DNA of 50,083 bases, taken from NCBI GenBank assembly GCA_903927945.1, contig CAIYOZ010000082.1, positions 1-50,083 of the forward strand. Direction: 5' to 3'. This DNA is from an uncultured Bacteroidales bacterium (GTDB lineage Bacteria > Bacteroidota > Bacteroidia > Bacteroidales > Paludibacteraceae). Shown one piece after another: positions 1 to 50,083 of this stretch; position 1 is the first letter of the stretch; every line of letters begins with the position of its first letter. The translations under genes were made by a program, and so were the position numbers. The notes under the pieces were generated by a model that was given only the letters and a program-made list of their open reading frames with translations, was not told where the DNA came from and searched no databases.

Positions 1-2
1 AC

Positions 3-83
3 AAAACACCCATACGTGAGTTATTATGCGAGCAACATCAATTAAATCAAAATGTCAAAGAACAACTAAAATTCGATTTTTAA
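3..83 (+). CDS. C-terminal end of an unidentified gene, cut by the window edge
   Basis: An open frame runs in from the left edge and ends at TAA (81-83), giving 26 residues that end in ELLCEQHQLNQNVKEQLKFDF. The composition looks like a real protein tail, rich in charged helix-forming residues. The next gene, on the minus strand, converges on it with a gap of about 45 bases. No family can be named from so short a piece, and chance openness is possible. Confidence 0.4.
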   Translation, partial: KTPIRELLCEQHQLNQNVKEQLKFDF

Positions 84-128
84 GTAAATTATTAACGCAA
101 CAGCACTAGATCACATTCTAAAATTTTG

Positions 129-1658
129 CTATTTCGTAATTCTCTCAAGCCATTTCAACATTCCAATCATCGTAAACATGGAAGTCAGGCAGGCTACTAC
201 AAATACTGTCCAGGTCAATGATATGGGTATACTCTTATAGAATATGGCTCCAATCAGCAACAATTGATTTCCTATTGCCGTGGCTCCCAGCCAGCAACCC
301 TGCATAAGACCCTGATATTTGGGAGGCGCTACCTTTGAAACAAAAGAAATACCCATCGGACTTATGAATAATTCAGCTATTGTGAGTATCAGGTAGGTTC
401 CAATCAATAAAAATGGTGTAACACGTTGTTCATCCGGCAGTCCACCCATAAGGGTAATCTCACCCTTAGAAGGTAACCCCAGGGAACAAACACTCATCAC
501 CACATAGGCAAACGCTGCTATACCCATCCCAATAGCAATTTTCCTTGGTGTGGAAGGTTCTTTTCCCCTGGAGCGTAACATTCCAAAAACTGCCATGATC
601 ACCGGAGTCAGAAACACGACAAAGAATGGGTTGATTGATTGGAAAATCTCCGCTCCCTGGAATGTGATAAAACCTACATTGAACTTCAATCCGCTCAGCT
701 TCGTATAATCTTTGGCAAAGAAAGTCAAGGTAAGTCCATTTTGGTGAAAGGAGAACCAGAAGAAAATCACGACCGCAAAAACCGCAAACAGGGCATATAG
801 TCTTTGTTTTATTTCTTTGACATCCATCTCAACCGTTGAGGTTAACGATCGTTCGTATGCGGTCTTCGGATCTGGAAACTTCTTTTTGTTCAACACATAT
901 ACAATGAGAGAAATAATCATTGCCAGAATGGCTACACCAAAAGCATAATGAAATCCTGTAGCAAAAAGGTTCAGGTATTCTTTGGCAAATGTAGTCATTT
1001 CAGTACCGCCGCACCCGGCTTTTAACGCCAGTTGATGCAATCGGGTGAACGCTTCGGGCGATATGTTCCCATTCAATTGTTCGTGACAAAGGGCTGGAAG
1101 GTCCGAATTATAAGCAAAGCCATGAGAACTCACCCACCAGTTACGGATTCCTACCGCCGCAAACGGAGCGAATATGGCACCCACATTGATAAACATGTAA
1201 AACAGCGAAAACCCGGAATCCCGTTGTGCAGCATATTTCGGATTGTCGTACATCTGACCAATCAGCGCTTGCAAGTTCCCTTTAAAAAGACCATTCCCCA
1301 ATGCAATGACAAATAACCCGGAACAAGTCATTGCAAGATAGATTCCAAATAAACCTGCTGGCACAGGTGTGGGAGTTGGAATTGCAATCATGAAATAACC
1401 CAGGGTCATCAAGATCAGTCCTATCAGTATGGTGCCCTTATAATTACGTTTCTTATCGGCAATCAGGCCGCCCACAAAAGCCAGGATATAAATGGAGAAG
1501 TAGAAGGTGGAATAAATAATGCCGGCTTTCACTTCGTCTAATCCAAATTTCGCCATTAGAAACAATGACAATATCGCCATCATGGTGTAAAATCCGAATC
1601 GTTCACCCATATTGGCTAACGAAGCAGCAAGTAATCCTTTTGGATGCTTTTTAAACAT
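129..1658 (-). CDS. POT (PTR2) family proton-coupled peptide transporter
   Basis: This is an inner-membrane symporter of the proton-dependent oligopeptide transporter family, expected to import di- and tripeptides. The 509-residue length and a dozen or more hydrophobic segments fit. The N-terminal segment ANMGERFGFYTMMAIL carries the family ExxERFxYY-like motif, and the conserved loop GGLIADKKRNYKGTI follows it. Near the C-terminus the segment around FISPMGISFVSKVAPPKYQG matches the end of bacterial POT proteins. The start is an ATG directly downstream of a TTGGTTAATT repeat tract, so the promoter lies in or beyond that tract. The gene points towards the partial gene at the left edge and is followed, in its own direction, by no partner. 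Substrate range cannot be read from the sequence. Confidence 0.93.
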   Translation of the reverse strand: MFKKHPKGLLAASLANMGERFGFYTMMAILSLFLMAKFGLDEVKAGIIYSTFYFSIYILAFVGGLIADKKRNYKGTILIGLILMTLGYFMIAIPTPTPVPAGLFGIYLAMTCSGLFVIALGNGLFKGNLQALIGQMYDNPKYAAQRDSGFSLFYMFINVGAIFAPFAAVGIRNWWVSSHGFAYNSDLPALCHEQLNGNISPEAFTRLHQLALKAGCGGTEMTTFAKEYLNLFATGFHYAFGVAILAMIISLIVYVLNKKKFPDPKTAYERSLTSTVEMDVKEIKQRLYALFAVFAVVIFFWFSFHQNGLTLTFFAKDYTKLSGLKFNVGFITFQGAEIFQSINPFFVVFLTPVIMAVFGMLRSRGKEPSTPRKIAIGMGIAAFAYVVMSVCSLGLPSKGEITLMGGLPDEQRVTPFLLIGTYLILTIAELFISPMGISFVSKVAPPKYQGLMQGCWLGATAIGNQLLLIGAIFYKSIPISLTWTVFVVACLTSMFTMIGMLKWLERITK

Positions 1659-1660
1659 AG

Positions 1661-1700
1661 GTAATTGGTTAATTGGTTAATTGGTTGATTGGTTAATTAG
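1661..1700. repeat. TTGGTTAATT short-period repeat
   Basis: The tract is built of repeated TTGGTTAA/TTGGTTGA units between the POT gene start and the stop of the next minus-strand gene. Similar tracts occur near 13365-13395, 13822-13846, 27960-28050 and 35425-35468. A second short-period tract of GAACACGGAACAC type follows at about 1796-1830, next to the stop codon of the large gene; its inverse lies after katG (31042-31086). Confidence 0.7.
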
Positions 1701-1829
1701 TCGAGATGGGATGATTGTCTGTAAATCTTCAAACAATCAATGCACTTAAAACCCGGAAAGCGTAATTATTTAAACTCTACAAACCCAAAAACCAGAACGC
1801 GGAACACAGAACGCGGAACTCGGAACACG

Positions 1830-4793
1830 CTATGGCTTCATCACCACCCCTTTATTTTTCTTACCGTCTACTTTCAAAAGGATCGGTTTCTCAAAACGGA
1901 CATGCCTCAGATATTCCGATTCATACAATGCGGGTTGGGCATTCAGAAAGTCTGTATCATACGACCCATCATGAAGAAATGGGTTTATGGTGAAATAAGC
2001 TACCCCAAAGGAAGTCAGGTTCTGGAAGAAATGTGTTCCCTGACTTGGATCCACCCTGTAATTAGACAGGCCGGATTCTACAATCAACCGGGCATTACTG
2101 ATATGAGTCCATTTCACAGGGATTCCAAGCCATGGATCAGCCGATCCCCAACGTCCGGGACCTACCAACACATAATGACGGTTCTCAGCCACCAACTGAC
2201 GGTTCACTTTCTCTATCTCGTACATGATCAATTGATTCTTCGCCGCACTGAACGCTTCAGGCTTGACGTAGACCAGGTCAAAAATATCGGAAGTTATCCC
2301 ATGACCCAATGCACTGTTACAGGTAATAATGGTATCTTCTACCAGTATACGGCCTATATCCTCATTGATCATTTCCTTGCTATCCACAATTGGGCGGATC
2401 TGAAGCAAATAGAAGACATGTTGCCTGGCAGGAGAGTAATCCAAATTGACAGCAAATTCAATTTCAATAGGACGTCCCATTTCAGTTTGTGCGATATGTA
2501 ATATTTCCTTTAGAATAGAAGCCAGTGGAAACACATTATGTTGCAGGACATTGGCAAAGGTGATCAGTTTTCTCCCGCCTTCATACAAGTTATCGTAGAT
2601 AGCCTGGTCGTGGTGGTTATATGTGGAGGCTATGTATCGTAATGTCCCATCCTTCTCAGCTTCACCGATCCCAATCTTTAACAAGTTAAATCCATCATCC
2701 ACCTGAGGAACAAAGTGAGTAAGACTTAAATCAAGTGCATTAAAGTAAGTTTGTGTTTCCCTAAGTGCATATTCCACACTACTTGTCTGCAATATATTAT
2801 TTGGATAAGCCGGTGAAAAGCGCAAAGTCATACCCCCATCCATGATATACTTACCGAGTCCCATGGCAATGTTGGCAATCCCATCTTCGGGTTTCTCTGC
2901 TCCTATGGGGTAATAATTCAACGAGCGTGCCACCCCTGAAAATGATGGATAGAATCTGTTTTCGTAGGTGTTCCCACAGATTTCCTGTAGTACGATCGCC
3001 ATTTTTTCTTCATCAATAACGTTCTTGGTAGCCGTCATATACGCCTTGCTATCCCGGTAGAAAACCGATGCATAGACAGCTTTAATGGCTTCAGTGATCA
3101 TTTCCAGCATCAGGGTTTTACTGTCACTTTTATAGGGTACCATATACGTCGAATAGATACCCGCAAATGGCTGGTAGTGGGAGTCTTCAAGCAAACTTGA
3201 AGACCGTACAGCGATGGGTGAGTTCACCGCTCCCGTGAAAGCCAATAAATCGGCAATTAGTTTTTGAGGAATTCGCGCTTTCAGGAATGCCTTGAGAATG
3301 TCCGCATCATCCATATCGGACAAGGCGATGGTATAAAGCTGGTTTAGCTCCATGAATTCTGTAAAGTTTTCCGTACACAACACCACGGTTTTGGGTATGG
3401 TAATCTGACTATTCTCAAATTTCTCAAGGCTCTCATTACGCTTGATCATAGCATCAATGAATGCAAGCCCACGCCCTTTACCGCCTAAGGAACCTTCACC
3501 TATACGGGCAAAATTAGAATACTGATCAAACCTGTCCCGTTGAAAAACAGCCACTACTCCCCTATTCTTGACTTTCCGGTACTGAACGATGGCATCAAAG
3601 ATAACCTGACGCACCCGGTATAAATCACTTGAAGCAAAATTATCCACATTAATATTTTTCAGAAATTCAGCCAGGGGAAACATGGCACGGGAATATAACC
3701 AGCGGGAAATATTATTTCGTGACACATGGTAATACAACGATTCGTCGCTGATATTAAAGAGGCATTCCTGCAAGCCACGCAGGTTTTCTACACGGGCTTC
3801 TTCCACCCCTGTATCGGGATTATTAAATACAAAATCACCAAAGCCAAAGTTCTCTGTAATCTTCTCACGCAACTCGATGAGAAAAGTCTTCGACATTTTA
3901 TTTAAGAAGGCAGCTTTAACAAAATCGGCCGGTGCATGATTTTGTTCATCGGTAGAATCAACAATCAACGGAATGTGGGTATCATGAATCCGTATTTCAT
4001 TGCACAGGTTGATACCGGCCATTTTATTCTTAACGCCCTGTTGTGGATAACTGACATCGGTGATCACCCCTAACATATTATGCCGGTATTTATGATAGAT
4101 TTCCAGGCCTTCTTCGTACGAACGGGCCAGCAATATCTTTGGACGACCCCGCATACGTAATGTTTGTTCATGTTCGTTTAATGCTTCAGTCATGAACGAA
4201 CGTGACTGTTTGAAAACGAATTTATACAGATGCGGCACAATGGATGAATACCAACGAATGGAATCCTCCACGAATAAAATGACCTGTACTCCCACTGAGT
4301 TCACATCTTCTTCCACATTCATTCGATCTTCAATCAGTTTAATAATAGCCAACAGGATATCGGAATTCCCCAACCAACTGAATACATAATCGATCGCACT
4401 TAAATCTTCATTGGCTATCCGGCTTGAAACAGATTTTGAGAAAGGGGTGAGTACTACAATTGGAATATCGGGATATTGTTCCTTCACTTTTTTGGCCCAT
4501 TCGAATGGATTAATACTATCACCACTAGGCATGGAAATAATCAGTTCAAAAGTCCTGTCTTCAAGTTGTGCATTCGCTTCTTCTTCGTTCGACACCAGGG
4601 TGAACCGGGGAGGATACCGCAAATGTAACGAGGTATACTCATTGAAAATCAATTCGTCAATACGGCCATCCTCTTCCAGTACAAAGGCATCGTACTTGCT
4701 GGCAAACAATAATACATTATAAATGCGGTGCGTCATTAGGTTGGCAAATGACGTATCCTTGAAATACAGTTTTTTTATGTTCGGAGTATTCAT
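1830..4793 (-). CDS. Receiver-like plus PEP/pyruvate-binding (PEP synthase-type) domain protein
   Basis: The 987-residue product joins receiver-like domains to the ATP-grasp domain of PEP synthase/PPDK. Residues about 25-150 resemble a receiver fold without an obvious phospho-acceptor. Residues 168-310 look like an intact receiver: acidic VEDS at 175-178, Asp246 in ITDVSYP, and Lys in NKMSK near 300. From about 425 the nucleotide-binding part follows: GEGSLGGKGRG (432-442), SPIAVRSSSLLED, and GPGRWGSADPWLG near the C-terminus. The phospho-histidine TxGGxxSHxA motif and the PEP-barrel are not seen, so PEP synthesis is unlikely. An in-frame TTG at 4847 would add 18 residues; I chose the ATG at 4793 because the added stretch is unlike the rest. 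A possible minus-strand promoter box lies at 4870-4877. A role in signalling or regulated phosphotransfer is inference. Confidence 0.82.
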   Translation of the reverse strand: MNTPNIKKLYFKDTSFANLMTHRIYNVLLFASKYDAFVLEEDGRIDELIFNEYTSLHLRYPPRFTLVSNEEEANAQLEDRTFELIISMPSGDSINPFEWAKKVKEQYPDIPIVVLTPFSKSVSSRIANEDLSAIDYVFSWLGNSDILLAIIKLIEDRMNVEEDVNSVGVQVILFVEDSIRWYSSIVPHLYKFVFKQSRSFMTEALNEHEQTLRMRGRPKILLARSYEEGLEIYHKYRHNMLGVITDVSYPQQGVKNKMAGINLCNEIRIHDTHIPLIVDSTDEQNHAPADFVKAAFLNKMSKTFLIELREKITENFGFGDFVFNNPDTGVEEARVENLRGLQECLFNISDESLYYHVSRNNISRWLYSRAMFPLAEFLKNINVDNFASSDLYRVRQVIFDAIVQYRKVKNRGVVAVFQRDRFDQYSNFARIGEGSLGGKGRGLAFIDAMIKRNESLEKFENSQITIPKTVVLCTENFTEFMELNQLYTIALSDMDDADILKAFLKARIPQKLIADLLAFTGAVNSPIAVRSSSLLEDSHYQPFAGIYSTYMVPYKSDSKTLMLEMITEAIKAVYASVFYRDSKAYMTATKNVIDEEKMAIVLQEICGNTYENRFYPSFSGVARSLNYYPIGAEKPEDGIANIAMGLGKYIMDGGMTLRFSPAYPNNILQTSSVEYALRETQTYFNALDLSLTHFVPQVDDGFNLLKIGIGEAEKDGTLRYIASTYNHHDQAIYDNLYEGGRKLITFANVLQHNVFPLASILKEILHIAQTEMGRPIEIEFAVNLDYSPARQHVFYLLQIRPIVDSKEMINEDIGRILVEDTIITCNSALGHGITSDIFDLVYVKPEAFSAAKNQLIMYEIEKVNRQLVAENRHYVLVGPGRWGSADPWLGIPVKWTHISNARLIVESGLSNYRVDPSQGTHFFQNLTSFGVAYFTINPFLHDGSYDTDFLNAQPALYESEYLRHVRFEKPILLKVDGKKNKGVVMKP

Positions 4794-4869
4794 ATGTAAT
4801 TCATATTTCACAATTAATAATGCAGATTTCACAGTACGTGAACACAACCCTTGAATGAAACAACCATAA

Positions 4870-4877
4870 CAAAAGTA
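4870..4877 (-). promoter_or_regulatory. Candidate -7 box for the receiver/PEP-binding gene
   Basis: Read on the minus strand this is TACTTTTG, matching the Bacteroidota consensus TAnnTTTG. It would place transcription start near 4863-4866, about 70 bases upstream of the ATG at 4793. The 335-base divergent region 4794-5128 holds this box and one plus-strand box (4961-4968) and otherwise shows nothing I can name. Confidence 0.45.
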
Positions 4878-4960
4878 CTAAAAGCTTTTAATTTTTAGCA
4901 ATAAAAACAAATAATTATGTACCTAAAACAACTTAGAAGCAAAATATATTATTATTTATG

Positions 4961-4968
4961 TACATTTG
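4961..4968 (+). promoter_or_regulatory. Candidate -7 box upstream of the 5129 gene
   Basis: TACATTTG matches TAnnTTTG. A start near 4975 would leave a leader of about 150 bases before the ATG at 5129. No clear -33 TTTG was seen at the proper spacing, so the call is tentative. Confidence 0.4.
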
Positions 4969-5128
4969 TTAGTATGAATCAATGCTTTATATCGGGATAT
5001 TTCATACATGTTCATTTTTTTGAAAAATAAAGACTTTTTTCAACCAATATCAGTCTGAAAATGTTCTCATAATTGAATAATCCAACTGGCAGGCAAATTA
5101 AATCTAACAAGTAATAAATCAATAAAAC

Positions 5129-5590
5129 ATGCTTAGTATCGACAACTATCCTCAGGAATATATTAATGAATGTCATGCAAAAATCGACGAACAGCTTTCA
5201 ACGTACAAGGACCTTATTACCATCGCCAGGATGCAGTGCGGTGCCAGTGAAGCCATGCTCGATAATGCCATTGAATCATTTGAATCCTCATTTTTCAACA
5301 ATATGTTGCTGGCACTGGATAATTATTTTAGCAACCGGAACAGGATGCTTGAAATGAAAGATGGAAATCCATTGAATGAATTCAGGATGCTATGCGATTC
5401 TATCAGGAATAACGGGAACATACTAATGGAGGATATATCCATCAACTATCAACCTGACAACTCTTTGTTGAAGTATCGTATTGGGGATGAAATCAAATTA
5501 AATGACACTGATTTCTTTCGGGTATATACCGCTTTTTTCAAAGAAATAGAGAACAAATTTTCTGTAACTGCCAATTCGGTCAGTTTATAA
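5129..5590 (+). CDS. Hypothetical protein, 153 aa, mostly helical
   Basis: I do not recognise a family. The protein is soluble, without signal peptide or membrane segment. It begins MLSIDNYPQEYINECHAKID and is rich in Asn, Glu and Ile, with predicted long helices (residues about 5-60) and a shorter charged C-terminal part. It has two cysteines (residues 15 and 37) plus one near 90, not in a metal-binding pattern. It is transcribed divergently from the large receiver/PEP-binding gene, which may mean shared regulation, but no functional link is visible. Confidence 0.7.
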   Translation: MLSIDNYPQEYINECHAKIDEQLSTYKDLITIARMQCGASEAMLDNAIESFESSFFNNMLLALDNYFSNRNRMLEMKDGNPLNEFRMLCDSIRNNGNILMEDISINYQPDNSLLKYRIGDEIKLNDTDFFRVYTAFFKEIENKFSVTANSVSL

Positions 5591-5666
5591 TTCTAAATGA
5601 CAGGGTGAATTAAGATTCCATACCATCAAAAAAATATCAAACTTGAAACTTTAAAAAAAATAAACC

Positions 5667-6044
5667 ATGTTCAAGTCATTTAGCACCGAAGAGTATATAA
5701 ACTCATTTTCCCCTGAGATTCAACAACTCCTGGCACAAATACGTGAAACTATCCGGCAGGCTGCTCCCGGGGCCGAGGAAGTGATCAGTTATCAGATGCC
5801 TGCATTGAAACTGAATGGAATACTGGTGTGGTATGCTGCATTCAAAAAACATATTGGTTTTTTCCCCACAGCTTCTGGAATTGAAGCATTTAGGGATCAA
5901 TTATCTGCCTATAAATTATCAAAGGGAACAATCCGGTTTCCTCTCGATAAGCCCATGCCACTGGATCTGATATCCGAAATCGTCAAATTCAGGGTTTCTG
6001 AAAATCAGAAAAAAGCAACCTCGAAATTGAAAATGAAATACTGA
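5667..6044 (+). CDS. DUF1801 (YdhG/YdeI-like) family protein
   Basis: The 125-residue product matches the DUF1801 fold: an N-terminal helix (FSPEIQQLLAQIRETIRQAAPGAEEVISYQMPAL), then the strand region LVWYAAFKKHIGFFPTASGI and the closing segment LSKGTIRFPLDKPMPLDLISEIVKFR, all typical of the family. Relatives include the Bacillus protein described as an iron chaperone, but most members have no proven role. Cytoplasmic. It lies 76 bases after the preceding hypothetical gene and is a stand-alone small gene followed by a 280-base gap in which I see nothing specific. Confidence 0.85.
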   Translation: MFKSFSTEEYINSFSPEIQQLLAQIRETIRQAAPGAEEVISYQMPALKLNGILVWYAAFKKHIGFFPTASGIEAFRDQLSAYKLSKGTIRFPLDKPMPLDLISEIVKFRVSENQKKATSKLKMKY

Positions 6045-6326
6045 ATCTATTTGCATTTTGTCCACGACCCCTTCACTATTCGCGACAGGGTAGGTAAACA
6101 TAAAGAAAGTAAACACTCCATAAATCCACCCTTCGTTTATTGTAATTTTCTTACAAATTATAGTAGTCCTCACTCCAACTTTCTCAACTTGAATATTGTT
6201 ATATAACTGCTTGCTAATAATCAAATTATTGTATTATTTAAACATTATACAATAAACTGATTATTATCCCAGGCGCTTTAAATGTAATTATAAGTATATC
6301 AATTCATTTTAAAATCAAAAACTACC

Positions 6327-6749
6327 ATGTTTACAATCGATCAAATAAATGCGGCCCGCTTTAATGATAAGGGCAAATTAAAATTCCCCGAATACGTACG
6401 GGAAATTATTAAACTGGGGGTAACCAGTTATGAAACTTTTGTGGAGGATGGACATACTGTCTATCACGGTAATCAGGGCTTCCAACTTGTATCAGAATCA
6501 ATATACGACGCTTTGACAGTAAACCATCAATCCGACATGGCTCAATTTCAGCGTGACCTGAAGATTCATCAGGATGGACACCGTGACTATCTGACTTTCT
6601 GCAGTGACTGTGCCAAAGCCGGGGTTGAAAAATGGGTGGTTAACATGTCGGACAAGACGTGCACCTATTTCAATAAGGCCGGACAGAAAATGTATTCCGA
6701 AAAAATCCCTGTCATGCAGGAGGATAATCAATTGCAAGAGCATAGATAA
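6327..6749 (+). CDS. DUF1398 family protein, first of two paralogues
   Basis: This 140-residue soluble protein belongs to DUF1398 (YbcV-like). Signature segments are an opening FTIDQINAA, the middle part LGVTSYETFVEDGHTVYHG, and the conserved end GVEKWVVNMSDKTCTYFNKAGQKM. No catalytic function is established for the family. A second copy follows at 7055-7474 with clear similarity along its whole length, so the pair arose by duplication. Each has its own long upstream gap, so they need not be one operon. Confidence 0.85.
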   Translation: MFTIDQINAARFNDKGKLKFPEYVREIIKLGVTSYETFVEDGHTVYHGNQGFQLVSESIYDALTVNHQSDMAQFQRDLKIHQDGHRDYLTFCSDCAKAGVEKWVVNMSDKTCTYFNKAGQKMYSEKIPVMQEDNQLQEHR

Positions 6750-7054
6750 ATCTATTCCTGACTTTTTTGGATTGTGTACAGTGTATTCACCAGGCAAGGC
6801 GAACCAAAAGTAAGGTAACCTTTATGTGAATGGTATTCCTGCAACCGGACTCAACTTTACCCGGTAATAATTTGTTATATAAGTGCTTAATGATAAATTT
6901 AATGTATAGGATTACTTACAAAAGGTATCTTAAAATCTGTTGAAGGAAAATACACACAGCTTAATTGAGGAATTGGACGATGCATCCTTTTTCTCAGGAC
7001 TGTTTTAAATGGAAGTAATCAACAATCATTCAATCACTTTTAAAACAAATAACC
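6750..7054. other. Gap between DUF1398 paralogues
   Basis: About 305 AT-rich bases without a convincing gene, terminator or promoter box. Nothing identifiable was seen. Confidence 0.5.
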
Positions 7055-7474
7055 ATGTTTACGATAGAACAAATAAAAAAAGCGCATTCCAGGGTAAAGA
7101 GTGGAGCTGATTTCCCGAATTTTGTCCAGGACCTGATTCAACTGGGGGTCAATGGATTTGAAACCTATTCGGAAGACGGACACACCACATATTTCGGATA
7201 TTTAGAATACACCGTGGAATCAGGTCCAATATATGACAAAATAATGGTAAACGATCAAATTGATAAGTTACAATTTCAGCAGGACCTAAAGGCAAATCAG
7301 GAAGGCAAGACGGATTTTGTCACATTTTGTCATGATGGAGCCAAATCAGGAATTGAAAAATGGATAATGGATATGTCAAATATGACATGCACGTATTTCA
7401 GTAAAGCAGGTGATCAGATATTGGCCGAAGCCATTCCGATACCCCATGAGAAAAGCAGTACATATTATCCGTAG
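7055..7474 (+). CDS. DUF1398 family protein, second paralogue
   Basis: This 139-residue protein is the sister of the gene at 6327-6749. It shares MFTIxQI at the start, LGVNGFETYSEDGHTTYFG in the middle and GIEKWIMDMSNMTCTYFSKAG near the end. Differences are spread along the protein, so the duplication is not recent. Function unknown for the family. It ends 61 bases before the diheme cytochrome gene and could be cotranscribed with it. Confidence 0.85.
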   Translation: MFTIEQIKKAHSRVKSGADFPNFVQDLIQLGVNGFETYSEDGHTTYFGYLEYTVESGPIYDKIMVNDQIDKLQFQQDLKANQEGKTDFVTFCHDGAKSGIEKWIMDMSNMTCTYFSKAGDQILAEAIPIPHEKSSTYYP

Positions 7475-7535
7475 AACTTCCTCATTGGGTTTAAAGTACT
7501 GACCGGCGAGTTCCCCGTATCTATTCTAAAACGTT

Positions 7536-8519
7536 ATGACCATGAAAAGGACTAGAATGATCATCATTGTATTGCTATTAGCAGTCATTGTGGCAATTTT
7601 GGTACTGTTAGCTTATGTCAGGTTTGCACTGCCCAATGTGGGTAAGCCGGAGAACATCCAGGTACTTATGAATGATAAGAATATCGAACGCGGCAAATAC
7701 ATGGCCAACAGTGTGTGTGTTTGTATAGATTGTCATTCCAGGAGAGACTGGTCAAAATTTGCAGGTCCACTCATTGTCACCACCAAGGGTCAGGGAGGTG
7801 AAGAGTTCAGTCAGAAATTCGGATTCCCCGGGAAGTATTTTGCCAAAAACATTACTCCCTATGGGATTCGTGACTGGAGTGATGGGGAAGTGCTCCGGGC
7901 TATGACTTGCGGTGTAAGTAAAAAGGGCAACCCGCTGTTCCCGGTAATGCCCTACCTCGATTATGGTTTGCTCGATAGGAATGATGTGTATGCCATCATC
8001 GCCTATATCCGTACCCTGACACCCATCGAAAACAATATCCCGGCATCGGTATCCGATTTCCCGATGAACATTATCATCCATACTATTCCTCAAAAAGCCA
8101 ACTTTACCACGATTCCTGACAAGACAAAAAAAGAGGCCTATGGGGAATATTTGTTCACAGCTGCTTCCTGCGCCGATTGCCATACCCCGCAGGATAAAGG
8201 GAAACCCATCAAAGGTATGGATCTTGCCGGAGGATTTAAGCTCCCAGTGGTCACCGGTGGAACTGTAATTTCAGCGAACATTACCCCGGACATGGAAACG
8301 GGTATTGGTGCCTGGCCCGAGGAAGCATTCGTCAACCGTTTTAAAGCCTGTTCCGATCCCAAATATATTCCGATAAACATTACTCACGGCATGTTCAATA
8401 CCTACATGCCCTGGACGATGTATGGCACCATGCAGTCCTACGACTTGAAAGCTCTGTATGCCTATTTGAGAACTGTAAAACCGGTTAAGAATAAAATTAC
8501 TAAATTTAATCCCGAATAA
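7536..8519 (+). CDS. Membrane-anchored diheme c-type cytochrome
   Basis: The 327-residue protein starts with a short basic stretch and one strongly hydrophobic segment (residues 8-28) that should anchor it facing the periplasm. Two CxxCH haem c sites are present: CIDCH at residues 63-67 and CADCH at 212-216, in two repeated cytochrome domains. Candidate axial methionines lie in MPYLDYG and MPWTMYG. The arrangement resembles the cytochrome subunit family of alcohol/aldehyde dehydrogenases and the widespread c-type cytochromes of Bacteroidota. Cys61 (CVCIDCH) makes an unusual extra cysteine just ahead of the first haem motif. No dehydrogenase partner is next to it, so electron donor and acceptor are unknown. 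Confidence 0.9.
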   Translation: MTMKRTRMIIIVLLLAVIVAILVLLAYVRFALPNVGKPENIQVLMNDKNIERGKYMANSVCVCIDCHSRRDWSKFAGPLIVTTKGQGGEEFSQKFGFPGKYFAKNITPYGIRDWSDGEVLRAMTCGVSKKGNPLFPVMPYLDYGLLDRNDVYAIIAYIRTLTPIENNIPASVSDFPMNIIIHTIPQKANFTTIPDKTKKEAYGEYLFTAASCADCHTPQDKGKPIKGMDLAGGFKLPVVTGGTVISANITPDMETGIGAWPEEAFVNRFKACSDPKYIPINITHGMFNTYMPWTMYGTMQSYDLKALYAYLRTVKPVKNKITKFNPE

Positions 8520-8645
8520 ACTCATATATTATCCAAAAGAGTCTCCTCCTTTCTTTCCAAAATAAAGGACATTCCATTTACCTGGAAAGCGATTCATTTC
8601 GTAATCACATTCCTGAGTTTCATTTTGCCTTTATGGGTGATTTAT

Positions 8646-8756
8646 TCATAACCCAGTATATTCCCTTTTCCCAATTTCCTTATGATCCTCTTTAGCGTAG
8701 TTATGCAGCTTACCCGCAAGAGTAGCTTCTTCCCATTTCTTCAGTTTTCCTGTATA
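8646..8756 (-). pseudogene. Possible remnant of a gene C-terminus
   Basis: On the minus strand about 36 codons are open between two stops and encode a protein-like stretch ending in KEIGKREYTGL. There is no start codon context and no gene leads into it. It sits in the 566-base gap 8520-9085. I cannot name a family, and it may be chance. Confidence 0.2.
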
Positions 8757-8825
8757 TTACCTGTACAGTTCGTTCTTAGTACGTTCTAGGTTTAAATATG
8801 ATTTAAAGGTATAACGAAGTGTATA

Positions 8826-8872
8826 GGTTCATAGTTGAGCAGTTGGGCAGTTGAGCAGTTGAGCAGCTGATT
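8826..8872. repeat. AGTTGAGC short tandem repeat
   Basis: Four imperfect copies of an eight-base unit (AGTTGAGC, AGTTGGGC) lie in tandem in the gap before the TPR regulator, followed by TTAAGTTGAT-type repeats. Confidence 0.6.
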
Positions 8873-8960
8873 TTTAGTTGATTGAGTAAGTAAATTAAGT
8901 TGGATTAAGTTGATTTAATTAGACACTAAAAACTAATCAGTGAACCAATCATCCAACCAA

Positions 8961-9019
8961 CAAACAAACAAACAAACAAACAAACAAACAAACAAACAAA
9001 CAAACAAACAAAACAAACA
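8961..9019. repeat. (CAAA)n tetranucleotide microsatellite
   Basis: About twelve uninterrupted CAAA units are followed by two slightly irregular ones. The tract ends about 40 bases upstream of the promoter box of the TPR regulator gene, so length changes would alter promoter-upstream spacing. Confidence 0.9.
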
Positions 9020-9059
9020 ATCAATGATACAAAAAAACCAATAAATTAAAATATATTTA

Positions 9060-9067
9060 TACTTTTG
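9060..9067 (+). promoter_or_regulatory. Candidate -7 box of the TPR regulator gene
   Basis: TACTTTTG fits TAnnTTTG. Transcription would begin near 9074, between an in-frame TTG (9065) and the ATG at 9086, which favours the ATG as the true start and gives a very short leader. Confidence 0.5.
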
Positions 9068-9085
9068 CCAGACAAATTGTATAAA

Positions 9086-10726
9086 ATGCTACGATCGTCC
9101 CATATTCGTTATTTTCTATATTCCATACTCGTTCTATGTGTTTACGGTTGCACGGGCATACCCGAAGGAATGAAAACGGCTGAGGGGCTGTTGGAAACAA
9201 AGCCTGATTCTGCCTTGCGATTACTGAGGAAGGTGAATACTCACAGGCTGTATACCCCGTCCAATAAGGCGTTTTATGCCCTGCTGATGAGCCGGGCACT
9301 GGATATGAACGACCTGAAAGTTAAATCCGATTCTATGATCAAGTTTGCCTCCGCTTATTATACATCGGTGGAACCCGAACGGGCAGGATATGCCTGGTTT
9401 TACCATGCTCGGGTAGAGCAAAACCGTGGGAATGCCGACAAGCAGGCCGATGATTTGATGAAGGCACAGGGATTTGCCCAACAGACGAATAATTTCAAAC
9501 TAAATGGATTAATTTATTGTGACAAAGCAAGCATGTATGCCTCGCAACGTCAGTTTGACAGCATGATCAGGTATAACCGACTGGCATATCATTCCTTCAT
9601 GCATTTGAAGAATACCCGTAACAGTGTGATCAGCCTGTTAAATATAGGCTATGGATATTTGTATAAATTAAACTGTGACAGTGCTGTACAAAATTATCGT
9701 CTGGCCGAAAAACTGTCATCGTCCCTCCATGATACGCTCTTGCTCTCCACTATCTACAAAAGTTTAGGTTCGGTCTATTACCAGAAAAAAAAATATCAAG
9801 AAGCACTGAATTATTATAAACTAGCACCAGTTACTCATATCGGGGTCTATGATTCCAACAAATGGTATTTAATGGCCAAGGTGTACATTCAAACCGGGAA
9901 CCTTGATTCGGCACGCATCTGTCTCAATCTCATTAACGGACAGCAGGACATTGCCCCCGATTATTACAGGATGTGGCAGTCGTATTATGAAAAGCAAGGA
10001 AACCTGAAGAAAGCTTTGCAGTTTGCAAATAAAATAAACGAGTTGAAAGATTCGTTGAATGAACGAAAGCTATCGGTCAGTTTCGCCGGGTTAGAGAAAA
10101 AATACAAGTACCAGGGGTTGCAGCTGGAAAACGAGCAACTGATTATCAATAACAAACAAAAAGGACTGTTCCTGATATTCGCACTCTTTGTGTTGAGCAT
10201 TTTCGCCATAACGGTTTTGTTTTATAGATTAAGTGTGAATAAGAACCAGTTAACAAGTCAACTCGAACTGTTAGAAAAGGAAATTGCGATTACCGAAATA
10301 GAAAAGGAAAAGTTTGAAAAGGAAAAAGAAAACAATGTACTGTTGGAGAAACAATTGAAATTACAGGCAATATTGCTGTTGAACATAGAACAATACCGAA
10401 AAAACTCTGTTAAGCGCCCCAGGCTTTTGAAAGCTGGGTTGAATGAACAAAATGCCGGACCTACCAATACATTCTACGAAGAATTGATTGCGTGCATGGA
10501 TCTGGAATATAATGATATTTCACACCGCCTGTTAAACAACTACCCCTCGCTTACCAGCCGTGATGTCCTGATTTGCTGCCTCCTGTTGGCAGGATTTGAT
10601 ACAGGGATGATTGCCACAGTGCTTGACGTAAAACTTGAATCGATTACCAAGCACAGGTACCGGCTTCGGGTAAAGCTTCAATTGCAAAGTTCCGATCATC
10701 TGGTGAACTACCTACGTCAATATTGA
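9086..10726 (+). CDS. Membrane-anchored TPR protein with C-terminal LuxR-like HTH
   Basis: The 546-residue product has an N-terminal hydrophobic export segment ending in a lipobox-like VYGC (Cys22). TPR-like helices follow to about residue 345 (for example LGSVYYQKKKYQEALNYYKLA), then a transmembrane segment around 362-382 (GLFLIFALFVLSIFAITVLF), a Lys/Glu-rich coiled coil and a C-terminal HTH (SRDVLICCLLLAGFDTGMIA and LESITKHRYRLR). This layout is common in Bacteroidota: a periplasmic TPR sensor joined across the membrane to a cytoplasmic LuxR-type DNA-binding or regulatory domain. The start is the ATG at 9086, because an upstream TTG falls inside the promoter box. A (CAAA)n microsatellite lies just upstream. 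Target genes are not evident; the next gene on this strand is 850 bases away. Confidence 0.82.
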   Translation: MLRSSHIRYFLYSILVLCVYGCTGIPEGMKTAEGLLETKPDSALRLLRKVNTHRLYTPSNKAFYALLMSRALDMNDLKVKSDSMIKFASAYYTSVEPERAGYAWFYHARVEQNRGNADKQADDLMKAQGFAQQTNNFKLNGLIYCDKASMYASQRQFDSMIRYNRLAYHSFMHLKNTRNSVISLLNIGYGYLYKLNCDSAVQNYRLAEKLSSSLHDTLLLSTIYKSLGSVYYQKKKYQEALNYYKLAPVTHIGVYDSNKWYLMAKVYIQTGNLDSARICLNLINGQQDIAPDYYRMWQSYYEKQGNLKKALQFANKINELKDSLNERKLSVSFAGLEKKYKYQGLQLENEQLIINNKQKGLFLIFALFVLSIFAITVLFYRLSVNKNQLTSQLELLEKEIAITEIEKEKFEKEKENNVLLEKQLKLQAILLLNIEQYRKNSVKRPRLLKAGLNEQNAGPTNTFYEELIACMDLEYNDISHRLLNNYPSLTSRDVLICCLLLAGFDTGMIATVLDVKLESITKHRYRLRVKLQLQSSDHLVNYLRQY

Positions 10727-10996
10727 ATCTTTTTGTACGAGTATTTAACACAAAAGGTCCTGTCCATATCCATTTATTTTTAATTCACGATATCCTCCTG
10801 TTTATCTGTACATTATATTTTAAAGATAAATATGTTGTCCATAAAATAAATCCTGTATTTTTCAATAATACCGGATTTATTTTTTATTTATTTGCAAGAC
10901 GAAATAAATCAAACTGAACATAATCAAAAAGCTTTTGTCCATATAGAAAAAACAGTAGTCGCGACCCTATCAGTATGTTCATAAAAATGAAGTAAG

Positions 10997-11106
10997 CGGT
11001 ACAGTCATTTATGGTGTAGTGAACCTGAATTATTTGTCAATTTAACCTAAACCGTTATTCAAATCAAAATGACAAATGTGAATTGTAATTTTTATTGACT
11101 GTACCG
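10997..11106. repeat. Nested inverted repeat, MITE-like
   Basis: A perfect 11-base inverted repeat (CGGTACAGTCA at 10997-11007, its complement at 11096-11106) encloses a second 8-base one (ATTTGTCA at 11032-11039, complement at 11070-11077). The two arms can fold into one long imperfect hairpin. No transposase is nearby. It could be a miniature inverted-repeat element or the structured part of a non-coding RNA ended by the terminator at 11135. Confidence 0.6.
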
Positions 11107-11134
11107 TTTTTCTTTCATCCCCATACACCTGCAA

Positions 11135-11170
11135 CCTTTCGGATAATACTATCCGGGAGGTTTTTTATTT
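11135..11170 (+). terminator. Rho-independent terminator
   Basis: An 11-base stem (with two G-T pairs) and a four-base loop are followed directly by TTTTTTATTT. It lies 410 bases after the nearest plus-strand gene, so it either ends a long 3' tail of the TPR regulator transcript or a short non-coding transcript from 10.9-11.1 kb. Confidence 0.7.
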
Positions 11171-11364
11171 CTTCAAAACAATGCTAGTTTGTATTTAAAC
11201 TAAAATTAGACAACAAATCAGATTTGTCAATAAATATGGAATTTTATTTTGGATTTGAATTTGCTTTTTTACAAAACCCTTTAATCGTTTTTCGCCACAA
11301 GATAGCTCTAAACATCTTACTTACTGAGATACTTTTTTAAATAACCTTCCATAGAATACAATCC

Positions 11365-11440
11365 GGAGGTTTAGTGAATTATCGACAACGTCGCAGATAG
11401 CGACGTGGTCGATAATTCATTCATTAACTCCCCCCTTTTT
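11365..11440 (+). terminator. Very strong hairpin with T-run, terminator-like
   Basis: The core is a stem GAATTATCGAC-A-ACGTCGC with loop AGATA and the matching arm (11376-11418), 18 paired bases with a single A-G mismatch. Outer arms GGAGGTTTA and TTAACTCC extend it, and CCCCCC plus TTTTT follow. It stands in the 856-base gap 10727-11582, which holds no credible gene. Confidence 0.55.
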
Positions 11441-11498
11441 GCTGGAACAATAAGTAAACAATTCTTTTAAATCTAATTCGTATAAAAAGATTCATGTT

Positions 11499-11506
11499 TA
11501 TCTTTG
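11499..11506 (+). promoter_or_regulatory. Candidate -7 box of the Gfo/Idh/MocA gene
   Basis: TATCTTTG matches TAnnTTTG and lies 77 bases before the start codon of the oxidoreductase, directly after the strong hairpin at 11365-11440. Confidence 0.5.
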
Positions 11507-11582
11507 TACGTTATTTTTCATTGTCACTTGTATTTGCAAACAAATACAACATAAATTAGAACAAAACAATCATCTCAACTCT

Positions 11583-12689
11583 TTGAAACATAAACTATTA
11601 ATTGCAATCTGCATATTCATGCTGACATCATTGAATGTCTTCGCACAGAAGAATCCGGTTCGGGTTGGGATAGTTGGTCTGGTCCATAACCATGTACAGG
11701 GATTTCTTGGCCGGGAAGAGCGGGAAGACATCAAAATTGTAGGGATTGTGGAAACCAATCACGAGTTGGCACTCAGGTATTCCAAACAGTTTCATTTTCC
11801 CATGAGCCTTATTTATAATTCCATGAAAGAGATGATCGATGCCACGCATCCAGAGGCAGTAAGGGCTTTCGGAACAATCTATGATCATCTGGCAGTGGTG
11901 GAAGCATGTGCCCCGAGGGGAATTCATGTCATGGTGAAAAAACCGTTGGCGGTGAATATGGAACATGCCAGGAAGATGGAAACACTGGCAAAAAAGTATC
12001 GTATCCACCTGCTGACCAATTATGAGACTACCTGGTATGCCTCGAACCACAAGGCGTATGAACTACTGCGAAAAGATACCATTGGCAGCCTGCGCAAGGT
12101 GATTGTACATGATGGCCACCGGGGACCCAGGAAGTTAGGCATAAACAGTGAATTTCTCGATTGGCTGACCGATCCGGTGCTGGATGGAGGTGGTGCCATT
12201 GTAGACTTTGGGTGTTACGGAGTGAACCTGACCACCTGGTTAATGAATGGAAAAAGGCCGAACACGGTGACAGCGGTTACGCAACAATTACAGCATGAAA
12301 ACAACCCAAAGGTAGATGATGAATCCACCATTATATTGACCTACGACAGCGTGAATTCTACCATTCAGGGATCGTGGAATTGGCCCATGGGAAGAAAAGA
12401 TATGGAGGTCTATGGTTTGACGGGAGCCATTTATGCTGACAACGGGAATAACCTCAGGGTGCGGATGGCGGAAGGGTATAGTGGATACAACGAAAAAACG
12501 TATCAGTTAAAAAACAGGGAAACACCATTCAATGATCCGTTTGCCTTTTTTGCAGCTGTGATAAGAAATGAGATTTCTTTAGAACCCAACGATCTGTCTT
12601 CGTTGGAAAATAATATGACCGTGGTGGAAATACTGGATGCTGCCAGGTTAAGTGCCAGGACAGGAAGAACAATTCATCTCAGAAAATAA
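11583..12689 (+). CDS. Exported Gfo/Idh/MocA family oxidoreductase
   Basis: The 368-residue protein begins with a signal peptide (MKHKLLIAICIFMLTSLNVFAQ) using a TTG start; no ATG nearby would keep the signal sequence, so TTG is preferred. The nucleotide-binding N-terminus reads VRVGIVGLVHNHVQGF where family members have GxGxxG, so the glycine motif is altered. The typical KPLAVNMEHARKM (EKP motif, here KKP) and the C-terminal alpha/beta part with GGGAIVDFGCYGVNL are present. Such exported members in Bacteroidota often act on sugar derivatives in the periplasm, with tightly bound NAD(P). The isochorismatase-like gene follows after 79 bases. The substrate is unknown. Confidence 0.85.
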   Translation: MKHKLLIAICIFMLTSLNVFAQKNPVRVGIVGLVHNHVQGFLGREEREDIKIVGIVETNHELALRYSKQFHFPMSLIYNSMKEMIDATHPEAVRAFGTIYDHLAVVEACAPRGIHVMVKKPLAVNMEHARKMETLAKKYRIHLLTNYETTWYASNHKAYELLRKDTIGSLRKVIVHDGHRGPRKLGINSEFLDWLTDPVLDGGGAIVDFGCYGVNLTTWLMNGKRPNTVTAVTQQLQHENNPKVDDESTIILTYDSVNSTIQGSWNWPMGRKDMEVYGLTGAIYADNGNNLRVRMAEGYSGYNEKTYQLKNRETPFNDPFAFFAAVIRNEISLEPNDLSSLENNMTVVEILDAARLSARTGRTIHLRK

Positions 12690-12768
12690 TGGTGGAAAAA
12701 CATCAAGTAATCTATTCTAAAACAATAATTAAGAATATCTGTTATAATAATCTAAACTCTTAAACATA

Positions 12769-13359
12769 ATGAATATGGAAATTGATGATGAACTAAGAGA
12801 AATATTAAATCCGGGGAAGACGGCCCTTTTGGTATGGGATGTTCAAAATATGCTGGTCAAGGGCATTTACAACACCGAAACATTTTTGGATAAGAACATC
12901 CAGATTATTCTGTCGGCACGGGGAAACAACATACCGGTTATCTTTTCGAAGATTACCCCACTCTCCGGGAGATTCGAATCACCGGTGAGGAAGTACTTTA
13001 TGAAGAAAAGGGGACCAATGGCAATTCCGGATGCTAATGGGATGGAGCTGACTATTGAACCAGCCAAAGGAGATATGGTGATTCCCAAAAACACTGCCAG
13101 CATGTTCATTGGCACCAATTTCGAATTACTTCTTCGCAATGCCGGTATAACCACCCTTGTCATTACAGGGATTACCACTGAATACGGGGTCGAATCAACA
13201 GCCAGGGATGCCATGAACAGGGGATTCTTCCCGGTGATCGTTACCGATGCCGTATCTTCATCGAACGAGGAAGCCCATAACCGGTCGCTTGAAAATCTAA
13301 AGAGGATTATGATTCTTTTGAAGACTGAGGAAATCATTACAATCTGGGGATTGAGTTGA
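12769..13359 (+). CDS. Isochorismatase-fold (cysteine hydrolase family) protein lacking the nucleophilic Cys
   Basis: The 196-residue protein has the alpha/beta hydrolase fold of the isochorismatase family: ALLVWDVQNMLV with the catalytic-position Asp, the Lys of PKNTASMFIGTNFELLL, and LVITGITTEYGVESTARDA. In amidase-type members that last motif contains Cys (CVESTARDA); here the position is Gly (codon GGG at 13189-13191 region). True isochorismatases such as EntB and PhzD also have Gly there, so the protein may be a hydrolase that does not use a thiol nucleophile. No siderophore or phenazine genes are near. It follows the exported oxidoreductase by 79 bases. Specific reaction unknown. Confidence 0.85.
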   Translation: MNMEIDDELREILNPGKTALLVWDVQNMLVKGIYNTETFLDKNIQIILSARGNNIPVIFSKITPLSGRFESPVRKYFMKKRGPMAIPDANGMELTIEPAKGDMVIPKNTASMFIGTNFELLLRNAGITTLVITGITTEYGVESTARDAMNRGFFPVIVTDAVSSSNEEAHNRSLENLKRIMILLKTEEIITIWGLS

Positions 13360-13471
13360 TTGATTGGGCTAACTGGTTAATTGGTCCATTGGAATTATTT
13401 TTTTGATTTCTAAGGTTAACGTTTCAACAACTCAACATTCAAACAAAATAAACATTCAAACAAAATAACAA

Positions 13472-13821
13472 ATGATAAAAGGGGTTCATACAATGTTTTA
13501 CAGCTCGGATGCTGAGGGGTTCAGGGATTTTCTGAGGGATAAGATCGGATTGTAAGCGACGGATATTGGTCAAGGCTGGCTTATCTTTGACCTGCCTAAG
13601 GCAGACATGGGATGTCATCCAGCCGATGAGCAAAAGGGGCACTCTCAGGAACTCAGGACATTTCGTTTTATTGTGACGACATTGAACAGACAGTTACTGA
13701 ATTAAAGTCAAAGGGTGTGGAGTTTAGGGGAGAAATTGAAAACCATGGCTACGGGTTTGTTACTTACTTTAAAGTCCCCGGGAACTTCTACATTCAACTT
13801 TATCAGCCAAAATACGGTTGA
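13472..13821 (+). pseudogene. Broken VOC (glyoxalase-fold) family gene
   Basis: A start MIKGVHTMFYSSDAEGFRDF opens a glyoxalase/bleomycin-resistance-type domain but meets TAA at 13553 after 27 codons. The same frame continues protein-like (GQGWLIFDLPKADMG) and then shifts near 13640, after which another frame continues GTQDISFYCDDIEQTVTELK and ends in GNFYIQLYQPKYG with TGA at 13821. Together these parts make a normal VOC protein of about 115 residues. One stop plus one frameshift indicate a decayed gene, unless both are sequence errors. Confidence 0.75.
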
Positions 13822-13999
13822 TTGGTTAATTAGTTGATTGGCTGTTCAATAGTTCAACAGTTAGACAATTCAGTATTTAAATTCATGAATCGGGGACACA
13901 ATTCGTACAACACAATACGAACGGAGATAAAATTCATTTTCTAATTTTATTCGCTTTATGAAAATATTATTCATGTATTTTAAAGGAAAGGAGAAAATT

Positions 14000-14686
14000 A
14001 TGAATACTCACAAATCCAGTATGACCACAACAGTTCCACAAAATGATGATTTAATAAAAATACTGCAACCCATTGAATTGTTGAGGCCCAGGTTTGAAAA
14101 GGACGAATCAATACAAAATGCACTGCTACACAGGAAAACCACACGTGAGGTAAAAGATAAAAAGCTTTCACTGCAAACCCTTTCAAATCTTCTTTGGGCA
14201 GCTTGTGGGGTAAACCGAACCAGTGGTCCGTTTGGGATTTCCGGAAGAACGGCAGCTTCGGCCAGTAATTCCCAGGAAATTGAAGTTTATGTAGCTTTGG
14301 AGGAAGGTACCTATTTTTATGATGCCATTCATCACAAACTAGTGCCGGTTGTTACCGGCGACATTCGTAAGCTGGTTATAGGGCATGGTCAGGTCAATTT
14401 CGGGGATAAAGCTCCGGTACGTCTTATTTATATTGCCGATATCCACAGACTCATTCAGACTTCCGGCTATCAGGAGCCCGGTTTACTGGACACCGAAATT
14501 CAAAAGTCCTATTACTTTGTCGATACCGGTCTTATTGCTGGTAATGTGTACTTATTTGCTGCTTCACAGGGTCTGGCCGCCTGGTTCCATAATTGCGATA
14601 AACCGGCTTTGGCAACAAAATTAAAACTACGGGCCGATCAACGCGTACTTTTTGGACAGACTGTTGGATATCCGGAAATGAGGTAA
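14000..14686 (+). CDS. Nitroreductase-fold protein (SagB/ThcOx-like subgroup)
   Basis: The 228-residue flavoprotein has the nitroreductase-type FMN-binding start (LLHRKTTREVKDKKLSLQTLSNLLWAACGVNR, with RKTTR and the GVNR turn), a Ser/Asn-rich segment GRTAASASNSQEIEVYVAL, and the C-terminal GLIAGNVYLFAASQGLAAWF typical of the subgroup with YFVDTGLIAGN. Members use FMN and NAD(P)H for reductions or, in the SagB-type, dehydrogenation of azolines. The ATG at 14000 follows an AAGGAAAGGAG ribosome site and is preferred to one 42 bases upstream. No toxin or RiPP gene is beside it, so a general reductase is as likely. Confidence 0.88.
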   Translation: MNTHKSSMTTTVPQNDDLIKILQPIELLRPRFEKDESIQNALLHRKTTREVKDKKLSLQTLSNLLWAACGVNRTSGPFGISGRTAASASNSQEIEVYVALEEGTYFYDAIHHKLVPVVTGDIRKLVIGHGQVNFGDKAPVRLIYIADIHRLIQTSGYQEPGLLDTEIQKSYYFVDTGLIAGNVYLFAASQGLAAWFHNCDKPALATKLKLRADQRVLFGQTVGYPEMR

Positions 14687-14712
14687 TCGGATTAATTCCC
14701 GCCTAGAAAATA

Positions 14713-14750
14713 CCGGGATACTCACCCTCCGGTCCTCATAAGTATCCCGG
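14713..14750. repeat. Perfect hairpin before the GH27 gene
   Basis: CCGGGATACT (14713-14722) and its exact complement (14741-14750) form a ten-base stem with an 18-base loop, 20 bases before the ATG at 14771. There is no T-run, so it may be a leader structure or a weak terminator for the nitroreductase gene. Confidence 0.6.
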
Positions 14751-14770
14751 ATAATGAATAAAATCAGATT

Positions 14771-16432
14771 ATGAGTCATAAAAACTCTTTTATGAATTGC
14801 AGCAACCTGGCAACCAAAATATTATCGGCGACATTTATCTGTTTACTAAGTATTACAAGCCTGTTCGCACAACACGAATATTCAAAGTCACCGCTGATGG
14901 GCTGGGCCAGCTGGAATAACTTCGGCGTGAAAATTACTGAATCCATCATCAAAGGACAGGCAGATGGGATGTTATCTTCCGGATTAGCGGCAGCAGGATA
15001 CAAGTATATTAATATTGATGACGGTTTCTTTAATGGGCGAAACAGGGATGGGAGCCTGCGGATCGATCCTACTAAATTCCCCCATGGAATGAAGACCCTA
15101 GCCGGTTATATTCATTCAAAAGGTTTGAAAGCGGGATTCTACTCAGAGGCAGGTTCAAACACCTGTGGATCGGTCTATAACAGGCAAGCGGGAGGTATAG
15201 GAGGAGGATTGTATCATCATGATCAACAGGATATCGATCTTTTTTTTAAAAAATGGGGATTCGACTTTCTCAAAGTGGACTATTGCGGGGGCAAAGAACA
15301 GAGTCTCGATGAGAAGACCCGATATACAGAAATCAGAAAAGCAATTGATCACACAGGCAGAAAAGATATCAATTTCAACGTTTGCCGCTGGCAATTCCCG
15401 GGTTCGTGGGTGACTTCCATAGCAAATTCATGGAGAATATCGGAGGATATAAATGCTTCGTGGAGCAGTGTACTCAATATTATTGACAAGAATACCTATC
15501 TGGCTCCTTATGTAAGTCAGGATCACTATAACGACATGGACATGCTTGAAGTAGGCAGAGGTTTGACAACCGAAGAAGATAAAAGCCATTTCAGCATGTG
15601 GTGTATTTTATCGTCACCATTAGTGTTGGGAAATGATTTAACAACCATATTACCAAAAACAATAGAGTTGCTGACAAACTCCGAAGTGATAGCCGTTGAT
15701 CAGGATACCACAGGTGTTCAGGGTCAATTGATATCAGATAACGGTGGCGGATTACAGGTCTGGGCCAGGAACCTTCACGGAAAACAGAGCAAGGAAAGAG
15801 CCGTTGTACTTTTTAACCGGAGTGATAAGGCCGCATCCATGTCAGTAAAATGGAAGGATCTTCATCTGACCGGACCTTCTACATTACGGGATTTATGGTC
15901 ACACACTGACCTGGGGAGTATGGATTCAATGTTTTCATCTGTTGTACCTTCACACGGAGTGGTTATGTTGAAAGTAACAGGGAAGCAAGCCATTCTACAG
16001 GAGACATATGAGGCGGAATATGCCTGGATTAATAATTACAACCTGACACAATCTAGTGCCATTGTTCCAAATCAAGGATCAGTTGTAAGCGATTCAAGTT
16101 GTTCGAGACATGCGAAAGCCTATTCGCTTGGTAACCGGGCCGATAATTACCTGGAATTCCGTGGGATATTTGCTAACAAAACTGCTCGTTATCTCCTGAA
16201 GGTTTTCTATCTGTGTGAACAAAACAGAAATGCCGTTATCACCATCAATGGGAAAGACACGCTGTTGACCAACCTAAATTCAGGAGGAGAGGCCTCAATC
16301 GGAATAAAAACCCTTACCATTCAGTTGAATCGGGGCAATAATATCATTCGTTTTTCAAATTCCACTTCCCCCCTGCCCGACCTGGATAAGATTCAAATTG
16401 ATTTGAATCAATATCCCGAAACGAACAGATAA
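14771..16432 (+). CDS. Secreted GH27 alpha-galactosidase with C-terminal CBM35/6-like domain
   Basis: This enzyme should release terminal alpha-galactose from galactosides such as galactomannan side chains. It has a signal sequence ending near LFAQ (residue 34). The GH27 barrel begins SPLMGWASWNNFG. Asp170 in DFLKVDYCGG is the nucleophile and Asp226 in SWRISEDI the acid/base. Other family marks are YKYINIDDGFF and HYNDMDMLEVG. After about residue 415 a domain starting ETYEAEYAWI, with repeated beta-strand segments to the end, resembles CBM35/CBM6. The total of 553 residues fits that two-domain form. A GH5-like enzyme with a sorting domain lies at 31.7 kb; the two could act on the same mannan, but they are far apart and not an operon. 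No SusC/D pair is visible in the window. Confidence 0.92.
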   Translation: MSHKNSFMNCSNLATKILSATFICLLSITSLFAQHEYSKSPLMGWASWNNFGVKITESIIKGQADGMLSSGLAAAGYKYINIDDGFFNGRNRDGSLRIDPTKFPHGMKTLAGYIHSKGLKAGFYSEAGSNTCGSVYNRQAGGIGGGLYHHDQQDIDLFFKKWGFDFLKVDYCGGKEQSLDEKTRYTEIRKAIDHTGRKDINFNVCRWQFPGSWVTSIANSWRISEDINASWSSVLNIIDKNTYLAPYVSQDHYNDMDMLEVGRGLTTEEDKSHFSMWCILSSPLVLGNDLTTILPKTIELLTNSEVIAVDQDTTGVQGQLISDNGGGLQVWARNLHGKQSKERAVVLFNRSDKAASMSVKWKDLHLTGPSTLRDLWSHTDLGSMDSMFSSVVPSHGVVMLKVTGKQAILQETYEAEYAWINNYNLTQSSAIVPNQGSVVSDSSCSRHAKAYSLGNRADNYLEFRGIFANKTARYLLKVFYLCEQNRNAVITINGKDTLLTNLNSGGEASIGIKTLTIQLNRGNNIIRFSNSTSPLPDLDKIQIDLNQYPETNR

Positions 16433-16615
16433 TGCATCGGGCTATCCATTCCGAATACGCCACTCATTTACAATTCGTTTTGGCCTAACATAGTCTGTGC
16501 TAGCATACCCATATGTCCTGAAAGTTACAATTCATTCCATAAACAAAATTGAAAAGTGGTTGTTATAGTAGTGTTTTGAAACTAAATAATTAATTCGTAA
16601 AACAACTAAACAAAT

Positions 16616-17056
16616 ATGGCAAGGACAAGCACTTACCTCAATTTCCCGCGCAATACGGAAGAAGTTTTCAATTTTTATAAGTCAGTTTTCGGTGGTGAAT
16701 TTAGTGGGAATGGGATCGCACGATTTGGTGATTTTCCACCTGCCGAAGGAATGCCACCCTTGGCAGAGAAAGATAAAAATCTGATTATGCATATTGAATT
16801 ACCCATATTGGGGGGACATGTGCTAATGGCCACCGATGCACCGGAATCCATGGGATTTAATGTAAACATGGGTAATAATGTACATATCATGCTAGAACCT
16901 GACACAAAGGAAGATACAAAGAATCTTTTTGAAGACCTTTCTGCCGGTGGTAGAATTACAATGGATCTGCAGGATATGTTTTGGGGGGCATATTATGGTG
17001 CTTGTACCGATAAATTTGGGGTACAATGGATGTTCAATTGCAATGAAAAAAAATAA
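16616..17056 (+). CDS. VOC family protein, PhnB-like
   Basis: The 146-residue protein begins STYLNFPRNTEEVFNFYKSVFGGEF and ends DMFWGAYYGACTDKFGVQWMFNC, the pattern of PhnB/YjdN-type glyoxalase-fold proteins. The family binds metal in some members, but the usual His/Glu ligands are only partly kept here, and no reaction is proven. The SRPBCC gene follows 24 bases later, so the two are probably cotranscribed; this neighbour pairing is common in bacteria. Confidence 0.9.
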   Translation: MARTSTYLNFPRNTEEVFNFYKSVFGGEFSGNGIARFGDFPPAEGMPPLAEKDKNLIMHIELPILGGHVLMATDAPESMGFNVNMGNNVHIMLEPDTKEDTKNLFEDLSAGGRITMDLQDMFWGAYYGACTDKFGVQWMFNCNEKK

Positions 17057-17080
17057 CTGAATCTTTAAAGTTTAATAGCA

Positions 17081-17518
17081 ATGGAAGCAACAGAAAAAAC
17101 AAAAATTACTGTCCAGGCAATGATTGATGCACCCATCGAAACAGTGTGGAAATGCTGGACTACACCGGAATATATAATTAAATGGAATTATGCCTCCGAT
17201 GATTGGCAATCGCCCTGGGCGGTAAATGATTTACGGGTTGGTGGAACTTTCGATTATCGCATGGAAGCCAAGGATCGCAGCGATGGGTTTGATTTTGGAG
17301 GAGTATATGACAAAGTCATTACAAATGAACTCATTGAGTATACTTTAGGTGATGACAGGAAAGTACAGGTTGTATTTAAAGTGTTGGGTAACAAAACCGA
17401 AATCGTGGAAACATTCGAAGCTGAAGGTACAAATCCCATCGATGTGCAACAGAATGGCTGGCAAACCATCCTGAATAATTTTAAGAACTGTGCAGAACAT
17501 ATGTTGATAAAAGCATGA
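17081..17518 (+). CDS. SRPBCC (AHSA1/START-like) domain protein
   Basis: The 145-residue protein has the AHSA1 pattern: ITVQAMIDAPIETVWKCWTTPEYIIKW at the start, then GGTFDYRMEAKDRSDGFDFGGVYDKV, and the C-terminal helix QNGWQTILNNFKNCAEHML. Such proteins form a hydrophobic-ligand cavity; no ligand is known. It probably shares a transcript with the VOC gene 24 bases upstream. A 175-base AT-rich gap with no recognisable element follows. Confidence 0.9.
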   Translation: MEATEKTKITVQAMIDAPIETVWKCWTTPEYIIKWNYASDDWQSPWAVNDLRVGGTFDYRMEAKDRSDGFDFGGVYDKVITNELIEYTLGDDRKVQVVFKVLGNKTEIVETFEAEGTNPIDVQQNGWQTILNNFKNCAEHMLIKA

Positions 17519-17693
17519 TCGGAGATTAGTATCTGAATATCACTTACTAGTCTGTAGTCCTGAAAAATTTGATTTAAACGGATTACAGCTTGTTTTATAA
17601 CAGCAATAAAAGTAAATCGTTTTTATAAAATGTATTTTATTGAATTTTAAATCAATATTTTAAACTGGTTATTAATATTTTAAAATTAAAATT

Positions 17694-18254
17694 ATGAAAA
17701 CAATAAAATTATCAATTCAGCACAAAACAATAAGATTATTTACAACAACAATTTTGTTAGGAATATACCTTATTTTGAATTCTTCCTTTTTACCATCGCC
17801 GGTACTTACGGATCCTGAAATAGCAAAAGTAGCAGTGACAGCCAACCAGATTGATATTAATTACGCTAAAATTGCAAAGGATAAATCCAAGAACACAGAA
17901 GTCCTAAAATTTGCAAATACGATGATCACTGATCATCAATCTGTGATTAACCAAGCAGTGACACTTGTCACAAAGCTCAAGGTTACTCCAAAAGACAACG
18001 AGGTGAGCATGAAACTAAATTCTGATGCAGATGCCATGAAAAAGACATTGAAAGAAAAGACAGGAATGGCTTTCAACAAGGCATACATTAACAATGAGGT
18101 CAGCTATCACAAAGCAGTGATTAATACCGTAGAAAATGTATTGATACCACAAACCAAAAATGCTGAATTAAAGGCATTATTAATGAAAGTGGTGCCGATA
18201 CTGAAATCACACCTTGAACATGCTGAAATGCTTCAAAAAACAATGTCTAAATAA
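17694..18254 (+). CDS. Exported DUF4142 (ferritin-like helical) protein
   Basis: The 186-residue protein has an N-terminal hydrophobic export segment (residues about 13-30) followed by the DUF4142 four-helix region: EIAKVAVTANQIDINYAKIAKDKS, VLKFANTMITDHQSVINQA, and AYINNEVSYHKAVINTVENVLIPQ to the end. The His and Asp/Glu residues in DHQS, SYHKA and LKSHLEHAE resemble metal sites of ferritin-like proteins, but the role is unproven. Its stop overlaps the start of the next gene by one base (TAATG), so both are translated from one transcript with the cupredoxin. Confidence 0.88.
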   Translation: MKTIKLSIQHKTIRLFTTTILLGIYLILNSSFLPSPVLTDPEIAKVAVTANQIDINYAKIAKDKSKNTEVLKFANTMITDHQSVINQAVTLVTKLKVTPKDNEVSMKLNSDADAMKKTLKEKTGMAFNKAYINNEVSYHKAVINTVENVLIPQTKNAELKALLMKVVPILKSHLEHAEMLQKTMSK

Positions 18255-18670
18255 TGAAAACAATAGAAAGGATATTGAGAAACAGCAAGTACCTGTTGTT
18301 CTCAATATCTCTTTTATGTAGTTGCCATGCCTCCACGGGTAAAGATTCATCTCTTGCGGGGAAGCTTGACTCGAACATTGTGACTCAAAAAAACAGCTAT
18401 TCTCCTTCGAACAACCGCAAATCTCATAAGGATACCGTTTTCATCAGCGATATGAAATTTCGTCCCGTGGTGATAAATGTTCGTACAGGGGATACAATAG
18501 TCTGGGTGAACAAGGACCTTGTGGTGCACAACGTTACCGGACTATCCGGAAATGGTTGGGCTTCACCTCCTATCCGTTCCGGAGCTACCTGGAAGATGGC
18601 AGTCTTACAGTCTGCTGACTATAACTGCTCCATTCATCCTGAAATGAAAGGTGAAATCGTAGTAAAATGA
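18254..18670 (+). CDS. Plastocyanin-like cupredoxin lipoprotein
   Basis: The 138-residue protein carries an export signal with cysteines at a possible lipobox (SLLCSC). The mature domain is a blue-copper fold: VFISDMKFRPVVINVRTGDTIVWVNKDLVVHNVTG with the first His ligand, and YNCSIHPEMKGEIVV with the Cys, His and Met ligands in the order expected for a type 1 copper site. It should carry electrons in the periplasm. It is translationally linked to the DUF4142 gene before it. Confidence 0.9.
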   Translation: MKTIERILRNSKYLLFSISLLCSCHASTGKDSSLAGKLDSNIVTQKNSYSPSNNRKSHKDTVFISDMKFRPVVINVRTGDTIVWVNKDLVVHNVTGLSGNGWASPPIRSGATWKMAVLQSADYNCSIHPEMKGEIVVK

Positions 18671-18712
18671 AGACTTGCCTTCATTACTGTTTCATTAAAA
18701 AAAAAGATCCAT

Positions 18713-20717
18713 ATGACTATTGAAGAAAAATCGATTGATACAATCCGTTGTCTGGCCATGGACGCGGTTGAGAAAGCCAATTCAGGACACCCTGGCACAC
18801 CAATGGCACTGGCACCGGCAGCATATGTACTGTGGATGGAGCATATGCATTATAATCCGTCAAATCCGAAGTGGTTCAACCGCGACCGGTTTGTACTTTC
18901 CAATGGTCATGCTTCCATGTTGCAATACGCTATGTTGCATCTAACAGGCTATGACATATCCTTAGACGATTTAAAAAACTTCAGGCAATGGGGGAAGCAA
19001 TACTCCGGGGCATCCAGAATACGGGTTCACACCGGGCATAGAAACTACCACAGGTCCATTGGGCCAGGGTCTCATGAATGCCGTAGGCATGGCAATGGCG
19101 GAAGCGCACCTGGCAGCCACATTTAACACCAAGGATATTACCCTTATCGACCACCATACCTACGTATTCTGTAGTGACGGTGATTTTATGGAAGGAGCTT
19201 CCCATGAAGCAGCCTCGATAGCCGGACATTTTGGGCTGGGCAAACTCATTGTCTTATACGATGACAACCACATTACTATCGAAGGAAATACTTCGCTCAC
19301 TTATTCCGACGATGTGGCCAAGCGTTTCGAATCCTATCACTGGCACGTTCAGAATCTGGGAGACAAGGGGAATGACCTCAAGGCAATCTCCGAATCCTTT
19401 ACCCAGGCTAAAATGGTGAAGGATCAACCATCACTCATTATTCTCAGGACTCACATTGGATACGGTTCACCTCACAAAGAGGATACCTCCGAGGCCCACG
19501 GTTCACCGTTGGGAGAAGAGGAAATAAAACTCACCAAACAATTTTATGGGTGGCCTGAAGAAGCCCGTTTTTGGATTCCCGATGAGGTAAAATACCATAT
19601 GAACAAAGCTCTTGAAAAAGGAGTTGAACTGGAAGACACCTGGAATAAAACACTGGTTGCTTATGAAAGTGCACTTCCGATACTGGCAAAACAACTGGGG
19701 GATTGCATTAACCAAGTACCACCACAAGGCTGGGAAAAACTTATACCTGCATATTTACCGACTGATGGTCCTAAGGCTACCAGGGAGATTTCTTCCGATG
19801 TAATTAATTCATTGGCAGCACACATGCCCTGGCTAATGGGTGGAAGCGGCGACCTGGAACCTTCGACCAAAACGTTGATCAAATCATCTGGTTACTTCGG
19901 AAAAGATAACTACAGTAACCGAAACATAGACTGGGGTATCCGGGAACATTTGATGTGTGCCGCCAGCTCAGGGTTGAGCGTTCATGGCGGGATACGTCCC
20001 TATGCAGCCACTTTTTTCATTTTTACGGATTATGCCCGTGCAGCCATAAGGCTTGCCTGCATCATGGAATTGCCTGTGATTTACGTGATGACCCATGATT
20101 CCATTGGACTGGGGGAAGATGGAACAACCCATCAGCCGATAGAACACCTGGCTTCTTTCAGGGCTATGCCTAATATTACTTTGATCAGACCCTCGGATGC
20201 AAACGAGACATCATTTGCCTGGAGGGCAGCTATCGAACATACCAGTGGTCCGACCATGCTGGTATTATCCAGGCAAAAGTTACCCATCTTTGATCGTACT
20301 CTATACGCATCCGCCGAAGGATTACTGAAAGGCGCCTATATTCTGTCCCGGGAACAAGCTTCGGAACCCGATATCATTTTGATAGCAACCGGCTCGGAAG
20401 TTTACCTTGTCCTTGAAGCCCAACAAGCACTTCAGGAAGAGAAAATCAATGCCCGGGTAGTGAGTTTTCCGAGCTGGGAATTGTTTAGAAAGCAGGATCA
20501 GGAATACAAGGAAACCATATTACCACCTGTTGTAAAAGTCCGGCTTGCTGTGGAAGCAGCTGTATCTCAGGGTTGGGAAGAATGGGTGGGGGATCAGGGT
20601 AAGGTAATCGGCCTTTCCTCTTTCGGGACTAGTGCTCCTTATAAGGAGGTCTATCAACACGAAGGGATTACAGTGCAAGAGATCGTAAAAACGGCTAAAG
20701 CAATGCTCAGAAAATGA
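18713..20717 (+). pseudogene. tkt: Transketolase with an apparent +1 frameshift
   Basis: Two overlapping frames together give a full transketolase of about 667 residues. The first frame starts [35 protein letters not shown] and is correct to LKNFRQWG. There a run of five G (18990-18994) shifts the frame. Reading one base less restores [12 protein letters not shown] and continues into [20 protein letters not shown], the TPP-binding region (VFCSDGDFMEGASHEA), the pyrimidine-binding domain and the C-terminal domain to 20717. No other damage was seen. The enzyme would transfer two-carbon units in the pentose phosphate pathway, and rpiB overlaps its end by four bases. I list it as disrupted, but a homopolymer sequencing error is as likely as a real mutation. 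Confidence 0.88.
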
Positions 20718-21184
20718 AAATAATCATCGCTTCCGACCATGCAGGGTACATCTATAAAGCTTTGTTGATAAAACATTTGAATGAAAATGGACATGAAGTA
20801 ATAAATCTGGGTGCCTTTAATGAAGAACCCTCAGATTATCCGGATCATGCAGCAGATGTTGCCCATGCGTTGCTTGATCATAAAGGTGAAAAAGCCATCA
20901 TTATTTGTGGCAGTGGGGTCGGTGTATGTGTTGCTGCCAACAAATTCATGGGAATCAGGGCGGGTGTATGCCATGACACCTATTCAGCCCATCAGTGCGT
21001 TGAACATGATGATGTGAATGTGCTTTGCCTGGGACAACGGATTATAGGAATCGCATTGGCCTACGAAATAGTGGATGCATTTATCAATGCTCATTTCATT
21101 ACAAAGGAACGCTACCAACGAAGGCTTGAAAAAATCAATCAGATTGAAAACCGGAATATGACAGAGGAAAGAACTGTGGAATAA
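20714..21184 (+). CDS. rpiB: Ribose 5-phosphate isomerase B
   Basis: This cytoplasmic enzyme interconverts ribose 5-phosphate and ribulose 5-phosphate. The family marks are clear: MKIIIASDHAGYIYK with Asp8 and His9, the active-site segment IIICGSGVGVCVAANK, GIRAGVCHDTYSAHQCVEHDDVNVLCLG, and GIALAYEIVDAFI. The length (156) is normal for RpiB. It starts in ATGA overlap with the transketolase stop, so the two pentose phosphate genes are one operon. The C-terminal tail after YQRRLEKI is slightly longer than usual. Confidence 0.97.
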   Translation: MKIIIASDHAGYIYKALLIKHLNENGHEVINLGAFNEEPSDYPDHAADVAHALLDHKGEKAIIICGSGVGVCVAANKFMGIRAGVCHDTYSAHQCVEHDDVNVLCLGQRIIGIALAYEIVDAFINAHFITKERYQRRLEKINQIENRNMTEERTVE

Positions 21185-21241
21185 TATTCCAAAAGGAAAA
21201 ATAATCAACGATAGAAACAAAAAAATTAAAGACTTTATATT

Positions 21242-21883
21242 ATGAAAGAAAATATAACTACGTTATTTTTAGATATCGGCGGAGTACTTCTCACAAACGG
21301 TTGGGATCGCAAGTCACGACGGCTGGCCATGACCACCTTTGGCCTGGAACAGGAGGAAACTGAAGAAAGGCACCACCTGATATTCCCTCTGTATGAGGAA
21401 GCAAAACTGACCTTGGATGAATACCTTGACAGTGTCATTTTTCATACCGAAAGGAATTTCACCCGGGAAGATTTCAAAGCATTTATGTTCAATCAATCAG
21501 CCCCTATTGAAGGATCAATTGAATATTTCAAACTCCTGAAAGCCCAGCATCAATTAAAGGTGGTAGCAGTCAATAATGAAGGGATTGAGATCAATGAATA
21601 CCGGATTCAGAAATACAAACTGGGTGAGCTAATCGACTCATTTATATCATCCTGTTATATGCATATCCGCAAACCGGATGTAGCGATCTTTGATATGGCA
21701 TGTAACATAGCTCATGTATCCCCCGGACAAGTACTCTATATAGACGACCGGCATATTTTCGTGGAACTTGCCTCAAAACTGGGGATCAGGAGCTATCAAT
21801 TTACAGGGGTGAATGATGCAAAGTCCTTTATGCAAACAGTCAATTTTTTAATTACGACCAAGGAATTAACAGCAACTGTTTAA
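21242..21883 (+). CDS. HAD superfamily hydrolase
   Basis: The 213-residue protein has the HAD Rossmannoid order: LFLDIGGVLLTNGW (motif I nucleophile Asp, with Gly at the usual second Asp position as in DIGGV/DLGNV subgroups), VVAVNNEG (motif II region), RKPDVAIF (motif III Lys), and VLYIDDRHIF (motif IV Asp pair). A helical cap lies between about residues 20 and 85. Phosphatase or epoxide-hydrolase-like activity is possible; the substrate cannot be given. It follows rpiB by 57 bases and may act in the same sugar phosphate context, but this is only proximity. Confidence 0.88.
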   Translation: MKENITTLFLDIGGVLLTNGWDRKSRRLAMTTFGLEQEETEERHHLIFPLYEEAKLTLDEYLDSVIFHTERNFTREDFKAFMFNQSAPIEGSIEYFKLLKAQHQLKVVAVNNEGIEINEYRIQKYKLGELIDSFISSCYMHIRKPDVAIFDMACNIAHVSPGQVLYIDDRHIFVELASKLGIRSYQFTGVNDAKSFMQTVNFLITTKELTATV

Positions 21884-22630
21884 ATATGATTTATTATTTG
21901 CTGGATACCATGAAGCTAAATCCCAAAAAATCACTCTTTCGGGATTATTGGCTACATGGGATTAGTTCAGTTTCTCTTTCAGCAGATGGTATTGCAATAA
22001 TGGGAGGATCTTTTTACAATAGTCACAAGGTGCCGCCTGGGTATTTATTCCTGTAATTGCTCCAACGACACTGCCACCAGCAGTGCAGCTACCAATATAA
22101 ATGCAAGCGGAGTAACTTTAAATGGTATAGTCAATGCCATTAATTCTAGCACCTGCTGTTGATAATTTATTATGAGAGATTGAAGTAATTTTCAATTTCA
22201 TTCGTCTTCCCATTTAGAAGAGGTTAATTCCACGAAATAGTTACAGGAAATAGTTGATATTTAACTAATCCAAATCATTAAATGGATGCTTACTCAAAGT
22301 ACAAAGGTAATTATGAGCAGGAGTAAACAAAAATGTAATATCTATGCTTGGAATGTTTAATCAGAACAACAATCTAAATACAAGAATTTGAGAAATTAGT
22401 TGCTAAAGCGTGCAATCATGATTTGTAATGAAATTTTTTTCATCGTTAAGAAATAAATGCCACCATCGCTTATGTACGGATACAACCCAGAATGATTACA
22501 CTTTCCCGGATATTCATAAATAGAAATCCTGCTTTTATTGAGATGAATGGGATTCCGGCATGTTTACTAAGTTTCACATGTTATCCTGTTAATTTTAGCT
22601 TAACTGTTAGTTATTAGGTGCGGTTATTCG
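21884..22630. other. Gene-poor region with weak short frames
   Basis: No convincing gene was found in this stretch, which is part of the 921-base gap before the ABC genes. A 31-codon hydrophobic frame with ATG exists on the minus strand (22140 to 22045), and an overlapping frame on the same strand (to 21962) reads GGSVVGAITGIN and then CDYCKK. Either may be a chance frame or a decayed small membrane-protein gene. The rest is AT-rich without recognisable repeats. Confidence 0.3.
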
Positions 22631-22638
22631 TACCTTTG
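22631..22638 (+). promoter_or_regulatory. Candidate -7 box of the ABC exporter operon
   Basis: TACCTTTG matches the strong Bacteroidota form TAnnTTTG and is followed by CA. Transcription from near 22645 leaves a leader of about 160 bases before the ATG at 22805. Confidence 0.6.
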
Positions 22639-22804
22639 CACGCTCAAGAAACTGATGTTTAATGAACCCTGGTACTGATTTGCTTACTTTTGATAATGAA
22701 TTCAGACATTCTCCGGGTATTAATTATTGAGTACAATTGAAAATCTTTATTATAATCTCTTTATTAGATTAAACCAAACTTCTAAAGTTAAAGAATCAAA
22801 CGCA

Positions 22805-24568
22805 ATGGCAGATAAAGCAACCGAACCAATACCTGTGGGGAAACCCGACAAACCCAACATTTTCGCGGTACTGAAACCCTACAAGGTAATGATTTTCAGT
22901 CTGATCGGGTTTGCATTGCTGAGTAACGGAGTGAACCTGGTCATTCCAAAGCTGATTTCCCACGGCATTGATGATTTCTCACACGGTACTTTTTCATACC
23001 AACGGTTGATTATTGAATTCATGTCAGCGGCATTCATTATTTTCGTGTTTACCTTTCTACAGGGAATCCTGCAAACCTATGCTTCTGAAAAGGTAGCCCG
23101 GGATTTAAGGACAAAACTTGCCGATAAGATTTCCCGACAAAGTTATATTTTCATTCAAAAAGCAAACCCCTCAAAATTGCTTACCAACCTGACCTCGGAC
23201 ATAGACTCGATTAAGCTTTTCGTTTCTATGGCAGTGGTATCGCTTGCTTCATCCATATTTATAATTATCGGTGCAAGCATTCTGCTTTTTTCCATCAACT
23301 GGAAACTGGCTTTATCGGTGCTGACAATTATACCTATCATCAGCGGAGCTTTCTTCTTTGTCTTCCGGAAAGTAAGGGTACTGTTTAAGAAGAGCCGGGA
23401 AGTGGTCGACTGGTTGAATAGGGTCATCAGCGAAAGCATCATGGGGGCAGCCATTATCAGGGTCTTGAATTCTCAAACACTGGAATACAGCAAGTTTATG
23501 GATGCGAACACGCAGGCTAAGAACCTGGGTATATCCATCCTCAAGCTTTTTGCAACCCTGATACCCATTGTGGTGTTCGTGAGCAACATGGCGCAATTAA
23601 TTATTCTGGCACTAGGTGGGCATTTCGTGATTGACGGGTCCATGTCGTTGGGTGATTTTGCAGCCTTTAATTCCTACCTGGTCATGCTTATTTTCCCGAT
23701 TATCATCATTGGCTTTATTAGTAATTTTGTGGTACAGGCATCGGTATCCTACGGGAGGATTTCTGAAGTATTATATGCCACCGAAACAAGGGATACCGGA
23801 ACTGTGGACACTCCGTTGAAGGGTAATCTTGAGTTGCAGGACATATCTGTTGTGTATGGCGATAAGCCTGTATTGAAGCATGTTTCAATGACTATTACGC
23901 CTGGAACACGGACTGCCATTATCGGTCCCACAGCAGCCGGAAAAACCCAATTACTATACTTACTCACCGGTTTGTTACAACCCGAAAGTGGTTCTATCCT
24001 GTTTGATGGCATCTCTATCAACGATTACAACAAAGAAACCTTTCAACAGCAAATTGGATTTGTGTTTCAGGACAGCATTATGTTCAATATGACTCTTCGT
24101 GAAAACATTGCTTTCAACGACAAGGTCACTGACGAATTGATGACAAAGGCCATTGAAACAGCAGAATTGAGTGACTTTATCCATACCCTTCCCGAGGGAA
24201 TGGAAACCATTGTCAGCGAACGGGGAACCAGCCTGTCCGGAGGACAGAAACAACGTATCATGCTGGCACGGGCATTGGCCATGAACCCCAGGATTCTGTT
24301 GCTCGATGATTTTACGGCGCGGGTGGACAGCCAGACAGAAGAAAAGATCCTGAATAATGTCGCCAAGAATTATCCGGGCATAACGCTGCTTTCCATCACA
24401 CAAAAGATATCTTCCGTAAAGAACTACGGACAAATCATCCTGCTGGAAGAAGGGGAAATACTTGCCCGTGGAACCCATGAATCGTTGATGGATAGCAGCC
24501 CTGAATATGTACAAATCTATAATTCGCAGCGCAGTACAAATCTTTTCGAGGAGACCCCCAACTCCTAA
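22805..24568 (+). CDS. ABC exporter half, degenerate catalytic NBD
   Basis: The 587-residue half-transporter has about six membrane segments (residues about 30-330) and a C-terminal nucleotide-binding domain. Walker A is GPTAAGKT and the signature LSGGQKQR is canonical. Walker B reads ILLLDDFTA, with Asp in place of the catalytic Glu, and the switch reads SITQKIS, with Gln in place of His. Its own ATP site should therefore hydrolyse poorly. The next gene encodes the partner with the opposite pattern. A TTG start at 22727 is possible, but the ATG at 22805 is preferred because the upstream residues are not family-like. The last codons (ETPNS and stop) lie in an inverted-repeat arm. The exported compound is unknown; multidrug or lipid export is typical. 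Confidence 0.93.
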   Translation: MADKATEPIPVGKPDKPNIFAVLKPYKVMIFSLIGFALLSNGVNLVIPKLISHGIDDFSHGTFSYQRLIIEFMSAAFIIFVFTFLQGILQTYASEKVARDLRTKLADKISRQSYIFIQKANPSKLLTNLTSDIDSIKLFVSMAVVSLASSIFIIIGASILLFSINWKLALSVLTIIPIISGAFFFVFRKVRVLFKKSREVVDWLNRVISESIMGAAIIRVLNSQTLEYSKFMDANTQAKNLGISILKLFATLIPIVVFVSNMAQLIILALGGHFVIDGSMSLGDFAAFNSYLVMLIFPIIIIGFISNFVVQASVSYGRISEVLYATETRDTGTVDTPLKGNLELQDISVVYGDKPVLKHVSMTITPGTRTAIIGPTAAGKTQLLYLLTGLLQPESGSILFDGISINDYNKETFQQQIGFVFQDSIMFNMTLRENIAFNDKVTDELMTKAIETAELSDFIHTLPEGMETIVSERGTSLSGGQKQRIMLARALAMNPRILLLDDFTARVDSQTEEKILNNVAKNYPGITLLSITQKISSVKNYGQIILLEEGEILARGTHESLMDSSPEYVQIYNSQRSTNLFEETPNS

Positions 24569-24671
24569 ATGGGACTTGGCTACCTCATTTTGATCCGGTT
24601 TCCGTTTAAGGGTAAAGGGAAAAATTTAATTCTAATCAATACTATCCAATCCCCCTTTAGGGGCTAGGGGT
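24554..24671. repeat. Paired inverted repeat of the CCCCTTTAGGGG family, ABC gap
   Basis: The left arm (24554-24574, ACCCCCAACTCCTAAATGGG) and right arm (24651-24671, CCCCCTTTAGGGGCTAGGGG) are diverged inverse copies. The left arm includes the stop codon of the first ABC gene; the right arm ends 13 bases before the second ABC gene. Related pairs lie at 35795-35874, 36295-36422 and 42067-42119. Confidence 0.75.
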
Positions 24672-24683
24672 AATTTAAACATT

Positions 24684-26450
24684 ATGAGCTATAATCTCAA
24701 CATAAAAAAAGGAATTCAGGCACCTGAGAAAGTCAGTACCACACGCACGGTAAAACGACTGCTGGCACTTATGGGCAAAGAGCGCAAGAACCTCAACATT
24801 GCCCTGATTTTTATTCTGATCAATTCAGGCCTTAACCTGGTTGCCCCGTACCTGGTTGGCCATGCAGTCGACACTTACATTGTCACCAAACATTACGAGG
24901 GAGTGATTCAGTACAGCATTATTTTATTTGGTGTATTTCTATTGGCATTGGTCAGCGGTTACACACAAACACAGTTGATGGGACGTGTAGGTCAGCGCAT
25001 GCTGTTTAACCTAAGGAATATGGTCTTCAACAAACTACAGGAATTACCCATCGATTTTTTCAACCAGAACAAGGCAGGTGACCTGATCTCCAGGATCAAC
25101 AACGACACCGATAAAATTAACCAGTTCTTTTCCCAATCGCTGGTACAGTTCATGAGCAGTATATTTTCCATGATTGGAGCCGGTGTATTCATGCTGTCGA
25201 TAAACGTCAAACTCGGATTGGCAGCCTTGATACCGGCTTTCGTCCTGTGGATTTTCACCCGGAGCATTTCGCCGTGGGTAAAAAACAGGAACATGGTCAA
25301 TATGAAAAGTACCGGGTTGCTTAGTGCCGAAATCCAGGAAAGCCTGAATAACTTCAAGGTCATTGTAGCCTTCAACCGGCGTGATTACTTCCGCAAACGC
25401 TTTGACGAGGTGAATGCCGAGAACTATCAAAACTCTGTCAAGGCGGGCATCGCCAACAATATGTTTACTCCCGTGTTCGGCTTCTCCTCAAATATCGGGC
25501 AAATGGTGGTACTGGCATTTGGTATTTACCTGATTGCTGTCGGACAATTCTCTGTCGGGTTGCTCATCAGTTTTCTGGCTTATATCACTCAGTTCTACAA
25601 TCCGCTTCGTCAGATAGCCGCACTCTGGGCGAACTTTCAGGTGGCATTAGCCGGTTGGGTCCGTATCTCGCAGATACTGGTACTCGAAAACAATTTGCCG
25701 GTCATGGAATCCGCTACAGCAAAAAACACTACAAACTTAATGTCATTCCAGCATGTTTCGTTCTCCTATATCCCGGGAAATGATATCCTGAAAGACGTAA
25801 GTTTCGATCTCGAAAAAGGCAAAACCTATGCATTTGTAGGCCCAACCGGTGGTGGTAAAACGACCACTGCCTCACTGATGGCACGACTGTACGATCCGAC
25901 TGATGGTCAGATCATACTCGATGGTGTGGACATACGTACCATGGACATCGAGACCCGAACATCCAAAATCGGATTTATCCTGCAGGAACCATTCCTGTTC
26001 AGCGGCACCATCCGCGATAACATACTCTATGGGAATGTGGAATACAGCAATATAACAAATGAAGCGTTGGCTCTTGTCCTGAAAGACTCAGGATTGGACG
26101 GATTGCTCGAACGCTTTGATGGCGGGCTCACTGCCGAGATAAAGTCTTCGGGTGACGGAATCAGCCTGGGACAGAAACAACTCATTGCCTTTATCCGTGC
26201 AGTGCTGCGCAAACCCGAACTCCTGATCCTGGATGAGGCAACCGCCAATATCGACACCGTGACCGAACAGTTACTCGACAGCATCCTGAAAAGGCTTCCA
26301 GAGAGTACTACCCGTATTATCATTGCTCATCGGTTGAATACGATAGAAAATGCAGATGAAATCTATTTTATCAATTCTGGTGCAGTGACCAAGGCCGGCT
26401 CCATGCAGGATGCTGTGAACCTGCTGTTGAAGGGAAAGAGGGAAAGCTAA
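24684..26450 (+). CDS. ABC exporter half, catalytic NBD with altered signature
   Basis: The 588-residue partner has six membrane segments and an NBD with Walker A GPTGGGKT, a canonical Walker B ILDEATAN with the catalytic Glu, and an H-loop IIIAHRLN with His. Its signature is ISLGQKQ, with Leu instead of the third residue (Gly) of LSGGQ. In a heterodimer its Walker motifs pair with the canonical signature of the first protein, giving one competent ATP site and one degenerate site, as in TM287/288 and BmrCD type exporters. The genes are separated by 115 bases containing an inverted-repeat element. Substrate unknown. Confidence 0.93.
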   Translation: MSYNLNIKKGIQAPEKVSTTRTVKRLLALMGKERKNLNIALIFILINSGLNLVAPYLVGHAVDTYIVTKHYEGVIQYSIILFGVFLLALVSGYTQTQLMGRVGQRMLFNLRNMVFNKLQELPIDFFNQNKAGDLISRINNDTDKINQFFSQSLVQFMSSIFSMIGAGVFMLSINVKLGLAALIPAFVLWIFTRSISPWVKNRNMVNMKSTGLLSAEIQESLNNFKVIVAFNRRDYFRKRFDEVNAENYQNSVKAGIANNMFTPVFGFSSNIGQMVVLAFGIYLIAVGQFSVGLLISFLAYITQFYNPLRQIAALWANFQVALAGWVRISQILVLENNLPVMESATAKNTTNLMSFQHVSFSYIPGNDILKDVSFDLEKGKTYAFVGPTGGGKTTTASLMARLYDPTDGQIILDGVDIRTMDIETRTSKIGFILQEPFLFSGTIRDNILYGNVEYSNITNEALALVLKDSGLDGLLERFDGGLTAEIKSSGDGISLGQKQLIAFIRAVLRKPELLILDEATANIDTVTEQLLDSILKRLPESTTRIIIAHRLNTIENADEIYFINSGAVTKAGSMQDAVNLLLKGKRES

Positions 26451-26748
26451 TGTGGTGATGTGATAATGTAATATAATGATGCAAACCCCTCACACCTGAA
26501 CCATGAAGGGCTTCAAAAAAATTCAAAATGTTTTATTGATTCTTTCAGGATATTGTTGATTCATTCTTTTATTCTTTATATCTACACTTCAGCCGGCAAC
26601 TTCCAATTCTAACTTGTTGGAATATTTAAATCCGTTTTTAATCAGCTAAATCAGCGTATATCTGCTTGCTAATCTTCTTTTATTTATAAAATGCTTTCTT
26701 TTTCGGGGATAATCCTTCCACAGGCATTGTGATTCAAAGAATTGTTCG

Positions 26749-26756
26749 TATCTTTG
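26749..26756 (+). promoter_or_regulatory. Candidate -7 box of the rpsF operon
   Basis: TATCTTTG followed by CC fits TAnnTTTG. Start of transcription near 26763 leaves a leader of about 45 bases. The remaining part of the 356-base gap 26451-26806 shows nothing else. Confidence 0.65.
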
Positions 26757-26806
26757 CCCCGCTTTAATAAAAACTAGTATTCATTATTAAAAAGCTAACA
26801 AACAGT

Positions 26807-27157
26807 ATGTTAAATCATTATGAAACCGTTTTCATTCTAACTCCCGTTTTGTCTGATGTCCAGATGAAGGAAGCGGTAGAAAAGTACAAAACCATTTTGA
26901 CAGAGAATGGTGCCCTCATCACCAATGAGGAAAATTGGGGATTGCGCAAGTTGCAATATCCAATCCAGAAAAAATCGACAGGTTTTTATTCGTTGCTTCA
27001 GTTTGATGCCGACCCTACCGTGATCGCTACGTTGGAAACACAATTCCGCCGCGACGAACGTGTACTGCGTTTCTTATCTTTCCGTTTGGATAAATATGCA
27101 TTCGAGTACGCTGAAAAAAGAAAGAGTGTTAAATCTAAAGAAGTAAAGGAGAACTAA
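26807..27157 (+). CDS. rpsF: 30S ribosomal protein S6
   Basis: Ribosomal protein S6, 116 residues, binds 16S rRNA with S18 in the platform of the small subunit. The start [16 protein letters not shown] and the middle [27 protein letters not shown] are family hallmarks, as is [14 protein letters not shown]. It opens the conserved S6-S18-L9 operon, with only three bases to rpsR. The lysine-rich tail is usual in Bacteroidota. Confidence 0.98.
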
Positions 27158-27160
27158 ACC

Positions 27161-27430
27161 ATGGCAGTAAACAACGGAGATATCAGATACCTGACTCCAC
27201 CCTCAGTAGATGTAAAGAAGAAAAAATACTGTCGCTTCAGAAAGAGCGGTATTAAGTACATCGATTACAAAGATCCGGAATTCCTGAAAAAATTCCTTAA
27301 CGAACAAGGAAAGATTCTTCCTCGTCGTCTTACCGGTACTTCGTTGAAATTTCAACGTAAAGTAGCTCAGGCAGTAAAAAGGGCACGCCACATCGCGTTG
27401 CTTCCTTATGTAACCGATATGATGAAATAA
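27161..27430 (+). CDS. rpsR: 30S ribosomal protein S18
   Basis: Ribosomal protein S18, 89 residues, the partner of S6. Clear marks are [42 protein letters not shown] and the end [17 protein letters not shown]. The start ATG at 27161 follows an AAAGGAG site overlapping the end of rpsF. Twenty bases separate it from rplI. Confidence 0.98.
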
Positions 27431-27449
27431 TAAACAAGGAGGAAAAAGT

Positions 27450-27893
27450 ATGGAAATTATATTAAAAGAAGATGTAGCCAACTTGGGTTACAAAGGCGAT
27501 ATCCTGAAAGTGAAGGATGGTTACGGACGTAACTTCCTGATCCCAACAAAGAAAGCTATCCTGGCAACTATTCCTGCCAAGAAAATGCTTGCTGAAGACT
27601 TGAAACAACGTGCCCATAAACTGGACCGTATCAAGAACGAAGCAGTGGAACTGGCTGAAAAACTAAAAGACCTGGTGTTGAACGTTGGTGCAAAAACCAG
27701 CACAACCGGCAAGATCTTTGGTGCTGTAGGTCCTATCCAGATTGCAGATGCATTCGAGAAAGCAGGCTTTATCGTTGACCGCAAGGTTATCGTATTAAAA
27801 GATCCTATCAAAGAAGTTGGTTCATACCACGCTACATTGAAACTTCACAAAGAAGTGACTGTTGAAGTTGCTTTCGAAGTAATAGCAGAATAA
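27450..27893 (+). CDS. rplI: 50S ribosomal protein L9
   Basis: Ribosomal protein L9, 147 residues. The N-terminal domain MEIILKEDVANLGYKGDILKVKDGYGRNFLIPTKKA is highly typical, followed by the long connecting helix and the C-terminal domain with TGKIFGAVGPIQIADAFEKAG. AAGGAGG lies before the ATG. A rho-independent terminator follows 23 bases after the stop and closes the operon. Confidence 0.98.
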   Translation: MEIILKEDVANLGYKGDILKVKDGYGRNFLIPTKKAILATIPAKKMLAEDLKQRAHKLDRIKNEAVELAEKLKDLVLNVGAKTSTTGKIFGAVGPIQIADAFEKAGFIVDRKVIVLKDPIKEVGSYHATLKLHKEVTVEVAFEVIAE

Positions 27894-27915
27894 GAACCCG
27901 CTTTCAATTTATATG

Positions 27916-27949
27916 AAAACCGAAGCACGTATGTGTTTCGGTTTTTTTT
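27916..27949 (+). terminator. Rho-independent terminator of rpsF-rpsR-rplI
   Basis: AAACCGAAGCAC, a GTAT loop and GTGTTTCGGTTT form a 12-base stem (one G-T pair), followed by a run of T. It lies just after rplI. Confidence 0.9.
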
Positions 27950-27954
27950 ATGGA

Positions 27955-28060
27955 CAAATTTGGTTAATTGATTTATTAGTTAACTAGCTGATTGACTGTC
28001 TAATGGATTAATGGATTATTTGGTTGACTGGTTAATTGGTGAATTAGTAACTGTACAACT
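27955..28060. repeat. TTGGTTAATT-type repeat tract
   Basis: Degenerate TTGGTTAATTG, TTAGTTAACTAG and TTGGTTGACTGG units fill this stretch after the rplI terminator. It is the same family as the tracts at 1661-1700 and 35425-35468. Confidence 0.6.
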
Positions 28061-28086
28061 ATAAACTACCCACTCTCATGAAACTA

Positions 28087-28204
28087 ACCCACCCCAAGCC
28101 ATTGAAGGGCTGTGAATTACCATCATCTCCTAAACATTATATTATAAAATGCCAATGAATCTCAGGATGCCGCTCTTAACATCTCCTTCAGGGGCTTGGG
28201 GCGG
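28087..28204. repeat. Diverged paired inverted repeat (CCCCAAGCC family)
   Basis: Left arm ACCCCAAGCCATTGAAGGG (about 28091-28109) and right arm CTCCTTCAGGGGCTTGGGG (28183-28201) are approximate inverse copies about 75 bases apart. They resemble the CCCCTTTAGGGG elements elsewhere in the window but sit in a gene-free gap here. Confidence 0.5.
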
Positions 28205-28308
28205 ACTAATCGTATAATTCAACTATTTATGAATATAGTTTCATGTAATTTTTTAGACTGGTATTCCCAGTCTGGAATGCTACCGACTACCCGACTACCG
28301 ACTAATCT

Positions 28309-28501
28309 ACCTCCTGCGAACCTCCTTAGTAACTCATGGGAGAGTCTTTATAAATAATTAACCAAATGGATTGGTAAAGCAAACGAAATACATAGACAAC
28401 ACATACCTAATTAAATATGTCTTTACTATGTATTGAGTATGTATTATATATGTATTATCTATGTATTGTCTAAAGACTCTCCCATGAATTACGCAGGAGG
28501 T
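28309..28501. repeat. 193-base element with inverted ends, MITE-like
   Basis: ACCTCCTGCG (28309-28318) and its complement (28492-28501) form the outer ends. A perfect 17-base inverted repeat lies inside: 28334-28350 (TCATGGGAGAGTCTTTA) and 28471-28487. The 120 AT-rich bases between hold further TATGTATTATxTATGTATTGTC repeats. No open frame is inside. It is part of the 937-base gap 27894-28830. Confidence 0.75.
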
Positions 28502-28652
28502 TCTATACAGAAACATAGGAGAAACACCGGAGCTAAATCAAGAGAAATGCCTCATCCAGGTATATTATTTAACGGGATTTGAAAATAATTTTGATTTATT
28601 CAGGTATCATATAGAAAATATAGTAATAGGATTGTAAAATAATGATGGAATT

Positions 28653-28683
28653 AACTTGATGTTCCAAAATGGAACATCAAGTT
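28653..28683. repeat. Perfect 14-base hairpin upstream of katG
   Basis: AACTTGATGTTCCA, loop AAA, and the exact complement. It lies about 95 bases before the katG promoter box. There is no T-run, so it could be a protein-binding palindrome or a small relic. Confidence 0.7.
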
Positions 28684-28777
28684 GTTATGGAATCGTAAAT
28701 TACATGAAGCATTATTGAATATGGTTTACTGAAAAGATAAGCTATTTTTTTGTGCTTTTGGATAAACTGTTCGTCAC

Positions 28778-28785
28778 TATATTTG
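28778..28785 (+). promoter_or_regulatory. Candidate katG promoter
   Basis: TATATTTG matches TAnnTTTG, with TTTG at 28757-28760 as a possible -33 element 17 bases upstream. The start of transcription would be near 28792, about 40 bases before katG. No classic OxyR site was recognised. Confidence 0.6.
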
Positions 28786-28803
28786 TTAACTACATAAATA
28801 TAA

Positions 28804-31041
<2,238 letters not shown>

Positions 31042-31086
31042 ATTCAGTGTTCCGTGTTCAGTGTTCCGTGTTCCGTGTTCCGTGTT
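31042..31086. repeat. GTTCCGTGTTC short tandem repeat
   Basis: Several copies of AGTGTTCCGTGTTC follow the katG stop at once, inverse to the GAACACGGAAC tract at about 1796-1830. TTTGAAGAGTTTGAAGGG repeats follow. The 645-base gap 31042-31686 contains this tract, the terminator at 31151 and otherwise no recognised element. Confidence 0.75.
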
Positions 31087-31150
31087 TGAAAAGTTTGAAG
31101 AGTTTGAAGGGTTTGAAGGGCAAGTAGATTGCATTAGTCCTGCTCTATTG

Positions 31151-31186
31151 AACCGTTCTGATAGTAATATCGGGACGGTTTTTTTT
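31151..31186 (+). terminator. Rho-independent terminator after katG
   Basis: AACCGTTCTGAT, loop AGTAAT, ATCGGGACGGTT (12 pairs including two G-T), then eight T. Confidence 0.85.
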
Positions 31187-31686
31187 GATTAAATTCCTCA
31201 TAACTGTGATACTTTTTTATATTCTTAAAATAATTGGAGAATACGAAGGGGTGTTATTAAAAAAGTGTGTACTTTTGGATGCGAAATGACCCCATCAAAG
31301 CCCATAGTAGTTAGCTGCAAGTAAAAGAAACATTAGATATTCAATTGGATATCGATATTTGTTCAACTAAAAATGATAATGTTACTCGGCTTAACACCGG
31401 ATTGAAAATCAAAATGACAATTTAATATGGATTGGAATGTTCACTCTAACAACCGATGGTTTTGAGCATTAACGTAGGTTTAAACAAGTGGATTGGACAA
31501 AAAATTAAAACAATATCAAAGTTTGTAAAAATACTTTTGCAAGAATTGAACATTATTAAATTGCCCTTTCCGACACTTGCATATAACTCCATGGAATTAT
31601 TTAAGGGTATTGGTTATATTATTGAGTATTCACTTGCACAAGAAGATTCCTATTCCGGTAAAAAACATTTTCTAACATTAAGACTT

Positions 31687-32988
31687 ATGAAAATAATTAT
31701 AGAAAGACTACTAATTCTCTATTTGGTATTGAATACTGTTTCGGCCTTATCCGTAAATCATTTTTATACAGTGGGATCGAAATTGTATGACCCTTGTGCA
31801 GTTGAATTTAATATGCGGGGTGTAAATTATGCACCCTATAATTGGGGATATGCTCAAAATGAGCTGCTGTTGAATGAAATAGCACAAACGGGTGCTAACA
31901 CGGTCAGAATGTCCTGGTATGCTAATAATCCCGATACACAGACACATAGTGTGTATACCGCAGCGAAATTAGCTGCTGCCCTGGATGCATGTACCGTTGA
32001 AGGAATGCTGCCGATAATAGAACTTCACGATCAAACTTGCCAAAACAATCCTCAAGCATTGATTTCGTTGGCCGATTTTTATCTACAGTCAGATGTGAAA
32101 AATGTTTTAATGGCTCGTCAGGACAGGCTCATCATCAATATTGCCAATGAGTCGCTATTCGTATTATGGGCAGACAACCAGACCAGTGCTCAAAATACGT
32201 TCAAAAGCACCTACAATACCATTATAGCAAAACTCCGGAATGCAGGTTATACATGTCCGTTGTTAATTGACGCCCCGGATTGCGGAACGAATAGTGATGT
32301 GCTTGCAGCTGTTGGTCAGGAAATTATTAATGCTGACGGGCAGCATAATGTCATTTTCAGCATTCATACTTACTGGTACTCGTTTGCAAACAATAACCCA
32401 GCCACTATGGTGCAAAAGCTTCAGGTAGTTGTCAATTCAGGCATTCCCTTTGTGTTGGGTGAAGTGGCAGATCAGCAAGATGATGCACAACCCTGTCAAT
32501 ATACACTACCTTATGAGCAACTGCTAATCGGTTGTCAATCATTGGGCATAAATTGGCTGGCATGGTCTTGGTGCAACGATGTTTGTCCGAATAGACAGAT
32601 GACAAGTACAGGACGCTTCAACAATCTCACTTCGTATGGAAGCGATTTGACAAATAACAGCATCTACGGGATAAAAGCCAAGGCTATAAAATCCCCTTAT
32701 CTTTCAACGAACACCTGCAATTCAGCGGCTTTAATACCATCACTCTCTGCCGGCAGTAATTTTGAAGTCAGGATACTAAAAGGAAATAACGGTTGGAGAA
32801 TTATATCGTCTCACTCAAGTCCGTTACAAATTCAGTTGTATAACATGTTAGGTCAACTTTTGGATTGCCGGATGCTTCAACCAGCAGAATCTCAATTGAT
32901 TCTTCAACCAACCGGGAAAGGGGTTTACTTGTTCAAAATAACAGACAATGATCATAGATTTGAAATCATAAAACAGAATACACTCTGA
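31687..32988 (+). CDS. Secreted GH5-like glycosidase with type IX sorting domain
   Basis: The 433-residue protein has a signal peptide (residues 1-20) and a GH5-type barrel: VRMSWYANNP, IIELHDQTC, Glu155 in NIANES as acid/base, HTYWYSFANN, and Glu259 in PFVLGEVAD as nucleophile. This pattern suits endo-mannanases or cellulases of GH5. Residues about 358-433 (FEVRILKGNNGWRI, LYNMLGQLLDC, GKGVYLFKI) form a Por secretion C-terminal sorting domain, so the enzyme should be exported by the type IX system. An ATG at 31456 is in frame, but only the ATG at 31687 places the signal sequence first. A TACTTTTG box at 31532-31539 could be its promoter. Confidence 0.87.
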   Translation: MKIIIERLLILYLVLNTVSALSVNHFYTVGSKLYDPCAVEFNMRGVNYAPYNWGYAQNELLLNEIAQTGANTVRMSWYANNPDTQTHSVYTAAKLAAALDACTVEGMLPIIELHDQTCQNNPQALISLADFYLQSDVKNVLMARQDRLIINIANESLFVLWADNQTSAQNTFKSTYNTIIAKLRNAGYTCPLLIDAPDCGTNSDVLAAVGQEIINADGQHNVIFSIHTYWYSFANNNPATMVQKLQVVVNSGIPFVLGEVADQQDDAQPCQYTLPYEQLLIGCQSLGINWLAWSWCNDVCPNRQMTSTGRFNNLTSYGSDLTNNSIYGIKAKAIKSPYLSTNTCNSAALIPSLSAGSNFEVRILKGNNGWRIISSHSSPLQIQLYNMLGQLLDCRMLQPAESQLILQPTGKGVYLFKITDNDHRFEIIKQNTL

Positions 32989-33024
32989 TTAATTTCAGAT
33001 TAAAAAGGACCTGGCGGCATACTC

Positions 33025-33059
33025 AAAACAGGCAGTCATTGAATGGCTGCCTGTTTTTA
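33025..33059. terminator. Bidirectional terminator
   Basis: AAAACAGGCAG and CTGCCTGTTTTT form a stem of about 10 pairs between two converging genes, with A and T runs on both sides. Confidence 0.85.
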
Positions 33060-33078
33060 TAAGTATATATGTCAATCA

Positions 33079-33765
33079 CTACTCCTTCAACTCCACCAGT
33101 TCCATGTGTGATTGAAGGTTTCCTTTTTTATCGTAGTTCTCCGTTTTGACCATCCCTACTCCTTTTGCATACCATGCAACACTGTGTGAATTCGCTTTGA
33201 ATCCCATGGCTGAGGAGCTGACGTCGCTCGTAAACTTGTAAGCATCAAAAGTACCAGCCTTGACCGTTACATTTTCTTTGGCTTCCACCTTGCGGTTAGT
33301 CATTAATGCAGACATTTTCATGTTTATAATTCCCATCTTCATGGCCATTTCAACATTGGCATCGGGAAGCGTGACACCCACGGTTGGATTCATAGGCATT
33401 TCCATGTTATTTCCTGTAATCTGAATGTCAGGAGGGATTTGACCTTCTCTTTGGAAGGCTGCCTTATTTATAAAATTACTCATATCCATATAGAGAATGT
33501 CGCCCTTCTGGTGTATGGTAATTTCGTCATTGAATAACTGTTTGTCATTGGGATCAGCCGATTCGCACAAATACGTGATGTCCATGTTACTGCCGTTGAT
33601 GACTACGTGTTTGATGGTATACCGAACGGTGTTCACCGGCTTATCTTTCTTGTCGAAAGATTTATAGACTAACACTGTTCCTTCTTTGGTAGGGAAAAAG
33701 GTTTTCTGGGCATAGGACAATGAGGCGGTAAAGATCATTCCGGTGATCAGGAGTAGTTTTTTCAT
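33079..33765 (-). CDS. Secreted TapB/DUF3108-like protein
   Basis: The 228-residue product has a clear signal peptide (MKKLLLITGMIFTASLSYAQ) and a beta-rich mature part: TFFPTKEGTVLVYKSFDKKDK, a Met-rich middle (NNMEMPMNPTVGVTLPD, MAMKMGIINMKMSALMTNRKVE), then VTVKAGTFDAYKFTSD and AWYAKGVGMVKTENYDKKGN. This order (opening GTxxxY strand, then VxAGTFxxYK and YxxGVGxVK) is seen in Bacteroidota TapB/DUF3108-type proteins, which are periplasmic or outer-surface. No function is established. It converges with the GH5-like gene and lies behind the Crp/Fnr gene on the same strand. Confidence 0.72.
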   Translation of the reverse strand: MKKLLLITGMIFTASLSYAQKTFFPTKEGTVLVYKSFDKKDKPVNTVRYTIKHVVINGSNMDITYLCESADPNDKQLFNDEITIHQKGDILYMDMSNFINKAAFQREGQIPPDIQITGNNMEMPMNPTVGVTLPDANVEMAMKMGIINMKMSALMTNRKVEAKENVTVKAGTFDAYKFTSDVSSSAMGFKANSHSVAWYAKGVGMVKTENYDKKGNLQSHMELVELKE

Positions 33766-33958
33766 TTTGTTTTTATTTTAAGTGGTTATAGTGATTTAAA
33801 ATAAAAATAAAACAATTCTACACACTGAAAGATCATTAAAAGTAAAAGTTATTTCAATTTAGGCGAGGATGCTTTCGAGATGTCCCTATACCGATTAGAT
33901 ATTTAGTTTTTGAGTATTAAACGGTCATAGTCAATAGGATTGAACATCAAGGAAAACT

Positions 33959-34005
33959 CTTTAAGGCACTTCGTACTCTTTAAGGTTTTCATAGTTTCTT
34001 TAAGG
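33959..34005. repeat. Three CTTTAAGG iterons, 19-20 base spacing
   Basis: CTTTAAGG occurs at 33959-33966, 33978-33985 and 33998-34005, about two helical turns apart, between the regulator stop (34012) and the TapB-like gene start (33765). They could be binding sites upstream of the latter. Confidence 0.5.
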
Positions 34006-34011
34006 TATTAA

Positions 34012-34689
34012 TTAACCGTTCTGACTAATGAGCAGTAGGGATTTTTTATTCAAAATCTCAATTTGTTTACCGGTCATTTTGATGATACCATCACCCTCAA
34101 ATTCATTCAGGATGCGGCTGATACTTTCGCGACTGGTATCCACGAGATTCGCTAATTCAGCTTGCGAAAGCGGCAATACAAACGTGTCGGATTTAAAGAT
34201 ATTATCCGAGAATTCCAATATGGCATCAGCCATGTTGCCACGAATGAGCTTTTGGGTACGATTGGCACACCGGCGGAATGATTCCACTTCGTTCTTGCAA
34301 AATTCCTGAATAAGCTCGTGGGTAAATTCTTTATTTTCATCGATAATCTTCAGAAAAACTTCCAGGTCGATAAAACAAACTTCAGCATCAGATACTGCAG
34401 TCACAGAATATTGATTGATTTTACTGCCAAAAGTGGTGGGTAAACCCAGGTAGCTCGGTGCATTGACCATCTTTACAATTTGCTCGTTGTAAGGTCCTGC
34501 AATATGAATTTTGGCCAGCCCGGTGCGCAAGAATATCACATTCGTTGAATAGGTGCCCTGTTTAATAATCGAATCGCCTTTTTTCAATTTGAGCTCCAGA
34601 TGGTTTAAACTAAGCTGGTCCAGGCTACTTTCACCCAACATGGATGTTGCCTTGGTTTTAAACAGACAATTTCTACAATCGTTTAGCAT
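34012..34689 (-). CDS. Crp/Fnr family transcription regulator
   Basis: The 225-residue protein has a cyclic-nucleotide-binding-type domain (residues about 25-115: KKGDSIIKQGTYSTNVIFLRTGLAKI), a dimer helix and a C-terminal winged HTH (LSQAELANLVDTSRESISRILNEFEGDGII, 173-203). The recognition helix TSRESISRIL keeps the Arg, Glu and Arg (187, 188, 192) that contact TGTGA in E. coli CRP. Cys5 and Cys8 (CRNC) at the start, plus Cys105, 131 and 141, leave open iron-sulfur or redox sensing, but this is not the FNR pattern. I chose the ATG at 34689 over one 30 bases upstream because it begins at the family-typical ML..C..C. It is divergent from the sulfur-carrier/Hdr operon, with a matching palindrome between. 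Confidence 0.93.
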   Translation of the reverse strand: MLNDCRNCLFKTKATSMLGESSLDQLSLNHLELKLKKGDSIIKQGTYSTNVIFLRTGLAKIHIAGPYNEQIVKMVNAPSYLGLPTTFGSKINQYSVTAVSDAEVCFIDLEVFLKIIDENKEFTHELIQEFCKNEVESFRRCANRTQKLIRGNMADAILEFSDNIFKSDTFVLPLSQAELANLVDTSRESISRILNEFEGDGIIKMTGKQIEILNKKSLLLISQNG

Positions 34690-34716
34690 AGGACTTGAAT
34701 TTAAAGGAATAAGATG

Positions 34717-34724
34717 CAAATATA
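34717..34724 (-). promoter_or_regulatory. Candidate -7 box of the Crp/Fnr gene
   Basis: On the minus strand this reads TATATTTG. The palindrome at 34730-34745 lies directly upstream, overlapping the zone where RNA polymerase binds, so autorepression would be expected. Confidence 0.5.
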
Positions 34725-34729
34725 TGCAA

Positions 34730-34745
34730 TGTGATGCATATCACA
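34730..34745. promoter_or_regulatory. CRP-type operator palindrome
   Basis: TGTGA-TGCATA-TCACA is an exact match to the TGTGA-N6-TCACA consensus of CRP. It lies between the divergent regulator gene and the DsrE-TusA-Hdr operon, about 76 bases upstream of the expected operon start. Confidence 0.75.
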
Positions 34746-34799
34746 AAATAATGTATTCACAAGCACGTCATTATTCTCATTAAATAAATTTTTCTTCAA

Positions 34800-34807
34800 T
34801 ATATTTG
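34800..34807 (+). promoter_or_regulatory. Candidate -7 box of the sulfur-carrier/Hdr operon
   Basis: TATATTTG fits TAnnTTTG. Transcription near 34814 leaves about 28 bases before the DsrE-like gene. Confidence 0.6.
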
Positions 34808-34841
34808 CAGAAATAATTCTCTAATCAGGTTTAATTAAAAA

Positions 34842-35417
34842 ATGGTCACTATGGAAGCCACACAGGAAATTACAATTCAGGAACTTCAATTGCAGATTGA
34901 TGCATTGAAAAAGAAAGTCAATAAACTCGAAAAGAGTCGCAAAGATCAGTTATCAATAGCTGTAGTTTCAGGCGATATGGATAAAGTATTAGCCGCTATG
35001 GTTATTTCTTTAGCCGCTGCAGCCATGGATACCCAGGTAAAACTGTTCTTCTCATTCTGGTCACTTTCAGCATTGCGTGATCCAAACAAGAGTCCGAAAG
35101 GAAAAGACTTTATCTCTAAGATGTTTGGTATCATGCTACCAAAAGGCAAAGATAAACTGTCTTTATCGAACATGAATATGGGCGGCATGGGTCCTCTGAT
35201 GATTAAAATGCTCATGAAAAAGCAACATGTCATGTCATTGGGCGAAATGTTTAAACAAGCCGGTGAACTCGGAATCGAAATAACCATCTGCGAAATGTCC
35301 ATGGGATTAATGGGTTTCAAAAGCGAGGAAATGATCGACTATCCGCATTTACGTTATGCAGGTGCAGCAACTTTCGTGGCTGATGCCGGCGAAAGCGCGA
35401 TACAGTTGTTTATTTAA
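34842..35417 (+). CDS. DsrE/DsrF-like (DsrE2-type) protein
   Basis: The 191-residue protein starts with a coiled helix (residues about 5-35) followed by a DsrE-like domain: LSIAVVSGDMDKVLAAMVISLAAAAMDTQVKLFFSFWSLSAL, a Met-rich loop, and GIEITICEMSMGLMGFKSEEM with Cys150 at the position of the persulfide-carrying Cys in DsrE2 proteins. These pass sulfane sulfur between carriers. It is the first gene of the operon, followed by TusA. The long hydrophobic stretch at about 49-75 could attach it to the membrane, as proposed for DsrE2. Its sulfur donor and acceptor are not shown by the sequence. Confidence 0.9.
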   Translation: MVTMEATQEITIQELQLQIDALKKKVNKLEKSRKDQLSIAVVSGDMDKVLAAMVISLAAAAMDTQVKLFFSFWSLSALRDPNKSPKGKDFISKMFGIMLPKGKDKLSLSNMNMGGMGPLMIKMLMKKQHVMSLGEMFKQAGELGIEITICEMSMGLMGFKSEEMIDYPHLRYAGAATFVADAGESAIQLFI

Positions 35418-35422
35418 TAGAG

Positions 35423-35468
35423 TAAATTGGTTGATTGGTTAATTGGTTAATTAGGTAATTAGTTAACA
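35423..35468. repeat. TTGGTTAATT repeat between dsrE-like and tusA-like genes
   Basis: TTGGTTGATTGGTTAATTGG units occupy the gap after the DsrE-like stop, the same family as at 1661-1700. AAGTAAGCGAGAAAACAAG repeats follow. Confidence 0.65.
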
Positions 35469-35535
35469 AGTAAGCGAGAAAACAAGTAGACAATTCAACA
35501 ACACAAAAACAACAACAATTCAAAATCATAACATT

Positions 35536-35784
35536 ATGGCAACAGATTTAAAAAGTTTAAAATCAGATTTAGTAGTAGATGCTCGTGGAACCGCATGTCC
35601 CGGACCATTATTGGCTGCAAAGAAAGCAATCGGCGAATTAGAATCAGGCGAAATTATGGAAATTCTTTCGGCTGATGAAGGTACCAAAAACGACATTCCA
35701 CGTTGGTGCGATAAAGTGGGTCATGAATATCTTGGTTTCTACGACGAAGATAGCTTCAGCCGCTTGTTTTTAATCAAAGAATAA
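35536..35784 (+). CDS. TusA/SirA-like sulfur carrier
   Basis: The 82-residue protein has the TusA fold: VVDARGTACPGPLLAAKKAIGELESGEIMEILSADEGTKNDIPRWCDKVGHEYLG. Cys21 in CPGP is the sulfur-carrying residue, and the Asp-Ile-Pro turn with the following Cys is typical of the family. It should take persulfide sulfur from a partner, here probably the DsrE-like protein, and pass it on. The next gene, 107 bases downstream, is an MvhD-like protein; the gap holds an inverted-repeat pair. Confidence 0.93.
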   Translation: MATDLKSLKSDLVVDARGTACPGPLLAAKKAIGELESGEIMEILSADEGTKNDIPRWCDKVGHEYLGFYDEDSFSRLFLIKE

Positions 35785-35794
35785 AAACTAAACG

Positions 35795-35874
35795 ACCCCC
35801 AACCCCTAAAGGGGAGTTGAGGTTAGTACAGTTTTATATAAACAGTGCTAATTTCCCTTTTAGGGGTTAGGGGT
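35795..35874. repeat. Paired inverted repeat of the CCCCTTTAGGGG family, tusA-mvhD gap
   Basis: Arms at 35795-35815 (ACCCCCAACCCCTAAAGGGG) and 35854-35874 (TTTTAGGGGTTAGGGGT) are near-perfect inverse copies 38 bases apart. They fill almost the whole gap between the two genes. Confidence 0.8.
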
Positions 35875-35890
35875 CATATTTATTACGACT

Positions 35891-36319
35891 ATGTCAACAT
35901 CTCCAAAGATTCTGGTTTTTTCGACCGATAAGATTTCCGACCCGGGAATTGATCAGGCAGGATTACGGAAAATACATTACGCTCCCTCCGTATATGTGAT
36001 CAGCTTACCTTGTTCCTCCGGCATCAAGCCCAGATGGATAATCCACGCGCTGGAACATGGATTCGATGGTGTTTTTATTGCAGCCGATGGGCACGAATGC
36101 TCGTATAGTTCGCGTTGTGCAGAACATACCAACAATATTGTGGAAGTTTCACAAGAATTGATGAAAGAAAAAAATATTAATCCCCGTCGAGTGCGCATGG
36201 CAGCACTATGTTCTGTATGTGCCGAACCGTTTATGAATCATATGGAGAACTACGGGAAGATTTTAGCAGAATTACCCCTAACAGAAAAGAAAGAACCCCC
36301 AGCCCCTAAAGGGGAATAA
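35891..36319 (+). CDS. MvhD-like (hydrogenase iron-sulfur subunit family) protein
   Basis: The 142-residue protein is of the MvhD/FlpD family, which binds an iron-sulfur cluster and links HdrA to an electron donor. Seen: ILVFSTDKISDPGIDQAG, VISLPCSSGIKPRWIIHALEHGFDGVFIAADGHECSYSSRC, and ALCSVCAEPF. Cysteines are at 41, 70, 76, 107 and 110. The usual N-terminal CxxC of MvhD (CNWC) is missing, replaced by STDK, while a CSVC pair occurs later. In Desulfovibrio QmoB a related domain is fused to HdrA; here it is separate and precedes the HdrA gene. The C-terminal residues EPPAPKGE come from a repeat arm (36295-36315), so the natural end may be near residue 133. Confidence 0.87.
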   Translation: MSTSPKILVFSTDKISDPGIDQAGLRKIHYAPSVYVISLPCSSGIKPRWIIHALEHGFDGVFIAADGHECSYSSRCAEHTNNIVEVSQELMKEKNINPRRVRMAALCSVCAEPFMNHMENYGKILAELPLTEKKEPPAPKGE

Positions 36320-36422
36320 GATAAGAAACTAATGATTATTTTAAACAAATATCATGATTGAGACTATTAAAGAGAACAAACAAGAAAATACTAATCTTAA
36401 TTCCCCTTTAGGGGTTAGGGGT
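36295..36422. repeat. Paired inverted repeat spanning mvhD stop and hdrA start
   Basis: Arms at 36295-36315 (ACCCCCAGCCCCTAAAGGGG) and 36402-36422 (CCCCTTTAGGGGTTAGGGG) are inverse copies. The first encodes the last residues of the MvhD-like protein, the second encodes NSPLGVRGN near the start of HdrA. Confidence 0.8.
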
Positions 36423-39254
36423 AATCCTCACTACGATGCATTAGTTATTGGAGGCGGAATTGCCGGTCAGGAAGCAGCATTAAGCCTTGCGGATATGGGT
36501 CATGAAGTGCTGCTGGTTGATAAGGCACTCTCGATAGGTGGTAAAATGATTCAGCTCAGCAAAGTGTTCCCCACACTGGACTGTGCAGCCTGTATCACCA
36601 CTCCCAAGATGTCGGAGACGGCCCGTCACCCGAAAATCACCTTGATGCTCAACAGCGAAATTGATGGAATTACGAAAGAGGGTGATGATTTTGAAGTACA
36701 GGTCTCTAAGAAAGCCCGCTACGTGATTCAGGAAGATTGTACCGGTTGTGCACAATGTGAGGCGGTGTGTCCTGAAGTGCGGAGCGACGATTACAATGCT
36801 AACCTGGCAGGACGGAAAGTGGCCTATATTCCCTTCAACCTGGCAAACCCACGCATTGCCACGATCGACCGTCAAGGTCACTCTGCTCCGTGTATTAACG
36901 AATGTCCTGGAGGCGTAAAAGCTTACGGATTTGTATCACTTGCGCGTAACGGACAGTATGAAGAAGCTATGAAGCTTCATCTCGAAGATATACCATTCCC
37001 CGGAAGTTTGGGTCGTGCATGTTACGCACCTTGCCAGAATGCCTGTACACGTGTCGGTTTGGAAGGTTCAGTGGATATCCGTAAAACCAAGCGCTTTTTT
37101 GCTGACTGGTATTACGAAAAATATCCTGAGGCAACTGCAGTGGAAATAAAGAATAGAACAGACAAGAAAATTGCCGTTATCGGGTCAGGTCCTGCCGGCA
37201 TCACTGCGGCCTATCATTTGGCTTTGAAAGGTCATACGGTGACCATATTCGAAGCAGCACCTGCCGCAGGGGGTATGTTGCGGTTGGCCTTACCGGAATA
37301 CCGTGCACCAAAAAGTGTGGTGGATCGTGATTTAAAGAATATCACCGTTCTTGGAGTTAAAATTGAAGTAAACAAAAAGATAACGGATTTAGAAGCATTG
37401 AAAAATGAAGGTTATGATGCCGTATTTGTATCGGTGGGTACACATGATGCAGTAACTTCCAAAACTGAAGGATCCGATTTAAAAGGTATTGTTGATTGTC
37501 TTCATTTTCTGAGAGAATCGAATATTGGTCAGAAAGAAGATTTGAAAGGCAAATGCGTGATGGTCATTGGGGGTGGTAACACGGCCATTGATGCAGCACG
37601 TACTTCCTTGCGTCTGGGTGCTGAAAAGGTAACGGTTGTTTATAGACGCAGCCGGGAAGAAATGCCCTGTTTTGCTCCCGAAATTCATGAAGCTGAAGAA
37701 GAAGGTGTAGAAATAGTAATTCTGCGTAATCCGGTGAAATACATGGGTAAAAATGGTCAAATCAAACAAGTTCAGTTAGTAAAAATGCAACTGGGTGAAA
37801 AAGATGCGAGTGGCCGTCGCAGTCCTGAACCGGTAAAAGGATCGGAATATATCGAGAATGTGGATTATGTGATCGAAGCAATCGGTTTGAAACCTTCCAC
37901 TTCACCCTTTGCAGGACAAATTGAGTTGAATAAAAACGGAACCATTGTGGCCAACAAAAAAACGCTGCAAACTTCCGTAGCATTTATATTTGCAGGTGGT
38001 GATACCGTTACCGGCGCAACCACGTTGATTGAAGCTGCCGGACAAGGTAAAAAAGCTGCATTCTACATGGACAAATACTTACGGGATTTGAACATGGAAG
38101 ATTATGAAGACGGCGACAAATTACCGGCTATCGACAAAAACATCGTATTAAAAAAATACGATGGCAACGTAAAACCCGCTATACCAGGAGGCATGATGCC
38201 ACTTGCCCAACGTGCAACAAGTTGGGAAGAAGTAGAACAAACGTTCACAGAAGCTGAATTGAAAGCCAGTACCGAACGTTGCCTGGATTGCAGCAATTGC
38301 CGCGAATGTCATCAATGTGTGACGGCATGTCCTTCAAATGCAATCGACTTTAAGCAAAAAACACAAGTGGTGAATACAACCGTCAAATCGGTGGTGGTCA
38401 CTACAGGTTATAATTTATTTCCTCCAACCGGGAAACCAAATTACGGGTATTCAAAATATGCCAATGTGATTGACTCCATGCAAATGGATCGATTAATTGC
38501 TCCTACGCGTCCGTACAACAATGTGCTTCGTCCTGGTGATGGCAAGACGCCTGATAATATTGCTTATGTGCTTTGTACAGGTTCACGTGATTCGGCCATT
38601 GAAAACTCCGGTTGTGGTGCCGATTGCGCCAATAATCCTATATGTTCGCAGATTTGCTGTATGTATTCCATCAAGCAAGCGCAACTTCTTATGGGTGCGT
38701 TGCCTATGGCCGACATTACCATTTACTACATGGATATCCGTGCATTTGGTAAAGGGTACGAAGAATTCTTTCAGGAATCGAAAGCGATGGGAGTGAACTT
38801 TGTAAAAGGGAAAGTGGCTAAAATCAGGGAAAATGAAAATGGCAGCGGTGACCTGATTATTCGTTACGAAGATGTTACCAAAGGGGTGGTAAAAGAAGCA
38901 AAACACGATGTGGTAGTACTTTCTGTTGGAGTTGTTCCCAATAAAAATGTTCCTCAGATGTTTAATAATCAGGTATTGGAACTGGACGACTTTAATTTTG
39001 TAAAACAAACCGATGAACTTATTAATCCGGCATTGACAAGTATCGAAGGTGTTTTTGTGGCTGGTGCAGCATCAGGACCAAAAGATATTCCTGATTCAAT
39101 TTTTTCGGCTGGATGTGCAGCTTCGGAGGTTGACGGATATTTGAACAGGATACAAGAATCAAGAACCAAGAGCCAAGAATCAAGAACCAAGAGCCAGGAA
39201 CCAAGAGTCAAGAACCAGGAACCAAGATTCAAGACAATAGATACAAGAGTGTAA
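36354..39254 (+). CDS. HdrA with inserted GltD/NfnB-type NAD(P)H module (QmoA-like)
   Basis: The 966-residue fusion starts as HdrA: FAD motif VIGGGIAGQEAA (31-42), DCAACITTPKM (Cys77, Cys80), and a [4Fe-4S] site CTGCAQCEAVC (129-139). Residues about 177-575 are a GltD/NfnB-type module: CINECPGG and CYAPCQNAC cysteines, FAD GSGPAG (277-282), NAD(P)H site GGGNTA (406-411). HdrA then resumes with a second ferredoxin-like site CLDCSNCRECHQCVTAC (643-659) and the C-terminal HdrA half (CTGSRDS, CCMYSIKQAQ, FVAGAASGPKDIPDS). It should take electrons from NAD(P)H and split or pass them through two flavins. Residues 12-26 and 931-966 are encoded by intergenic repeats. The family-like start is near residue 27, but no ATG is there; the ATG at 36354 is the only good one. 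Confidence 0.9.
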   Translation: MIETIKENKQENTNLNSPLGVRGNPHYDALVIGGGIAGQEAALSLADMGHEVLLVDKALSIGGKMIQLSKVFPTLDCAACITTPKMSETARHPKITLMLNSEIDGITKEGDDFEVQVSKKARYVIQEDCTGCAQCEAVCPEVRSDDYNANLAGRKVAYIPFNLANPRIATIDRQGHSAPCINECPGGVKAYGFVSLARNGQYEEAMKLHLEDIPFPGSLGRACYAPCQNACTRVGLEGSVDIRKTKRFFADWYYEKYPEATAVEIKNRTDKKIAVIGSGPAGITAAYHLALKGHTVTIFEAAPAAGGMLRLALPEYRAPKSVVDRDLKNITVLGVKIEVNKKITDLEALKNEGYDAVFVSVGTHDAVTSKTEGSDLKGIVDCLHFLRESNIGQKEDLKGKCVMVIGGGNTAIDAARTSLRLGAEKVTVVYRRSREEMPCFAPEIHEAEEEGVEIVILRNPVKYMGKNGQIKQVQLVKMQLGEKDASGRRSPEPVKGSEYIENVDYVIEAIGLKPSTSPFAGQIELNKNGTIVANKKTLQTSVAFIFAGGDTVTGATTLIEAAGQGKKAAFYMDKYLRDLNMEDYEDGDKLPAIDKNIVLKKYDGNVKPAIPGGMMPLAQRATSWEEVEQTFTEAELKASTERCLDCSNCRECHQCVTACPSNAIDFKQKTQVVNTTVKSVVVTTGYNLFPPTGKPNYGYSKYANVIDSMQMDRLIAPTRPYNNVLRPGDGKTPDNIAYVLCTGSRDSAIENSGCGADCANNPICSQICCMYSIKQAQLLMGALPMADITIYYMDIRAFGKGYEEFFQESKAMGVNFVKGKVAKIRENENGSGDLIIRYEDVTKGVVKEAKHDVVVLSVGVVPNKNVPQMFNNQVLELDDFNFVKQTDELINPALTSIEGVFVAGAASGPKDIPDSIFSAGCAASEVDGYLNRIQESRTKSQESRTKSQEPRVKNQEPRFKTIDTRV
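39152..39235. repeat. CCAAGA repeat inside the hdrA C-terminus
   Basis: Tandem (AA)CCAAGAGCCAAGAATCAAGAA units encode the low-complexity tail QESRTKSQESRTKSQEPR of HdrA. They are followed by a four-helix-bundle gene and then by the same repeat in tandem hairpins (39642-39855). Confidence 0.85.
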
Positions 39255-39290
39255 AATTTCAAGTTGTAACGTAAGAAATAAGACAAGAAT

Positions 39291-39641
39291 ATGCCTAATT
39301 TTAAGAAGTTAGATATTTGGATTAAATCTATGAATATAGTCACTGAAATCTACCAAATTACAAATACTTTTCCAAGTTGTGAAAGATTTGGTTTAGTATC
39401 ACAAATGCAAAGATCTGCAGTTTCGATTCCGACTAATATTGCTGAAGGCTCTGCAAAAACAAGTAATAAAGATTTTGCCCGATTTTTAGAAATGTCATCC
39501 GGTTCTGCTTTTGAGTTAGAAACTGAAATGATTGTTTCGTACAACTTGAAATATATTGATACAATTATTTATGAAAATCTTTTAACCGGGATTTCAGAGA
39601 TTCAAAAAATGATTTATGGTTTTAAAAACAAACTGGAATAA
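39291..39641 (+). CDS. Four-helix-bundle protein (23S rRNA intervening-sequence S23 type)
   Basis: The 116-residue protein has the S23/bIVP pattern: FKKLDIWIKSMNIVTEIYQITNTFPSCERFGLVSQMQRSAVSIPTNIAEG, then DFARFLEMSSGSAFELETEMIVSYNL, a helical bundle that forms a pentamer in relatives. The family occurs inside 23S rRNA intervening sequences and as the Avd accessory protein in diversity-generating retroelements, but no rRNA or reverse transcriptase is here. It lies within the Hdr operon with CCAAGA repeats on both sides, which suggests insertion as a unit. Its codon use is more AT-rich than HdrA. Function unknown; it is not expected to belong to the electron-transfer complex. Confidence 0.9.
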   Translation: MPNFKKLDIWIKSMNIVTEIYQITNTFPSCERFGLVSQMQRSAVSIPTNIAEGSAKTSNKDFARFLEMSSGSAFELETEMIVSYNLKYIDTIIYENLLTGISEIQKMIYGFKNKLE

Positions 39642-39855
39642 AGAGCCAAGAACCAAGATCCAAGATGCTAATAGTCTTGATTCTTGACTCCTGATTCTAA
39701 TAATCTAAAAACCAAGAGCCAAGAGCCAAGAAACAGGATGCTAATAGTCTTGGTTCTTGACTCCTGATTCTAATAATCTAAAAACACACATTGAATTAAG
39801 TCGAATAATCAAAGACATGCTAACTGTCTTGATTCTTGGTTCTTGATTCTAATAG
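39642..39855. repeat. Three tandem hairpin repeats with CCAAGA/TCTTGG arms
   Basis: A unit of about 70 bases (CCAAGA copies, TGCTAATAGTCTTG, TCTTGACTCCTGATTC, TAATAATCTAAA) occurs twice in full (about 39642-39709 and 39710-39782) and once in part (about 39810-39855). Each has CCAAGA and TCTTGG arms that can pair. The last ends 10 bases before the second HdrA gene. Confidence 0.8.
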
Positions 39856-39865
39856 TCTAAAATAT

Positions 39866-42061
39866 ATGAAAGAAAGAATAGGTGTCTATATTTGTCATTG
39901 CGGCGGGAATATATCCGATTACGTAGATGTGGAAGAATTGGGTAAAATGTTTCATAAAGAGGAAAATGTTATCATTTCAAAAGATGTAATGTTTGCCTGT
40001 GCCGATTCCAACCAGAAAGACATGGTGAAAGATATTCAGGAAAACAATCTGGATGCTATCGTAGTTTGCTCTTGCTCACCAAAACTACATTTACATACGT
40101 TTAAAAATGTGGCTTCGCGTGCAGGTTTGAATCCTTCCAATTATGTTCAGGTGAATATCCGTGAACAATGTTCATGGCCTCACAGCGACCGTCCCCGCGA
40201 AGCAACGGTAAAAGCCGCCGGATTGATCCGTGCAGGAATAAACCGTGTTTCTTTTTCAGAATCGTTGGAGAATATTGAACTTTCAGTGAAGAAAACTGCC
40301 CTGGTGGTTGGGGCCGGAGTTGCCGGAATGAAAGCCGCTATTGAACTGGCAAAAAGTGGTAATGAAGTGTATCTTCTGGAAAAAGATTATTTTGTAGGAG
40401 GACGCATTGCCCAGAAAGATAGTTTGTTCATGTCGGGTCAGAAAGGAAAGGATATTGTTGCTTCTTTGTACGAAGAAATCAGAAAGCAACCTAATATCAC
40501 TTTGTTTACCGGAGCTACCATCGAAAAAGTTTCAGGAAGTCTTGGAAATTTTCATATCGATATTAAGGTTAAACCTCGTTTTATCAATGGAAAAGCCGAT
40601 AAACAAGCTGTAAAACGTGCCATGGAAGAATGCCCGGTTTCGGTAGATGATGCTTTTAATATGGGATTGACAAAACGCAAAGCCATTTATAAAAACTATC
40701 CCGAAGCTTTGCCTGATGTTCCTGTAGTTGAAGCCGGATTATTGAAAGATGAAACCGATTTCGTTGCCAAATTCGCTTCAACTTTGAACATGAACGAGCA
40801 GGACGAAACTCTTTCGTTTATCGTTGGTTCGGTTCTGATAACAACCGGTTTCGATAATTATCAACCCAAAGAAGGTGAATTTGGTTACAAAACCATAGAT
40901 AATGTGGTTACGCTTCCTGAATTGAACCGTTTGATAGAGCTGTGTCCCGAAAAACTGGTTTACAAAGGCAAGCAAATAAAGACTGTTGCATTTATCTATT
41001 GTGTGGGTAGTCGTCAGAAAAAAGGGGATAATAAATATTGCTCGCGTCAATGTTGTACCTCCACCATTCACACTTCGTTGCAACTGAAAGAAAAATATGA
41101 AAAGATACAGACTTATCACGTTTACCGCGATATACGGACTTATGGAAAGCAAGAGATTTTGTATGCCCAATCGTCGAAACAGGGCGATTTGTATTTCAAA
41201 TACGAAGACAAGGAATTGCCATTAGTAGAACTTGATGGTAAATCGACTATTTTGAAAGTAAAAGATTACCTGACATCTAAACAGGAACTGGAAATTGAAG
41301 CTGATTTGGTTGTTTTGGTTACCGGAATGGTACCTCGAGAAGATTCAACTCATATATCCGAACTTTTCAAAATCCCTATTGGAAGGGATAAGTTCTTCAA
41401 CGAAATTCACCCTAAACTGAAACCGGTGGAAACAGTTATCAAAGGAGTTTATATTGGCGGAACCTGTCAGGGACCTAAAAATGTGAGTGAATCGGTACAA
41501 TCGTCATTGGCAGGTGCTTCAAAAATCACAGCATTACTTAAGAGCGGGACTGTTTCGGTCGATCCAATCATAGCACGGGTGAACGCTGATGCATGTACCT
41601 GGTGCGGAAAATGTGCCGAAGTGTGTGACTACACAGCTATTAAAGAGGTGGAAGTAGATGGCAAGCGCATTGCAGCAGTGAATACTGCGGTATGTACCGG
41701 TTGTGGCATGTGTGCTCCTGTTTGTCCTGTAAACGCTATTGAAATTGCGCAGTACACCGATCACGAAATTGAATCAATGATTGATGGTTTTATGCAGGAG
41801 GTGCAAATCAGGGAAAAAGAAGTTAATCCGGAAGAAGTTCAAGAAGAAGGGAAAGTGGGCATGAAAGAATATCCGCAAGTTTGGAAAGAAATTCTGGCAG
41901 GAATGACAGAGGAGAAAAACACTATTCCTCAAATTATAGCCAACTCAAAAATTGCCGGCGAATTAGTTACGTTCCACTTGATGACCATGAATCGTTACGG
42001 CGTGGTTGTTCCCGCAGGAATGGATGCGAAAGAAGAATATTTTTATTATAAAAAGAAATAA
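39866..42061 (+). CDS. HdrA/QmoB-like flavoprotein
   Basis: The 731-residue protein is a second HdrA. It starts RIGVYICHCGGNISD with Cys10 and Cys12, followed by the VCSCSPKLHLHTF motif (Cys68, Cys70) and QCSWPH (Cys102). FAD binding is at VVGAGVAGMKAA (148-159) and VGGRIA. YCVGSR and YCSRQCCTSTIHTSLQLK follow. Two ferredoxin sites near 577-620 (CTWCGKCAEVC and CTGCGMCAPVC) close the HdrA part, and a tail of about 100 residues follows. It is expected in the cytoplasm at the membrane, passing electrons between the first HdrA and the QmoC-like subunit. The ATG at 39866 is chosen; an upstream in-frame start would lie inside the repeat. Confidence 0.93.
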   Translation: MKERIGVYICHCGGNISDYVDVEELGKMFHKEENVIISKDVMFACADSNQKDMVKDIQENNLDAIVVCSCSPKLHLHTFKNVASRAGLNPSNYVQVNIREQCSWPHSDRPREATVKAAGLIRAGINRVSFSESLENIELSVKKTALVVGAGVAGMKAAIELAKSGNEVYLLEKDYFVGGRIAQKDSLFMSGQKGKDIVASLYEEIRKQPNITLFTGATIEKVSGSLGNFHIDIKVKPRFINGKADKQAVKRAMEECPVSVDDAFNMGLTKRKAIYKNYPEALPDVPVVEAGLLKDETDFVAKFASTLNMNEQDETLSFIVGSVLITTGFDNYQPKEGEFGYKTIDNVVTLPELNRLIELCPEKLVYKGKQIKTVAFIYCVGSRQKKGDNKYCSRQCCTSTIHTSLQLKEKYEKIQTYHVYRDIRTYGKQEILYAQSSKQGDLYFKYEDKELPLVELDGKSTILKVKDYLTSKQELEIEADLVVLVTGMVPREDSTHISELFKIPIGRDKFFNEIHPKLKPVETVIKGVYIGGTCQGPKNVSESVQSSLAGASKITALLKSGTVSVDPIIARVNADACTWCGKCAEVCDYTAIKEVEVDGKRIAAVNTAVCTGCGMCAPVCPVNAIEIAQYTDHEIESMIDGFMQEVQIREKEVNPEEVQEEGKVGMKEYPQVWKEILAGMTEEKNTIPQIIANSKIAGELVTFHLMTMNRYGVVVPAGMDAKEEYFYYKKK

Positions 42062-42066
42062 TAACG

Positions 42067-42119
42067 ACCCCCAACCCCCTAAAGGGGGCTTTTTGACTCC
42101 CCTTTAGGGGGTTGGGGGT
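42067..42119. repeat. Perfect paired inverted repeat, QmoB-QmoC gap
   Basis: Two perfect 21-base inverse arms (42067-42087 and 42099-42119), built on CCCCCTAAAGGGG, lie 11 bases apart between the second HdrA gene and the QmoC-like gene. It is the best-kept member of the family and would make a very stable hairpin in the mRNA. Confidence 0.9.
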
Positions 42120-42133
42120 AAATCTTAATTAAT

Positions 42134-43186
42134 ATGTCAAGAGTTAATCCTGAATTTGCAACTGAACTTAAGAAATACGGAGCGAGTGATTTTAGTGCCT
42201 GTTTCAATTGCGGAAACTGTACGGCAACCTGTGCGCTCTCAACAACCGACAGTTCTTTTCCTCGCGAAATGATCCGTTACAGTACATTAGGCCTGGAAGA
42301 TGAAATCAAAGCATCATTAAAACCATGGCAGTGTTATTATTGTGGCGAATGTTCTTCGGAATGCCCAAGACAAGCTGAACCTGGAGAGTTAATGATGTCA
42401 CTCCGTCGCTGGTTGACGGCTAAATACGACTGGACCGGTTTGTCCGGATTGATGTATAAATCATTGCCGGCAAGTATTACGGCATTCGTTCTTACATTTA
42501 TTGGTGTGTTGGCATTTGCTTTTCAGTCAGATTTTGACCTGGAACACATGATGCACGTGGGTCATTTGTTCGAAAGCATTGCTATTGCATCCATCATGGT
42601 AGTGATTTTTGTTCCGAATATCATTCGCATGTGGTATTTCACTATCCTAGAACCGAAGACAAAAGTATCGTTTAAGAATTATGTTAGCAGCATTGGGGAG
42701 TTTTTCGTAACCATGTTCGTTCAAAAACGTTCATTGGATTGTGAAGATAATCGCTTCCGTTGGTTCGAACATTTCATATTGGTTCTCGGCTATTTATCAC
42801 TACTCTTTACAACAGTTTTCATGGACTGGTTCTCTTCACAATATACATTCGTCATTGTATTTGGATATGTAGTAAGTGCCATTGTATTTGTGGTAACAAT
42901 AGATTTTGTAAATAGTCGCATGAAAAAGAAAAAAGTGATGAATCAACATTCACAACCTTCCGATTGGTTCTTTGTCATCTGGTTGTTCCTGATGGGATTG
43001 ACAGCCTTTATGACCCGTCTGTTTATCGACCTGGATATCCTGGAAATGAATAAATGGTTGTATATTCTTCATTTCACCATTTTGGTACAATGGGCTTTAA
43101 TTATCGTACCTTTTGGTAAATGGACACACTTTTTGTACAGATCCTTTGCAATGTACTTCGCTAAGTTGAAAGAAGTAAGCAAATAG
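42134..43186 (+). CDS. QmoC-like (HdrC-HdrE fusion) membrane iron-sulfur/cytochrome b protein
   Basis: The 350-residue protein joins an HdrC-like part with two [4Fe-4S] sites (CFNCGNCTATC, Cys23-33, and CYYCGECSSEC, Cys67-77) to a membrane part with six hydrophobic segments from about residue 110. Histidines in HMMHVGHLFES, FEHFILVLGY, LHFTILVQW and WTHFLYR could bind haem b as in NarI/HdrE-type subunits. It should exchange electrons with the menaquinone pool. This is the fusion found as QmoC in sulfate reducers, but no apr, sat or dsr gene is in the window. A terminator follows, so it is the last gene of the operon. Confidence 0.92.
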   Translation: MSRVNPEFATELKKYGASDFSACFNCGNCTATCALSTTDSSFPREMIRYSTLGLEDEIKASLKPWQCYYCGECSSECPRQAEPGELMMSLRRWLTAKYDWTGLSGLMYKSLPASITAFVLTFIGVLAFAFQSDFDLEHMMHVGHLFESIAIASIMVVIFVPNIIRMWYFTILEPKTKVSFKNYVSSIGEFFVTMFVQKRSLDCEDNRFRWFEHFILVLGYLSLLFTTVFMDWFSSQYTFVIVFGYVVSAIVFVVTIDFVNSRMKKKKVMNQHSQPSDWFFVIWLFLMGLTAFMTRLFIDLDILEMNKWLYILHFTILVQWALIIVPFGKWTHFLYRSFAMYFAKLKEVSK

Positions 43187-43204
43187 GATAAATTTAGTAA
43201 GGAT

Positions 43205-43250
43205 AAATACCGAATCGATAAGATGTATACTCTTAGGTTCGGTATTTTTT
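43205..43250 (+). terminator. Rho-independent terminator of the Hdr/Qmo-like operon
   Basis: AAATACCGAA (43205-43214) and TTCGGTATTT (43238-43247) pair perfectly, with a T-run to 43250. Confidence 0.88.
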
Positions 43251-43290
43251 AGTTTATTTGATTGAAATCATATAAGATTTGTTTGTTTAT

Positions 43291-43308
43291 AGTGAGCATA
43301 TGTTCATA
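43291..43308. promoter_or_regulatory. Imperfect operator copy upstream of the DUF134 gene
   Basis: AGTGAGC-ATAT-GTTCATA shares its right half and spacing with the perfect palindrome at 43757-43774 and lies just upstream of the promoter box at 43317. Confidence 0.4.
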
Positions 43309-43316
43309 ACTATTTG

Positions 43317-43324
43317 TACCTTTG
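43317..43324 (+). promoter_or_regulatory. Candidate -7 box of the DUF134 gene
   Basis: TACCTTTG matches TAnnTTTG. Transcription near 43331 gives a leader of about 20 bases, which also supports the ATG at 43351 over the upstream in-frame start. Confidence 0.65.
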
Positions 43325-43350
43325 CCATCACAATTCAACTGAAAAATAAT

Positions 43351-43761
43351 ATGGCACGTCCAAAACAAGATCGAAAAATCGGTCATCCGCCACTTATGCA
43401 GGGATTCAAGCCTTTTGGCATTCCACCTCATTTATTAAGTTCCGTTTCATTGCTTTTTGATGAGTATGAAGCCATTCGTTTACTCGATTATGAAGGAATG
43501 AATCAGGAGCAAGCCGCAGAAAAGATGAACGTATCCCGACCCACGTTGACCAGGATTTACGAAAAAGCCCGCAAAACGTTGGCAACTGCTTTTGTAGAGG
43601 GGAAAATGATTATAATTGAAGGAGGAAATGTACAGTTCGAGAAACAATGGTTCCGTTGTAAAAGATGCTTTAAATTAATAGGTGGATTAGAGAACCATGT
43701 ACGATGCATTAATTGTAAAAATTACTTTACTGATGAACTAACGCCAATAAATAAAATATGA
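43351..43761 (+). CDS. DUF134 family regulator with C-terminal zinc-ribbon-like cysteines
   Basis: The 136-residue protein starts MARPKQDRKIGHPPLMQGFKP, the DUF134 opening. It has a sigma-70 region 4-like HTH (LFDEYEAIRLLDYEGMNQEQAAEKMNVSRPTLTRIYEKARKTLATAF) and ends with FRCKRCFKL and HVRCINCKNYF, two CxxC pairs likely to bind zinc. Members are presumed DNA-binding and often occur beside NifX/NifB-like genes, as here (45287-45670). A palindrome in its 3' end and an imperfect copy at its promoter may be its own sites. The in-frame ATG at 43279 lies upstream of the promoter box and is rejected. Confidence 0.92.
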   Translation: MARPKQDRKIGHPPLMQGFKPFGIPPHLLSSVSLLFDEYEAIRLLDYEGMNQEQAAEKMNVSRPTLTRIYEKARKTLATAFVEGKMIIIEGGNVQFEKQWFRCKRCFKLIGGLENHVRCINCKNYFTDELTPINKI

Positions 43762-43774
43762 ACCATAGTTCATA
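43757..43774. promoter_or_regulatory. Palindromic candidate operator before the methyltransferase gene
   Basis: TATGAAC-CATA-GTTCATA, a perfect 7+7 palindrome with a four-base spacer. It overlaps the DUF134 stop codon and lies 44 bases before the methyltransferase start. Confidence 0.5.
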
Positions 43775-43817
43775 ATTGTTTCAATTAAAAATCAAACAAT
43801 AATATAAAATCAATATA

Positions 43818-44420
43818 ATGAAAGATACTTTTGTTGAGAAAGCTGCCAATTGGGATAGCCCGGATAAAATAAAAATGACCAAGATATTTCTGAGTGAAAT
43901 GCTATTTCATATCAATCCACAATCCAGTTGGAAAGCATTGGAAATTGGTGCAGGAACTGGATTAGTCGGACTCAATGTAGAGCCCTTAGTAGGTAAAGTG
44001 GTTATGGTGGATACATCTGAATCTATGTTGGAAGTATTAAAGCAGAAGTTACACGATGATAGCAAAGTTGAGTTATTACACGGTGAAATATTTAAGTACA
44101 AACAACAAGATATTGATTTTGTATTCTCTGCTATGGCATTTCATCATCTCACTGATGTTGAAAAAGCAATACAACATTTGGCAACAATTACAAAACCCGG
44201 TGCATGGGTGGTTGTAGGTGATTTGGTAACAGAAGATGGTTCGTTTCACAGCTTTGAGCTAATACCTTATTGTGGATTTGATACTACAGTATTATCAAAG
44301 CAATTCGTTCAGGCTGGCTTTTATGTAAAACTGGTAAAAATATACAATGTCATAACCCGCACAATTGACGAAAAAACAACAAATTACGAACAATTTATAT
44401 TGATTGCTAAACGATTGTAA
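43818..44420 (+). CDS. Class I SAM-dependent methyltransferase
   Basis: The 200-residue protein has motif I ALEIGAGTGLVGL, motif II VVMVDTSESMLEVLK, and motif IV DFVFSAMAFHHLTDVEKAI, all typical of small-molecule methyltransferases of the UbiE/Methyltransf_11 type. It is soluble. It lies between the DUF134 and MBL-fold genes with small gaps, in an apparent operon. Its substrate is unknown; metal or metalloid methylation would suit the neighbours, but nothing in the sequence proves it. Confidence 0.93.
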   Translation: MKDTFVEKAANWDSPDKIKMTKIFLSEMLFHINPQSSWKALEIGAGTGLVGLNVEPLVGKVVMVDTSESMLEVLKQKLHDDSKVELLHGEIFKYKQQDIDFVFSAMAFHHLTDVEKAIQHLATITKPGAWVVVGDLVTEDGSFHSFELIPYCGFDTTVLSKQFVQAGFYVKLVKIYNVITRTIDEKTTNYEQFILIAKRL

Positions 44421-44434
44421 ACCAAAATAACAAG

Positions 44435-45268
44435 ATGAAAATAGTTGTTTTATCGGATAACAGGCAATTGCAGGAAGCTCTTGAATTTGAACACGGACTA
44501 TGTGTATACCTGGAAACAGAGAAGTACAAGTGTTTACTTGATACAGGTGCTTCCAATATGTTTGTGCACAATGCCGAACAAATGGTTATTGATTTGGCAG
44601 ATGTTGATTATGTTTTTATTTCACACGGACATTCCGATCATATTGGTGGATTGCAATCCTTTTTAGAAATAAACAGCAAGGCAAAAATAATTATGTCTCA
44701 CAATGCACTTTCACAACGCTTCTTCTCAGAAAGAAAAGGATTGAATGAAATTAGCAGTAAAATTGACATAAGTAATTACCTCGACCGTTTTATTTTTATC
44801 GATGAATATACAGAATTTGAGAATGAAATTTTTGTCTTTCCATGTCGACAATCAATTTATTCCATGCCCAAAGCCAACCGTTCTTTAATGAGTGCAGATT
44901 CCAATGGACTCAAAACAGACAATTTTAATCATGAAATAGTTGTTTGTTTTGGCCAAAAAGATTTATTGGTTTATACAGGTTGTGCCCACCATGGAGTATT
45001 GAATATTTTGAATTCTGTTCAAAGCATCACCCAAAAGCAAATTTCAACCCTTATCGGTGGTTTTCATTTATTGGATGGATACCCTGATCAATATGAAACT
45101 GATGAGGAAATAAATGAAATTGCAGAAAGTTTGCATGTTAAATATAGTGATACAATGATTTATACAGGGCATTGTACCGGAAATAACGTTTTCAGTTTAT
45201 TAAAGAAAAAATTAGAAGACAAATTGATATTTTTTCATACTGGCTTTACTTTTTTTATTCATAAATGA
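44435..45268 (+). CDS. MBL-fold metallohydrolase
   Basis: The 277-residue protein has the metallo-beta-lactamase metal motif FISHGHSDHIGGLQ (HxHxDH), preceded by CLLDTGAS. Later ligands are in VYTGCAHHGVLNIL and YTGHCTG. The order and length match the subgroup annotated as dihydropterin-aminobenzene-phosphate synthase-like, seen in anaerobes next to NifX-like genes. It probably binds two metal ions. Gaps are 14 bases to the methyltransferase and 18 to the NifX-like gene, so all three are one operon. Its substrate is not known. Confidence 0.92.
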   Translation: MKIVVLSDNRQLQEALEFEHGLCVYLETEKYKCLLDTGASNMFVHNAEQMVIDLADVDYVFISHGHSDHIGGLQSFLEINSKAKIIMSHNALSQRFFSERKGLNEISSKIDISNYLDRFIFIDEYTEFENEIFVFPCRQSIYSMPKANRSLMSADSNGLKTDNFNHEIVVCFGQKDLLVYTGCAHHGVLNILNSVQSITQKQISTLIGGFHLLDGYPDQYETDEEINEIAESLHVKYSDTMIYTGHCTGNNVFSLLKKKLEDKLIFFHTGFTFFIHK

Positions 45269-45286
45269 TAAATTCAAAAAAACAAA

Positions 45287-45670
45287 ATGAAAATTGCAGT
45301 ACCAACAAAAGAAAACAACCAAATTGATGCACATTTTGGTCATTGTGAATTCTATAGAATTTACACAGTTTCAGAACAAAATCAAGTTATCTCAGAAGAA
45401 AGAATGGATTCACCCCAAGGTTGTGGTTGTAAATCAAACATTGCACAAGTATTCGAAAATGAAGGAATTAGAATTATGTTAGCCGGTGGAATAGGCGATG
45501 GTGCTATCAATACGTTAAATGCACACGGTGTCAATGTAATACGAAATTGCCAGGGCGATGTGACAGAACTCGTTCAACAATACTTAGCCGGAAAAATTAA
45601 AGATAGTGGAACAAATTGTGCGGCTCATTCCACCGACCACGAAGATGAACATGTTTGCAATCATAACTAA
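45287..45670 (+). CDS. NifX/NifB-type dinitrogenase cofactor-binding domain protein
   Basis: The 127-residue protein starts MKIAVPTKENNQIDAHFGHCEFYRIYTV and continues GCGCKSNIAQVFENEGIRIMLAGGIGDGAINTLNAHGVNVI, the standard single-domain NifX/NafY-like fold. The His/Cys-rich end (CAAHSTDHEDEHVCNHN) could bind metal. Proteins of this type in non-diazotrophs include the orange proteins that carry Mo-Cu-S clusters. No nitrogenase genes are near. It overlaps no gene and is followed after nine bases by the thioesterase. Confidence 0.93.
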   Translation: MKIAVPTKENNQIDAHFGHCEFYRIYTVSEQNQVISEERMDSPQGCGCKSNIAQVFENEGIRIMLAGGIGDGAINTLNAHGVNVIRNCQGDVTELVQQYLAGKIKDSGTNCAAHSTDHEDEHVCNHN

Positions 45671-45679
45671 ATAGAATGA

Positions 45680-46108
45680 ATGATGATTGAACATGAATTC
45701 AAATTTAGAGTAACCTATCCTGATACCGATCAAATGGGGACCATGCATCACGCCAATTATGTAAAATATTACGAAGCAGCTCGTTGGGAGTTGTTTCGCA
45801 TTATCGGGTTTTCCTATAATTCGGTTGAGGAAGCGGGCGTGATGTGTCCGGTAATTCGAATGAATTTCCGTTTTATTAAACCTACCCGTTATGATGAATT
45901 ACTGACCATTAAAACGACACTGAAAGCTATTAAAGGAGTCCGAATCTGGTTTGAATATAAGCTTTATAACGAGGGGAATGAATTGATCAATGAAGCCGAA
46001 ACGGAATTGGCTTTCGTGGGTAGAGATAATTGGAAACCTTGTGCAGTTCCTGATTTATTATTATCAGCCATTGCAGAAAATTCAAACTTGAAATTAATTA
46101 GCAAATAA
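45680..46108 (+). CDS. Acyl-CoA thioesterase, 4HBT/YbgC type
   Basis: The 142-residue hotdog-fold protein reads FKFRVTYPDTDQMGTMHHANYVKYYEAARWELFRIIG at its start. Asp in TYPDTDQMG and the following HHANYVKYYE are the active-site pattern of YbgC/4-hydroxybenzoyl-CoA thioesterases. It should hydrolyse acyl-CoA in the cytoplasm. Two ATG codons (45680 and 45683) are adjacent, and the choice is unimportant. The LysR gene starts ten bases after it. A link to sulfur metabolism is not apparent. Confidence 0.93.
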   Translation: MMIEHEFKFRVTYPDTDQMGTMHHANYVKYYEAARWELFRIIGFSYNSVEEAGVMCPVIRMNFRFIKPTRYDELLTIKTTLKAIKGVRIWFEYKLYNEGNELINEAETELAFVGRDNWKPCAVPDLLLSAIAENSNLKLISK

Positions 46109-46118
46109 CTTCATAAAT

Positions 46119-47012
46119 ATGTTTGATTTTCGTTTAAAGGTTTTTCATACAGTTGCCAAACGCCTCAACTTCACTAAGGCTGCTGATGAACTATGTATCA
46201 CCCAACCTGCTGTCTCAAAGCATATACAGGAAATAGAGAATTACTTTCAGCTAAAGTTATTTGACCGGAATGGAACTAAAATAAAACTAACGGAGGCAGG
46301 AGAAATTCTACTGGAATACGCGAACCGGATATTTACCATATACAGCAACCTGGAATTTGAACTAAACGCCCTAAATCAACGACATAACGGCAAATTACGC
46401 ATAGGAGCCAGTACAACCATAGCCCAGTACATATTACCCCCGTTGTTAGCTGCTTTCCATAAAAAGTTTACGGATATTAAAGTCACCTTATTGATTAACA
46501 ATACTGAGCAGATTGAACTGGCACTGCAAAACAAGGATATAGACTTTGGCATTATTGAAGGTCAATCAAAAAATACTTTGTTTAAATACACTGAATTTAT
46601 GAAAGATGAGATCGTACTGGTGGCCAATATCTCTCATCCAATGGCAGGAAAAGAAATGATTCAACCGGATGAATTGCTTAAAACGCCACTATTGTTAAGA
46701 GAACCCGGTTCAGGGACCTTGGAGGTTATAGCTCATGCATTAAAACCATTAGGCATTAAAACATCCCAGCTTCAAACTGAAATGCAGTTAGGCAGCACCG
46801 AAAGTATTAAATCCTATTTGTTACATTCCGATTGTATGGCTTTTCTTTCATTACATTCCATTTTAAAAGAACTTAAAAACAAAGAAGTCACTATTATAGA
46901 TGTGAATGGTCTCGATATCGAACGAACTTTTCACTTTATTCAATCCTATGGCGAAGCAGAAGCCCTACCCGAGCTATTCATGAGATTTGTCAACCACTAT
47001 AACTTCAGGTAA
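46119..47012 (+). CDS. LysR family transcription regulator
   Basis: The 297-residue protein has the LysR N-terminal HTH (FDFRLKVFHTVAKRLNFTKAADELCITQPAVSKHIQEIENYFQLKLFDRNGTKIKLTEAG) and a substrate-binding domain beginning GKLRIGASTTIAQYILPPLLAAFHKKF. That start (GASTTIAQYILP) resembles the CysB/CbbR/YeiE group. The next gene, 102 bases downstream, is a YeiH-type exporter. In enterobacteria YeiE controls yeiH and responds to sulfite, so the same pairing is plausible here; gene order differs (same strand, not divergent). A candidate promoter for the exporter lies at 47057-47064. Confidence 0.95.
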   Translation: MFDFRLKVFHTVAKRLNFTKAADELCITQPAVSKHIQEIENYFQLKLFDRNGTKIKLTEAGEILLEYANRIFTIYSNLEFELNALNQRHNGKLRIGASTTIAQYILPPLLAAFHKKFTDIKVTLLINNTEQIELALQNKDIDFGIIEGQSKNTLFKYTEFMKDEIVLVANISHPMAGKEMIQPDELLKTPLLLREPGSGTLEVIAHALKPLGIKTSQLQTEMQLGSTESIKSYLLHSDCMAFLSLHSILKELKNKEVTIIDVNGLDIERTFHFIQSYGEAEALPELFMRFVNHYNFR

Positions 47013-47056
47013 TGAAGCATTACAAATAACTATTTCTTTGCTCTTTCAATCCTGAT

Positions 47057-47064
47057 TACCTTTG
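47057..47064 (+). promoter_or_regulatory. Candidate -7 box of the YeiH-type exporter gene
   Basis: TACCTTTG fits TAnnTTTG. Transcription near 47071 supports the ATG at 47115 as the start of the exporter gene. Confidence 0.6.
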
Positions 47065-47114
47065 TATCCTCAATAAACAAGATATTCAAATTGGAAAAAA
47101 CATCATGGAACAAC

Positions 47115-48071
47115 ATGGAACAAAAGACTAACAGACATTTTTTTCTCCGTATTACTTTAAAAGGAATGCTTTTTATTCTTGTGGCGGCATGTTGTTTGAC
47201 CCCTTTTATTTCTCCTCCTATTGCTTTGTTTTTAGGTTTAGTTTTTGCACTGTCACTGGGAGCTCCATTTCCACGCTTTAACAGCAAAATGTCCAAATAT
47301 CTGCTTCAAGTATCTGTTGTAGGGTTGGGATTTGGCATGAATCTACATGATTCGGTTAAAGCAGGTTCCGATGGAATGCTTTTTACCTTATTTTCAGTGG
47401 TGAGCGTTATGTTTATTGGTGTAATGCTAGGCAAATGGCTCAGGATTCCCAATGTGGCTGCGTATTTAATTGCTTCGGGTACTGCCATCTGCGGAGGTAG
47501 TGCCATCGCTGCTGTTGGTCCTATTGCAAGGGCCAAAGAAAGCGAAATGTCAATAGCCCTCGCTACGATCTTTGTATTGAACGCCCTGGCGCTATTCCTA
47601 TTCCCCGTATTGGGACATTGGTTTCACCTCTCGCAACAACAGTTCGGTATGTGGGCGGCAATAGCTATACATGATACCAGTTCTGTTGTTGGAGCAGGAG
47701 CCACGTTTGGGGAAGAAGCCATGAAAGTAGCTACGACGGTGAAACTTACCCGTGCTTTATGGATTATTCCATTGTCTGTTTTCACATCGTTCTATTTTAA
47801 ATCGAAGGGCGACAAGGTATTTATTCCCTGGTTTATCCTGTTTTTTATTCTGGCCATGGTCTTAAATACCTATCTGAAAATCCCATCAACATTGACGCAT
47901 GGGATTGTAACCGTTGCCAAACAATGTTTAACCTTAACGCTCTTCTTTATTGGTGCCGGACTGTCACGTGCCGCACTTAAAATGGTCGGAGTAAAACCTT
48001 TGGTCCTGGGAGTTATACTCTGGTTTTTTATAGCCGTGATCAGTCTGTCAGTTGTTTACTTTATATATTAA
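47115..48071 (+). CDS. YeiH family putative sulfate/sulfite exporter
   Basis: The 318-residue protein has about ten membrane segments. The family motif appears in YLLQVSVVGLGFGMNL, SGTAICGGSAIAAVGPIARAKESE and HDTSSVVGAGATFGEEAMKVATTVKLTRALWIIP, all hallmarks of the YeiH (UPF0324, PSE) family. Members are called sulfate exporters on weak evidence. The in-frame TTG at 47091 is possible, but the ATG at 47115 lies after the promoter box and is preferred. The neighbours, a LysR gene and a TauE/SafE permease, support a role in handling sulfite or related sulfonates. Confidence 0.93.
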   Translation: MEQKTNRHFFLRITLKGMLFILVAACCLTPFISPPIALFLGLVFALSLGAPFPRFNSKMSKYLLQVSVVGLGFGMNLHDSVKAGSDGMLFTLFSVVSVMFIGVMLGKWLRIPNVAAYLIASGTAICGGSAIAAVGPIARAKESEMSIALATIFVLNALALFLFPVLGHWFHLSQQQFGMWAAIAIHDTSSVVGAGATFGEEAMKVATTVKLTRALWIIPLSVFTSFYFKSKGDKVFIPWFILFFILAMVLNTYLKIPSTLTHGIVTVAKQCLTLTLFFIGAGLSRAALKMVGVKPLVLGVILWFFIAVISLSVVYFIY

Positions 48072-48139
48072 TAGCTAGAAAAGTAGACAAAATATCAAAA
48101 AAGAACAAAAAACAAAGGCGCTTGAATTTCAAAATTAAA

Positions 48140-48622
48140 ATGATGAATCAGGATGAATTAGAAATAAGGACAAAACAGGCTGTAAGCTTTTTTGAGGAAG
48201 GATATAATTGCTCTCAAGCAGTTTTCATGGCCTATTCCGATGTCTATGGCATTGAAAAAGTAACAGCTGCTAAGTTAGCGACCTCTTTTGGGGGTGGAAT
48301 GGGTCGATTAAGGGAAGTATGTGGTGCAGTAAGTGGCATATTTTTAGTATTGGGATTACATTATCCATTTACGAATATAAAGGATAAAGCTGCTAAAAAC
48401 ATGAATTACAAGGCCGTTCAGCGTACGGCATCTGAATTCAAAGCTATAATGGGTTCATATATCTGTGCCGATTTACTAAAACTTAAACATGAGCCACAAA
48501 ATTCCGAAGCTTCCGAGAGGAACGAATCTTATTATAAATCCCGTCCATGTATACGTTGCGTTGCTGTGGCGGCTGAAATTATTGGAAAAGAATTATCTGC
48601 CAATAATATAGAAATAAATTAA
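48140..48622 (+). CDS. C_GCAxxG_C_C family putative redox protein
   Basis: The 160-residue protein has the motif series of this family: FFEEGYNCSQAVFMAY (first Cys), SFGGGMGRLREVCGAVSGIFLVLGL, a single Cys near ICADLL, and RPCIRCVAVAAEIIG at the end. The conserved spaced cysteines suggest a metal or iron-sulfur site or disulfide redox role. It is soluble or weakly membrane-associated. The ATG at 48140 (or 48143) is preferred to a TTG at 48122. It lies between a YeiH-type exporter and a TauE/SafE permease. Confidence 0.93.
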   Translation: MMNQDELEIRTKQAVSFFEEGYNCSQAVFMAYSDVYGIEKVTAAKLATSFGGGMGRLREVCGAVSGIFLVLGLHYPFTNIKDKAAKNMNYKAVQRTASEFKAIMGSYICADLLKLKHEPQNSEASERNESYYKSRPCIRCVAVAAEIIGKELSANNIEIN

Positions 48623-48646
48623 CTAATCACAATTGATTAAAAACAA

Positions 48647-49420
48647 ATGATAGAAGCAGGATTGTTAATTTTCGGAATCGTAGTTGGTATTTTATCCGGT
48701 TTATTTGGAATCGGCGGCGGTATCGTATTGGTACCTACACTAATTGTAGTCTTTGGCATGGATATTCTTGATGCAAATGCCACATCACTTGCCGCCATGT
48801 TACTGCCGGTAGGAGTTTTAGGTGTTATTTCATACTATAAAGCCGGACTTATTAAAATCAGGGAATCTTTATGGATTGCGTTGGGATTGTTTCTGGGATC
48901 TTTTGTTGGAGGTGAATTAGCTGTAAATATCAACGAAGGTCTTTTGGCGAAGCTATATGCCGGCATCCTGTTCTATATCGCCTTGAGCTATTTCGATCTG
49001 TTTTCCTATTTCAGAAAAAAGAAAGAACCGAAAACAGTCAATTATTTCGATGTTTCTAAACCTCTGTGGTTGTATCTTGTTGTGGGTATAGGAGCAGGTA
49101 TCTTTGCCGGTCTTTTTGGCAAGGGAGGCGGTATAGTTATTGTTCCTTTACTGATCGGAGTCTTCCATTACGATCCGAAAGCGGCTGCTGCTACTTCATT
49201 AGCGGCATTGCAATTACCGGTGGGTTTGCCCAGTGTGATTATTTATGCTCACAATGGACATCTGAATGTCCTGTTTGCCGGTTTAATTGCGCTTGGTATT
49301 CTTGCCGGAGTATTTTTTGGTTCAAAGCTAGGGGTAAAACTCCCTTCGGCGATGTTCAAAAAAGTGTTTGCTGTTTTTTTACTGGTTGTTGCGGTCTATA
49401 TGATTTCTAAATATATATAA
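48647..49420 (+). CDS. TauE/SafE family (sulfite exporter-like) permease
   Basis: The 257-residue protein has two similar halves, each opening with the family motif: GILSGLFGIGGGIVLVPTLIV at the start and GAGIFAGLFGKGGGIVIVPLLIG in the middle. Each half continues with DAxATSLAA or KAAAATSLAA and hydrophobic segments. The family exports sulfite, sulfoacetate or similar organosulfonates in some members. It lies 24 bases after the C_GCAxxG_C_C gene and 22 bases before a thioredoxin gene, so these three are likely one operon. Confidence 0.95.
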   Translation: MIEAGLLIFGIVVGILSGLFGIGGGIVLVPTLIVVFGMDILDANATSLAAMLLPVGVLGVISYYKAGLIKIRESLWIALGLFLGSFVGGELAVNINEGLLAKLYAGILFYIALSYFDLFSYFRKKKEPKTVNYFDVSKPLWLYLVVGIGAGIFAGLFGKGGGIVIVPLLIGVFHYDPKAAAATSLAALQLPVGLPSVIIYAHNGHLNVLFAGLIALGILAGVFFGSKLGVKLPSAMFKKVFAVFLLVVAVYMISKYI

Positions 49421-49442
49421 CCCAATTGTAAAACGTGTATAA

Positions 49443-49739
49443 ATGAAAGGAAATTTTGATTCGATAATCAATGAAAATCGCCTGGTGATAGTCGATTTTC
49501 ATGCCCTGTGGTGTGGTCCCTGCAAGACCCAATCACCTATTTTAAAGCAAGTAGCCGAAGAACTTGGTGAACGGATAAAAGTAGTAAAAATAGATGTTGA
49601 CCAAAACCCAATCATTGCCAGCCGGTACCAAATTCAAAGTGTACCTACTCTAATGATTTTCAAAAATGGAGAAATAAAGTACAAGCAAGCAGGTGTTCAT
49701 AGCAAAGCTCAACTAATGAACATTATAATGAGTTTATAA
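49443..49739 (+). CDS. Thioredoxin
   Basis: The 98-residue protein is a single thioredoxin domain without a signal peptide. It has VDFHALWCGPCKTQSPILKQVAEE with the WCGPC active site and the cis-Pro segment SVPTLMIFKNGE. The usual FWA before the active site is FHAL here. It should reduce disulfides or persulfides in the cytoplasm. It is the last gene of the permease operon and converges on a second thioredoxin gene at the window edge. Confidence 0.95.
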   Translation: MKGNFDSIINENRLVIVDFHALWCGPCKTQSPILKQVAEELGERIKVVKIDVDQNPIIASRYQIQSVPTLMIFKNGEIKYKQAGVHSKAQLMNIIMSL

Positions 49740-49817
49740 ATTATTGCTTTATACCTTCAGAGGGCAGGTGAGTTTGTAAAAAACAGCTCTATACTTATCG
49801 GTAAATTCTTTTCCATG

Positions 49818-50083
49818 TTATTTCTTCAACAAAACTTCAGCTATGGCATTCTTGAAAGAATCCTTTGGCATAGCACCCTGTGCCATTTGTGGAGCACCGT
49901 TCATTGGACAAAAAAGGATAGATGGAATGCTACGAATCCCAAAAGCACCCGCTAACTCTTGCTCAGCTTCAGTATCCACTTTGTAAATGTGAATCTGTCC
50001 GTCATATTCTCTGGAGAGGTCTTCCAGGATAGGTGCCACCACTTTACAGGGTCCACACCACGAAGCATAAAAATCAATGAAGA
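49818..50083 (-). CDS. Thioredoxin, 5' end cut by the window edge
   Basis: The minus-strand frame enters at the right edge with IDFYASWCGPCKVVAPILEDLSREYDG, which has the WCGPC site, and continues through RSIPSILFCPMNG (cis-Pro) to AIAEVLLKK and a stop at 49818. Only the first residues are outside the window. It is a separate gene from the thioredoxin at 49443-49739, and the two converge with a 78-base gap in which no terminator hairpin was seen. Confidence 0.93.
   Translation of the reverse strand, partial: FIDFYASWCGPCKVVAPILEDLSREYDGQIHIYKVDTEAEQELAGAFGIRSIPSILFCPMNGAPQMAQGAMPKDSFKNAIAEVLLKK

Follow-up and report, generated by a model that had tools for sequence, protein, structure and literature searches.

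The window, a stretch of 50,083 nucleotides from an uncultured member of the Bacteroidales, carries genes for a DsrE2-like protein, TusA, MvhD, two HdrA proteins (HdrA1 and HdrA2) and a QmoC-like subunit, all six present and co-oriented between 34842 and 43186. We tentatively propose, with somewhat less than even confidence, that they encode a menaquinone-linked HdrA-type oxidoreductase joined to a persulfide relay, which probably reduces sulfane sulfur and in the subtype represented by the window also engages NADPH.

Organisation and conservation of the gene block

The domain identities of the six named genes rest on Pfam or NCBIfam profile matches (Table 1), and the six-gene operon with a separate MvhD described in the initial annotation is thereby upheld for every domain. 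Its description of the complex as fused to a sulfane-sulfur relay holds as gene linkage, the relay proteins being encoded by genes of their own. The intergenic gaps along the block measure 118, 106, 34, 36, 194 and 72 bases.

Table 1. Features of the gene block and its promoter region (positions in the window).
Feature	Position	Strand	Support
Crp/Fnr-family regulator, divergent from operon	34012..34719	-	PF13545 and PF00027 over cut-off
Crp-type palindrome TGTGATGCATATCACA	34730..34745	.	in promoter region shared by Crp gene and operon
DsrE2-like sulfur carrier, conserved Cys150	34842..35417	+	PF13686, 146.8 bits (cut-off 25)
TusA-like sulfur carrier, CPGP motif (Cys21)	35536..35784	+	PF01206, 73.4 bits
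Separate MvhD/FlpD electron-transfer protein	35891..36319	+	PF02662, 91.1 bits
HdrA1 (QmoA-like), 966 aa, GltD/NfnB module in middle	36354..39254	+	Pfam/NCBIfam domains
GltD/NfnB insertion, about residues 175-638 of HdrA1	36876..38267	+	same-site insertion; NfnB alignment
23S-rRNA-intervening-sequence-type (IVP) four-helix protein	39291..39641	+	PF05635, 127.9 bits
HdrA2 (QmoB-like without MvhD), 741 aa, C-terminal dicluster ferredoxin domain	39836..42061	+	
HdrA2 C-terminal tail, homologous to separate winged-helix-like protein in relatives	41786..42058	+	
QmoC-like membrane subunit	42134..43186	+	NF038018, 155.3 bits (cut-off 300)

In order to assess linkage, we considered the window together with 80 loci of relatives and kept the 55 that extend 6 kb or more upstream of QmoC, the other 26 being shorter on that side. 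TusA, MvhD, HdrA1 and HdrA2 lie upstream of QmoC on the same strand in 53 of the 55, with the TusA and MvhD matches 16-186 bases apart in 53/55, and a DsrE-family gene, the kind of which varies, precedes TusA by no more than 1.5 kb in 49/54 loci. The gene order, read from maps of the relatives' loci, recurs in other genomes, and linkage conserved across loci excludes a chance grouping of the six genes. Carriers are anaerobic Bacteroidales, including Paludibacter, Petrimonas, Proteiniphilum and Lentimicrobiaceae MAGs, among others, as well as MAGs labelled Krumholzibacteriota, Planctomycetota, Verrucomicrobia and Chthonomonas; in Petrimonas sp. IBARAKI the block stands in a complete genome. The assignment of the system to a Bacteroidota is supported, with Paludibacter as the nearest named relatives.

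The surroundings of the block differ between lineages. Rhodanese genes and a porin precede it in L117, L126, L128, L129, L139 and L153, and so does a YeeE/YedE transporter gene in five of these six, within the sequence stretch available. In L142, L145, L151 and L071, the last of which falls outside the window's class, the same core stands with hydrogenase genes and without a TusA or DsrE match. Six loci encode an HdrC/HdrB pair close by, and a CCG protein may therefore serve the complex in trans. A selenocysteine reading of single TGA codons was rejected, as these were judged by eye (L070) to be ordinary gene ends before the next gene.

Three elements had been overlooked in the initial annotation: the IVP gene inside the block, the winged-helix-like tail of HdrA2, and the divergent Crp-family gene with its box. 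The IVP gene sits between those of HdrA1 and HdrA2 and has no match among those listed from a tblastn search (1e-4) of 112 relatives' loci (L051-L162); on this ground we rejected it as a subunit of the complex, and it is probably a hitch-hiker. The winged-helix-like part of HdrA2 forms a gene of its own (80-130 aa, about 92 aa) in 50/80 loci. HTH matches of this separate form are weak, none over cut-off was obtained for the window's own tail, and a kinship with DsrD was dismissed since no DsrD match appeared in Pfam or NCBIfam.

The divergent Crp-family gene is present in many, though not all, relatives, and a TGTGA-N6-TCACA box precedes the block in many loci. Across 35 non-redundant divergent Crp/DsrE regions the box is perfect in 29 and has one mismatch in 6, against 0.42 perfect boxes per set in random windows of the same loci. 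The genome of the window holds seven perfect sites compared with three in a reversed control, and the ORFs at or close to the six sites beyond the operon have no evident sulfur role; a wide Crp-type regulon was rejected on both counts.

Conserved residues of the carrier and redox proteins

The proposed carrier cysteines are conserved throughout: the position of Cys150 in the DsrE2-like protein is a cysteine in 50/50 sequences and Cys21 of TusA is kept in 52/52, while each of the five cysteines of MvhD is found in 74-82 of 82. The DsrE2-like protein scores 59.4 bits against the NCBIfam equivalog NF047629 (cut-off 210), well below its Pfam match. The QmoC-like subunit has two [4Fe-4S] motifs and four conserved histidines, His144, His213, His313 and His332, which are invariant in 11 sequences and in a wider set of 85 occur in 80, 85, 82 and 85, respectively; judged from the sequence, they would fit two haems b.

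Lys774 of HdrA1, placed by motif, corresponds to Lys409 of HdrA in 5ODC, which according to the passages available from PMC6405883 contacts the bifurcating flavin (N5). The equivalent lysine is kept in 55/55 HdrA1 sequences and absent from HdrA2 in 66/74, the window's HdrA2 having His412 instead; seven of the eight HdrA2 sequences that keep it come from L142, L143, L145 and L151. Only the flavin of HdrA1 would be fit for bifurcation or confurcation.

The GltD/NfnB module is inserted at one fixed site of HdrA1 in 14 loci. It is absent from 46/60 HdrA1 rows of the tree set and from 27/47 matching family genomes. Before tree construction 14 of 74 rows (L083, L095, L097, L106, L107, L120, L124, L135, L142, L143, L145, L150, L151, L161) were dropped as truncated, mis-paired between HdrA1 and HdrA2 or belonging to other operon types; L083 and L095 among them do carry the module. 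The insertion, which contains the NADP(H)-type motif GGGNTAIDAARTSLRLGA...YRR, was placed in an alignment with Stn-type proteins and NfnB (4YLF/4YRY), and the module is predicted to prefer NADP(H). As it occurs in a subset only, it was rejected as a core part, and the coupling to NAD(P)H put forward earlier applies to the window's subtype, not to most relatives.

Known systems and sulfur genes of the carrier genomes

Type I QmoABC of sulfate reducers and Chlorobi shares with the block two HdrA-like flavoproteins and a QmoC-type haem b subunit. In contrast to it, the window's QmoC lies far under the equivalog cut-off, where apr-linked QmoC positive controls reach 391.5 (L176) and 386.6 bits (L177); MvhD is a separate gene, whereas QmoB of L173, L176 and L177 includes the MvhD match in the same protein; no AprAB partner was found; and DsrE/TusA are linked. 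QmoA and QmoB both keep the flavin lysine in the three apr-linked sets checked, unlike the window's HdrA2. Type II Qmo (Ammonifex, Vulcanisaeta) is likewise Qmo-like with an HdrA-like sequence and, in the passages available from PMC10504309, occurs with or without Apr/Dsr; in that description, with which the block was compared, no DsrE/TusA linkage is mentioned. HdrL of Desulfobacterium autotrophicum, an HdrA/GltD fusion next to mvhD, resembles HdrA1 with its inserted GltD/NAD(P)H module adjoining mvhD, as judged by domain order. In the passages available from PMC2702500, one HdrL-mvhD pair precedes dsrABC and other HdrL loci have formate dehydrogenase genes, whereas the window's block has DsrE/TusA, a second HdrA and QmoC.

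The sulfur-oxidising sHdr systems (LbpA, TusA, DsrE) also place TusA/DsrE relay genes beside Hdr genes. In the window's operon, however, there is no HdrB (CCG), a QmoC membrane subunit is present and no LbpA-like protein was seen among the ten proteins scanned with Pfam and NCBIfam. TusA and DsrE-family genes are further shared with DsrEFH type II, reported beside qmoAB in archaea (PMC13293266, as far as available), and with the YTD cluster, as is YeeE/YedE in some block relatives; the latter cluster, in the excerpts available from PMC12998232, is complete only in Desulfobacterota and Nitrospirota within that dataset and is described without Hdr or QmoC genes, and the window's genome lacks YeeE/YedE. 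With HdrABC-MvhAGD of methanogens (5ODC) the block has HdrA, MvhD, an HdrC-like domain and the flavin lysine (HdrA1) in common, but the operon lacks HdrB and hydrogenase, and its HdrC domain is fused to a membrane haem domain. The DsrE-TusA-MvhD-HdrA-HdrA-QmoC order itself we did not find described in targeted searches of the open-access literature. The earlier suggestion of an undescribed system would apply to this order; of its elements, the passages cited above already report the HdrA/GltD fusion (PMC2702500), type II Qmo with or without Apr (PMC10504309) and, in archaea, DsrEFH type II beside qmoAB (PMC13293266).

In the window's genome no AprA exceeds the cut-off (best 20.8 bits against 641.75), and no match was obtained for DsrA, homomeric Sat (TIGR00339), DsrC or YeeE/YedE (PF04143). 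The MAG is 97.7% complete, so AprA is likely absent, and the lack of apr, dsr and homomeric sat noted for the window extends to what is detected genome-wide. The claimed lack of HdrB is correct for the operon but not for the genome, where PF02754 (HdrB/CCG) occurs only on contigs C178 and C431 and an hdrC-hdrB-hdrA cluster lies on another contig than the block.

Among 41 carriers, AprA over cut-off is missing in 36 and present in five, all of which have a qmoABC of its own beside AprA; Sat and DsrA over cut-off are each missing in 40, and YeeE/YedE is present in 16 and missing in 25, the window's genome included. Four Bacteroidales carriers (L117, L126, L128, L129) encode aprB-aprA-qmoABC on a contig other than that of the block, with no DsrA or TIGR00339 Sat match. 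All four have DsrC and rhodanese genes leading the block, and YeeE/YedE lies beside the rhodanese genes in three, while the fourth encodes it at another place in its genome. Sulfur reduction is a trait of P. sulfuriphila; the literature passages available contain no confirmation of sulfur reduction by Petrimonas.

Proposed function and rival explanations

In the proposed complex, QmoC would be the membrane end, carrying electrons to or from menaquinone through its [4Fe-4S] clusters and haems b, two of each. HdrA1 and HdrA2 would form the flavin and iron-sulfur core and MvhD the entry port for a soluble partner, a role in which the DsrE/TusA persulfide relay may take the place of the MvhGA-like [NiFe] hydrogenase of related loci. 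The GltD/NfnB module of HdrA1 would bring in NADP(H) in the window's subtype. The likeliest direction would be reduction of sulfane sulfur on DsrE2/TusA to sulfide with electrons from menaquinol and NADPH, ferredoxin replacing NADPH beside menaquinol in the subtype without the module; anaerobic fermenters could in this way dispose of electrons.

A menaquinone-linked persulfide-relay complex is favoured by the linkage (53/55, with DsrE in 49/54), the invariant carrier cysteines, the rhodanese, porin and YeeE/YedE neighbours, the hydrogenase-type loci with the same core, the HdrA1 lysine and the lack of AprA, DsrA, Sat and DsrC matches in the window's genome. Against the reductive direction counts that the operon, having no CCG (HdrB) protein, contains no known sulfur-reducing site, and that HdrC/HdrB occur near six loci and HdrB elsewhere in the window's genome. 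Judged by redox potentials, menaquinol on its own is not a strong enough donor to reduce sulfur, and the NADPH module is absent from most relatives. The YeeE/YedE importer is also missing from the window's genome and most other carriers.

The same complex could run in reverse, oxidising sulfane sulfur on TusA/DsrE (or sulfide) to sulfite or a persulfide, in the manner of sHdr systems or sulfide:quinone reductase, and passing electrons to menaquinone and, via the NfnB module, NADP+. We consider this on the whole unlikely, although the TusA/DsrE-linked Hdr systems known to us are all oxidative and the four Bacteroidales carriers with aprBA-qmoABC fit oxidation better: lacking DsrA and Sat matches, they could obtain sulfite from the block's complex, and their rhodanese genes, YeeE/YedE and DsrC point the same way. 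Most carriers, however, have no AprA, Sat or DsrA over cut-off, the operon has neither HdrB nor, among its scanned genes, an LbpA-like protein, and the closest relatives in culture live by fermentation, no strong electron acceptor being obvious for them.

More improbable still is a bifurcating NADPH or ferredoxin:menaquinone oxidoreductase with which DsrE/TusA are merely co-regulated for persulfide homeostasis or sulfur supply. TusA also works in biosynthetic relays, and the core can stand with hydrogenase genes in place of TusA/DsrE; yet TusA and MvhD lie closer together than co-regulation usually requires, and a DsrE-family gene, even if of varying kind, nearly always precedes them. An ordinary Qmo complex passing electrons to APS reductase is extremely improbable, and canonical Qmo for AprAB was rejected: the domain order of the QmoC-like protein and the pair of HdrA-like subunits fit it, but QmoC scores far below its apr-linked counterparts, MvhD is not fused, and AprA over cut-off is missing from most carriers and has its own qmoABC in the other five.

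Returning to the persulfide-relay complex, it is possible, though rather unlikely, that it represents a third cytoplasmic route of sulfane-sulfur redox chemistry beside Dsr and sHdr, without DsrAB, HdrB or lipoate, in which protein-bound persulfide would exchange electrons through MvhD with a bifurcating or confurcating HdrA-type flavin linking menaquinone to NADPH or ferredoxin, on an interchangeable core that takes a hydrogenase or a DsrE-TusA relay by lineage. The complete genome of Petrimonas sp. IBARAKI makes the proposed function directly testable. If the main reading of a quinone-linked persulfide-relay complex is true, a range of anaerobic Bacteroidales usually seen as fermenters would own a quinone-linked sulfur enzyme, its carriers would mostly lack the dsr/apr genes targeted by marker-gene surveys, and the block would offer an evolutionary test of HdrA cores that swap a hydrogenase for a sulfur relay, or the reverse, and acquire an NADP(H) module at one fixed site.

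Conservation and spread of the gene block

All six genes of the dsrE2-tusA-mvhD-hdrA1-hdrA2-qmoC block lie on the forward strand of the window, which is contig C82 of a metagenome-assembled genome (MAG; G000) of 4.47 Mb in 450 contigs with a stated completeness of 97.7% and contamination of 4.6%. Each gene name is backed by both Pfam and NCBIfam, and the intergenic gaps are 118, 106, 34, 36, 194 and 72 bases, counting a 23S-IVP-type four-helix gene that separates hdrA1 from hdrA2. HdrA1 matches HdrA models and its middle matches GltD-type models (NCBIfam). QmoC carries a pair of ferredoxin motifs, and its four conserved histidines are suited to binding two haems b. A Crp-family gene lies upstream in the opposite direction.

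Features in and around the gene block and in related loci
Feature	Location	Remark
TGTGATGCATATCACA	34730-34745	between Crp-family gene and dsrE2
Six-gene block	34842-43186	+ strand
AATTCCCCTTTAGGGG copies	35803, 35851, 36303, 36399, 42076, 42095, 24648	six within operon
23S-IVP-type four-helix gene	39291-39641	between hdrA1 and hdrA2
Similar small genes	L173 8326-8694; L176 7462-7833	between aprB and aprA; by eye
Winged-helix-like counterpart	41786-42058	fused to HdrA2
Winged-helix-like protein, ~92 aa	L129 9717-9995 and relatives	between hdrA2 and qmoC
DUF134, methyltransferase, MBL-fold, NifX-like genes	43279-45670	downstream of operon
LysR regulator, YeiH-family putative sulfate exporter	46119-48071	downstream of operon
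YeiH relatives	L060 3203-4054; L061 1881-2732	near operon
hdrC-hdrB-hdrA cluster	L010 (G000:C431) 2347-5964	two CCG domains in HdrB

A QmoC profile scan of 84,980 species genomes gave at least 594 stretches matching the pattern, at least 344 of which encode a relative; the window and the best 80 of these relatives were compared as 81 loci (L numbers). The gene combination, which the initial annotation had regarded as the best candidate in the window for an undescribed system, recurs in its core: TusA, MvhD, HdrA1 and HdrA2 are all encoded upstream of QmoC on the same strand in 53 of the 55 loci that extend 6 kb or more in that direction, the other two (L145, L151) having hydrogenase-like genes, and the mapped loci share the order of the window. 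TusA is present in 56/81 loci, and a DsrE-family gene lies within 1.5 kb upstream of it in 49 of the 54 TusA loci with at least 700 bases upstream; of the remaining five, four have it downstream and L152 on the opposite strand. The DsrE is not of one kind: it is DsrE2-like in some loci, and in others a shorter relative (~140 aa) or a DsrE with ~122 aa. The order also holds, over the length that each stretch covers, in 27 loci collected from the window's family, some of which are on contigs already present in the first set. Among the carriers are Paludibacter, Petrimonas sp. IBARAKI (complete genome), Proteiniphilum, Fermentimonas and Lentimicrobiaceae, as well as MAGs labelled Krumholzibacteriota, Planctomycetota, Verrucomicrobia and Chthonomonas; as only the best 80 loci were kept, this spread is a lower bound. 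At 1e-100, HdrA1 matches nine of 395 evenly drawn Bacteroidota genomes, in most cases by its GltD part only.

Parts of the combination are known, namely HdrL from PMC2702500, type II Qmo from PMC10504309 and, in archaea, type II DsrEFH next to qmoAB from PMC13293266, as far as the available portions of these papers describe them. No description of the DsrE-TusA-MvhD-HdrA-HdrA-QmoC order was found in the titles and abstract beginnings of the open literature, subscription papers being mostly outside this search. The block is thus a real, widespread combination of known modules not found described, and its function is one that we infer.

The operon also holds smaller elements. AATTCCCCTTTAGGGG has seven matches in the window with at most two mismatches, against 0.03 expected, and two copies, inside the mvhD end and the hdrA1 start, apparently lengthen those proteins. 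The 23S-IVP-type gene may be mobile or a hitch-hiker with a preference for gaps within operons. ArsR-type HMM matches to the winged-helix-like protein are weak. Genes of the DUF134 to NifX-like set are also found close to the operon in L094, L100, L101, L103, L109 and L119, and the nearby YeiH gene is perhaps a sulfite or sulfate link.

Relation to Apr-linked Qmo complexes

Sulfur marker genes were searched in 41 genomes (26 of the 47 family genomes with an HdrA1 match and the genomes of 15 of the 80 loci), each of which has the block or, in the case of the truncated locus L106, the QmoC end of it. AprA scores above cut-off in five: G697-G700, with loci L117, L126, L128 and L129, and the Planctomycetota genome G702 (L147). 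DsrA does so in G702 alone, as does homomeric Sat (TIGR00339). DsrC occurs in 9/41 genomes and in none of the 26 family genomes, YeeE/YedE in 16/41, including four family genomes. Each of the five AprA genomes has aprB, aprA, qmoA, qmoB and qmoC in one cluster, apart from the block. The apr-linked QmoC proteins of L176 and L177 reach 391.5 and 386.6 bits, above the equivalog cut-off, and three tested QmoC of the block's type 154-162 bits. The rarity of AprA, the separate aprBA-qmoABC and the low QmoC score make it very unlikely that the block is an Apr-linked Qmo. Loci L173-L176, in the genomes of L129, L128, L126 and L117, belong to Bacteroidales with aprBA-qmoABC and DsrC that lack a DsrA or TIGR00339 Sat match.

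The absence of apr, dsr and sat near the block, noted initially from the window, probably extends to the whole of G000, where profile searches gave an AprA match of only 20.8 bits and none for DsrA, Sat (TIGR00339), DsrC or YeeE/YedE. HdrB, likewise reported missing, is indeed absent from the operon, but G000 encodes a separate hdrC-hdrB-hdrA cluster on another contig.

HdrA subunits, NfnB module and promoter box

Lys409 of methanogen HdrA forms a hydrogen bond with the bifurcating FAD, according to the accessible text of PMC6405883. By motif search, a lysine occupies this position in 55/55 HdrA1 and 8/74 HdrA2; HdrA2 otherwise has His (45), Tyr (10), Gln (6), Phe (3), Asn (1) or Arg (1), the window's own His412 having been aligned by hand counting. 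Seven of the eight lysine-bearing HdrA2 come from the hydrogenase-type loci L142, L143 (which ends before any hydrogenase gene could show), L145 and L151, and one from L149. The DCxxC motif is kept in 55/55 HdrA1 and 4/74 HdrA2. Whereas three apr-linked Qmo sets have the lysine in both QmoA and QmoB, HdrA2 of the block mostly lacks it, and this distribution of lysine and DCxxC indicates that HdrA1 and HdrA2 have divided roles, in another pattern than in those Qmo sets.

The NfnB module is an insertion of ~1390 bases at one site of HdrA1, following residue 174/175, with the HdrA1 sequence continuing from 638/639. It occurs in 14 of 74 paired loci (some of the 74 were mis-paired); in nearly all others the two HdrA1 parts are joined directly. 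In the window's family HdrA1 was matched in 47/300 genomes, 20 with the module; in the other 27 the match is confined to the HdrA1 part that follows it, within open frames 433-493 aa long, and absence of the module was seen in 12 of these. A quick 60-row HdrA1 tree (14 rows with the module; SH-aLRT support only, several long branches flagged) requires at least two state changes, and both states occur within Paludibacter and within Petrimonas. The module aligns to Thermotoga NfnB (4YLF/4YRY) and more strongly to chains of 9BOV, 9N5U and 8OH5. NfnB Arg187, which contacts the bifurcating FAD in the available part of PMC6405883, corresponds by hand count to Arg317 of HdrA1. This arginine is kept in 25/25 sequences. 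Since the motif is common to ordinary GltD, Arg317 is no proof of bifurcation. From the YRR motif, the module would use NADP(H) rather than NAD(H).

Among 47 non-identical divergent Crp/DsrE regions, TGTGA-N6-TCACA is perfect in 41 and has one mismatch in six; after clustering at 80% identity it is perfect in 29/35 and has one mismatch in 6/35, counts that are not independent trials given the kinship of the regions. Most boxes lie ~90 to 132 bases ahead of the DsrE match. For windows drawn at random from these loci the figure was 0.42 perfect sites per set of 35, and mononucleotide shuffles of 49 regions (a few present twice, in both orientations) gave 0.01. G000 has seven perfect boxes genome-wide versus three for a reversed control, the other six being in or close to ORFs that have no obvious sulfur function. 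The conserved box and the character of these other sites favour local regulation of the operon by the adjacent Crp-family gene, which is not universal next to the block (no match in, for example, L062, L065 and L066).

Soluble partner and direction of the reaction

The main ground for placing the DsrE/TusA relay at the MvhD port, where it would sit, is that [NiFe]-hydrogenase-like genes replace it beside HdrA, QmoC and MvhD in L142, L145, L151 and L071 (outside the window's class). The L145 small subunit scores 212 bits on VhuG (cut-off 450), the other hydrogenase genes being named by eye or clustering. This core with MvhGA-like hydrogenase genes in Bacteroidota is likely an H2:menaquinone relative. 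An HdrC/HdrB pair lies near the block in L094, L100, L101, L103, L109 (scored, under equivalog cut-offs) and L121. Rhodanese-domain genes and a porin precede the operon in L117, L126, L128, L129, L139 and L153, as does a YeeE/YedE sulfur transporter in all except L126, whose stretch starts later and whose genome, G698, has one (Pfam run on L129 and L139 as representatives); these neighbours point at sulfane sulfur being brought in from outside.

An oxidative direction is quite possible in the AprAB carriers, given four AprAB-bearing Bacteroidales and the analogy with sHdr. The reductive direction, in which relay sulfur would be reduced, is favoured by the hosts, which are anaerobic fermenters, and by the fact that no later sulfite step was detected in most carriers. 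Petrimonas sulfuriphila, moreover, uses sulfur, a trait that the accessible text of the papers examined does not confirm. In the window's organism reduction is somewhat likelier than oxidation; the enzyme may work in both directions.
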